Source of the DNA: Gammaproteobacteria bacterium | GTDB lineage: Bacteria; Pseudomonadota; Gammaproteobacteria; UBA6429; Thiohalophilaceae | NCBI GenBank assembly: GCA_026197095.1 | Contig: JAPHTF010000008.1 | Span: forward strand, 1 to 46,394 | Direction: 5' to 3' | DNA length: 46,394 nucleotides | In this document: positions 1 to 46,394 of the stretch, piece by piece | Layout: every line of letters begins with the position of its first letter | Position numbering within the stretch: position 1 is the stretch's first letter | Notes under the pieces: model-generated | What the model was told of the DNA's origin: nothing | Database searches by the model: none | What the model saw: only the letters and a program-made list of their open reading frames with translations | Position numbers and translations under genes: made by a program

Positions 1-1
1 A

Positions 2-1459
2 ACTGTTCTGGATACACCATCTTACATAACAAATCTTGATGAATTTCTTAATGAAGATGATGATCTTAAGTCTCTTAAATATTGGCTTAACACACATGAA
101 AATACTAAAAATATAAAATCTGTAGATAGCATTGTTCATTTAGTTAATCATAAAATTGCAGAAATTGATCATCTGATTAATGAACAGCTAAATGTCATTA
201 TTCATAATGAAAAATTTCAAAACCTTGAAGCCTCATGGCGTGGCCTGTGGTATTTAGCCATTCAGGCGGAAGGTGCATTAAATATAAAAATTAAGGTACT
301 TGATGTCAGTTGGTCTGAAGTAGTAAAAGACATGGCACGTGCACTTGAGTTTGACCAAAGCCAACTTTTCCAAAAAGTATATAGCGAAGAATATGGCACG
401 CCGGGTGGCGAACCCTATGGCGTTCTTATTGGTGACTATGAGATAAGTCATCGCATCTCTAAACGACATAAACATGATGATATTGCGACTCTAGAAGGTT
501 TGTCTCAAGTGGCTGCAGCAGCATTTGCACCATTTATTGCTGCTGCATCATATGAACTATTCGGATTAGATGATTTCTCTGGATTAAGTACAACGTTAAA
601 TTTACGTAGTGTATTTACTCAAAAAGAATACTTAAAGTGGAATACACTGCGCGAAAAAATAGATTCACGTTTTCTCGGTTTAACCGTACCAAAAATATTA
701 ATGCGTTTACCATACAGAACCAAACCTGGTTCATATAAGGGATTATACTTTTACGAAACATCATCCACTAAAAAACATGAAAATTATCTTTGGGCTAATG
801 CAAGTTATGGGTTTGCTGCTATCCTGATACGTGAGTATGCAAATGTAGGCTGGTTTGGACATATACGAGGTGTACCCAGAAATCAGGTTGCAGGTGGTTT
901 ATTAACGAATCTGCCCGTTGACTGTTTTGAAACCGATGCCGAAAATATCGCTCACAAACCTGTCACTGATGTCATTATCACAGATACAAAAGAACGCGAA
1001 CTCAGTGATCTTGGATTCATTCCATTGTGTCAATGCTATGACACGCCCTTTGCAGCATTCTATAACAATCAATCATTGCAAACACCAAAGATTCATGATT
1101 CTAGAGAAGCGAATATCAATGCTAAATTATCAGGCATGCTTCAACACGTATTATGCGGCTCACGAATTGCGCATTATATTAAAGTTATGATACGCGATAA
1201 AATCGGTTCTTTTCTCACAGCCAATGATTGCGAAGATTATTTACGTGACTGGCTTTTTAAATACACAACAGGAAGGAATGACCTGGAATGGGAAGAACAG
1301 GCCCGTTACCCTCTTAAAGAAGCCGCAGTACAAGTTAAAGAGCATCCTGCCAAGCCAGGCAGTTATTTGTGTGTGATCCACCTTAAGCCCCATTATCAGT
1401 TGGATCAGATGGTTTCAGAGCTTGAACTTGTGACTGAATTAGCTCAATCAGGTAAATAA
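2..1459 (+). CDS. tssC: T6SS contractile sheath large subunit (TssC/VipB family), 5' end cut by window
   Basis: Large sheath subunit, which polymerises with TssB into the contractile T6SS tail in the cytoplasm. The reading frame is open from base 2, well upstream of the first internal ATG at 332, and codes for 485 residues. Family hallmarks are LEASWRGL near residue 78, a GGEPYG segment, HYIKVMIRDKIGSF and the C-terminal LKPHYQLDQM. All match VipB/ImpC-type proteins. The stretch before LEASWRGL is shorter than in typical VipB, and the gene lies directly before tssE with no hcp between. That would also fit the second TssC paralogue (ImpD-like) of clusters with two. It ends 1 bp before tssE. 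The true start lies left of the window. Confidence 0.93.
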   Translation, partial: TVLDTPSYITNLDEFLNEDDDLKSLKYWLNTHENTKNIKSVDSIVHLVNHKIAEIDHLINEQLNVIIHNEKFQNLEASWRGLWYLAIQAEGALNIKIKVLDVSWSEVVKDMARALEFDQSQLFQKVYSEEYGTPGGEPYGVLIGDYEISHRISKRHKHDDIATLEGLSQVAAAAFAPFIAAASYELFGLDDFSGLSTTLNLRSVFTQKEYLKWNTLREKIDSRFLGLTVPKILMRLPYRTKPGSYKGLYFYETSSTKKHENYLWANASYGFAAILIREYANVGWFGHIRGVPRNQVAGGLLTNLPVDCFETDAENIAHKPVTDVIITDTKERELSDLGFIPLCQCYDTPFAAFYNNQSLQTPKIHDSREANINAKLSGMLQHVLCGSRIAHYIKVMIRDKIGSFLTANDCEDYLRDWLFKYTTGRNDLEWEEQARYPLKEAAVQVKEHPAKPGSYLCVIHLKPHYQLDQMVSELELVTELAQSGK

Positions 1460-1460
1460 C

Positions 1461-1958
1461 ATGGCGCATATTGATAAAAAGAAAAAACTCCGCCCTTCGA
1501 TACTTGATCGTTTACTTGATGACGAACCCGATAATCTAAACGAAATTGATCCAGGCCAACATCAGAAACTTAGACAATTGAGAAATAGTGTCAGAAGAGA
1601 TCTTGAGAATTTGATGAACGCGCGTTTTCGTGTAATGGAACCCAATGAAGAATATCATGAATTAGAAAATTCACTGTTAAATTATGGTTTACCTGATTTA
1701 GCAACTATAAATATTACAGATTTAGACAAAAGAAAAGAATTCACATCAAAAATGGAGAAAATTCTAAAAGGATTTGAACCACGATTTAAAGATGTAAATG
1801 TCTCTTATATGGAAAATAAAGACAACATTGATCGCACATTACGTTTCAGGATTGATGCAACACTGTATGCCGATCCATCACCTGAAGTTGTAGTTTTCGA
1901 TTCTGTCCTTGAACCTGTAACACGAAGCATAAGCATAGAAGAACACGGACATGGCTGA
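1461..1958 (+). CDS. tssE: T6SS baseplate protein TssE (gp25-like)
   Basis: TssE is the gp25/lysozyme-like wedge component of the T6SS baseplate and helps start sheath assembly. The 165-residue protein begins MAHIDKKKKLRPSILDRLLD, the usual TssE opening. It carries the RNSVRRDLENLMNARFR segment, the LLNYGLPDLATI stretch and a C-terminal LRFRIDATLYAD strand typical of the gp25 fold. The length is normal. It starts 1 bp after the sheath gene and overlaps tssF by 8 bp, so the three genes are very probably translated from one message. Confidence 0.93.
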   Translation: MAHIDKKKKLRPSILDRLLDDEPDNLNEIDPGQHQKLRQLRNSVRRDLENLMNARFRVMEPNEEYHELENSLLNYGLPDLATINITDLDKRKEFTSKMEKILKGFEPRFKDVNVSYMENKDNIDRTLRFRIDATLYADPSPEVVVFDSVLEPVTRSISIEEHGHG

Positions 1959-3786
1959 CGAACTACTCCCTTATTATGAAAAAGAATTGGCATTTATTCG
2001 CCAGCTTGGAGCAGAATTTGCGGATGAACATCCAAAGATTGCCGGGCGCCTGGGAATTAATACCGACACAATTGATGATCCACATGTATCCCGTTTGATA
2101 GAAAGCTTTGCATATTTAAATGCACGTATCCAGCATAAAATTGATGATGATTTCCCTGAACTTTCTGATGCATTATTAAATGTTTTATTTCCTCATTATC
2201 AGCGCCCTATTCCATCAATGTCTATCATCAACTTTAAAGCTGATGAAGAGCAATTGGATAGCCCGTATGTATTAAATAAAAAAACTTTGTTAGAAACTGA
2301 ACAATTTCAGGGAGAAACTGTCCGTTTCTCTACGGTATATGATACCGAACTGCTGCCGATTAAAGTTACATCAGCATCATTAATAGGTCAGCCTTTTACT
2401 ACTCCTGGTTCAGCTGATATTAAAGGTGCAGTTGCTGTTCTTAAAATATCATTAGAAACATTCAATGAAGAAATTACATTTTCAGACCTTGATTTTGAGA
2501 AAATACGTTTTTATTTAAAAGGACAGCCGCAACATATCAATCCTTTATATCAGTTGCTATTAAACAACTGTCAAAACGTGATTGCGAGTTTTTCAGAAAC
2601 AGATAATAAGCCAATATTTATTGGCCAACAAAGCATTAAACCTGTTGGTTTTAATAGTGATGAAGGCATATTACCTTATCCTGACTCATCATTTATTGGA
2701 TATCGATTATTAACTGAGTATTTTGTTTTTCCCGAAAAGTTCATGTTTGTTGATTTCACAGGTATAAAAGAAAAAATTCCTGAACATGCAACTAATACCC
2801 TGGACTTATATGTATATCTTAATTCATCTGATATTGAGCTCGAACATAATATAACGAACGAAACTTTTGTCTTAGGTTCATGCCCGGTAGTTAATTTATT
2901 TAAACATCAGGCTGATCCAGTTAAACTTGATCATACTCAAATAGAGTATCAAGTCGTTGCCGATGCTCGCCGCCCTGTCGGATATGAAATCTATTCTGTA
3001 GATAATGTGACCGCATCAACCTCATCGGGTGATGAAGTTAATTATCATCCATTTTATGGTTTAAACCATGAATATCAGGATACTGAAAACCACTCATTCT
3101 GGTTCGCTAATCGAAGGAATTCTAAAATGAGCAACTATGACAGAGATGATGGGACTGATGTATTCCTTAATCTCGTCGATTTAGAGTTTAATCCCAATAT
3201 CCCGGAAGATCGTACGCTCCTGATCAAAACGACCTGCAGTAATAGAGATCTGCCAGGAAAATTACCCTTCTCGACCGATCAGCCTAAATTACAGTGTGTT
3301 GATAGCGCACCTCCCTGTGAAAAAATTCGGTGTTTAACTCAACCAACTCAAACCGTTAGGGCACCATTACGTAATCATGCTCGTTGGCGCTTAATATCAC
3401 ATTTAAACCTGAATCATTTATCTCTAACTGGAAGAGATGATGCAACACAAGCTCTCAAAGAGATCTTACGCTTATATGATTTCAAAGAGTCTTCCGTTAC
3501 CAGGGCACTCATAGAGTCTATTACATCAGTCAATGCCAGACCGATTAGTTCACCATTAACGATTGATGGTCATGCAACAATGTGTAGAGGGATTGAAATA
3601 GAAATTGAGTTAGATGATAAACAGCTAACAGGTAGTAGTTCATATTTGTTTGCATCTATTCTTGAACATTTTTTTGGGCTCTACTGCTCAATAAATTCAT
3701 TCACACGTGTATTAGTCAAACAAAAAAGTAAAGAAGGTTATTTAAAAAAATGTCCACCACGGGCCGGCGAAAAAATACTTCTGTAA
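1951..3786 (+). CDS. tssF: T6SS baseplate subunit TssF
   Basis: TssF, with TssG and TssK, forms the T6SS baseplate wedge in the cytoplasm. The 611-residue protein opens MADELLPYYEKELAFIRQLG and continues AEFADEHPKIAGRLGI, which is diagnostic for TssF. LIESFAYLNARIQHKIDDDFPEL and LLNVLFPHYQRPIPSM follow. The C-terminal part has the expected FFGLYCSINSFTRVLVK stretch. Length is typical of the family. The start overlaps the tssE stop by 8 bp, and the 3' end overlaps tssG by 37 bp, indicating translational coupling. Confidence 0.95.
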   Translation: MADELLPYYEKELAFIRQLGAEFADEHPKIAGRLGINTDTIDDPHVSRLIESFAYLNARIQHKIDDDFPELSDALLNVLFPHYQRPIPSMSIINFKADEEQLDSPYVLNKKTLLETEQFQGETVRFSTVYDTELLPIKVTSASLIGQPFTTPGSADIKGAVAVLKISLETFNEEITFSDLDFEKIRFYLKGQPQHINPLYQLLLNNCQNVIASFSETDNKPIFIGQQSIKPVGFNSDEGILPYPDSSFIGYRLLTEYFVFPEKFMFVDFTGIKEKIPEHATNTLDLYVYLNSSDIELEHNITNETFVLGSCPVVNLFKHQADPVKLDHTQIEYQVVADARRPVGYEIYSVDNVTASTSSGDEVNYHPFYGLNHEYQDTENHSFWFANRRNSKMSNYDRDDGTDVFLNLVDLEFNPNIPEDRTLLIKTTCSNRDLPGKLPFSTDQPKLQCVDSAPPCEKIRCLTQPTQTVRAPLRNHARWRLISHLNLNHLSLTGRDDATQALKEILRLYDFKESSVTRALIESITSVNARPISSPLTIDGHATMCRGIEIEIELDDKQLTGSSSYLFASILEHFFGLYCSINSFTRVLVKQKSKEGYLKKCPPRAGEKILL

Positions 3787-4889
3787 TTAGTGCATTAACA
3801 GAATCACCCTATGACTTCTCTTTTCTACAGGCAGTTCGCTTGTTGGAACGAGCCGCTGCGCATGGTAATCATGTAAAACCAGTTGATGGTGATATAAAGC
3901 AAAATGAAATGTATTTCAACAAACAACCCGTTGCACGCTATTCACCTCCAAACACAGAATCTATACGCTTTCGAAGTACGCACTCTTTAAGTTTTTCATC
4001 ATCTGAAATATCAAAAATCAGTGAGCGTAAAAATAAAAATCACAAGAAGTGGGAATTATCAGTAAATTTCATGGGATTAACCGGATCACAGGGTGTTCTT
4101 CCCTATCACTATACTGAAATGATATTAAAACGACTTAAAATGAAAGATAAGTCGTTATCAAATTTCCTCGATTTATTTAATCATAGAACTGTTTCATTAT
4201 TTTACCAGGCATCAAATAAATATAAGCTGCCTATTGAATACGAAAGAAAAAAACTTAATCCTCATACAAGTAAAAGACGCGATGATCATTCTCAAATCTT
4301 ACTTTCACTCATAGGATTAGGGACAAAAAATTTAGACAATCGTCTCTATATTCGTGATGAATCATTATTTTATTATAGCGGCCTGCTATCACAGCAAGTT
4401 AAAACAGCTTCCGGCCTTAAACAAATATTGCGTGATTATTTTAAGATACCCGTTGAAATAAATGAATTTATAGGCCAATGGCAGGAACTCATTGAAGATG
4501 TAAGAACACGATTACCGGGTAAGGACAATCCAACAGGCCAAAATAACTGCTTAGGCCGTTCAGTCATGCTTGGCTCAAAAGGCTGGTTTGCGCAAGGAAA
4601 AATTAATATTATTCTGGGACCACTAACAAAAGCACAATTAAATATATTTTCTCCGGGAACAAATGCATTAAAATCCTTAAATGAGATTGTGCAAATGTAT
4701 ATCGGCATGGAATATGACTATGACTTTATTATAAAAGTAAAACGATCAGATATTCCGCAGAAAATACAACTAGGTGGTAACACTCAGGCGGTAATGGGTT
4801 GGAATACGTGGCTATCTTCACAATCTGACTCATCAAAAATAAAGAATGAAACGCTTGATATAAAAATATCAGCAAGCCGTATTAATTAA
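3750..4889 (+). CDS. tssG: T6SS baseplate subunit TssG
   Basis: Partner of TssF in the T6SS baseplate wedge. The 379-residue protein shows the family's N-terminal signature SPYDFSFLQAVRLLERAA, then RFRSTHSLSFSSSEI, VNFMGLTGSQGVLPYHYTE and FLDLFNHRTVSLFYQA, all characteristic of TssG. It begins inside the 3' end of tssF and is followed 18 bp later by clpV, where an AAGGGA ribosome binding site precedes the next start. Length and motif order are normal and nothing suggests damage. Confidence 0.94.
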   Translation: MSTTGRRKNTSVISALTESPYDFSFLQAVRLLERAAAHGNHVKPVDGDIKQNEMYFNKQPVARYSPPNTESIRFRSTHSLSFSSSEISKISERKNKNHKKWELSVNFMGLTGSQGVLPYHYTEMILKRLKMKDKSLSNFLDLFNHRTVSLFYQASNKYKLPIEYERKKLNPHTSKRRDDHSQILLSLIGLGTKNLDNRLYIRDESLFYYSGLLSQQVKTASGLKQILRDYFKIPVEINEFIGQWQELIEDVRTRLPGKDNPTGQNNCLGRSVMLGSKGWFAQGKINIILGPLTKAQLNIFSPGTNALKSLNEIVQMYIGMEYDYDFIIKVKRSDIPQKIQLGGNTQAVMGWNTWLSSQSDSSKIKNETLDIKISASRIN

Positions 4890-4907
4890 TATATTAAGGG
4901 ATTAATA

Positions 4908-7589
4908 ATGATAACAATCGATTTAAAATCACTCGTGGGAAAACTTAATGAGCCAACACGAAACGCATTAGAAGGTGCTGCAGGTTTATGTTTATCACGT
5001 ACTCATTATAATGTTGAAATTGAACATTGGATTTTAAAACTACTCGAAATTCCTGACAGTGATCTTTTAGCCTTGCTTGACAAATATGATATTAATTATG
5101 GGAAATTGACACAAGATCTTAATAAAGAACTCGATATCATAAAAACAGGTAATACCCGTGCACCTGCACTATCTCCTACTATCGTAGATCTGGCAAAAAA
5201 TGCCTGGATGCTAGCTTCAGTTGAATACGGTCACTCACAAGCAACATCTGCTCATGTATTAGCCGCATTAATGCTTGATGAAAACCTGCGACGTTCTACT
5301 GAAGCATCATCCGGAGAGTTAAGGAAAATTCAACCTGAATCTTTACGAGCCATAATTGGTTCAATTGTTGGAAGCACAAGTGAGTCAGCGAATGCAGAAC
5401 TTGGTGATACATCCTCATCTAACGGCCCTTCCACTCCGAGTAAATCACCATCATTAGATAAGTTTACTGTTAATTTAACCGAGGCGGCTAAGCAAGGAAA
5501 AATCGACGCGGTTCTTGGACGCGATGAAGAAATTAGACAAATTATTGATATTCTTATTCGCCGTCGTCAAAACAATCCTATTTTAACTGGTGAAGCAGGT
5601 GTTGGTAAAACAGCTGTAGTTGAAGGTTTTGCATTACGTATTGCTTCTGGTGATGTCCCGACTCCCTTAAAAGATGTATGTGTAAGAAGCCTTGATCTTG
5701 GCCTACTGCAAGCTGGAGCGAGTGTGAAAGGTGAATTTGAGAATCGTTTAAAAGCCGTTATTGCTGAAGTTAAGGCCTCACCTCAACCTATCATTATGTT
5801 TATTGATGAAGCACACACATTGATAGGTGCCGGTGGTAAGGAAGGTCAGGGTGATGCAGCAAATCTTTTAAAACCTGCATTGGCTCGTGGTGAATTAAGA
5901 ACTATTGCTGCAACGACATGGGCGGAATATAAGAAATACTTTGAACGAGATCCTGCTCTTACTCGACGTTTTCAGGTGGTAAAAATAGAAGAACCTGATG
6001 AAGAAAAAGCAGTAAATATGATGCGTGCAATCTCAGTAATGCTACAAAATCACCATGGCGTTCGTATTATGGATGAGGCAATCGTTGATTCAGTTAAATT
6101 ATCAACCCGATACATTACTTCACGTCAATTACCTGATAAATCTGTTAGCTTACTGGACACTGCATGTGCAAGAGTATCACTCAGTCAAAGTGCAACACCC
6201 GCTTCTATTGAGAATACACGCCGTCTAATTGAGCAATCTGAAACCAATATTACCTCTCTTGAAAGAGAGAATGCTACATTAGGAAACTGTGAAGAACGCA
6301 TTAAAGAATTGCAGGTTAATAAAATTTTATATGAAGCAACCTTAAAAGAGCAAATTGCACAATGGGACAAGGAAAAGGAAAAAGTTAATCAAATACATGT
6401 TTTACAAAAACAAATAGAAGCTGATTTTAATGCACAAAAACTATCTGATGAAGATAAAAAGAAAAAAGATGCACCACAACTACTCACTGACTCAGAACGA
6501 ACAAAAATAAAAAAAGAATTAAAAAAACACATGGATGAATTAACCCATATACAGGGAGAACAGCCCCTAATTCAGGTTAATGTTGACAGTCAGGCAATTG
6601 CCGAAGTTGTTGCAAACTGGACAGGGATTCCCGTGGGTAAAATGGTATCTGATGAAATCCAATCTATTCTCGATCTCGGAAAGACATTATCTCAACGAGT
6701 TATTGGTCAGGATCATGCCCTCCACGCAATAGCCGAAAATATTAAAACCTCTCGGGCCGGTTTAACAGATCCAAGAAAACCTGTTGGTGTATTTTTTATG
6801 GTGGGTTCAAGTGGTGTTGGTAAAACAGAAACTGCTCTCGCCCTCGCAGACTTACTTTATGGCGGTGAACAAAACGTTACAACGATTAACATGTCTGAAT
6901 TTAAAGAAGAACACAAAGTATCAATGCTATTAGGTTCTCCTCCCGGTTATGTCGGTTATGGTGAAGGTGGCGTGTTAACTGAAGCGGTGCGTCGAAATCC
7001 ACATAGCGTTATTCTTTTAGATGAAATGGAGAAAGCTCATCCTGGTGTGCAAGATATTTTCTATAATCTTTTTGATAAAGGTACGATTAAAGATGGTGAA
7101 GGTCGTGATATTGATTTCCGTAATACAGTTATCATAATGACATCTAACGCTGCTGAAGAGCATATTCGTGCAATATGTGCTCAGGAAGATGAACTACCAG
7201 ATCCAGAAGTACTACTCGAAACATTTAGGCCTCAGTTACTCAAATATTTCAAACCTGCGTTTCTGGGTAGAACAACCGTAATTCCCTATTACCCGTTAAA
7301 TGACGAAAACCTAATGAAAATATGCAAGATAAATATGCGCAGGATAGAAAAACGTGTACATGAACATTACGGTGCAAAATTTAGCTATGATGATGATGTC
7401 ATGCTTCATATTGTTGCCCGCAGCCAGGAGGTTGATACAGGTGCTCGAAACATTGAAAATATCCTCACCCGTACAATGCTGCCCGAAATGGCTTCAGAAT
7501 GTTTATCCAGAATGGCTAATGCAGAAGAAATTACTGATATTCATGTTAATGTTTCAGATGAAGGACAATTTAGTTACGCAATTAACTAG
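4908..7589 (+). CDS. clpV: T6SS ClpV ATPase (TssH)
   Basis: AAA+ disaggregase that breaks down the contracted T6SS sheath so it can be re-used. The 893-residue protein has a ClpN repeat domain at about 1-160. The first AAA module has Walker A GEAGVGKTA and Walker B IIMFIDEAHTL. A coiled-coil middle region lies near 430-540, and the second AAA module has GSSGVGKTETA and VILLDEMEKAHP. This two-module layout and length match ClpV rather than ClpB, and the location right after tssG settles it. An AAGGGA site lies just upstream of the ATG. It is 35 bp from the next gene, so the downstream unknown genes are probably co-transcribed. Confidence 0.95.
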   Translation: MITIDLKSLVGKLNEPTRNALEGAAGLCLSRTHYNVEIEHWILKLLEIPDSDLLALLDKYDINYGKLTQDLNKELDIIKTGNTRAPALSPTIVDLAKNAWMLASVEYGHSQATSAHVLAALMLDENLRRSTEASSGELRKIQPESLRAIIGSIVGSTSESANAELGDTSSSNGPSTPSKSPSLDKFTVNLTEAAKQGKIDAVLGRDEEIRQIIDILIRRRQNNPILTGEAGVGKTAVVEGFALRIASGDVPTPLKDVCVRSLDLGLLQAGASVKGEFENRLKAVIAEVKASPQPIIMFIDEAHTLIGAGGKEGQGDAANLLKPALARGELRTIAATTWAEYKKYFERDPALTRRFQVVKIEEPDEEKAVNMMRAISVMLQNHHGVRIMDEAIVDSVKLSTRYITSRQLPDKSVSLLDTACARVSLSQSATPASIENTRRLIEQSETNITSLERENATLGNCEERIKELQVNKILYEATLKEQIAQWDKEKEKVNQIHVLQKQIEADFNAQKLSDEDKKKKDAPQLLTDSERTKIKKELKKHMDELTHIQGEQPLIQVNVDSQAIAEVVANWTGIPVGKMVSDEIQSILDLGKTLSQRVIGQDHALHAIAENIKTSRAGLTDPRKPVGVFFMVGSSGVGKTETALALADLLYGGEQNVTTINMSEFKEEHKVSMLLGSPPGYVGYGEGGVLTEAVRRNPHSVILLDEMEKAHPGVQDIFYNLFDKGTIKDGEGRDIDFRNTVIIMTSNAAEEHIRAICAQEDELPDPEVLLETFRPQLLKYFKPAFLGRTTVIPYYPLNDENLMKICKINMRRIEKRVHEHYGAKFSYDDDVMLHIVARSQEVDTGARNIENILTRTMLPEMASECLSRMANAEEITDIHVNVSDEGQFSYAIN

Positions 7590-7624
7590 ATTTATAGTTA
7601 ATAACGTATCTCAGGGAAGATAAT

Positions 7625-8527
7625 ATGAGCTTACAAAATTCAGTTTTTAAAAACCGAAATGGTGAATTTTATAAAGTAGTTCTACCTCGTGAACATAATG
7701 CACAACTCACTTTAAAATCTGAATGTTTTTGGAATGAAGGATCAGCACAACAGTTTATTAGCCATCTTTCAGTACCAAATGGCTACTGGCGTGATATTTT
7801 ACACCAGTACAGTGCAATGCCCTGTCCATCTTCCCTGTCCTGTGGTGAAATTGAGAAACAAGTTAGTACATTACTACTACAAGGACAGATTAAATTTTAT
7901 CCAATTGATGTACCTGATGTATCTGAACGTCCACCTGAAAACAGGGTCATAAAAGGTTCAGATGATGTACTTTATCGTTTTGAGCCAATCAGTACATTAT
8001 TACTTAGTAAGGATGCAAAAACAGAAAAATTCAAAAATACAAAAGAAGTGAAAGCATTTATATCTAATTTAAATTCAGATGATAAAAAGTTACTTTTAAT
8101 CGCCAATGATCTTAAAATTAAACTCCCAAATTCTGCGTCTCTAAATAAAGAAGAAATTACAGACTCAATAGCTAATGCAATTATTAGCGGTGAGATTGTA
8201 ATTATTGCTGATAAAATATCATCTCCTCCTGCAGACACATCTAAAACTGAAGAAGCCAAAGGAACGGTTGGAAACAGACGAGCTGACAATGTAGTACCAC
8301 CTGTTGATGAATTCAAAGAAATAAATATCGATTTAATAGATGAGTTTGATAAAAGTGCTGCTGCTTTTTATAAGTTATTTGATGACCTTGAGTTTACCTT
8401 AAAAACTGACCAGGGAAATGAATATAAAGGAAAAATATCTGATGGTAAAATACATATCCCAAAAGCAAAGATGAACTCAAATTTTGAATTAGAAATTAAA
8501 GATTTACCTGCATTTATGGAATCATAA
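7625..8527 (+). CDS. T6SS-operon protein of unknown function with a duplicated ~100-residue module and a C-terminal beta domain
   Basis: I do not recognise this 300-residue protein. It contains a tandem duplication. GEFYKVVL (13-20), FISHL (44-48), LSCGEIEK (71-78) and QGQIKFYP (86-93) recur as DVLYRFEP (114-121), FISNL (145-149), LNKEEITD (173-180) and SGEIVIIA (188-195). The offset is a constant 101-102 residues. A linker rich in P, T and E (about 198-230) leads to a short strand-rich C-terminal domain (about 250-296) that resembles the small transthyretin-like extensions found on T6SS spike or adaptor proteins. There is no signal peptide or membrane segment. It sits between clpV and the phosphoesterase with a good GGGAAG ribosome site. 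By position it could be an adaptor or loading factor for the next product. That role is inferred only. Confidence 0.8.
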   Translation: MSLQNSVFKNRNGEFYKVVLPREHNAQLTLKSECFWNEGSAQQFISHLSVPNGYWRDILHQYSAMPCPSSLSCGEIEKQVSTLLLQGQIKFYPIDVPDVSERPPENRVIKGSDDVLYRFEPISTLLLSKDAKTEKFKNTKEVKAFISNLNSDDKKLLLIANDLKIKLPNSASLNKEEITDSIANAIISGEIVIIADKISSPPADTSKTEEAKGTVGNRRADNVVPPVDEFKEINIDLIDEFDKSAAAFYKLFDDLEFTLKTDQGNEYKGKISDGKIHIPKAKMNSNFELEIKDLPAFMES

Positions 8528-8544
8528 GGTTTAAAGGATTAACA

Positions 8545-11445
8545 ATGGCTCAAGAACAAAACAGATATGTTAAAAATAAAGACAAAAAAGCACAGTTTTC
8601 ATCTAACAATGAATTATTGGGCAGTGATTCTAAAATTAAGAAATATATCTTTTCATTAAAACAAGCCAATGTCTCTATATTAAGTCCATCATTTCTCTGC
8701 CCTGCACTAAAAAAACCAGATGAAGAGCTACGAATCATCATTCTTGCAGATAAATTATTCTTTAATACTTATAGTAATTCAGAAGGAAAGGACAAAACTA
8801 AAGCTGGCCCCGCATTATCAGGCGTTGTTAACAGATATTTAAAAATATCACCCTGGAGTAATATAGATAAAAGCTCTCATGCAAGCACTCCTATTTTCTC
8901 CAGTAATAGCGAAGCTATTGAAAATATTGAAGTTCATTATTTATGGAATATAAATGACATAAATAATAATACTATTATAAGAAAAAATTCTGATAAATCA
9001 GAAGATGTCGTATATGCGCAAATCCATTCTTCAGTTTCTCAAATGTATAAGAATGAAAATCTTATCTATGGTTTTGAAATAATATTAAAGAACCTGCCAG
9101 GTAATTATAATAATGAAGGCTTATTCAATATTTCATGGGTAAATTATAAACTAAATAATGAAGACAAAGAGGATGGTTTATTTTTCGAATTACAAGATCA
9201 ATATATAAACAAATTCAATAAAAATTATCGTATTGGATATAAATCACTCAGCTGTGATGTTTCAAATCACAGAAACCCAGAATTTTCTGATAATGAAACA
9301 GTAATAGAAAGCTACCATCCGGTATTTATATCAAATAAAGAATTATTAGATATTGGACATTTATCAGATGTACATGTTTCGTCCCGGCAACATTTATTCT
9401 CAAAGAGTAAAGCAAAATTAATTGATGGTGAAGCTGAATCCTTTACTTCTGAAGAAATCGGTCAATTAGTAAATACGAGTTATGCAACATTAAAAGATCT
9501 CATGACGCAAATGGGTTCTGATGTTGATTTACTCATTTTCACTGGTGATTTAATTGACTACAATAGAAATCTAAACACTAATAATTCAAAAATAAGTGAT
9601 GGTAATATAGTAAAAAGTAGTGAAATCTGGAAAATTCTTAACTTGGATAATTTAAATAATAAAGAGCTTTATCCTGTAGGAATTGATAATTTGGTCATGT
9701 ACGAATTATTCAAGTGGTATTATTCAGAATTCAAAAAGCCAATTATGCTCGTATCTGGAAACCATGAAGCATACACTCTACCCTATGGAATATCACCAAG
9801 AGTAAAATTATCTCGCTCATTGAAGAACACCTTTTTCCCTGGAAAACATATTTATGTATGTGATCCTGATGGAAATATTACATATGATGATGAGGGTTTC
9901 CCGGTTACAAAACATGTAAAATTAAGTGAAGATGAGGTTATAGAAAAATCAACTAATGAAGCAGCTGCTGACCTTGATGAAATTAATAAAAATCAAGATC
10001 CTGATATATATTTTGATCGCGCAAATGAAGGTATACCAGCGGATCATAATTTAACCATTAGTGAAGCAATTTTAATGTATGGTCCAGATTATGCGCGTGT
10101 AGTGATGGCTGCTGCAAGTGATGAGGGCGGAGAACGTAATTTCAAACCTGAAAATCTTGATTGGTTTTATCATATCTTTACTCCACTCAGTAGTTTTGTA
10201 TCATTTTATAATGAACAATCATTCATTAATCTTGGCTGGGGAGACAATGAAAAATTCATTGGTATTAAACAAGGATCATGGAGTTTAGGTGGATTCCTCC
10301 CTCGTTCAACTGAAAGTGTTTCAGATGAACAGCTAGCTATTTTAAAAAGCGGTTTAAATGAGAAAAAGTCGTGTAATATCCTTTGTAGTCACTTTACTTA
10401 TGCAAACTACAATACCCCGCACCCATTTTCTGAGGCAGGAGAAATTAACTATAATGATTTCATTAGCACACTAGGAAATCATGATTATGGCACATTCGAA
10501 AACAATCGATACTCTGTCTATAAGGAAATAATTGATGAAAATATTCAATATACCTTATCAGGGCATTCTCATCGCTCAGGCTTATATCAAAAAACTGATA
10601 ATAGTAACTTTCTTGGAAGAAAAAATATTACTATTAATGCAAAAAATGTTGATGAAAATAATCAATTTTCTCCAGGTAATGGATGCAGAATGTTGGTCGC
10701 AGCATGTGGTGGCCCAATTGCAGTTCAAAACCACCAAAATGAACTTTATAACTGGGGATTAGATTATCCTTCAGGAAATTTTATCAAATTTTCTGGCTCA
10801 AATGAGCATACAATTGGCATTAAGATACCTAATGTAAAACAATCACAACCACGATTAGCTGTGGCACTTGATTATGCAGATATATTCTTAAGAGATAAAG
10901 AAAAATCAGGATTGGTTGATTTGTTTATTTCTAAACTTGATGATGGACCATTTACTATTAAAATCAACCAAAAGGCTAATATTAGCGATATAAATTTTAT
11001 CGAAACTGTTTCCATACATTTTTATAAAGATTCAAAAGTATTAACCACGAGTGGAATTACTAAAAAAATTAATAATCACGAGTATTTATTCACACCAAAT
11101 GATGATATTGAGGATACTCTAAAAAAATTAAATATGAAAAAACCCGTAACATTTATATCTATCAAATGTAAAAATATTAATTATCATTCCTCATTTAGAA
11201 CATATAATACAAATACTTCATGGACTTACCCACTGGAATTTAAAAGCAGAAAGGATGTAGAAATCAAAAAATATGAAGAAGCCTTAGAAATGGCAGATTA
11301 TTATGATCCTTATGTAGCACAAGAGAATATTAAAAATTTAGAAAAGATTGAAGGCTATATTATAGCCAGGCATAGAAAGCATGGTGAAGTTCCAAATATT
11401 CGATGGTATAGTGAAACTTTCTCAAACGAGTACTCAGATGTTTAA
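8545..11445 (+). CDS. Large calcineurin-like metallophosphoesterase, candidate T6SS cargo/effector
   Basis: A 966-residue protein with a complete set of calcineurin-like phosphoesterase motifs: LSDVHV (D275, H277), TGDLID (D335), SGNHE (N406, H407), SH (H616) and GHSHR (H674, H676). These residues bind the two catalytic metals. About 200 residues are inserted between the GNHE motif and H616, much more than in a minimal enzyme. The first ~260 residues and the last ~190 match nothing I recognise; the C-terminal part is strand-rich. There is no Sec signal peptide, as expected for T6SS cargo. It follows the duplicated-module gene by 17 bp with an AAAGGA site, and its stop overlaps the next, exported gene by 8 bp. 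The bases are visibly more A/T-rich than the flanking rpoS cluster. The substrate is unknown. Effector status is inferred from context. Confidence 0.85.
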   Translation: MAQEQNRYVKNKDKKAQFSSNNELLGSDSKIKKYIFSLKQANVSILSPSFLCPALKKPDEELRIIILADKLFFNTYSNSEGKDKTKAGPALSGVVNRYLKISPWSNIDKSSHASTPIFSSNSEAIENIEVHYLWNINDINNNTIIRKNSDKSEDVVYAQIHSSVSQMYKNENLIYGFEIILKNLPGNYNNEGLFNISWVNYKLNNEDKEDGLFFELQDQYINKFNKNYRIGYKSLSCDVSNHRNPEFSDNETVIESYHPVFISNKELLDIGHLSDVHVSSRQHLFSKSKAKLIDGEAESFTSEEIGQLVNTSYATLKDLMTQMGSDVDLLIFTGDLIDYNRNLNTNNSKISDGNIVKSSEIWKILNLDNLNNKELYPVGIDNLVMYELFKWYYSEFKKPIMLVSGNHEAYTLPYGISPRVKLSRSLKNTFFPGKHIYVCDPDGNITYDDEGFPVTKHVKLSEDEVIEKSTNEAAADLDEINKNQDPDIYFDRANEGIPADHNLTISEAILMYGPDYARVVMAAASDEGGERNFKPENLDWFYHIFTPLSSFVSFYNEQSFINLGWGDNEKFIGIKQGSWSLGGFLPRSTESVSDEQLAILKSGLNEKKSCNILCSHFTYANYNTPHPFSEAGEINYNDFISTLGNHDYGTFENNRYSVYKEIIDENIQYTLSGHSHRSGLYQKTDNSNFLGRKNITINAKNVDENNQFSPGNGCRMLVAACGGPIAVQNHQNELYNWGLDYPSGNFIKFSGSNEHTIGIKIPNVKQSQPRLAVALDYADIFLRDKEKSGLVDLFISKLDDGPFTIKINQKANISDINFIETVSIHFYKDSKVLTTSGITKKINNHEYLFTPNDDIEDTLKKLNMKKPVTFISIKCKNINYHSSFRTYNTNTSWTYPLEFKSRKDVEIKKYEEALEMADYYDPYVAQENIKNLEKIEGYIIARHRKHGEVPNIRWYSETFSNEYSDV

Positions 11446-12565
11446 ATATTTATATTTAATTCTAATCATTTCATTTTCAGGAAACGTAATGGCAGATTCA
11501 TTAAAATCATATAATTTAGAAGAATTTAAGTCGCAATTAATAAAAACACATGATTCTTCATCTAACTTAATATCCAACTTTACTATTAGTAATTTCGAAT
11601 ACCCATCTGACATAATTAAAAATATAACAATTAAAAACACTAAATGGAAAAACATAACGGCAAATAACAGAATAATAACTGATGTTGAGTTCGAAGATTG
11701 TGCGCTAGAAGATATAAACTTCAAAAATACAAAATTTAAAAACATCACCTTTAAAAACTGCACTCTTAAAAATGTAATCATGAATGAAAGTTTTATTATT
11801 AACATGGTATTTATCAATTGTGAACTTCTTGGTTCCAGCTCTAACATTAATAACAGTTATATAAAATTAAAATCAGATACAATAAAATTCATAAACTCAT
11901 CATTAAAGAATATTGACTTTTATCAAAGTAAATCACATTTTATATTTGAGAATAGTAAGCTTAACGATGTTTCTGGATATGGCTTGTTGACTGATTCGAA
12001 AATAACAATTACAGATAGCAATATTTATGATATGGACTTCAGCAACTCAAAACTCACTTCAATAAAAATTAAAAATAGTATCATCAAAGATTCAAAAATA
12101 AATAACTCTACAATCTATACGATAGACTCAGAAAACAACATCTATGATAGCTTTCCAATTACCGACATAAGTATGGGTAAATCATTATCATCCAATAACG
12201 ATCAGCAATTAACAATTGGAGGCAATATCAAAATAATAAAAATAAGTAACTGCAAAGGATATAAAGATCTTTACTTAGGTGAACTAGATTTTGAAACTAT
12301 AGATATTAACAATTGCAAAACTCCAGATTTTACAGCGTTTGATTCAACTGGAGAAAGAATGTCAATTAATGGTTTGGATGCATACAACCTTAATTTAAAT
12401 AGAATTAAGATAAAGCAATTAAACTTAAACAACATTTCTGTCGAAAATAAGCTATATAATAAAGATGCTCAAGTAAACCAATACAATGCTAGCGGTATCA
12501 CGGTTAATAAAAACATAAAGAGAAAAAGTAACGGTGCAAATTTTGAGATAGTAAATACTAATTAG
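11438..12565 (+). CDS. Exported pentapeptide-repeat protein, candidate immunity partner of the phosphoesterase
   Basis: I choose the ATG at 11438, which overlaps the phosphoesterase stop by 8 bp and gives 375 residues. The open frame extends upstream to 11381 but without support. From this start the protein begins MFKYLYLILIISFSGNVMA, a textbook Sec signal peptide with likely cleavage after VMA. The mature part is built of five-residue repeats with a central F or L and frequent N/D in the fifth place (INFKN, TKFKN, ITFKN, CTLKN), best at about residues 50-140. This implies a right-handed quadrilateral beta-helix. No lipobox or second membrane segment is seen, so it should be periplasmic. Overlap with a signal-less putative toxin gene is the classic layout of a T6SS effector with a periplasmic immunity protein. 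That role is inferred. Confidence 0.8.
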   Translation: MFKYLYLILIISFSGNVMADSLKSYNLEEFKSQLIKTHDSSSNLISNFTISNFEYPSDIIKNITIKNTKWKNITANNRIITDVEFEDCALEDINFKNTKFKNITFKNCTLKNVIMNESFIINMVFINCELLGSSSNINNSYIKLKSDTIKFINSSLKNIDFYQSKSHFIFENSKLNDVSGYGLLTDSKITITDSNIYDMDFSNSKLTSIKIKNSIIKDSKINNSTIYTIDSENNIYDSFPITDISMGKSLSSNNDQQLTIGGNIKIIKISNCKGYKDLYLGELDFETIDINNCKTPDFTAFDSTGERMSINGLDAYNLNLNRIKIKQLNLNNISVENKLYNKDAQVNQYNASGITVNKNIKRKSNGANFEIVNTN

Positions 12566-12567
12566 TA

Positions 12568-12587
12568 TAAGTGTAAAAGTTTACTTA
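12568..12587. terminator. Weak imperfect inverted repeat between convergent genes
   Basis: TAAG-TG-TAAA faces TTTA-CTTA with a 2-nt loop, at the convergence of the pentapeptide-repeat gene and rpoS. It overlaps the rpoS stop. The stem is entirely A/T-rich, so terminator function is uncertain. Confidence 0.25.
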
Positions 12588-13579
12588 ATTAACGCATCTA
12601 CCGAAAAACCTTCTTTTTCAAGTATCTCTCTTAATTTGCGTAAGGCTTCAATTTGTATCTGTCTGACCCGTTCGCGGGTTACTCCGATACTGTTCCCTAC
12701 TTCTTCTAAAGTTGAGACATCATAACCATGCAAACCAAAACGCCTTGTAACGACTTCACATTGTTTTTCTGACAGTTGTCCTAACCAGTTTTCTATATTA
12801 TCTTTAACATCATTATCTTGTAACAATACGACGGGATCAATATTATTTTCATCTGGGATGGCATCGAGTAATGATGTTTCAGAATCAGGACCCATTGGGC
12901 TATCAACAGAAGCCGTACGTTCATTTAAACCCAACATGCGCTTAACATCTTTGATGGGCTTGTCGACCATTTCGGCAATTTCTTCAGGGCTGGGTTCGTG
13001 GTCAAGTGTTTGCGCAAGATGTCTTGCTGCACGTAAATAGATATTAATTTCTTTTACAACATGTATCGGCAATCGTATTGTACGCGTTTGATTCATTATT
13101 CCACGCTCAATAGTTTGTCTGATCCACCATGTTGCATACGTTGAAAAACGAAATCCTCTTTCTGGATCAAATTTTTCTACTGCTCGAATTAAACCAAGAT
13201 TGCCTTCTTCTATTAAGTCGAGTAACGCTAATCCCCGGTTAAGATAGCGACGCGAAATTTTTACGACCAAACGCAAATTACATTCAATCATTTTCTTACG
13301 GGCAGCTTCATCACCTTTTAACAGTTTACGCGAGTAATAAACTTCTTCTTCTGCAGTCAGTAAAGGGGAAAAACCAATCTCGTTTAGGTATAAGCGCGTT
13401 GCGTCAAGTTGACTCGCTGGAATAGCACCGGCAGAGAATGTTTTTTCGTCTTCTGCGATTTCTTTTTCTACTGATTCATCATCAATATCTTCATCGTCGT
13501 CATCAAGCAATAAGACATCTTCTGATTCAATTATTTCATCGCTTTCGGCGTTGTTTTTATTATTTTTTGTTTCCGCCAT
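12581..13579 (-). CDS. rpoS: RNA polymerase sigma factor RpoS (sigma-38)
   Basis: Stationary-phase and general stress sigma factor. The 332-residue protein starts with an acidic stretch ([13 protein letters not shown]) followed by region 1.2 ([20 protein letters not shown]). Region 2 has [30 protein letters not shown] and [17 protein letters not shown], and region 4 ends with [28 protein letters not shown]. The conserved place downstream of nlpD separates it from RpoD and RpoH. Only 26 bp separate it from nlpD, so, as in related bacteria, its main promoter may lie inside nlpD. The T6SS operon converges on its 3' end. Confidence 0.97.
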
Positions 13580-13605
13580 ACTTCTTTTATAAACCTGTAA
13601 TATAG

Positions 13606-14367
13606 TTAGCGTCGTTTTTGTCCTGCCGGCAAATATTTCATAGGATTTACCGGCTTACCATTACGACGAATTTCAAAGTGTAATATTGTTTTGTCTGTAC
13701 CTGTATTACTCATATCGGCAAGTTTCTGCCCTAACTTTACCTTTTCATCCTCTTTAACAACCACATCTTCCGTGTGGGCATAAGCACTAAAATAGGTTTC
13801 ATTATGTTTAATTATTATCAGATTGCCATATCCTCGTAAACCATTACCACGATATACCACTCGTCCTGCCGCAGCCGCATTAACTGGCTGGCCTTTTCTT
13901 CCCTCTATATCTATACCGCGTCGACCAGGATCTCGAATTGAAAAAGTGCTCACTACTTGTCCTTGTGTGGGCCATGACCACTGCAATTTTGAACTAGAAA
14001 CATACTCGAATTTGTTTTCTTCTGGTTTGTGCTTGTTTCGAGTTAATTTACGAAGTTTTAATCTGGTTTCCTGTTTTGCTTCACTCGTGTCACTACTGAT
14101 AGGGATTACGCGTAACTTTTGTTTCGGATAAATCGTGTATGGACTTGGAATGCTATTCCAGCGGGCGACATCTCTATGGTCGCGTCCATATTCAAAGGCA
14201 ATAGAATAGAGTGTCTCACCCGCTTTTACATGGTGATGAGTCACAATTTTATCAGATAGCAGAGAGTTTCTATCTCTTCCTGGCTCATAGGGAACAAATT
14301 GACCACATGCGGTGGTCAACAAAGTTAATGAGGCAAGAATAAAAAATTTGTAATAACTTAAAAACAT
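13606..14367 (-). CDS. nlpD: NlpD, LysM/M23-type lipoprotein activator of amidase
   Basis: Outer-membrane lipoprotein that in relatives activates the cell-separation amidase AmiC. A signal peptide ends in the lipobox LTTAC. A LysM domain follows ([20 protein letters not shown] to KQKLRV), then a C-terminal M23-like domain ([20 protein letters not shown] to [19 protein letters not shown]). The first zinc histidine of active M23 peptidases is replaced (RRGID), as is usual for the non-catalytic NlpD family. The open frame can also start at a TTG at 14373. I prefer the ATG at 14367 (253 residues), two codons later. The gene lies between yqaA and rpoS. Confidence 0.93.
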
Positions 14368-14386
14368 TAACAATGTTCTAATTTAA

Positions 14387-14965
14387 TTAAATTTTAAGGA
14401 TTATATAAATAATGATAGCAAGGGCAACCACGCCCCATCCAATGATATCCATATATTTTCTTAATTTTTTTTCCATGCGCTCTCCACCCCACAACATCAA
14501 ACCAGAAACAGCATAAAAACGTGCTCCCCGTGCGACAAATGAGATGAGAACAAAGGGAAGTAACGACATAGATAATGCACCCGCTGTGACCGTAAAAAGC
14601 TTATAAGGAATAGGTGCAAAGCCAGCAATAAATATAATCCAAATTCCCCATTCATTAAACCAGGCTATGATTTGCTGGTATCGATCCCAGTAGCCGAGTG
14701 AATGCAACCAGGGCTCGAGTAAATCCATTGCAAAGTAACCAACAAAATATCCTGCGACACCACCTAATACTGAAAAAAGCGTCGCAATAAACGCAAAATG
14801 CCATGCTTTATGAGGTTGCGCGAGAGACATAGGTGCCAGCATCACATCAACCGGTATAGGGAAAAATGAAGACTCAGCAAAGCTCATTCCAGCCAAATAA
14901 CGTGGTGCATAGCGGTGAGCAGACCATCTCATAGCTAACTCATACATACGTGTAAATAAACGCAC
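14387..14965 (-). CDS. yqaA: YqaA family inner-membrane protein (DedA/SNARE-associated superfamily)
   Basis: A 192-residue integral membrane protein of the YqaA group in the VTT/DedA superfamily, whose members take part in membrane lipid homeostasis; the exact role of YqaA is not established. Visible features are FAESSFFPIPVDVMLAPMSL near the N terminus, GGVAGYFVGYFAMDLLEPW, the FAPIPYKLFTVTAGAL re-entrant motif and a final hydrophobic helix. The start is a GTG backed by a GGGAGAAG ribosome site at the end of pcm; an in-frame ATG lies at codon 7. It is 2 bp from pcm and 19 bp from nlpD, inside the surE-rpoS operon. Confidence 0.88.
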   Translation of the reverse strand: MRLFTRMYELAMRWSAHRYAPRYLAGMSFAESSFFPIPVDVMLAPMSLAQPHKAWHFAFIATLFSVLGGVAGYFVGYFAMDLLEPWLHSLGYWDRYQQIIAWFNEWGIWIIFIAGFAPIPYKLFTVTAGALSMSLLPFVLISFVARGARFYAVSGLMLWGGERMEKKLRKYMDIIGWGVVALAIIIYIILKI

Positions 14966-14967
14966 TA

Positions 14968-15624
14968 TTACTTCTCCCTCACCAGTGGCACAAAGCTCAC
15001 CATGTCTAAATCCGTTGTATTGAGTGCTTCTCCGTCACGCTCAATCACACTTAATCGTTGTTGCAAACTCGAACCATGAGGAATGATTAAACGCCCACCA
15101 TCGACTAACTGCTCAGGCAATTCAGGAGGAATTTCCTCAGGCGCAGCAGTAGCAATAATGGCGTCATAAGGAGCAAAATCTGGCCAGCCCCAGCTACCAT
15201 CACTGAGCAAATAGCGAATATTAGTTAATCCTAATGCTCTGTGACGTTGTTTTGCCTGTTCAAGCAATGGTGCAATCCGTTCTACCGTATAAACCTGCTC
15301 AACAAAAGGCGCTAAAATCGCAGTCTGATAACCTGATCCCGTGCCGACTTCCAGTACCTTTTTTAACGAAGCGGCTTGAAGTAGTAGCTCTGTCATTCTT
15401 GCGACAATATAAGGCTGAGAGATAGTCTGACCATGCCCTATCGGCAGAGCGGTATCCTCATATGAACGACTCGCCAGTGCTTCATCAACAAAGATGTGGC
15501 GTGGAGTCTGTCGCATGACTTCAAGTACTCGCTCATCATGTATGCCTTCATTGCGTAAACGCTGAATCAAGCGATCACGTGTACGCTGTGATGTCATACC
15601 TATACCGTTTAAATCATAATTCAT
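14968..15624 (-). CDS. pcm: Protein-L-isoaspartate O-methyltransferase
   Basis: Uses S-adenosylmethionine to methylate isoaspartyl residues, the first step in repairing aged proteins. The 218-residue protein has [20 protein letters not shown] and [20 protein letters not shown], both typical of PCMT. The SAM-binding glycine motif [12 protein letters not shown] and DAIIATAA follow, and it ends with the conserved FVPLV. Its ATG overlaps the surE stop in an ATGA (15621-15624), so the two are translationally coupled. Confidence 0.96.
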
Positions 15625-16394
15625 GGCTGATCTGATATCTCTTGCTCAATCCAGTCAGCTAGCCCGGCACGAGCCTCATGCCGTGTTAAATCAACGTGAA
15701 GGGGTGTCACCGAAACAAAGCCATTATTTAATGCATAAAAATCAGTGCCTTCTCCTGCATCTTGTTCTGCACCGGGAGGACCAACCCAATAAATACTCCG
15801 GCCACGCGGATCCTTTTCTTTTATCACCGGTTCAGCCTTATGTCGGTGGCCTAAACGAGTAGATTGAATTCCTTTAATTTGGCTCCAGGGACAATCCGGG
15901 ACATTAACGTTAAGAATAGTATTAGATGGAAATGGAGCATGATTAAGACGCTTAATGAGAAAACGGGCTACCTGAACAGCTGTATCATAATGAGTTAATC
16001 TCGCGTTTTCTCCGTTACTTGCAAGTGAAATAGCGATGGATGGCAGCCCTAAAAACCGCCCTTCCATTGCCGCGGCAACAGTACCTGAATATAAGACATC
16101 ATCTCCCATATTTGCACCCGCATTAATACCAGAAATGACCATATCAGGTTCGTTTTCGAGCAATCCTGTCAGTGCTAAATGGACACAATCCGTTGGCGTG
16201 CCCGCCACCCTGATCACATTATCTGCGATTTTTTTTGCCCGGATTGGGCTATCGAGTGTGAGCGAATTGCTTGCACCACTCCGATCTCGATCAGGCGCCA
16301 CTAATACTACTGTGGCCATGTCTGATAAACCTTCTTTCAAAGCTAAGATACCAGGAGCTTCAACACCATCATCATTACTAACTAAAATATGCAT
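15621..16394 (-). CDS. surE: 5'/3'-nucleotidase SurE
   Basis: Survival protein SurE, a metal-dependent nucleoside monophosphate phosphatase of stationary phase. The N-terminal [14 protein letters not shown] carries the metal-binding Asp pair. [16 protein letters not shown] and [27 protein letters not shown] are family signatures. I start it at the ATG at 16394 (257 residues), because the open frame's first codon is a TTG three codons earlier and family members begin at this Met. In many gammaproteobacteria surE directly follows truD. Here about 8.2 kb separates them. Confidence 0.95.
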
Positions 16395-16545
16395 AGAAAT
16401 CAAATAACCAACTTGAACAAGTAGAATAAACCTGCTTCCCTCGATTCAAGCTATATGAATAGAAAGAAATCAGCATAAAATCACACAAAAATAACTAACC
16501 TTAATGGTACACTATGGCTTTGATTCCCCAAAGTACGAATGCTTC

Positions 16546-17118
16546 ATGTCCATAAAAAAATCAAAATATGAAACTCAAATAAGTGAGGAAGATCATCAAT
16601 TCTTTCGTGAAGAAGTTTCAGATGTACGACCGCTAAAGTCCGATAAAAGAATTGAAACGGTAAAAAAGCCACACTCTCCTCAGCCACAACGTAATCAACA
16701 ATTACTGAATACAGAAAATCAAACAGATAGTGAAATGATGTCAGATCCTGTTGATTTAGGAGAGGTCAAAATTGAAGATTCCCTCTTTTTTGCCCGTTCT
16801 GGAATACAACAAAAAGTTCAACGCCGACTTCGCAGAGGTGAATTACCTATTGAAGATGAATTAGATCTTCATGGTTACACTGTCATTGAAGCCAAAGTGG
16901 CTCTGCAAAATTTTATTAGAGAATGTAAGCTGCAACATAAACGTTATGTACGCATTATTCATGGCAAAGGCTACCGATCTGAACAAAATGTCCCCATATT
17001 AAAAACACATGTCGCTCATTGGTTACCTCAGCATGCTGATGTGCTGGCATATTCTTCCGCTCTGCCGGCAGATGGGGGAACGGGTGCTTTATATATTATT
17101 TTAAAAGCAGTACGATAA
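16546..17118 (+). CDS. Smr-domain protein (SmrA/SmrB-like nuclease)
   Basis: Smr (small MutS-related) domain protein. Family members are endonucleases, and SmrB cleaves mRNA at collided ribosomes. The C-terminal domain shows DELDLHGYTVIEAKVALQNF, then VRIIHGKGYRSE and ALPADGGTGALYIILK, with the DLHG and HGKG motifs intact. The N-terminal part contains ISEEDHQFFREEVSDVRPLK, which in relatives lies right at the start. I therefore prefer the ATG at 16546 (190 residues) over an upstream one at 16504; neither has a strong ribosome site. It is divergent from surE. Confidence 0.88.
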   Translation: MSIKKSKYETQISEEDHQFFREEVSDVRPLKSDKRIETVKKPHSPQPQRNQQLLNTENQTDSEMMSDPVDLGEVKIEDSLFFARSGIQQKVQRRLRRGELPIEDELDLHGYTVIEAKVALQNFIRECKLQHKRYVRIIHGKGYRSEQNVPILKTHVAHWLPQHADVLAYSSALPADGGTGALYIILKAVR

Positions 17119-17154
17119 GGCATAATTAAACCATAACTATATTGATAATAAATT

Positions 17155-17601
17155 ATGTCTCAAAATGATAATAAACAACGTTCCTATATGGCACTTGCAC
17201 CCTTAACTTCTCTTGCCGGTATATTTATTAATCCTCTTGCCAGTACGGCACCGCCTCTTATCCTGTTTTTTCTTTTTAGCAGTAGCAGACCTAAAGTCGC
17301 CAAGGTAGCACTGCAAACCGCCGACCTTGCTTTTAGCATAGTACTTTGGATTATGTTACTTGATTTATGCTTAATGCTTGGAATTTCAATAAATTTGATT
17401 ATTACAAATGATGCCCAACTATATCAATACTATGGTAAATGGATAATTATGGGTATTTTTGTTGTTTCTTTATTATTTGCACTTTATCAGGCTTTAAATG
17501 GACGCAGCTGTACACATATATTTTCATTTAAAATTGCAGAACGTGTTTTTAATCTTGTAAACAGTAAAAACTCAAAAAACGAAACTAATAACGATAAATA
17601 G
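17155..17601 (+). CDS. Small membrane protein, possibly DUF4870-like
   Basis: A 148-residue hydrophobic protein with about three to four membrane spans: LAPLTSLAGIFINPLA, APPLILFFLFSSSRP, IVLWIMLLDLCLMLGISI and WIIMGIFVVSLLFALYQAL. The span pattern and the PLIL plus SSSRPKVAKVA segment recall DUF4870 (Tic20-like) proteins, but the match is loose. It starts 36 bp after the Smr gene and ends 6 bp before the convergent exonuclease. Function unknown. Confidence 0.7.
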   Translation: MSQNDNKQRSYMALAPLTSLAGIFINPLASTAPPLILFFLFSSSRPKVAKVALQTADLAFSIVLWIMLLDLCLMLGISINLIITNDAQLYQYYGKWIIMGIFVVSLLFALYQALNGRSCTHIFSFKIAERVFNLVNSKNSKNETNNDK

Positions 17602-17607
17602 CCGCTA

Positions 17608-18297
17608 TCAACATAATACATCTTTAAGACGTGCATTGTTTTTAGGGGAAATTTTACTGACCAGCGCAAGAAACAGTTCTGCAGTCGCAATAGCATCCAT
17701 CAATGCATTATGCGCTTTGTATGCAGGCATATTTAATGATGCACGTAAATTAAACATTCGTAACTCAGCACTTTTATAGCTAATATTTTTTCTATCAAAA
17801 CTGCGTTTTGCTAAATACTGTGTATCAATCACAGGAATTAAAAAATCAGAACCATAAAATTGCTGGCACATTTTATTGAGAAAACCTACCTCAACTTTTG
17901 CATTGTGCGCTAATAATACCTTACCCGTTAAATGCTTAAGTAAATCAGGAAGCACTGTTGCAATACTTTCGCCATTGACTAATGCATTATCTGTAATTTG
18001 ATGTATGACGACACTGTTCTCTGGAAGCTTGGCATTAGTTGCAATTAAATGATGAGTACTGGTGCCTAAATTAATCCCTAAATTAATAACATCGACAAAC
18101 CCAATACTAATAACATTATCTCGTTCAATCTCTAAACCTGTTGTTTCAAAATCGAGAGAAACTATTTCGACATTCATAAGTGAATCGTTATTATCAGGAA
18201 ATGGAGTACTTAAATATTCTCTCATTACTGAAGATTTTGTTTTTTTCAGTAATCGTTTTCTTAAATAATCTTTACCAAATAGCTTAGCCAGCATCAT
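17608..18297 (-). CDS. DnaQ-like 3'-5' exonuclease (DEDDh family)
   Basis: A 229-residue exonuclease-domain protein. ExoI motif SLDFETTGLE (about residues 47-56) supplies the catalytic Asp/Glu pair. ExoII is AHNAKVEVGFL, and ExoIII AHNALMDAIATAELF places it in the DEDDh group with the proofreading subunit of DNA polymerase III. A basic leader of about 40 residues precedes the domain. The start overlaps the upstream CBS-domain gene stop by one base (TAATG), so the pair is translationally coupled. I recall this exonuclease beside CBS/DUF294 and symporter genes in other gammaproteobacteria. The substrate is not known. Confidence 0.88.
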   Translation of the reverse strand: MMLAKLFGKDYLRKRLLKKTKSSVMREYLSTPFPDNNDSLMNVEIVSLDFETTGLEIERDNVISIGFVDVINLGINLGTSTHHLIATNAKLPENSVVIHQITDNALVNGESIATVLPDLLKHLTGKVLLAHNAKVEVGFLNKMCQQFYGSDFLIPVIDTQYLAKRSFDRKNISYKSAELRMFNLRASLNMPAYKAHNALMDAIATAELFLALVSKISPKNNARLKDVLC

Positions 18298-20162
18298 TAG
18301 CGCATCCTGGATGATGGATAGCGTGTTTCAAATACCTGATGCATAGTTTTAATGATTGAAAAAGAATCTTTCAAATGATTTTTTTCAAGACCAGAGAGCT
18401 CTTTAATAGGTAAATAATTATCAGCACTTAAGCCCGCACGAATCTGTTTTGCCTGATGCCTGATACGCAAAGAGCCAATATATTCAAGCGCATCAATTAA
18501 GTTATCGTGCATTTCAATACTCAACGCTTTGCAGGCTAAAGCCGCATCAAGTCTATCAACAGTATTGGTTTCTTTAAGGCCATTATCCAAGGCTAAAACA
18601 CGCGCAATATCTACAATGGGAACAACACCGCGATGTTTAACATCGAGTGTGTTTTTATGTTTATCATCGTGCACCATCACAAAATTTCTAAAAAAACCTA
18701 GTGGTGGTTGATGTGTCAGTGCATTCCCTACCATGTGAGATATAAAAAATTCACTGCTTTCAGTTTGCTTAAGTACTTTATTTTGCAACTCCTCAAACAA
18801 AAAAAAGTTTCCATACACGGGCCTTAAATCAAAAAATATACTTGATAGCATTAATGCTTTTGGTTCCGGGCTACTAATCCAATGTGAAAAATATTCCTGC
18901 CATTTGCTTAAAGGTTGGCGCCATTGAATATTTTTTGCCATTGCATCACCAGGGCAATAGACATAACCACATTCATTTAATCCATCACAAACAAAATCTG
19001 CTAAGTTTTTAAAATAATCAGCATATTCTGTTTTAAATTGTTCTGAAATGATAAGTGCATTATCTTGATCTGAGTGTGAGGTTTGCTCATTTCGTGCCTG
19101 TGAACCACCTGCTAACCAGACATACTCTACTGGCGGCGTACCATATTGCTCTTCGGCTAACTCAAGTAAACGGCACGTTATTGAATCGGTTATAGATGAA
19201 AATACCTCGCCGATATGTTTTGCTGTAGCGGAGGAAAGTGATAACTGTAATTGCAACTCAGGTAATTTTATACTTATTCGTTTTAGCGCATCGACTGAGT
19301 TCGCTTTATAAATATCAGTCGCAATTAAAGTTGGACTGGTACTTAAATGACGGACAATATCAGATGTTGTCAGAATTCCAATGGGAGCATTATCTTTCAT
19401 GACGGGTAAATGATTGATTTTTTTTCTTGTCATTAAAAGTAAAGCTTCTGAAAGCAAGGTTTTTTCAGACACCGTCATAAGATCACTTGTCATGATAATG
19501 CTAATTGGTTCATTAAAATCAAGACCAACGGCAACACATCGCCTTCTAATATCTTTATCTGTTAACAATCCTACTAGCTTGTTATCATCCGTCACCAATA
19601 TTGATGAAACAAATTCATCATTCATTATTTTTGCAGCATTTTGAATTGTTATAGTCGCATCAAGAATTACCGGAATACGGTCAGTGAGCGCATTAACTTC
19701 TAACTTCATCGCGCTTAAATCACGCATATCAGCAGATTGAGTTAATTCAACAGCATGGCGTAAGCGTTCGTCAATTGACTGATTAAATTGACGATTGAAA
19801 TTTTCAGATTGTTTTGTTAATAACTCTAAATCAGAGTAGCCTAATAAATAAACAAGTGTATCTTCAACACATGCGCCATTAAATTTATTTGAATCTTCAT
19901 CTAATCGCTCATCTAACAAATAAATATCGCCTTCGGCTAGTTTATCGATTAGTTGATCATGTTGATCGCGTATTTCAATTGCACCACTACGAACGATATA
20001 TAAACTTTTTTTTTCGACAGTTAAATCTGGAAATGTACTTCCTTGCCGAAAATACCGTATCGTCAAATATTTTGGTAAGTTATTGAGCACTTCATCACTT
20101 AGTACATCAAAGGGAGGATGCTGTGCAATAAAATCACGAATTTCTTTTAATTCTATTTCCAT
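18297..20162 (-). CDS. cNMP-binding/CBS/DUF294 nucleotidyltransferase-like regulator
   Basis: A 621-residue regulatory protein. A cyclic-nucleotide-binding-like domain lies at about 1-130 (FRQGSTFPDLTVEKKSLYIV, then RSGAIEIRD). Two CBS repeats lie at about 155-280 (LVTDDNKLVGLLTDKDIRRR and LPVMKDNAPIGILTTSDIVR). A DUF294 GlnD-like nucleotidyltransferase motif follows (WLAGGSQARNEQTSHSDQDN, with the two catalytic Asp). A DUF294 C-terminal substrate-binding region completes it. The architecture suggests nucleotide sensing coupled to nucleotidyl transfer onto a partner. It lies 104 bp downstream of the symporter, separated by a terminator, and is coupled to the exonuclease. It may control the symporter, though this is inferred from neighbourhood. 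Confidence 0.88.
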   Translation of the reverse strand: MEIELKEIRDFIAQHPPFDVLSDEVLNNLPKYLTIRYFRQGSTFPDLTVEKKSLYIVRSGAIEIRDQHDQLIDKLAEGDIYLLDERLDEDSNKFNGACVEDTLVYLLGYSDLELLTKQSENFNRQFNQSIDERLRHAVELTQSADMRDLSAMKLEVNALTDRIPVILDATITIQNAAKIMNDEFVSSILVTDDNKLVGLLTDKDIRRRCVAVGLDFNEPISIIMTSDLMTVSEKTLLSEALLLMTRKKINHLPVMKDNAPIGILTTSDIVRHLSTSPTLIATDIYKANSVDALKRISIKLPELQLQLSLSSATAKHIGEVFSSITDSITCRLLELAEEQYGTPPVEYVWLAGGSQARNEQTSHSDQDNALIISEQFKTEYADYFKNLADFVCDGLNECGYVYCPGDAMAKNIQWRQPLSKWQEYFSHWISSPEPKALMLSSIFFDLRPVYGNFFLFEELQNKVLKQTESSEFFISHMVGNALTHQPPLGFFRNFVMVHDDKHKNTLDVKHRGVVPIVDIARVLALDNGLKETNTVDRLDAALACKALSIEMHDNLIDALEYIGSLRIRHQAKQIRAGLSADNYLPIKELSGLEKNHLKDSFSIIKTMHQVFETRYPSSRMR

Positions 20163-20211
20163 GCTTCATCATATATCGAAATTTTGTTAAATGTTATTTT
20201 TTAATAAAATA

Positions 20212-20245
20212 AAAAACCCGCAAAGAATTAACTTTACGGGTTTTT
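20212..20245 (-). terminator. Rho-independent terminator after the symporter operon
   Basis: A hairpin with arms ACCCGCAAAG and CTTTACGGGT (one mismatch, loop AATTAA) is flanked by A runs on the left and T runs on the right. On the minus strand it ends in TTTTTTATTTTA, just after the symporter stop. It separates the symporter from the CBS-domain gene. Confidence 0.87.
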
Positions 20246-20266
20246 ATTAGTTAGCAAAAGACAATT

Positions 20267-22048
20267 TTAATGGTCTGATGCAGCACTCGCTCCTGCAGGA
20301 ACACGAATATCTTCAACCAGATGTTGAATATGCTCCGGTGGTGCTTCAGTTACTTTAGACACTCCAATAGCAACGGCAAAGTTGATTAGCGCACCAACAC
20401 AACCAAATGCATTAGGTGAAATACCAAAGAACCAGTTTGGTGACATATCGCCCAGAAATGATGTACCAGGAATAAACATAATGCCTTTGTGCTGGAATAC
20501 ATAAAGCATCGTGATGCCAATGCCTGCAATCATACCGGCTACAGCCCCCTGACGATTAACCTTCTTATTAAAGATACCCATCATTAATGCAGGGAAGATA
20601 GAGGATGCAGCTAAGCCAAAGGCAATCGCAACCGTACCAGCGGCAAAACCAGGAGGATGTAAGCCAAAGTAACCCGCCATCGCAATAGCACCTACCATCG
20701 CAATCCGTCCAGCCATTAGTTCCTGACTTTCAGAGATCTCAGGTTTAAAGATACCTTTTAGTAAGTCATGAGAAATGGCAGACGCAATCGCAAGTAATAA
20801 ACCTGCCGCAGTCGATAATGCCGCGGCTAGTCCACCCGCTACCACTAGCGCAATGACCCAGTTCGGTAATTTAGCTATTTCCGGATTGGCCAATACCATA
20901 ATATCATTGTCAACCTTAACCATTTCATTGCCTTTCCAGCCATATGATTCAGCTTTAGCAGCAAACTCTTTATTCTTCTCGTTGTAGTATTGAATACGAC
21001 CATCACCGTTCTTATCTTCAAATTTCAATAAGCCAGTTTTTTCCCAGTTTTTAAACCATTGTGGACGTTTTTCATATTCAATATTTGATGTTACTTCTCC
21101 AACAGGACCTGTTTGAATGGTGTTCATCAAATTCAAGCGTGCCATTGAACCCACAGCTGGTGCAGTTGTGTATAAAATAGCGATAAAGACTAGCGCCCAA
21201 CCTGCTGTAGAACGTGCATCTTTCACTTTAGGTACCGTAAAGAAACGAATGATGACATGCGGTAAACCCGCAGTACCAATCATTAGCGTTAAGGTGTAAG
21301 CAAACATATTAAGTTTGCTACCCATTACCTGGGTTGTATATTCATTAAAACCTAACTCTGATACAACCGTGTTAAGTTTATCCATCATATAGCTATTACC
21401 ATCCGCCATTGTGCTTAATATGCCCAATTGAGGAATAGGGTTACCGGTGATGTTTAATGAAATAAATATTGCAGGAACGGTATATGCAAAGATTAATACA
21501 CAATATTGAGCGATTTGAGTATAGGTAATCCCTTTCATTCCACCCAATACTGAGTAAATGAACACGATGCCCATCCCCATATACAAGCCTGTTTCATATG
21601 AGGTTTCAAGGAAGCGTGAGAATGCCACACCGATACCTTTCATTTGACCAATTACATATGTAATTGAAGCCAAAATTAAACAAATTACTGCAACAACACG
21701 TGCTGTCCGTGAGTAGTAACGTTCACCTATAAATTCAGGAACCGTAAACTTCCCAAACTTACGCAAGTAAGGTGCAAGTAATAATGCTAATAAAACATAG
21801 CCACCGGTCCAACCCATTAAGAAAACGGATGCACCATAGCCATTAAAAGCAATTAAACCTGCCATTGAGATGAATGATGCAGCAGACATCCAATCCGCCG
21901 CGGTTGCCATACCATTAGCAACAGGATGTATGCCTTTGCCTGCAACGTAAAATTCACCCGTTGTTGATGCGCGTGCCCAAAAGGCAATACCTATATATAA
22001 GGCAAACGTCGCACCGACAAATGTGTATGTGATTGTTTGTAAATCCAT
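20267..22048 (-). CDS. Sodium:solute symporter, large subunit (VC_2705/ActP-like)
   Basis: A 593-residue SSSF permease, probably sodium-coupled carboxylate uptake as in acetate permease relatives. Visible features are FYVAGKGIHPVANGMATAAD and WMSAASFISMAGLIAFNGY near the N terminus, about 13 membrane spans, and MIGTAGLPHVIIRFFTVPKV. An unusual hydrophilic loop (about 325-385) contains DKNGDGRIQYYNE, close to an EF-hand calcium loop. The partner is the DUF4212 small subunit 15 bp upstream, as in the two-part VC_2705-type symporters. A strong GGGAGG ribosome site precedes the ATG. The substrate cannot be read from sequence. Confidence 0.92.
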   Translation of the reverse strand: MDLQTITYTFVGATFALYIGIAFWARASTTGEFYVAGKGIHPVANGMATAADWMSAASFISMAGLIAFNGYGASVFLMGWTGGYVLLALLLAPYLRKFGKFTVPEFIGERYYSRTARVVAVICLILASITYVIGQMKGIGVAFSRFLETSYETGLYMGMGIVFIYSVLGGMKGITYTQIAQYCVLIFAYTVPAIFISLNITGNPIPQLGILSTMADGNSYMMDKLNTVVSELGFNEYTTQVMGSKLNMFAYTLTLMIGTAGLPHVIIRFFTVPKVKDARSTAGWALVFIAILYTTAPAVGSMARLNLMNTIQTGPVGEVTSNIEYEKRPQWFKNWEKTGLLKFEDKNGDGRIQYYNEKNKEFAAKAESYGWKGNEMVKVDNDIMVLANPEIAKLPNWVIALVVAGGLAAALSTAAGLLLAIASAISHDLLKGIFKPEISESQELMAGRIAMVGAIAMAGYFGLHPPGFAAGTVAIAFGLAASSIFPALMMGIFNKKVNRQGAVAGMIAGIGITMLYVFQHKGIMFIPGTSFLGDMSPNWFFGISPNAFGCVGALINFAVAIGVSKVTEAPPEHIQHLVEDIRVPAGASAASDH

Positions 22049-22063
22049 AGTTATATGCCTCCC

Positions 22064-22321
22064 TTAATCGTCATCTTCATGAACATTATATTTACGATCA
22101 AGAGCATTCATTTTTTTTGTATACACAAATATTAAAACCAGGAATGTATAAATTGACCCCTGTTGTGCAAACCAAAAACCTAAACCTACTCCGCCAATTC
22201 TAATTAGATCTAACGTATCAACCAGAATAATGCCAAACAAAAATGATACGGCAAACCATATTGCAAGCAATATCGCGACTAGCCGCAAGTTCTCCTTCCA
22301 GTAACCAGTATTATTATTCAT
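22064..22321 (-). CDS. Sodium:solute symporter small subunit (DUF4212)
   Basis: An 85-residue protein with two membrane helices (LVAILLAIWFAVSFLFGIIL and FWFAQQGSIYTFLVLIFVY) and a charged tail (NALDRKYNVHEDDD). This is the standard small subunit found beside VC_2705-type symporters. I choose the ATG at 22321, which has GGGGAA about 6 nt upstream, over a TTG at 22333. It starts the operon with the large subunit. A 371-bp divergent intergenic region separates it from the chemoreceptor gene. Confidence 0.9.
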   Translation of the reverse strand: MNNNTGYWKENLRLVAILLAIWFAVSFLFGIILVDTLDLIRIGGVGLGFWFAQQGSIYTFLVLIFVYTKKMNALDRKYNVHEDDD

Positions 22322-22333
22322 TATTTTCCCCAA

Positions 22334-22692
22334 AGGTGACGAACTCAGTGGAAAGCAGGTTCCCTAATTTTCTCTATTTCTGTAAGTAGCAATCTAACCC
22401 TTTAATCATAATTATTTATGATGCTACTAACCTACTCGATAACAATTATGCTTCATCTTGGTGCACATAATTATGTAACTAAATATAACAACATCATATG
22501 TGAAAGCAACAGATATTTTGTAAGGGTTTGTATATTAATAAACGATAATATTCTTACTTATTAACAGTTACATATTGTTATCTAAATATTTAACCGAGAC
22601 GGTGATTAAGCATTTATTAAAGAAGTTTGAATTATTGACGCTAAATAATGAGCCCCATTTACTTTTAAAATATAATATTTCAAGGATAAAAA
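22334..22692. promoter_or_regulatory. Divergent intergenic region with two A/T palindromes
   Basis: This 359-bp gene-free stretch lies between divergent symporter and chemoreceptor genes and must hold their promoters. It contains ATCATAA-TTAT-TTATGAT at 22405-22422 and the perfect palindrome ACATAATTATGT at 22465-22476. Both carry a CATAATTAT core and could be operator sites. I cannot assign -35/-10 boxes with confidence, and no RNA gene was seen. Confidence 0.4.
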
Positions 22693-24570
22693 GTGAATTC
22701 ACTAACTATTAAATCTAAATTTATACTGATATGTGTAAGCATTGCCGCAGGATTATTTATAATGTTGGGGATAGGCTTGTATGCAGCAAAAACACTTGTT
22801 GATCTTGAAGAAGATGTGGTGTTAATAAATAAAGTAGAAACCGGCATGTTAACATTACGCCGTAATGAGAAAGATTTTTTAGCTCGTAACGAGCTTAAGT
22901 ACCAGGAAGAATTTACAAGTAATCATACCGCTCTTAAAGAAAGAGTATCACTATTAGCGCAAAAGCTGGAAAATCATGGCCTTGATAGTGAAAAAGTGCA
23001 TAGGCTTAATCAGATATTAGATGCTTATCATTTAAAATTTAAAGCCCTGGTAGACAAACAAATAATCATTGGGCTCACACACAAAGATGGTTTATACGGT
23101 AATTTACGAAAAGCAGTACACACAGTTGAGTCTGAAGTCACAACACTTAATGATAATGCCTTAATGAAAGATATGTTAATGCTACGTCGACGCGAAAAAG
23201 ATTTCATGTTACGTAGTGATATTGAATATCTGGAAAAATTCAATAAAGACTTCACCAAAATAGAATTAACATTGGAACGAAGTAATCACCCTCAGCCTAA
23301 TAAGAGCTCAATCAATAAAAATCTTCAACAATATAAAGAAGATTTTACTCAATTAGTTACGGGCTATCAGACCAAAGGGCTTAATAGTAAATCAGGTATG
23401 CTCGGTGATATGCGTAGCACAATTCATAAATCAGAAATTTTATTAAAAGAATTGAATGAAGAGGTAACGCAAACCATAAATAATAAAGCCTCATCCCTTA
23501 CTTTTGTTTTCGCTCTTGGCTCAGTAATTCTTGCCAGCATTGTGATAGGCATTATTATCTTAGTGTTAAAAAATATATTAACATCATTAACAAAACTAAA
23601 GTGTGTAATGGATAATGTTGAGTCAGACAATGACCTTTCTATTCGTTCAAACAATAATTCAAAAGATGAAATCGGCAATATGTCATCTGCATTTAATAAA
23701 ATGCTTGAAAAATTTGAAGCATTAATTCAACAAATTCAAAGCTCAAGTGTTCAACTTGCAGCTGCCTCAGAAGAAGTTTCTGCAGTCGCCCAGGAAAGTT
23801 CAAACAGTATATTACAACAACGTAGTGAAACAGATATGATTGCAACAGCTATGAATGAAATGTCTGCTACTGTACAAGAAGTAGCAAACAGTGCTGAATC
23901 TGCAGCCGGTGCTGCTCATAGTGCAAACAATGATGCTCAGGGTGGTAGTGCAATAGTTAAAAATACAGCAAGAGTTATTGCACAATTGGTTGCTGATGTA
24001 GCTGATGCATCAAATGTCATACATCAGCTTGAAAGAGACAGTGAAAATATCGGTAGTATCCTGGATGTTATTAAAAATATAGCTGAACAGACAAACTTGC
24101 TAGCATTAAATGCAGCTATTGAAGCCGCGCGCGCTGGTGAGCAGGGACGAGGCTTTGCAGTGGTCGCAGATGAAGTAAGAACGTTGGCAAGTCGAACTCA
24201 AGAATCGACACAAGAAATTGAGGAAATGATAACGAAACTTCAAAATGGTGCAAAACATGCCGTTGAAGTTATGGTTAAAGGTCAAAATCAAGCGGTTGAA
24301 GGTGAGCAACAAGCAAAAGAAGCTGCTGAATCTTTAGAAGCAATAACGCGTGCAGTTTCCACCATTAGTGAGATGAATACGCATATCGCAAGTGCTGCAG
24401 AAGAACAAAGCGCAACAGCAGATGAAATGAACAAAAATATAATTAATATCAGTCAGGTGTCAGAACAAACTGCAAGTGGTTCAGAACAAACTACAATAGC
24501 AGCTAATGAGCTTGCAAAACTAGCAAGTGATCTTCAGCAACTTATCAGTCAGTTCAAAATACAGCAATAA
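22693..24570 (+). CDS. Methyl-accepting chemotaxis protein with helical bimodular (HBM-like) sensor domain
   Basis: A 625-residue chemoreceptor. It has TM1 at about 10-31, a periplasmic helical domain at about 35-265, TM2 at about 272-293, HAMP at about 294-345 ([17 protein letters not shown]) and a cytoplasmic signalling domain. The CheA/CheW-binding tip [20 protein letters not shown] is intact. The sensor has two similar modules: LRRNEKDF at 55-62 and LRRREKDF at 164-171. A glycine motif near [13 protein letters not shown] repeats as [13 protein letters not shown]. This fits the HBM class, whose known members sense organic acids such as TCA intermediates. The start is a GTG with AAGGAT upstream. 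It is divergent from the symporter, so the two may respond to the same nutrient (inference). Confidence 0.92.
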
Positions 24571-24573
24571 GTA

Positions 24574-24604
24574 AATAATAGATTATTTTAAGAAATCTTA
24601 TTAT
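24574..24604. terminator. Imperfect A/T-rich hairpin between convergent genes
   Basis: AATAATAGATT and AATCTTATTAT pair with one bulge around the loop ATTTTAAGA. It sits where the chemoreceptor gene and truD converge and overlaps the truD stop. It may be a bidirectional terminator but is weak. Confidence 0.35.
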
Positions 24605-25626
24605 CTGGTTTTAATGATTTCTCTTAAAACTGAAGTTGCATAGCCACCTGCGCTCAGAAAAAAATTTAACTCAAGTAGCTTGTGGTCTTCATTATATTTC
24701 CATTTAAAATCATTAACACTTAACCGTAATGATCGTCTTTCCTGATCAAGCCTTGCATTTTTTAATCCAACATCAAAAACTGGAAATTTATCTTTTAACT
24801 TATATTCTAATTCAGCGACCACACCTTTTGAGAGCAACTCACCTCTTCCCCAGAGTGGACCACTTGGATGAATATCATGTTCTTTAAGTCGCTGATTAAT
24901 TTTTTCGTCGATCTCTTCTGCTAAAAAATAACTATGACTATTATCAAGTAGCATAACATCACCCGCTATTCCATTTGCCCATTTATTCATAGCAACACGT
25001 TCAGACAGAAGATCATTAAACATCGCTGAGCGGGCTGCTGACAAATAAATGGAACGCCTAAAGCGATCTTTTTCTCGCTTACCAGCAAACATAATTTCGG
25101 CTTTTTCGAGATTCTTACCATCAATGCCAAAACGCTGGTCACCAAAATAATTTGGGACGCCATCGTGCCGAATAGTATTCATGCGCTGCTCAAGATCACT
25201 AATATCACCTTCAACATTACGCACAATTAAAGCAAATTGATTCCCTCTTAAACTCCCTCGACGTAATTTACGGTTATGACGTACTGTTGCTAAAATTTCT
25301 ACATTGTCAGAATTAAGTAAAGACCAATCAGGATCAGGCTTACCGGGTAACCAGACACTAAACCACTGTGTTGTGACAGCATTACGATCTTTTAAGCCGG
25401 CATAACTCACATCAACTTTTCTAACGCCAGCTAATTGAGATATTTGTCGTGATAACCACTCCGTATTGGTATCTTGTTTTTTTACATGTAGCAGAGCATG
25501 TTCACCTTCGCCTGTTGCTTCAAAGGCAAATTTTTCATCTACTTTAAAGTCAGAAGCTTGAGTACGTATAACACCGGATAGAGAAGGTTCACCATTGGCA
25601 TAGTGATAAGAGGAAAAATCAAACAT
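24601..25626 (-). CDS. truD: tRNA pseudouridine(13) synthase TruD
   Basis: Converts uridine 13 of tRNA-Glu to pseudouridine. The 341-residue protein shows the N-terminal SDFKVDEKFAFEATGEGEHA, the catalytic-Asp motif SYAGLKDRNAVTTQWFSVWL, RGNQFALIVRN and GVPNYFGDQRFGIDGKNLEKA, all TruD signatures. It follows ispF by 8 bp, as in many gammaproteobacteria. The usual next gene, surE, is about 8.2 kb away here. Confidence 0.96.
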   Translation of the reverse strand: MFDFSSYHYANGEPSLSGVIRTQASDFKVDEKFAFEATGEGEHALLHVKKQDTNTEWLSRQISQLAGVRKVDVSYAGLKDRNAVTTQWFSVWLPGKPDPDWSLLNSDNVEILATVRHNRKLRRGSLRGNQFALIVRNVEGDISDLEQRMNTIRHDGVPNYFGDQRFGIDGKNLEKAEIMFAGKREKDRFRRSIYLSAARSAMFNDLLSERVAMNKWANGIAGDVMLLDNSHSYFLAEEIDEKINQRLKEHDIHPSGPLWGRGELLSKGVVAELEYKLKDKFPVFDVGLKNARLDQERRSLRLSVNDFKWKYNEDHKLLELNFFLSAGGYATSVLREIIKTR

Positions 25627-25634
25627 AAATAAAT

Positions 25635-26102
25635 TTATACAAGGAAAACAATTGCAGTAACGGCGATGCCTTCAGCTCTGCCTGTAAAGCCCATTCTCTC
25701 CGTAGTTGTGGCTTTCACGCTGACATTGTTCAGTGCAGTTGACATATCATGCGCTAATATTTGTCGCATTGTTTGAATATGGGGTGCTAACTTAGGTGCT
25801 TGTGCGATCACTGTAATATCCGCATTACCCAATTTCATTCCACCTGCACGAACTTTATTCATCACTTCTTTTAATAAAATTCTGCTATCAATACCTTTGT
25901 ATGAATCATCAGTATCAGGAAAATGTTTTCCAATATCACCTAGCGCCATCGCACCAAGCAAGGCATCACAAAGTGCATGTATCACAACATCTCCATCTGA
26001 ATGTGCTTCCATTCCTTTTTCATAAGGAATTTCAACTCCCCCTAGAATAAGCTTACCTGAGTCTTTAAATTTATGAGCATCATACCCTTGTCCGATACGC
26101 AT
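25635..26102 (-). CDS. ispF: 2-C-methyl-D-erythritol 2,4-cyclodiphosphate synthase IspF
   Basis: Forms the cyclic diphosphate in the MEP isoprenoid pathway. [12 protein letters not shown] gives the zinc-binding Asp and His, [18 protein letters not shown] the third ligand and [11 protein letters not shown] the flexible loop. [20 protein letters not shown] ends the catalytic region. I start it at the ATG at 26102, which overlaps the ispD stop by one base (TGATG), giving the usual MRIG opening. A GTG one codon earlier is also in frame. Confidence 0.96.
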
Positions 26103-26845
26103 CACTGTTTTTCCTCATTATGTTCTAAATCGGCTTTTTCTAATTCAAGCTGTTGTAAAAAGAATGCCGCCAAAGCAAGATCCTCAGGGCGAGTAATCTT
26201 TATATTATCTGCATGCCCCTCAACTAATACTGGTTGTAAACCAATAAGCTCAATAGCTGATGCTTCATCGGTAACCTGCATATTTTTTTCCAATGCGGAT
26301 TCAAGCGCATCTTTTAATAATTTGTATCGAAACATTTGTGGTGTCAGTGCATGCCACAAACTCACACGGTCAACAGTTTCTTTAATTAAATGGCTATCAT
26401 GAATAGCTCGCTTCATGGTGTCTCTAACTGGAACAGCTAAGATACCACCAACAGGATGTTCTCCTAACTCGTTGAGCAGTTTATTGACATCCTCATTTCT
26501 CAAACACGGTCGAGCAGCATCATGCACCAAAACCCAGTCATCATCGTTTGCCTTACCTTGCAAAAAATTCAGACCATTTAAAACAGAGTGGCAGCGTTCT
26601 TGTCCACCTTCAGCTTTATGAACAGGTTTATCATACTTTTTATTTAAAGAAGACCAATATTCATCTTCATTTGAGATCGCAACAATGATCTCAGAAATAG
26701 CTGTATGCTTATTAAAAACGTTTAAGGTATGTTCTAAAACAGGCTTATCGTTTAATAACAAATACTGTTTAGGTGTATTTGTTTCCATGCGTCGTCCAAC
26801 GCCGGCTGCAGGTATAATGACCCATATTGTTTGTTTTGTATTCAT
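26102..26845 (-). CDS. ispD: 2-C-methyl-D-erythritol 4-phosphate cytidylyltransferase IspD
   Basis: Third step of the MEP isoprenoid pathway, transfer of CMP to methylerythritol phosphate. The 247-residue protein has the nucleotide-binding motif [37 protein letters not shown], the [10 protein letters not shown] segment and the C-terminal [14 protein letters not shown]. It is coupled to ispF and lies 28 bp downstream of ftsB. Confidence 0.96.
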
Positions 26846-26873
26846 GATTGATAAGGGAGGTAGTAAATTCTAG

Positions 26874-27167
26874 TTATTCTTTATTGTTTTCTTTTTTATC
26901 ATCAACAACCTGAATATAGGTTTCACCTTTTTTAATCATACCTAATTCATTACGCGCACGTTCTTCAATAGCTGTGTCACCTTGTTTTAAGTCATTCACT
27001 TCAGCAAGTAGCGACTGATTTCGGTTAGCTATTTTTGTATTCTCCATTTTCTGTTGATCGATTCCTTTCTGAAGCTGCCATATTGTGGCTAAGCTCCCTT
27101 CACCTATCCAAAGTTCGTATTGTAAAACAAAAAAAAGGAGGCCAAGTATGATAGCTATATATCGCAT
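26874..27167 (-). CDS. ftsB: Cell division protein FtsB
   Basis: Bitopic divisome protein that works with FtsL and FtsQ. One membrane helix (YIAIILGLLFFVLQYELWIG) is followed by a short coiled coil (LQKGIDQQKMENTKIANRNQ, then SLLAEVNDLKQG) and the conserved ERARNELGMIKKGETYIQVV. The start is the ATG at 27167 (97 residues) rather than the TTG one codon before. A run of eight G lies at Shine-Dalgarno distance. It stands between eno and ispD, its common position. Confidence 0.93.
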   Translation of the reverse strand: MRYIAIILGLLFFVLQYELWIGEGSLATIWQLQKGIDQQKMENTKIANRNQSLLAEVNDLKQGDTAIEERARNELGMIKKGETYIQVVDDKKENNKE

Positions 27168-27193
27168 CAACTTACCCCCCCCTTTAGATATAA

Positions 27194-27218
27194 AATGTCA
27201 GGCCAGAAGCCTGACATT
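27194..27218 (-). terminator. Hairpin terminator between eno and ftsB
   Basis: A perfect 10-bp stem, AATGTCAGGC against GCCTGACATT with a 5-nt loop, lies 2 bp after the eno stop. On the minus strand it is followed by TTATATCTAAA, a short U-poor tail. It probably ends or weakens eno transcription before ftsB. Confidence 0.7.
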
Positions 27219-27220
27219 AA

Positions 27221-28546
<1,326 letters not shown>

Positions 28547-28579
28547 TTAACTAGTTTTATAACAATATTTTATGACAGC

Positions 28580-30319
<1,740 letters not shown>

Positions 30320-30390
30320 CTATTGTGAGTGTTTTTCTCTTACTTTTCAATCCTTAAGCAGGAAAAACTATAAGAATGAAATACTCAATG

Positions 30391-30409
30391 CAGCATGTTC
30401 AGCGTGCTG
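30391..30409. other. Small hairpin in the tilS-pyrG gap
   Basis: CAGCATG and CGTGCTG form a 7-bp stem (one G-T pair) around TTCAG, in the 252-bp gap between tilS and pyrG. There is no U-run on either side, so it is a poor terminator. Nothing else recognisable was seen in this gap. Confidence 0.3.
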
Positions 30410-30493
30410 TTAGAAATAGACTGAAACTTAATACAATTAAGCTAAATTAACTCAAGCAGATAAACTCAAACCAAGTGGTTCGCTTTGCAAATC

Positions 30494-31807
30494 CTATTCA
30501 ATTTTCCAGCTAAGCTCGTTTTTGTCGGCAGCAAAGGGCTCACAATAGCAGTAACCCAACACTTGGGCGAGTTCGCCATTCACATAAATTAAGGGAATTG
30601 AGGCTCTCAACCAGGGCGGAACTTGCCATTCCTGAAAAAGTTTTTTTAATTGGTGGGTTTGTCCGCGTCCTTGTGGCCGGCAGGATTCGCCACCCTGTCG
30701 GTATCGAATGGAGATTTTGCTATTTAACAGTTTTGCCTGACTGAGCCCCTCACCCGTTGAGGCTTTTGCCGTTATTTTTTGAGTGTTGTTACTCAACGCT
30801 AGCGGACGACCTAAATCAGGCCAGTCTAAAATACTGTCATTTAATGGTTCTATGTGCTTTTCCTGGGCATAAAGGAAACCTTGATAGCGCCTGACCTCTC
30901 CTCCACTCCAGATCACTTCGGGGTTAGCATCTTCAGCGGCGGTTAACACTTCATTTAAAATGCGTTGCAGATGAATCGTATCAGGTAATGATAATCGACA
31001 GATTGACGCTAACCAGTACCGCAGCACATTACGCTGCCGTGGTGCATCAAGTTGAAGTAATCGATCGAGTTTAACCTGGTTATCACTTTGAACTAATAGC
31101 CAGTCTTGTTGAGCTAAATCCGTTAATAGCTTGTTTGCTTCACCCTGATGAGCCGCAGTGCGAGATAAGGTTTTCTTTAATGCAGGCCAACGTGTTTCTA
31201 ATAAAGGCACAATTTCGTGGCGCAAAAAATTACGATCAAAGTCAGTGTCAAAATTACTCGGATCATCAATCCAGTTCAATCCATGTTCGAGCGCATAACT
31301 ATAAACTTCTTCGCGTAAAAAATTTAGCATAGGACGACAAAGCAAGCCTTGTGCAAATTTTTGCTGTTGTGGCATGGCGGCTAAACCCTTAACTCCTGCA
31401 CCTCGTAATAATTGAATTAAGACTGTTTCTGCTTGATCGTCCTGATGATGAGCCAGTAAAAGAACCTCATCTTTTTTAATAAGTTTTCTCCATTCGGCAT
31501 AACGTGCATATCGAGCAGCTTCTTCTGGGCTTGAATTCTTTCTTTTTGCATTAACCAAAACTGCTGTATAAGAGACAGATAACTGCTCACAGATATGGCG
31601 GCAATGTTCTTCCCATTCATTCGCTAACGGGCTTAAACCATGATTAATATGAATCGCTTTAATTTCACAATTGAGTTGAGGTCGTAAGGCAACTAATGAG
31701 TGTAACAAGACATGGGAATCACAACCCCCGCTATAACCCACCCACAATACTTTCGCATTAAGATATCCCGTAAGATTCTCTTTTAATAACGCAGTATTAA
31801 AGCTCAT
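30494..31807 (-). CDS. tilS: tRNA(Ile)-lysidine synthase TilS
   Basis: Modifies the wobble cytidine of the tRNA-Ile that reads AUA, using ATP and lysine. The 437-residue protein has the PP-loop VGYSGGCDSHVLLHSL and AIHINHGLSPLANEWEEHC. LAHHQDDQAETVLIQLLRGA and WIDDPSNFDTDFDRNFLRH follow, then the C-terminal substrate-binding domain (IRYRQGGESCRPQGRGQTHQ). All key motifs are intact. It lies downstream of accA, an order common in gammaproteobacteria. Confidence 0.96.
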   Translation of the reverse strand: MSFNTALLKENLTGYLNAKVLWVGYSGGCDSHVLLHSLVALRPQLNCEIKAIHINHGLSPLANEWEEHCRHICEQLSVSYTAVLVNAKRKNSSPEEAARYARYAEWRKLIKKDEVLLLAHHQDDQAETVLIQLLRGAGVKGLAAMPQQQKFAQGLLCRPMLNFLREEVYSYALEHGLNWIDDPSNFDTDFDRNFLRHEIVPLLETRWPALKKTLSRTAAHQGEANKLLTDLAQQDWLLVQSDNQVKLDRLLQLDAPRQRNVLRYWLASICRLSLPDTIHLQRILNEVLTAAEDANPEVIWSGGEVRRYQGFLYAQEKHIEPLNDSILDWPDLGRPLALSNNTQKITAKASTGEGLSQAKLLNSKISIRYRQGGESCRPQGRGQTHQLKKLFQEWQVPPWLRASIPLIYVNGELAQVLGYCYCEPFAADKNELSWKIE

Positions 31808-31826
31808 AAGTTGTCAGAAAGAAATA

Positions 31827-31849
31827 ATGCCTGCAAGAATTGCAGGCAT
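31827..31849 (-). terminator. Hairpin terminator after accA
   Basis: A perfect 10-bp stem, ATGCCTGCAA against TTGCAGGCAT with a 3-nt loop, lies 10 bp after the accA stop. On the minus strand it is followed by TATTTCTTTC, a moderate U-rich tail. Confidence 0.68.
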
Positions 31850-31859
31850 AGATAAAAAG

Positions 31860-32816
31860 TTATTCTGCGTAATTACCATACGCCATCAGGTGTTCATAAC
31901 GTTGATCCAGTAATTTATCAATTGAAGTAGACGTAAGGTTATCAAGGCTCTGAATCAAGGCATGTTTTAAACTTGATGCAATTGCATCAAGATCGCGATG
32001 CGCACCGCCTAATGGTTCAGGAATAATCTCATCGATCAATTGAAGCTCTTTTAAACGTGGCGCAGTCAGGCCCATTGCTTCAGCCGCTTCGGGGGCTTTG
32101 TCTGCACTACGCCATAAAATGGTGGCACAACCCTCCGGAGAAATGACGGAATAGGTACTGTACTCAAGCATCATGAGACGATCTCCTACGCCGATGGCTA
32201 ATGCTCCACCTGAACCACCTTCACCGATAACTGTATTGATGATTGGTGTTTTTAATTCGGACATTTCAAGTAAGTTACGTGCGATGGCTTCGCTTTGACC
32301 ACGCTCTTCCGCACCCACACCCGGATAAGCACCCGGTGTATCAATAAAAGTCAAAACGGGTAATTTAAAACGTTCTGCCATTTTCATTAAACGTAATGCT
32401 TTACGGTAACCTTCTGGGCGAGGCATGCCAAAATTACGTTTAATTTTTTCTTTTGTATCACGGCCTTTTTGTTGGCCAATAATCATGACTGGACGACCGT
32501 CTAAGCGAGCCATGCCGCCGACAAGCGCCGCATCATCTGCGAAAGCACGATCACCATGAAGTTCTTCAAAATCGGTAAAAATACGCTCTACGTAATCCAT
32601 GAAGTATGGACGTTGCGGATGACGTGAAAGCTGAGCAATTTGTGCGGCTTTAAGATTAGAGAAAATCGATTTTGTTAAATCATGGCTTTTACTTTTAAGA
32701 CGAGTTATCTCATCGCCAATATTAATTTCATTATCTGAACCAACATAACGTAATTCTTCGATTTTTGCTTCAAGCTCAGCAATAGGCTGTTCGAAATCAA
32801 GAAAATTTAAATTCAT
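31860..32816 (-). CDS. accA: Acetyl-CoA carboxylase carboxyltransferase subunit alpha
   Basis: Alpha half of the carboxyltransferase that makes malonyl-CoA for fatty acid synthesis. The 318-residue protein begins [20 protein letters not shown]. It contains [60 protein letters not shown] and [20 protein letters not shown]. All are standard AccA motifs, and length is normal. It is followed by a terminator hairpin. The EamA gene lies between it and dnaE. Confidence 0.97.
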
Positions 32817-32920
32817 AGGAAATTCAACGTCTTATAGTTATAAATATGGATGAGTGATTTAGACTAATTTTAGCGAATTCTCGCAATAACAACCAGTAAT
32901 TTGTCACATTTTAATGAAGT

Positions 32921-33781
32921 TTATGTTTTACGCCCTGTTGTGTAAGACTCATACATTGCCGCTGAAACAACAATTAAACCACCAAAAACGGTTGTCATTT
33001 GTGGCCATTCATTTAATAAAAGTGCAGCAAAAATGGTGGCATATACGACCTGTACACAGGCAATTAAACTCACGGTTTTTGCTTTTAGATTCAACAGGCT
33101 AAATGCAAATAAGGTATGAGGTAGTGCTGTAAAAAAGATACCTAATACAAGTAATTGCATCCATTGAATATCAGTGACATCTGGAATAGTGGTATATGAA
33201 AACGGTAATAACACAATAAAAGTCACCAGGGTCTGATAAAACAAACTATGACGTGCGGTATAACCTTTAAAATAATGCCCCTGAATGATATTTCGAAGTG
33301 AAAAAAATAATGCCGACAAAACACCCCATAAAATACCTTGTGTCGTGTCATTGTTAATTGAAAACTCTGGAACTAATAAATAAATCCCAAACAAAACCGT
33401 TAGCGCACTCAGTATATCTTTGATATGGGGACTTTCACCATGAAACAAAGGTTCTAAAAAAACGGTAATGACAGGAAAGGTATAAAGTGCAATGACACCA
33501 ACCGCTATACTGGAAATTTGCATCGAGTGAAAATACGTTACCCAATGCAGTGCCAGCAAGACACCTAATAAAATGACAATACTGTAATCTCTTAAGCTCG
33601 AGAGTCTTAATAATGTACCCTGCCATAAAAATAAGGCAAAAATAATCAGCACAGCAAAAATACTACGCAATAATGTTATTTCTAAAGCTGTTAGCGCTAT
33701 AAATTTTGAAAATAATGCCGTTAAACCAAAAATTAAAACTGCTGAGTGAACGGCGAATAAGCCTTTAAAAGAATTGGTCAT
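32921..33781 (-). CDS. EamA/DMT-superfamily transporter
   Basis: A 286-residue membrane protein with about ten hydrophobic helices arranged as two EamA repeats (for example LFAVHSAVLIFGLTALFSKF and GVLSALFFSLRNIIQG). It belongs to the drug/metabolite transporter group, which mostly exports amino acids or metabolites; the substrate is not predictable. Its ATG overlaps the dnaE stop (ATGA, 33778-33781), so it is translationally coupled to the replicative polymerase. Insertion of this gene between dnaE and accA is not part of the usual backbone. Confidence 0.88.
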   Translation of the reverse strand: MTNSFKGLFAVHSAVLIFGLTALFSKFIALTALEITLLRSIFAVLIIFALFLWQGTLLRLSSLRDYSIVILLGVLLALHWVTYFHSMQISSIAVGVIALYTFPVITVFLEPLFHGESPHIKDILSALTVLFGIYLLVPEFSINNDTTQGILWGVLSALFFSLRNIIQGHYFKGYTARHSLFYQTLVTFIVLLPFSYTTIPDVTDIQWMQLLVLGIFFTALPHTLFAFSLLNLKAKTVSLIACVQVVYATIFAALLLNEWPQMTTVFGGLIVVSAAMYESYTTGRKT

Positions 33782-36700
33782 GACTTATAAACTACATTGA
33801 CCTGTTTATCACCCATTGTCTCACGTAAACGGTTTAATAATTCATCTGTTGGATGAACTTGCCACTCTTCACCTAAACAAATTTCTGCACTTGCATCAGC
33901 CTTATGATAATCCACAACAACAGGACAGAAACCTTCTTTAAAGGGGGTTAAAACTTTCTGTAAATTATGAATAAATCCATTAGCCGCGTGATTATGATCA
34001 ACCGTCACCGTTAAACTTTTAGCATATCGTTCCCGTGCCTGACTAATGTCATAAATTTCTTTCGCCCGCATTTTAAAACCGCCCGAGTAGTCATCAATAC
34101 TGACTTCAACACTGGCTACAATCAGTTTATCTTTTGCCAGGTTTTCACGGTTAGCATTAAACTCTTCAGAGAAAACCGCCATTTCCATTCGACCACTACG
34201 ATCATCCAGTGTTAGGAAGGCCATTTTATCGCCGCGCTTGGTTGTCATCACTCGCATACCAACAACTAATCCCGCCACAATAACCGTTTGGTTTTTTGTT
34301 GGTTTAAGTTCAACTAATCGCCCACTCACAAATTGTTTTAACTCAGGTAAGTAACGGTTAATAGGATGTCCGGTTAAATATAAACCTAAGGTTGTTTTCT
34401 CATTGGCTAAGCGTAACTCTTCACTCCAGTCTTTCTGCACAGAATAATTTTCAGGCCCACTTAAATGGCCATCATCTGCTTCAACTGCCATGCCAAACAT
34501 ATCCTGAATACCGGCTTGTGCATCTCTGGATTTTTGTTCTGCAATTTTTAACGCATCAGGCAATGTCGCCATTATGGTTGATCGATGTTGTTTGAATACA
34601 TCCATCGCACCCGCCATCGTTAAACCTTCTAAAGTACGACGATTAACTTTTCGTAAATCCACACGCTGGCAAAAATCAAACAGGCTTTTAAATTCACCAT
34701 TATTCTGCCTTTCAGTTATAACGCCTTCAATTGCTGCTTCACCCACACCTTTTATTGCGCCTAAGCCATAGATAATCGCACCGTCATCAACCGTGAAACG
34801 ATGTTCACAAAGATTGACATTAGGTGGCTCAACTTTAAGTTTCATTTCGCCACAGTCATCAATCAAGGTAACCACTTTATCGGTATTATCCATATCAGCC
34901 GATAATACAGCCGCCATAAACTCAGAAGGGTAATGCGCTTTTAGCCATGCGGTTTGATATGAAACCAGTGCATATGCTGCGGAGTGAGATTTATTAAAAC
35001 CATAACCGGCAAATTTTTCCATTAAGTCAAAAATATAGGTGGCCGTTTTTTCATCGACATCACGGGCTACTGCGCCTTTTGTAAATATTTCACGTTGCTT
35101 GGCCATCTCTTCAGGTTTTTTCTTACCCATGGCTCGACGTAACAAATCTGCCGCACCTAAAGAGTAATTTGCCAGGACTTGTGCGATTTGCATTACCTGC
35201 TCCTGGTACAAAATTACACCATAGGTGGGTTTTAATATTGATTCGAGATCAGGGTGAGGATAAATAACACGGGCACGACCATGTTTACGATTTATAAAGT
35301 CATCAACCATGCCTGACTGTAAAGGACCCGGACGGAACAATGCCACAAGCGCAACAATGTCCTCAAACTCACTAGGTTGTAGGCGTTGAATTAAGTCTTT
35401 CATACCACGTGACTCCAACTGGAAAACTGCCGTGGTATTTGTCGCTTTTAACAAGTCAAAGGTGGCTTCATCATCAAGTGGAATCGCGGCGATATCGACC
35501 AGCGCTTCACCTTTTTTCTGTTTGTTTTTATTGACTGTTTTTACTGCCCAATCAATGATAGTTAATGTACGCAGTCCGAGAAAATCGAATTTAACTAAAC
35601 CAACCGCTTCAACATCATCTTTATCAAACTGGCTTACCAGGTTTGAGGCATCTTCTTCACAATACAGAGGAGTAAAGTCTGTGAGTTTTGATGGTGAAAT
35701 AACAACACCACCCGCATGCTTACCTGCATTACGCACAATGCCTTCTAATGATTTAGCAAGGTCGATAAGTCCAGCAACATCTTCATCTTCATTATAGAGC
35801 TCTTGTAACTGTTCTTCCTGCTCCAGTGCCTTATCAAGCGTGATACCTATTTCAAAAGGAATTAGTTTGGCGATACGATCTACAAAACCATAGGGATGAC
35901 TTAAGACACGACCTACATCGCGTATAACCGCTTTAGCGGCCATCGAACCGTAGGTAATAATTTGCGAAACTTTATCGCGACCATAAGTTCGTGAAACATA
36001 ATCAATAACACGATCACGCCCTTCCATACAAAAATCAACATCAAAGTCAGGCATGGATACCCGCTCGGGATTTAAGAAACGTTCGAAGAGTAAATCATAT
36101 TTTATTGGATCAAGATCGGTGATGGTCAACGCATAGGCGACAATGGAACCCGCACCTGAACCACGCCCTGGTCCTACAGGTACATCATTTTCTTTTGCCC
36201 AGCGAATAAAGTCGGCAACTATTAAAAAGTAACCGGGGAAACCCATGTTATTGATAACATCAAGTTCAATTTGTAACCGATCATAATATTTTTTTCGAAT
36301 TTCTTCATAATCATCAGCTTGAGTATCAAATAACTGATGCAAACGTTTTTCTAATCCTTTACGAGATTCATCTTCCAGGAATTGTTCTATCGTGAGTCCT
36401 TCCGGGATGGGAAAATCAGGTAAATAATTTTTGCCCAGTGTTAACTCAACAGTGCAGCGTTTGGCTATCTCAATGGTATTTTCAATTGCCGATGGAATAT
36501 CTTTAAACAGCTCAACCATTTCTTCAGGAGAACGCAAATATTGCTGATCACTGTAAAGTTTAGGACGGCGAGGATCATCTAAGGTGCGTCCATCGTGAAT
36601 GCAGACACGGGCTTCATGGGCATCAAAATCTTCTGCCGATATGAAACGAACTTCATTTGTCGCTACCACGGGCACATTATGTTTTAAAGCAAGATCAACT

Positions 36701-37251
36701 GCCGCATGCAGATAATCTTCCTCATTTTCACGACCAGTTCTTTGCAGCTCAAGATAAAATCTATCGGGAAAATGCTGACACCAGTCATTTAGCCGAGTCG
36801 AAGCTAATTCTGTGTTTTCACTTAACAAGGCATGACCAATATCACCGATGCGGCCGCCCGACAATGCAATTAAACCTTCGGTATTTCCGGCAAACCAGCT
36901 CTTTTGCAACATGGGAATGCCACGGTGTTGGCCTTCGGTATACCCTTTTGATACAAGCTGGGTGAGATTGAGGTATCCGGTGTTGTTTATGCACAGAAGC
37001 GTCAGTTTAGTGGGTTGAGTAGAATCATCTTCGCTCGTGACCCAGCAATCAACTCCCACGATAGGCTTTACACCCGCGGCCTGACAAGCCCGGTAAAATT
37101 TGACCAACGCAAACATATTGCTCTGATCGGTCAAAGCAACTGCTGGCATTCCCGCCGCCGCTACCGCTGCAGCAAGGGGCTTGATGCGCACAACACCATC
37201 AACAATAGAATATTCGGTATGCAGGGAAAGATGGACAAACGATTCTGACAT
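33778..37251 (-). CDS. dnaE: DNA polymerase III subunit alpha
   Basis: Catalytic subunit of the replicative polymerase. The 1157-residue protein starts with a PHP domain (FVHLSLHTEYSIVDGVVRIK). It carries the polymerase active-site motif MPDFDVDFCMEGRDRVIDYV and VGPGRGSGAGSIVAYAL. YGVILYQEQVMQIAQVLANY and GYGFNKSHSAAYALVSYQTA follow. The OB-fold (VAGLVVGMRVMTTKRGDKMA) and a C-terminal region with ICLGEEWQVHP complete it. Full length for the family. Confidence 0.97.
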   Translation of the reverse strand: MSESFVHLSLHTEYSIVDGVVRIKPLAAAVAAAGMPAVALTDQSNMFALVKFYRACQAAGVKPIVGVDCWVTSEDDSTQPTKLTLLCINNTGYLNLTQLVSKGYTEGQHRGIPMLQKSWFAGNTEGLIALSGGRIGDIGHALLSENTELASTRLNDWCQHFPDRFYLELQRTGRENEEDYLHAAVDLALKHNVPVVATNEVRFISAEDFDAHEARVCIHDGRTLDDPRRPKLYSDQQYLRSPEEMVELFKDIPSAIENTIEIAKRCTVELTLGKNYLPDFPIPEGLTIEQFLEDESRKGLEKRLHQLFDTQADDYEEIRKKYYDRLQIELDVINNMGFPGYFLIVADFIRWAKENDVPVGPGRGSGAGSIVAYALTITDLDPIKYDLLFERFLNPERVSMPDFDVDFCMEGRDRVIDYVSRTYGRDKVSQIITYGSMAAKAVIRDVGRVLSHPYGFVDRIAKLIPFEIGITLDKALEQEEQLQELYNEDEDVAGLIDLAKSLEGIVRNAGKHAGGVVISPSKLTDFTPLYCEEDASNLVSQFDKDDVEAVGLVKFDFLGLRTLTIIDWAVKTVNKNKQKKGEALVDIAAIPLDDEATFDLLKATNTTAVFQLESRGMKDLIQRLQPSEFEDIVALVALFRPGPLQSGMVDDFINRKHGRARVIYPHPDLESILKPTYGVILYQEQVMQIAQVLANYSLGAADLLRRAMGKKKPEEMAKQREIFTKGAVARDVDEKTATYIFDLMEKFAGYGFNKSHSAAYALVSYQTAWLKAHYPSEFMAAVLSADMDNTDKVVTLIDDCGEMKLKVEPPNVNLCEHRFTVDDGAIIYGLGAIKGVGEAAIEGVITERQNNGEFKSLFDFCQRVDLRKVNRRTLEGLTMAGAMDVFKQHRSTIMATLPDALKIAEQKSRDAQAGIQDMFGMAVEADDGHLSGPENYSVQKDWSEELRLANEKTTLGLYLTGHPINRYLPELKQFVSGRLVELKPTKNQTVIVAGLVVGMRVMTTKRGDKMAFLTLDDRSGRMEMAVFSEEFNANRENLAKDKLIVASVEVSIDDYSGGFKMRAKEIYDISQARERYAKSLTVTVDHNHAANGFIHNLQKVLTPFKEGFCPVVVDYHKADASAEICLGEEWQVHPTDELLNRLRETMGDKQVNVVYKS

Positions 37252-37454
37252 CAGGGTAGTTTGAGATTTATTCCCTTTATACGCAAGGCAGAAAACGCTG
37301 AATCCAGCAAAATTTTATTAAAAATAATTGTCTTTTAACACTGAGCCTAATATGAGCAAAATATGAGCAATGAGTAGCTTAATTTGTATCTAAAATTTCA
37401 TATTCTCATATTACAATTTTTACTCTTACTCTTTTTTTAAATATCACAAGCACA
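37252..37454. promoter_or_regulatory. dnaE-asnB intergenic region with four AATATGAG-type sites
   Basis: An 11-bp unit AATATGAGCAA is repeated twice in tandem (37349-37370). Two inverted copies, TTCATATT and CTCATATTA, lie at 37397-37413. The outer copies form a 9-bp inverted repeat 48 bp apart. This region should hold the dnaE promoter and the end of the asparagine-synthase operon. No clear terminator was seen. Confidence 0.45.
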
Positions 37455-39473
37455 TCAGGACTGCCAGCCAAGTTCATGTGCTTTAGCTTGTGCTTTTGCC
37501 GGCACATTATCCGCAATAAAATGTTGGTGCAAAACCTGTACACCAATCATATGATTAATGATTGCATCAAGCTGAACCTGGGTTGAAACAGGCGCGTCTT
37601 CGGACTCATGCAATGCAAATAAAGCTTTAACACCTTCTTTATCCAGCAAACCCGCATTGTCGATTGCTTCGTCAGAAAGATATTCATCTGCCAGCTTTTT
37701 CATCGCTTGCCATTTTTCAGGATCGGTATGCGCCGGCGGTGCCATAAAAGCAAATTTTTCTCGCTCATAAAGGGTCTTGGGCAAAACCCCTTTCATCGCT
37801 TCACGCAATACATACTTTTCAGTTTTGCCTTTGATACGCATTGAAGGTGGAATCTGGCAGGCGAACTCAGCAAGGTGATGATCAAGAAACGGCGGTCGTG
37901 CTTCCATGGAGTTGGCCATATCAACACGATCACCACCCCAGGTGAGAATTTGACCTTCAAGCATGGTTTTAATCCAGACATATTGCGCTTTATCTAAGGG
38001 ATGACGTCCTTCAAGCATATTACCATCCAGTGCATTCGCTATGGCCTCACCAGGTTGATAAGTTTTTAGTTCATCACGTAATACTTTATTTAACAGCGCA
38101 GGAACATGCTGAGCTGAAGCTAACCACGGTTGTAAACAAGAAGGTGTAAAACCAACAACATTATTTAATGCCGCGTCACTGACTTCATCTTCAGCCAGCA
38201 TAGCGCCTTTAAATAATTTATTGGCTTCAGCCAGCATGCCTTCCCATTCAGCACGTTCAGCAGCAGACAGAGTATCCATACCATGTAAAAACATGTCGCG
38301 GCGAAATGCAGGATAGCCGGCAAACAACTCATCCGAACCTTCACCGGTAACAACCACTTTATAATTAGCCTTGTTTACATGACGACTCATAAGTAACTTT
38401 GCAACACCAAGCGTGTTATAGATAGTGCGTTCGGTATGCCATAAGGTTTCAACAAAATTATCATAAAGATGATTTGCTTTGAGTAACATTACATCCTGAT
38501 CAGCGCCAACTGACTCTGCCATTTCACGTGCTATCGGTGTTTCATCATAATCACTGTCATCAAAACCAATGGTAAATGCTTTCACAGGGGATTGCTGGCT
38601 GGCTGCTGACATACCAAGAATTGAACAGGAATCGATTCCACCTGATAGATAACAGGCAACGGGTACATCAGCTTCAAGTCTTAATTGCACTGCTTCAAGA
38701 AGTTTTTCTTTCACGCCATTAATATAAAAGTCTTCATCATTGGAATCATTTACTTTTCGCTCTTCAAGCAAGGGAAAATCCATGTCCCAGTAACGTTGTT
38801 CAGTAACAGAAAACTTGCCATGATTTCTTTCTATAATAACGGCATATCCGGGTTTAACCTGGTGAATGTTTTCAAATGCTGTTGTACCCGGCACCATGGT
38901 TTGCATTAACTGATGATACACACCCTGTGCATTAAATTTTCTATCTACATCCGGATCGGCAAAGACAACTTTTAACTCTGAACCAAAAACAATCTTGCCA
39001 TTCGTTTCAGTCCAGTACAAAGGTTTAACACCAAAACGATCGCGTACTAACATAAGCCGATCATGTGTTTTATCATAGAGTGCAAATGCAAATTCACCAC
39101 GTAAATGTTGCAACATATCTTCCAGTCCATAACGGGGATAAAGATGCAGTACTAACTCGGAATCACTCTTGGTAGAAAAACGTGCACCATCAAGCGTTAA
39201 ATTTGCACGAAGTTTTTTATAATCATAAAACTCACCGTTATGTGCTAACAGTAAATTATCATCCGCAGAGACAAAAGGTTGCCGGGCACGATTCTCGTCC
39301 AGATCAATAATGGAAAGTCTCGCATGACTAAAACCCACACCCTGCCCTTGCAAAACTTTATAACCAAAACCATCAGGACCACGATGGTATTGAATTGCTG
39401 CCATATTGACTAACAGTTGTGGATCAATCGTGTTATCAGGATTGCTTTGAAAAATACCGGCTATGCCACACAT
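37455..39473 (-). CDS. asnB: Asparagine-synthase-family glutamine amidotransferase
   Basis: A 672-residue class II amidotransferase that adenylates a carboxylate and converts it to an amide with ammonia from glutamine. MCGIAGIFQ exposes the nucleophile Cys2, and glutamine-pocket residues appear in ARLSIIDL, AHNGEFYDY and TKSDSELVLH. The synthetase domain has the PP-loop YLSGGIDSCSILG (SGGIDS at 277-282). It is longer than E. coli AsnB (about 554 residues), with extra sequence at about 400-470 and at the C terminus. It is the last gene of the carbamoyl operon, 36 bp after the carbamoyltransferase. A related enzyme makes the terminal amide of the osmolyte NAGGN. I infer that this one amidates an N-carbamoyl amino acid; plain asparagine synthesis is the alternative. 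Confidence 0.88.
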   Translation of the reverse strand: MCGIAGIFQSNPDNTIDPQLLVNMAAIQYHRGPDGFGYKVLQGQGVGFSHARLSIIDLDENRARQPFVSADDNLLLAHNGEFYDYKKLRANLTLDGARFSTKSDSELVLHLYPRYGLEDMLQHLRGEFAFALYDKTHDRLMLVRDRFGVKPLYWTETNGKIVFGSELKVVFADPDVDRKFNAQGVYHQLMQTMVPGTTAFENIHQVKPGYAVIIERNHGKFSVTEQRYWDMDFPLLEERKVNDSNDEDFYINGVKEKLLEAVQLRLEADVPVACYLSGGIDSCSILGMSAASQQSPVKAFTIGFDDSDYDETPIAREMAESVGADQDVMLLKANHLYDNFVETLWHTERTIYNTLGVAKLLMSRHVNKANYKVVVTGEGSDELFAGYPAFRRDMFLHGMDTLSAAERAEWEGMLAEANKLFKGAMLAEDEVSDAALNNVVGFTPSCLQPWLASAQHVPALLNKVLRDELKTYQPGEAIANALDGNMLEGRHPLDKAQYVWIKTMLEGQILTWGGDRVDMANSMEARPPFLDHHLAEFACQIPPSMRIKGKTEKYVLREAMKGVLPKTLYEREKFAFMAPPAHTDPEKWQAMKKLADEYLSDEAIDNAGLLDKEGVKALFALHESEDAPVSTQVQLDAIINHMIGVQVLHQHFIADNVPAKAQAKAHELGWQS

Positions 39474-39509
39474 AAAAAAATATAAACCTCGGAATTAGTA
39501 AGTAAAAAA

Positions 39510-40559
39510 TTAAAAACGTACAAGACTGGACATTAGCGCCATGCGTGCAAAAACAGCACCGCGTGCCTGGGCGAAATACCAGTTATGTTCGGTATCATCC
39601 AGGTCTGTTGATAATTCTTCACCACGTGCTAATGGATGAAGAATGATGGCTCCTTTTTTTAAAGGCGACGATTTACTCAGTTTATATTCAATACCATGTT
39701 CTTCATAAGTATTGCCTACCCAGGCGATGGCATTAATATAAACCACATCAATATCAGGAAGCTCTGGTTCTAACTCCCTACTGACACGTATATTCAAACC
39801 TTCTGCTTCAAGCTCTTCACGTTGGTCCTGGCTAAATGATTCAGTCGTATTGCAAATAATAACGACTTCCTTAATGGCCTGGCTAATCCGTGAGAGGAAT
39901 AACAATAAACTTCGAACCGTTCGCATGCGTCCTGGATTACCAATAATGCCAATCGTAATTTTTTTATCATCACTGACTTCATTGCTCATCAGTTCAGGTC
40001 GCCATTTGAAAATGGCATACATGTCGGCTAAGGCCTGGGTAGGATGTTCGTCAGTACCATTACCGGCATTTATGATAGGTATCCGTAATGCTTCCAACAT
40101 TTCATATATTGCTCTTTCATTGGAATCACGTAGTACCACAACATCACCATAGTGGTTCATCATTTCGGCAACATCTTTTAATGATTCACCCTTGGCAATA
40201 CCTGTAGTGGATGGATCGGTAATAGAAATAATATCCCCCCCGAGTCGATGCCAGACACTTTCAAAAGAAAGCCGGGTACGCGTACTGGGCTCATAAAATG
40301 CGCTAATCAGAATTTTTCCTGTTAATGGAAACTGACCAAAGCTCTGCTGAGTTTCAAACTTTGCAGAAAGTCGACATAATTGAATCAGTTGTTCACGACT
40401 AAATTGGCGTGCAGAAATAACCGAGTGGTTAGCAAGCTCAGCAATGGCAGCAAAGTCCTCGTCAATTTGCTCCATTAACGCAAGTGGTTGCTCAATACCT
40501 TCTGTCCAGTTTTCAGCTTCTACCGGTTCTTCAAGTTTGGGATGTACTTTTTTTACCAT
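39510..40559 (-). CDS. Aspartate/ornithine carbamoyltransferase-family protein with altered acceptor site
   Basis: A 349-residue carbamoyltransferase with an extra N-terminal leader of about 45 residues. Carbamoyl-phosphate residues of ATCase are kept: PSTRTR (92-96), KGES (K123), R144, EHPTQ (H172, Q175) and MRTV (R213). By hand alignment to E. coli PyrB, the aspartate-binding R229 and Q231 correspond to A277 and A279 (YINAIAW), and HPLPR becomes HPLARGEE. The acceptor is therefore probably not aspartate. Its start overlaps a 40-residue membrane peptide gene by 7 bp, and asnB follows. No regulatory subunit gene (pyrI) is present. Calling it housekeeping PyrB would be risky; I infer carbamoylation of another amino acid. 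Confidence 0.85.
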   Translation of the reverse strand: MVKKVHPKLEEPVEAENWTEGIEQPLALMEQIDEDFAAIAELANHSVISARQFSREQLIQLCRLSAKFETQQSFGQFPLTGKILISAFYEPSTRTRLSFESVWHRLGGDIISITDPSTTGIAKGESLKDVAEMMNHYGDVVVLRDSNERAIYEMLEALRIPIINAGNGTDEHPTQALADMYAIFKWRPELMSNEVSDDKKITIGIIGNPGRMRTVRSLLLFLSRISQAIKEVVIICNTTESFSQDQREELEAEGLNIRVSRELEPELPDIDVVYINAIAWVGNTYEEHGIEYKLSKSSPLKKGAIILHPLARGEELSTDLDDTEHNWYFAQARGAVFARMALMSSLVRF

Positions 40560-40675
40560 AATTGACCTTTTATCCAGTCCTTAATCCATAAAATAATTAA
40601 AACAATTGGCGCGATAATCGTGATTGAAAGTGCAATCGTCACCATGACACTGAGAAACTCGGATGACACCATCAT
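40553..40675 (-). CDS. 40-residue single-pass membrane peptide
   Basis: A short gene whose ATG overlaps the symporter stop in an ATGA (40672-40675) and whose TAA lies inside the carbamoyltransferase start, a 7-bp overlap. The product begins MMVSSEFLSVM, has one membrane helix of about 22 residues (VTIALSITIIAPIVLIILW) and a charged end, IKDWIKGQLW. Coupling at both ends argues that it is translated. It may be a small subunit or stabiliser of the symporter, by analogy with other small transporter companions. I know of no named family for it. Confidence 0.72.
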   Translation of the reverse strand: MMVSSEFLSVMVTIALSITIIAPIVLIILWIKDWIKGQLW

Positions 40676-42126
40676 GAAAATTTCACTCCTGCCTGCTTAT
40701 TTGAAATTTCATTTAACCTTGCCCATTCAAACTGTTCTGGTTTTAACCACATACTGAAAAAAACAACGGCCATAGAAATGATTGCTGAAACCAGGGCCGC
40801 CACATAAAAACCAATCGCAAAATATGCCCATAAGCCAAGTACCGTGCCTGACAGCATCGCAATAATCGCACCGCTCGATGAGGCTTTTTTCAGATAGAGT
40901 CCGGCAATGATGGGCCAGATCGTGCTGGCAACAAACGCGCCAGTGAAATACAGCATAGATGCAAGCGTGGTTAAACGCGGTAAACAAAGTAACCAGGTAA
41001 TCATACCCAGCAAGAGCACAACCCAACGTGCCGCTTTACGTAACTCTTCTTTATTCGCATCAGGACGAATATGGCCACGGTAAATATCCTGTAAAACAAG
41101 GTCACTTGTTGCGGCCAGTAATGAATCAAGACTTGATGCTAAAGCTGAAAATACGATGATGAAAACCAGCACGGCTCCACCAAAGCCAAGTAATTTCGCT
41201 GCCACCATGGGGCCAACCATATCAGCGGCCGGAATATTTAAATTTAATGCTGGTGTTGCCAGTGCAATAAAACCCGCAACAATTGGAATCGGCATCCAGA
41301 AAATACCGGCAATCATATAAGCTTTGAAACCGACATCCCTTCGAAATGCAAAGGCACGCGACCACCAGACATTGGAATGAAAGATCTCCCCTACCCCAAA
41401 AAGTAAATTATTGAACAGGAACATAATGGCTGCAGGCATGAGCAGGTTTAATAACTCGGGACGCTCTTCTAATACAGCTAGATGCATGGGTTCAAAACCC
41501 ACCCTGTCTATCGCCAGCCAGGCAAGCAACACGATACCTACCAGGATGATAATGGTCTGAACAAAGTCAGTACCAATAACGGCACGCAAGCCACCGAGCA
41601 TTGTATAGGTGACACAAATAGCCAGGATGACACTCATCCCAAGCTGGTAATCAATACCTGTTAAGGCATTGATTAGTACGCCCCCTGCCATTCCTAAACT
41701 GATTAACCAGCCAAGACCATAAAAAAGTGAAATAACAAGAAATACTCGCCATGCCGTTTTTCCATAACGTAAACGAATAAAATCACCACTGGTATAACCA
41801 TTTGGCATTAACTCTTGTATTCGCCTGGCTAAAGGAGCAAACAACATTAAGCCAACTGAACCTAATGAATACCCCAGCATGCCCCAGATTCCCAGCTGCA
41901 ATGCTAATTGTGGTGCCGCCATCGTAGTGTTACTGGTCACCCAGGTGGCCATCGCGGTTGCTATACCCAGCGCCATACCGACATTGCGTCCTGCCAGCAT
42001 AAAGTCATCAAGTTGTTTTGCTTTACGTCCCCATAACCAGCCAAGAAAAATCCACAGCACACTGAAAATAGCCAGGATTAGCCAACCGGTATTAGCATCA
42101 AGCACCGCTGAGTTAACAGTGTTCAC
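40672..42126 (-). CDS. Sodium:solute symporter (SSSF) of the carbamoyl operon
   Basis: A 484-residue permease with about 13 helices. The sodium symporter hallmark lies near the N terminus (DDFMLAGRNVGMALGIATAM, then ATWVTSNTTM). MLGGLRAVIGTDFVQTIII and FSALASSLDSLLAATSDLVL follow. It recalls the urea/ureide-type branch of the family, which would suit an N-carbamoyl substrate, but this is only an impression. The GTG start overlaps the amidase stop (GTGA), and its own stop overlaps the 40-residue peptide gene. Transport of the compound handled by the operon is inferred. Confidence 0.88.
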   Translation of the reverse strand: MNTVNSAVLDANTGWLILAIFSVLWIFLGWLWGRKAKQLDDFMLAGRNVGMALGIATAMATWVTSNTTMAAPQLALQLGIWGMLGYSLGSVGLMLFAPLARRIQELMPNGYTSGDFIRLRYGKTAWRVFLVISLFYGLGWLISLGMAGGVLINALTGIDYQLGMSVILAICVTYTMLGGLRAVIGTDFVQTIIILVGIVLLAWLAIDRVGFEPMHLAVLEERPELLNLLMPAAIMFLFNNLLFGVGEIFHSNVWWSRAFAFRRDVGFKAYMIAGIFWMPIPIVAGFIALATPALNLNIPAADMVGPMVAAKLLGFGGAVLVFIIVFSALASSLDSLLAATSDLVLQDIYRGHIRPDANKEELRKAARWVVLLLGMITWLLCLPRLTTLASMLYFTGAFVASTIWPIIAGLYLKKASSSGAIIAMLSGTVLGLWAYFAIGFYVAALVSAIISMAVVFFSMWLKPEQFEWARLNEISNKQAGVKFS

Positions 42127-42872
42127 AAGACAGCTACCTGTTTTATTTCTTTAACGGCCTCTTCAGTTGTCATGACCCGCGCATAACGATCACGAATTGT
42201 TTCAATGGTAGCGTTATGTAATTCAGGTGTTACCGAGGCACAGGCATCATTAATCATTGTGGTATAAAAACCGCGATCACAGGCATCTCGCACTGTGGTC
42301 GATACACATTCGTTAGTGTAAACGCCACAAATAAACAACCCTGTTATACCCATGTTACGCAAGATGTATTCAATATTTGTTGCGTTGAAGACACCACTGG
42401 CTGTTTTATTAATAATGAGTTCATCGTATTTGGGAGCGACTTCAGGCAGGAACTCGGACTCTTTAGAACCTGGCGCGGCATGCAAGTGAAGCCTTTTATG
42501 ACCCGGACTTCTATCACGTCCATCCTGGGTCATCGACACAATACGGGGATGAATCACTTCGAGTTTTTGATCACGAAAACGGTCCTGAAGTCGCCTGACA
42601 TTAGGCAATACAACATGATCAAGTCGCTTGAAATAGTATTCCTGCGCTTCCCTGGGTACTCCAGATTTTTCAGCATCAGCAAAAACACCAAATCCCGGTG
42701 CAGCATCAAGATACTGAAGATCAATAACCAGAAGCGCCGTTTTATGTTCCTCTATGGATTCAATAATACCCGGGGCTTCGGTTATCGATTCCCGGTAATT
42801 ATCTTCAAGTGGATCAACATGCAAAAAATCTTGATTGTCGATATTGAGATCTGTTTTCTTAAAGTCCGTCAT
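42123..42872 (-). CDS. Isochorismatase-family cysteine hydrolase (amidase)
   Basis: A 249-residue cysteine hydrolase. The catalytic triad is visible: D51 in ALLVIDLQY, K156 in IINKTASGVF and C189 in GVYTNECVSTTVRDA. Relatives include nicotinamidase, N-carbamoylsarcosine amidase and ureidoacrylate amidase, all cutting amide or carbamoyl C-N bonds. An N-terminal leader of about 40 residues is unusual. The start overlaps the M20 hydrolase stop and the end overlaps the symporter start, so three genes are coupled. Here it may deamidate the imported or recycled compound (inference). Confidence 0.9.
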   Translation of the reverse strand: MTDFKKTDLNIDNQDFLHVDPLEDNYRESITEAPGIIESIEEHKTALLVIDLQYLDAAPGFGVFADAEKSGVPREAQEYYFKRLDHVVLPNVRRLQDRFRDQKLEVIHPRIVSMTQDGRDRSPGHKRLHLHAAPGSKESEFLPEVAPKYDELIINKTASGVFNATNIEYILRNMGITGLFICGVYTNECVSTTVRDACDRGFYTTMINDACASVTPELHNATIETIRDRYARVMTTEEAVKEIKQVAVL

Positions 42873-44113
42873 AGCTGTCCTCCGGCAATACGATACAGAG
42901 TGTTTAATGCCACGTTGGCACCTCGCTCGATATCATCCATATCGGTCCATTCCGCAATCGAATGGCTTCGTCCATCTTTACTTGGAACAAAGATCATCCC
43001 GGCCCGGGTAATATTTGCCATTATCTGGGTATCATGGGCTGCACCACTGGCCATTTGTAGAAAAGGGACTTTGAGTGACTTACAGACGTTTTCGATAGTC
43101 TCAACGATTCCAGCATCACTTTTGACCGGAGCAATCTCACTCAGTACGCGAAAATCAAACATCAGTTCATATTTGCGTGCGATAGCCGAGAGGGATTTTC
43201 GAAAGGCATTAGCAAGATCATTAAGGACTTCTGGATTGGTATCGCGCGCATCCAGAGAAAATTCTACTTTCCCCGGGATAACATTTGCCGCACCGGGACT
43301 TATTTCTACTCGCCCTATTGTTGCTACACTTCTTGGGCTACCATTCTCATCCAGTATTCGTTGTAGCTGGGAGGCAAATGCGCTGAGCCCCATAAAGGCA
43401 TCTTTACGCATATCCATGGGGGTGGTGCCAGCATGATTAGCTGTTCCGGTTAAGGTGATATCCCATTTGAATAAGCCAGCAATCGCATCAACATTACCAA
43501 TGCTAATACCCATGTTATCCAGCATCGGGCCTTGTTCAATGTGCAGTTCAAGAAATGCGAGTATCGACTCAGGATTGCGTTTAGCATGCAAGGCATTCAT
43601 GGCATCAAGACCAATATTCTGCATAGCATCAATTAAACTCACACCATCAAGATCCGATGCATTAACAATTTTTTCTGGTGTTAACATACCCGCAATGGCT
43701 TGCGAGCCTAGCATGCCGCCAAAGCGGCCTTCTTCATCACTAAAGGCGATGGCTTCAAGTGGGTAATTCACTTTCAGTCCTTGTTCTTTAATACAGCGCA
43801 AACATTCCAGCGCAACAACCACACCCAGTGCCCCATCAAGGTGGCCCGCAGCGGGAACAGTATCAATATGTGATCCCATCACAACAGAAGGTTTTTGTTC
43901 ATCCCATAAGTAACGTGCATGCAAATTCGCCGCACCATCCTGGTAAAAATCCAGCCCGGCTTCTTCAGCCTTTTTAATAAACCATTTACGCCCTTGTATA
44001 TCGCCATCACTGAATGCCATGCGATAGATACCATAATCATCACCACGGCCAATGGCGGCCAATGCTTCAATATCCGCCTGTAATCGTTCTCTGTTGATAT
44101 TTAAATTTTCCAT
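42869..44113 (-). CDS. M20-family N-carbamoyl-L-amino-acid/allantoate amidohydrolase
   Basis: A 414-residue zinc hydrolase of the hydantoinase/carbamoylase branch of M20, which removes an N-carbamoyl or ureido group as ammonia and carbon dioxide. Metal-site motifs are GSHIDTVPAAGHLDGALG (H82, D93), SDEEGRFGG (E127, E128), LHIEQGP and a final PSKDGRSHS. The dimer-lid segment TGTANHAGTTPMDMRKDA, with the substrate-binding His, and ASGAAHDTQIMA are also intact. It overlaps the amidase gene by 4 bp (ATGA) and begins 7 bp after the FN3 membrane protein gene. The substrate is not fixed by sequence. Confidence 0.92.
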   Translation of the reverse strand: MENLNINRERLQADIEALAAIGRGDDYGIYRMAFSDGDIQGRKWFIKKAEEAGLDFYQDGAANLHARYLWDEQKPSVVMGSHIDTVPAAGHLDGALGVVVALECLRCIKEQGLKVNYPLEAIAFSDEEGRFGGMLGSQAIAGMLTPEKIVNASDLDGVSLIDAMQNIGLDAMNALHAKRNPESILAFLELHIEQGPMLDNMGISIGNVDAIAGLFKWDITLTGTANHAGTTPMDMRKDAFMGLSAFASQLQRILDENGSPRSVATIGRVEISPGAANVIPGKVEFSLDARDTNPEVLNDLANAFRKSLSAIARKYELMFDFRVLSEIAPVKSDAGIVETIENVCKSLKVPFLQMASGAAHDTQIMANITRAGMIFVPSKDGRSHSIAEWTDMDDIERGANVALNTLYRIAGGQL

Positions 44114-44120
44114 AATCCAC

Positions 44121-44672
44121 TCAGCTTATTTTTTCCCTGTTCCCTTTGAGGATAAATACCAACATCGTAAAAAAAACGATGGCACCTGCTATAAAAAACA
44201 AAATGGCATTTTTAAGGGGATGATGAGCCACTGTTACCTTAATAACATTGCTCAGGTGTGAACGATCATTTGCACTTGTTGCAATACGATAAAAATAATC
44301 TCCATTGGCTTTGCCACTTATAACACTGGCTAAATCATAACCTTGATTGATTATTTTAAATGATTTGAAATCTTCGCTTCTTGATTCCTGAAGTTGAAAT
44401 GGTGTTGCTTCAGCAGTTTCACTTGTCCAGCGCAACTGGTAATAACCTGCCGTAGCTATTTGAACATCACTGCTAAGTTGCACATCTTTGCCAGATTGAA
44501 CCGCGTGTAATGTTTGATTTAGAGTGAAAAACAGAATTCCGCTAAAAAATAGTGCAAAAATTGTTTTGAATGAAATATTTCGATCAGGCAGGAGGTAGCG
44601 GCTGCACCCATAAAATGGAAGGAACAGAAGCCTGTCCCATCGGACAATCCGGCTTGTTACCTTTAATATCAT
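44121..44672 (-). CDS. FN3-like membrane protein of unknown function
   Basis: A 183-residue reading frame. A hydrophobic leader at about 34-55 (FKTIFALFFSGILFFTL) is followed by a beta-rich domain resembling fibronectin type III (GYYQLRWTSETAEATPFQLQ, then GDYFYRIATSAND). A C-terminal membrane helix (AILFFIAGAIVFFTMLVFIL) ends in a short basic tail. The segment before the leader is unconvincing, and the true start may lie downstream at a non-ATG codon. It is 7 bp from the M20 gene and is probably the operon's first or second gene. I do not recognise a function. Confidence 0.6.
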   Translation of the reverse strand: MILKVTSRIVRWDRLLFLPFYGCSRYLLPDRNISFKTIFALFFSGILFFTLNQTLHAVQSGKDVQLSSDVQIATAGYYQLRWTSETAEATPFQLQESRSEDFKSFKIINQGYDLASVISGKANGDYFYRIATSANDRSHLSNVIKVTVAHHPLKNAILFFIAGAIVFFTMLVFILKGNREKIS

Positions 44673-44766
44673 CTAAACCCAAAGTATCGACATCTTCACT
44701 GTATTTAAGAAAATAAGGTATTAACAAAGCAAAATTAAACAGTGAAGAACTATAATTTGAACTCAT
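44584..44766 (-). CDS. Possible 60-residue protein at the operon head
   Basis: An open frame beginning MSSNYSSSLFNFALLIPYFL and ending SVPSILWVQPLPPA overlaps the 5' part of the FN3 gene by 89 bp in another frame. It has no recognised domain and no strong ribosome site. Either it is a short leader gene whose stop couples to a late start of the FN3 gene, or it is chance. I lean only slightly towards its being real. Confidence 0.3.
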   Translation of the reverse strand: MSSNYSSSLFNFALLIPYFLKYSEDVDTLGLDDIKGNKPDCPMGQASVPSILWVQPLPPA

Positions 44767-44801
44767 TATGCCATAACTAAAAATTTATTTCATTTTAGAT
44801 A

Positions 44802-44829
44802 ATGATGAGAACGTGCAATTTCTCATCAT
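44802..44829. promoter_or_regulatory. 28-bp perfect dyad, probable operator upstream of the carbamoyl operon
   Basis: ATGATGAGAA, 8 nt, then TTCTCATCAT: both arms match perfectly over 10 bp. It lies 36 bp upstream of the possible first start (44766) and 130 bp upstream of 44672, downstream of the HNH gene. No U-run follows on the minus strand, so an operator fits better than a terminator. Confidence 0.55.
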
Positions 44830-44941
44830 AGTGGTAATCCATTTGGAATATACCTTTAAATTTCGTTGGTATTTTTTTTAAAAGCAGTAGTAAATTAAGC
44901 GTCAGCCATGTTTTTACTAAGAAATAAGAAAAAGAAAAGAT

Positions 44942-45538
44942 TTATTGCATGATAAGCGTATCATCTCGCTCATTCCATTCATTACCAAAATGACTAAACT
45001 GCATTTTTAAAAATGCCATTTGATCACCGAGAATTTTTCGGTTTCGTAATACTAAATATTCAGCAACATTAGGAATATAAGGTACAGCCAGTAATTTCAT
45101 ATTTAAACTATCAAGTAAGCGATCACCTTTATGCGTATTACAGCGTCGGCATGCAGTCACAACATTGGACCAGATATCCTGCCCACCTTTTGAAAGTGGC
45201 TTAACGTGATCGCGGGTGAGTAATAAAGATTTCATTGATTTGCCACAATAGAGGCAAGTGTGATGGTCACGTCTAAATAACTCGCGATTGTTTAATGGTG
45301 GGATAGCCTTTTTATGATGGCTTCGTCGATTTTCACCTTTTACCGCAATAATTGAATTTACGCTAAGAAGTGTTTTTTGCCCATCACAGCGTGAAAATCC
45401 TCCATGCAACAAGAAGCTATTTTCGCCTGCTGTCCAGGCGACACAATCACGCGCATAAATATTGGCCGCTTCCTGCCAGTCTATCCATTTTACAGGTTGC
45501 CCTGTTACATCTAATCTTAAAATAAGCGGTAAAGTCAT
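44942..45538 (-). CDS. HNH endonuclease-domain protein
   Basis: A 198-residue protein with a complete HNH fold: zinc-knuckle Cys pairs in CLYCG (C95, C98) and CRRCN (C130, C133) around the catalytic TRDHVKPLSKGG (D110, H111) and the Asn in DIWSNVVTA. The N-terminal half (LRLDVTGQPVKWIDWQEAAN) is typical of a widespread group of single-gene bacterial HNH proteins of unknown role. It is not next to a methyltransferase or phage genes. It begins 62 bp after rnhB and is separated from the carbamoyl operon by a dyad. Confidence 0.9.
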   Translation of the reverse strand: MTLPLILRLDVTGQPVKWIDWQEAANIYARDCVAWTAGENSFLLHGGFSRCDGQKTLLSVNSIIAVKGENRRSHHKKAIPPLNNRELFRRDHHTCLYCGKSMKSLLLTRDHVKPLSKGGQDIWSNVVTACRRCNTHKGDRLLDSLNMKLLAVPYIPNVAEYLVLRNRKILGDQMAFLKMQFSHFGNEWNERDDTLIMQ

Positions 45539-45600
45539 GCGTTATGCCTCTTTTACTGCAGCAAATTAATCTTTTTGATTTATTACTCGTTAATGTATTT

Positions 45601-46221
45601 TTATACTGTTGCTAAAACCTTTTTAACAGGAGCAAACGTTCGTCGATGAATTTTGGTAACGCCAAGTTTCTGTAAAGCTTCAATATGGACCTTGGTCGGG
45701 TACCCTTTGTGTTTAGCAAGTCCATAACCCGGATACACTTCATCCATTTCAACCATTTCATTATCACGTGCGACTTTTGCAATGATAGACGCGGCACTAA
45801 TACACGCTACTCTATCATCTCCTTTTACAACCGCTTCTGCTTTAATAGTGATTCCCACAGGAACACGATTACCATCAATCATGACATAGTCAGGCTGTTG
45901 ATTAAGATCATTAATGGCTATTGTCATCGCCTGTAAACTGGCCTGTAATATATTGATCCTGTCAATTTCATCAACATCTACCCGGGCAATTGCCCATGAA
46001 AGTGCCTTTTCTTTAATCTCTTTTGCCAATACTTCCCGTCGTTTTTCGGTAATTTTTTTAGAATCCATCAATCCTTCAATCGGATTATCAGGATCAAGAA
46101 TCACCGCTGCGGCGACTACGGGCCCCGCTAATGGCCCCCGCCCAACTTCATCAACACCAGCCACAAACTGACCGCGATCAGACCAGTCCAAAATGGGCGG
46201 CAGAGGCTGTTTTTTAACCAT
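45601..46221 (-). CDS. rnhB: Ribonuclease HII
   Basis: Cuts RNA in RNA-DNA hybrids and single ribonucleotides in DNA. The 206-residue protein has the active-site Asp-Glu in [20 protein letters not shown]. It also has [45 protein letters not shown] and [20 protein letters not shown], all RNase HII signatures. In many gammaproteobacteria it directly precedes dnaE; here the carbamoyl operon lies between them. Confidence 0.97.
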
Positions 46222-46394
46222 AAAATTAAATGTCCTGTTATCAGTTCTGGTTGCGAGGTAAGAATATGATCTAGCATACCCGCAAAACTGACCTAATTGC
46301 TATGACTAAAGTCCCAGAAAACAGCCCATTCATGCCTATCTTATTGATTTTAAAATACGAGAATGCGATCATAAAGCCTATCGCACTTTAATTA

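Follow-up and report, generated by a model that had tools for sequence, protein, structure and literature searches.

Among the closest described systems is the pathway for N-acetylglutaminylglutamine amide (NAGGN), which comprises AsnO, Ngg, an aminopeptidase and a MarR repressor (PA3458-PA3461); the Pseudomonas aeruginosa NAGGN operon is repressed by the MarR regulator (PMC8070244). A second point of reference is the transcarbamylase family, whose recently added members include ureidoglycine, putrescine, diaminopropionate and other transcarbamylases (reviewed in PMC4581275). A third is N-carbamoyl-glutamine amide (CGA; N-alpha-carbamoyl-L-glutamine 1-amide), a salt-protecting solute described in 1991 from Ectothiorhodospira marismortui and named in PMC7824335, PMC1224877 and PMC3857566. 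One study treats CGA as a minor solute and did not detect it by Raman in extracts of E. marismortui, although its spectrum was absent from the reference library (PMC3857566). We found no prior gene assignment for CGA in the open-access literature, which was incompletely searched.

We analyzed a stretch of 46,394 nucleotides (the window) from a gammaproteobacterial contig, which carries the following operon.

37455-39473, minus strand: AsnB-like amidotransferase gene, 672 aa, TIGR01536 over cut-off
39510-40559, minus strand: carbamoyltransferase (CT) gene, 349 aa, third transcarbamylase in the genome
40553-40675, minus strand: 40-aa membrane peptide gene, no family match
40672-42126, minus strand: SSS sodium:solute symporter gene, PF00474
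42123-42872, minus strand: isochorismatase-fold amidohydrolase (amidase) gene, PF00857
42869-44113, minus strand: M20 carbamoylase-type hydrolase gene, TIGR01879
44121-44672, minus strand: seventh operon gene, FN3-like membrane protein, no family match, N-terminus uncertain
44577-44749, minus strand: structured leader RNA of the operon, from a comparative test, not in Rfam

This gene content is shown, as are the overlapping frames: four adjacent gene pairs overlap by 4, 4, 4 and 7 bases, and 36 bases separate the CT gene from the start of the AsnB-like gene. All genes named in a first-pass annotation of the window lie on the minus strand at the positions given there and, apart from the 40-aa peptide, which matched no family, belong to the families given; that annotation had left out the seventh conserved gene.

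We consider it likely (probability about 0.8) that this operon makes, imports and recycles CGA, with every reaction, their order and the transport specificity being inferred without enzyme assays or metabolite measurements. Like the NAGGN pathway, it would cap glutamine on its nitrogen and then amidate the terminal carboxyl with an AsnB-family enzyme to yield an amide osmolyte; a hydrolase in the operon and a MarR-type regulator near the cluster in many loci are further likenesses. Unlike the NAGGN pathway, which uses acetylation and Ngg ligation, the cap would be a carbamoyl group added by a transcarbamylase, and this operon has an extra symporter and two other hydrolases.

The operon was compared across 80 named loci. 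These were the top 80 among 534 relatives, and the remainder is not described by the counts. The seven conserved genes occur together in 53 of the 80, although the gene order is not the same throughout and differs, for example, in the spirochaete loci. Among 13 orthologous loci from relatives, the seven-gene order was identical in 12, and the 13th was truncated by a contig end; the two sets overlap, several loci lying on the same contigs (e.g. L040 and L055). Because of this co-location and shared order, the grouping lies far beyond chance. Two weaker CT relatives, L053 (38%) and L054 (32%), were left out when synteny was counted, as a search at E 1e-8 showed none of the remaining operon genes there; L053 ends just past its CT gene.

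The enzymes of the operon

CT scored below the cut-off of all 17 NCBIfam families that it matched. Its best family scores were against aspartate transcarbamylase (ATCase) models (TIGR00670, 191.3 bits, cut-off 236.95; NF002032, 189.2 bits, cut-off 263). It also fell short of the models for ornithine transcarbamylase (OTCase; TIGR00658, 96.5 bits, cut-off 280.85) and putrescine transcarbamylase (84.7, cut-off 500), and its loop sequence differs from that of the latter. Structure comparison assigned CT the unknotted ATCase fold and, as in PyrB, most carbamoyl-phosphate residues are kept in the alignment. Of the superfamily motifs, the SxRT positions (80/80 homologues) and the His (80/80) and Gln (79/80) of HPxQ are kept, whereas HxLP is altered at its end. 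The equivalents of R167 and K84, which position the acceptor alpha-carboxyl, are likewise kept in 80/80. By contrast, the equivalents of R229 and Q231, which anchor the aspartate beta-carboxyl in ATCase, are lost in all 80 (R229 position: A57, S16, T6, K1; Q231 position: A76, V2, L1, S1). The RxQxER motif of the ATCase 240s loop, as defined in the transcarbamylase review (PMC4581275), is absent, with NxIAW in its place, and HxLP ends in Ala in 80/80 (HPLP to HPLA). The carbamoyl-phosphate residue S80 is Gly in 18/18 CTs aligned, a position that varies within the superfamily (PMC4581275), and the OTCase DxxxSMG motif is absent from 18/18. The CTs aligned span Ectothiorhodospira to a spirochaete MAG. 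CT as a second ATCase was rejected by both motif and score.

These kept and lost residues are shown by alignment, on which the argument rests; modeled segment 280-284, within the key loop, has a pLDDT below 50. As with the newer transcarbamylases, CT would be a member of the same superfamily in which the 240s loop confers specificity for a new acceptor, although our comparison left out the ureidoglycine and diaminopropionate types. CT is proposed to be an L-glutamine N-alpha-carbamoyltransferase, the reaction being inferred and not measured. Carbamoylation of glutamine before alpha-amidation is supported, since the alpha-carboxyl residues are kept and the pair that binds the aspartate side-chain carboxyl is lost.

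The window's genome contains a separate PyrB and ArgF, both passing curated cut-offs. Exactly three OTCace genes, one of them CT, were present in 9 of the 10 named genomes searched; the tenth gave four OTCace rows, two of which resemble one split gene. Assignment of the two remaining genes to PyrB and ArgF was limited to the window's own genome.

The AsnB-like enzyme met the cut-off of TIGR01536, a broad asparagine synthase equivalog (427.7 bits, cut-off 267.1), which counts in favor of an asparagine-making rival. It was below the cut-off of E. coli-type asparagine synthase B (NF006949, 278.3 bits, cut-off 499) and of the NAGGN amidotransferase (TIGR03104, 299 bits, cut-off 570.1), and was by score rejected as a member of the NAGGN family; the window's genome has a separate NAGGN amidotransferase (936 bits). 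The enzyme has the features of the glutamine-hydrolyzing AsnB superfamily, namely an N-terminal Cys, the residues of the glutaminase site and an SGGxDS loop, and the glutaminase and ATP-site residues tested, C1, R49, N74, E76, D98, S234, G235, D238 and S239 (E. coli numbering), are kept in 8/8 cognates. The acceptor region differs: E. coli ETYDVTTIRAS reads ERTIYNTLGVAK in 8/8 cognates compared. The enzyme is proposed to be an N-carbamoyl-L-glutamine alpha-amide synthetase, a reaction that is likewise inferred without enzyme measurement.

The amidase belongs to PF00857 and, like biuret hydrolase, RutB and N-carbamoylsarcosine amidohydrolase, has the isochorismatase fold with an Asp-Lys-Cys triad, the positions of which are invariant in 63/63. 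Unlike its nearest curated families, it scores far below the cut-offs of both biuret hydrolase (81.2, cut-off 370) and RutB (58.4, cut-off 377.95). Its putative role is hydrolysis of the solute's terminal amide. The M20 hydrolase met the cut-off of the hydantoinase/carbamoylase family TIGR01879 (383.4 bits, cut-off 204), and its best solved relative is 3n5f, an N-carbamoyl-L-amino acid hydrolase. With the N-carbamoyl-L-amino acid hydrolases it shares the M20 fold, metal ligands and Asn/Arg positions; nine active-site positions are kept in 63 or 64 of 64. Its curated relatives include carbamoylases and allantoate hydrolases, and, unlike ErtE, an N-carbamyl-L-glutamate amidohydrolase, it falls below that family's cut-off (376.2 bits, cut-off 520). 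We infer that it removes the carbamoyl group to give glutamine, its substrate being untested.

Distribution and the described producer

The core set is shown to be present in the source species of CGA. E. marismortui DSM 4180 (L080; record FOUO, identified as this strain in Table 1 of PMC8877833) carries M20, amidase, CT and AsnB-like genes together, without the symporter; a MarR-type regulator lies upstream, and a gene for sucrose synthase (1182 bits, cut-off 810) is divergently oriented. Six other Ectothiorhodospira loci also carry the cluster, and the producer link is thus one of genus rather than species.

Co-inheritance is shown: across 369 genomes of class Gammaproteobacteria, one and the same group of 23 has CT, AsnB-like and amidase, as searched with profiles built from the loci of relatives bearing the operon. 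In support of an osmotic context, the NAGGN amidotransferase was enriched in cluster genomes (21/23 versus 145/346 others), not corrected for ancestry; counting against the CGA reading, ectoine synthase, used as a salinity proxy, showed no enrichment (2/23 versus 50/346). The operon is also patchy, with a close CT orthologue in 1 of 7 same-genus relatives, and a plasmid collection yielded no CT relative at E 1e-40.

Several loci lack individual genes. Nine of the 80 loci have M20, amidase, CT and AsnB-like genes but no symporter, which is missing from the Ectothiorhodospira loci. Among 16 named loci without the amidase, 8 start where their contig starts, and the whole-genome search did not extend to them. 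In the 8 whole genomes searched for which the locus lacked it, the amidase was not found in 7, and two amidase-bearing controls gave matches; these seven genomes keep CT, AsnB-like and symporter. Thiorhodospira sibirica keeps both CT and AsnB-like genes, unlinked, and an amidase gene. Synthesis is favored over scavenging because CT and AsnB-like persist without the amidase and, in Thiorhodospira, unlinked. The cluster is far wider than the single reported CGA producer; Thioalkalivibrio versutus AL2, for example, carries it (L119). Counting against the CGA reading, two Thioalkalivibrio papers speak of glycine betaine (one also of sucrose) and do not contain the word carbamoyl.

Proposed pathway and rival explanations

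In the proposed pathway, CT would use carbamoyl phosphate to carbamoylate L-glutamine at its alpha-amino group. In the next step, the AsnB-like enzyme would amidate the alpha-carboxyl of the resulting carbamoyl-glutamine with ATP, taking the amide from a second glutamine, comparable to AsnO in NAGGN synthesis. The sodium symporter and the 40-aa peptide, perhaps with the FN3-like membrane protein, would recover leaked or external solute. Upon a drop in osmolarity, glutamine may be regenerated by the isochorismatase-fold enzyme, which would strip the terminal amide, and the M20 carbamoylase, which would take off the carbamoyl group.

The first-pass annotation had guessed at a CGA pathway, with glutamine carbamoylated and then alpha-amidated. 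The guess gained strong support, and the order is supported by the CT residue pattern, with the chemistry itself still inferred. Of the outcomes named in advance as refuting, the two open to testing did not occur: the genome has a separate PyrB, and the core gene set, without the symporter, is present in the reported CGA producer. Its alternative, scavenging of ureido compounds, fits badly, as discussed below.

The rival that survives best, which we nevertheless regard as unlikely, is that the acceptor of CT is a different neutral or unusual alpha-amino acid, such as asparagine, and that the AsnB-like enzyme amidates the carbamoylated product, giving an uncharged ureido-amide osmolyte that is not CGA, or not CGA in every lineage. 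In its favor, the CT residue pattern says only that an alpha-carboxyl is bound and an acidic side chain is unanchored, and the cluster extends well beyond the one reported producer. Against it, CGA is the sole carbamoyl-amino-acid amide named in the literature consulted, the genome of its source species has the gene set, and neither specificity position holds the ATCase Arg or Gln in any of the 80 homologues, the aligned CTs ranging from Ectothiorhodospira to the spirochaete MAG.

A scavenging route, in which ureido compounds enter through the symporter and the two hydrolases free their ammonia, alongside ordinary asparagine synthesis and a second ATCase, appears very improbable. The two hydrolases, the sodium symporter and the carbamoylases and allantoate hydrolases among the M20 relatives speak for it. 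However, whole-genome searches found no amidase in seven genomes that retain CT, AsnB-like and symporter, Ectothiorhodospira loci lack the symporter, CT lacks the RxQxER residues while a true PyrB lies elsewhere in the genome, and CT and AsnB-like co-occur even where they are not linked. We rejected scavenging as the principal role, as CT and AsnB-like can persist where the amidase is missing. There is also little to sustain the view that CT is a duplicated ATCase or OTCase serving pyrimidine or arginine synthesis under salt, that the AsnB-like enzyme is an asparagine synthase and that their linkage is only regulatory: the best family score (ATCase, 191 bits), the ATCase fold and the TIGR01536 match agree with it, but CT is under the cut-off of every NCBIfam family matched, lacks both the ATCase and OTCase acceptor motifs, and is one of three OTCace genes in 9/10 named genomes.

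Returning to the CGA reading, a bolder version takes four claims jointly, and we lean towards it only slightly: that CT is a new L-glutamine transcarbamylase type with an HPLA motif and NxIAW loop; that CT and a dedicated AsnB-like amidotransferase make CGA; that CGA occurs in many marine and haloalkaliphilic Gammaproteobacteria as well as in some Spirochaetes and Planctomycetes; and that an undescribed leader RNA, which may sense salt, solute or glutamine, controls the operon in the window's lineage. If the CGA reading is true, genes would be assigned to a compatible solute of 1991 for which no assignment was found in the literature searched, a new acceptor would be added to the transcarbamylase family, and CGA would probably be widespread in saline and soda environments. 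T. sibirica, reported to lack annotated genes for osmotic stress (PMC7824335), should then accumulate CGA, having CT, AsnB-like and amidase genes, and the CT/AsnB-like pair could produce CGA in a laboratory strain.

The remaining genes and the leader RNA

The symporter is over the cut-off of PF00474 and below that of TIGR00813, and is present in 69/80 named loci at 53-81% identity; solute import or recovery is its inferred role. The 40-aa peptide, encoded between the symporter and CT genes, was detected in 67 of the 69 symporter-bearing loci. Its frames are exactly 40 aa in 6 of 11 cases, the rest being longer through upstream start codons. Family searches gave no match, and it is likely a small accessory peptide of the symporter. 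The seventh gene, conserved ahead of the M20 or symporter gene in relatives, encodes an N-terminal hydrophobic helix, a beta domain and a C-terminal TM helix. Its product also had no match in family searches, the FN3-like fold deriving from weak matches (best E 4.6e-05).

The leader RNA consists of a 10-bp outer stem and three further helices, in which 14 of 26 pairs changed on both sides versus a shuffled mean of 4.0, the structure having been derived from the same alignment as this comparative test. Support comes from that test only, as the single-sequence fold was not significant (z -1.41). An Rfam search of 37000-46394 gave no match at E up to 1, and nine at E up to 10, all far below gathering scores. 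Only some members of the lineage have the leader ahead of the operon (6/58 relatives, one copy each, always at this operon); its role is inferred. A promoter scan gave no excess over shuffles (19 versus 20.0) and was not used as evidence. Separately, terminator-like sites were in excess over shuffles (17 versus 7.1).

Operon layout and distribution among relatives

We consider it likely (probability about 0.8) that the operon serves the osmolyte N-carbamoyl-L-glutamine 1-amide (CGA); all reactions are inferred, without enzyme or metabolite data. Seven genes run in the same direction, with overlaps of 4 to 7 bases between four adjacent pairs. The first-pass annotation had guessed a CGA pathway at 37455-44113; its gene list held, except that the first operon gene, 44121-44672, was missing.

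44672-37455, minus strand: operon, in gene order a 183-aa membrane protein, M20 carbamoylase-type hydrolase (M20), isochorismatase-fold hydrolase (amidase), SSS symporter, 40-aa membrane peptide, carbamoyltransferase (CT) and AsnB-like amidotransferase
44577-44749, minus strand: covarying leader RNA ahead of the operon, also at loci L055, L056, L057, L059, L062, L063 and L071 of relatives

The gene heading the operon (44121-44672) encodes a conserved FN3-like single-pass membrane protein, whose start codon is uncertain, since its reading frame extends upstream into the leader RNA. An HNH endonuclease-domain protein (44942-45538; PF14279, PF01844) lies between the operon and what we take to be an RnhB-like gene. 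Window 1-12600 holds what we take to be a type VI secretion-like cluster that includes a ClpV-type ATPase; after it come what we take to be a phosphoesterase-like large protein and a repeat protein.

A CT orthologue of at least 60% identity was present in 14 of 58 relatives (own genome included); within the genus, just one of seven other genomes has such an orthologue, indicating that the operon is patchy. All seven genes occurred in the same order in 12 of 13 orthologous loci compared with wider flanks, in one of which the AsnB-like gene runs past the contig edge; the 13th is truncated by a contig end. A scan of named genomes yielded 534 relatives; only the 80 best were retained, some being the same contigs as the 13 loci; organism names are record titles, and many are MAGs. 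The complete set was found in 53 of these 80, and nine further loci had M20, amidase, CT and AsnB-like but lacked the symporter. AsnB-like was absent from three loci, two with the contig ending at CT, plus Thiorhodospira sibirica. The amidase was absent from 16: eight starting at the contig start, T. sibirica and seven others (Idiomarina, two Aliidiomarina, two Kangiella, a planctomycete MAG and a gammaproteobacterial MAG), in whose whole genomes none was found at E 1e-20. Three of these seven genomes are MAGs and possibly incomplete.

Using profiles derived from loci of relatives carrying the operon, we found CT, AsnB-like and amidase (cut-offs E 1e-80, 1e-180 and 1e-60, respectively) in 23 genomes each, the identical 23, among 369 sampled genomes of the class. 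This class was taken as Gammaproteobacteria because the sample contains the Ectothiorhodospira marismortui genome (G366, match coordinates identical to G058). Across 68 loci, CT and AsnB-like distance matrices correlated with r 0.793, a value reached by none of 1000 permutations; the correlation is partly owing to shared descent.

Acceptor of the carbamoyltransferase and roles of the other enzymes

That CT is PyrB or ArgF was rejected: for each of the 17 NCBIfam families matched it scored under the cut-off, and the other two of the three OTCace genes in its own genome (3.1 Mb, 201 contigs) exceed the ATCase and OTCase cut-offs. Exactly three OTCace genes were present in 9 of 10 named genomes; Thiohalobacter gave four rows, two resembling one split gene. 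The CT model adopts the ATCase fold (pLDDT 84.1, weak at loop 280-284), with human ATCase 5g1n as top structural match.

In ATCase, the beta-carboxyl of aspartate is held by R229 and Q231, both in the RxQxER loop, and R167, with K84 of the neighbouring subunit, helps to position the alpha-carboxyl (PMC4581275); the plant enzyme agrees, its lysine being within reach of both carboxylates (PMC7878868). Among 80 CT homologues, the equivalents of S52, T53, R54, T55, R105, H134, K84 and R167 were kept in all and that of Q137 in 79. The R229 position was occupied by Ala (57), Ser (16), Thr (6) or Lys (1) and the Q231 position by Ala (76), Val (2), Leu (1) or Ser (1), followed by an invariant Trp; HPLP was replaced by HPLA in 80/80. 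Retention of R167 and K84 with loss of R229 and Q231 suggests that the acceptor carries a free alpha-carboxyl but lacks an acidic side chain. The residue pattern makes glutamine the likely acceptor, which would be carbamoylated ahead of alpha-carboxyl amidation, both reaction and order being inferred. At S80, which in ATCase contributes to the carbamoyl-phosphate site from the neighbouring subunit, all 18 aligned CTs have Gly; this position varies (PMC4581275) and is Ala in the own-genome PyrB.

The glutaminase and ATP-site residues tested are retained in the AsnB-like enzyme; in all eight cognates compared, the acceptor region was unlike that of E. coli AsnB. On score alone the enzyme could still make asparagine, as it meets the cut-off of the broad asparagine synthase model TIGR01536. 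A separate amidotransferase for N-acetylglutaminylglutamine amide, also an osmolyte, is encoded in the own genome (G000:C102:613-2388; 936 bits), so that the organism probably makes two amide osmolytes.

Returning to the operon, the Asp-Lys-Cys triad positions of the amidase were kept in 63/63 and the M20 metal-ligand positions in 63 or 64 of 64. M20 also keeps an Asn (63/64) and an Arg (64/64), which we take to be the carboxylate ligands known from carbamoylases. If they bind carboxylate, the amide would have to be removed first; breakdown would thus begin with the amidase stripping the terminal amide, M20 acting afterwards, an inference resting on this presumed ligand role. At L113, L133 and L134, M20 is present at 46-51% identity, yet no amidase was found in the genome, so its role may differ there; in the two Kangiella of this set it lies on the opposite strand.

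Link to the reported CGA producer

Locus L080 belongs to record FOUO, strain DSM 4180, identified as E. marismortui DSM 4180 (PMC8877833, Table 1), a name that NCBI merges with E. mobilis; the 1991 work that described CGA from this species reportedly used this strain. M20, amidase, CT and AsnB-like were found together in 7/7 Ectothiorhodospira loci (L073, L075, L077, L080, L081, L086, L088), all with an upstream MarR homologue adjoined by a divergent sucrose synthase (families typed in L080). MarR homologues occurred in 30 of 95 loci searched, chiefly in Ectothiorhodospira and Thioalkalivibrio.

For T. sibirica, CGA has been mentioned as a possible solute (PMC7824335), the relevant sections giving no genes for it. 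In this genome, AsnB-like (1316.8 bits) and amidase are located away from CT, and no M20 was seen near any of the three, the only neighbourhoods examined. On its CT locus (L092), the 40-aa peptide has a match of 38% identity immediately before CT (about 8885-9000), although no symporter match was found on the locus.

For Thioalkalivibrio, the relevant sections of two papers lack the word carbamoyl; both mention betaine and one also sucrose. CGA may be minor, nitrogen-dependent or absent in this genus. No published gene assignment for CGA was found in the open-licence literature searched, which was incompletely covered.

A covarying leader RNA

Upstream of the operon, the window and nine further loci (64 were searched) carry a leader of 168 positions. 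In a model built from eight sequences, including that of the window, changes on both sides were seen at 14 of 26 pairs versus a shuffled mean of 4.0 and a maximum of 4 in slid controls. Support from further pair types was weaker (21 versus 17.5, a level reached in 6 of 500 shuffles). No Rfam match to the leader was found. In contrast to the enzymes, the leader is confined to part of the lineage; under stricter filters it occurred in 6 of 58 relative genomes, in single copy each, with coordinates matching the operon. By eye, a CUGUUCC/GGGUGCAG helix might compete with a GCAG/CUGC pairing in a switch-like manner. In L055, a cspA thermoregulator RNA (RF01766, 107.8 bits; 4238-4660) lies a short way upstream of the leader.
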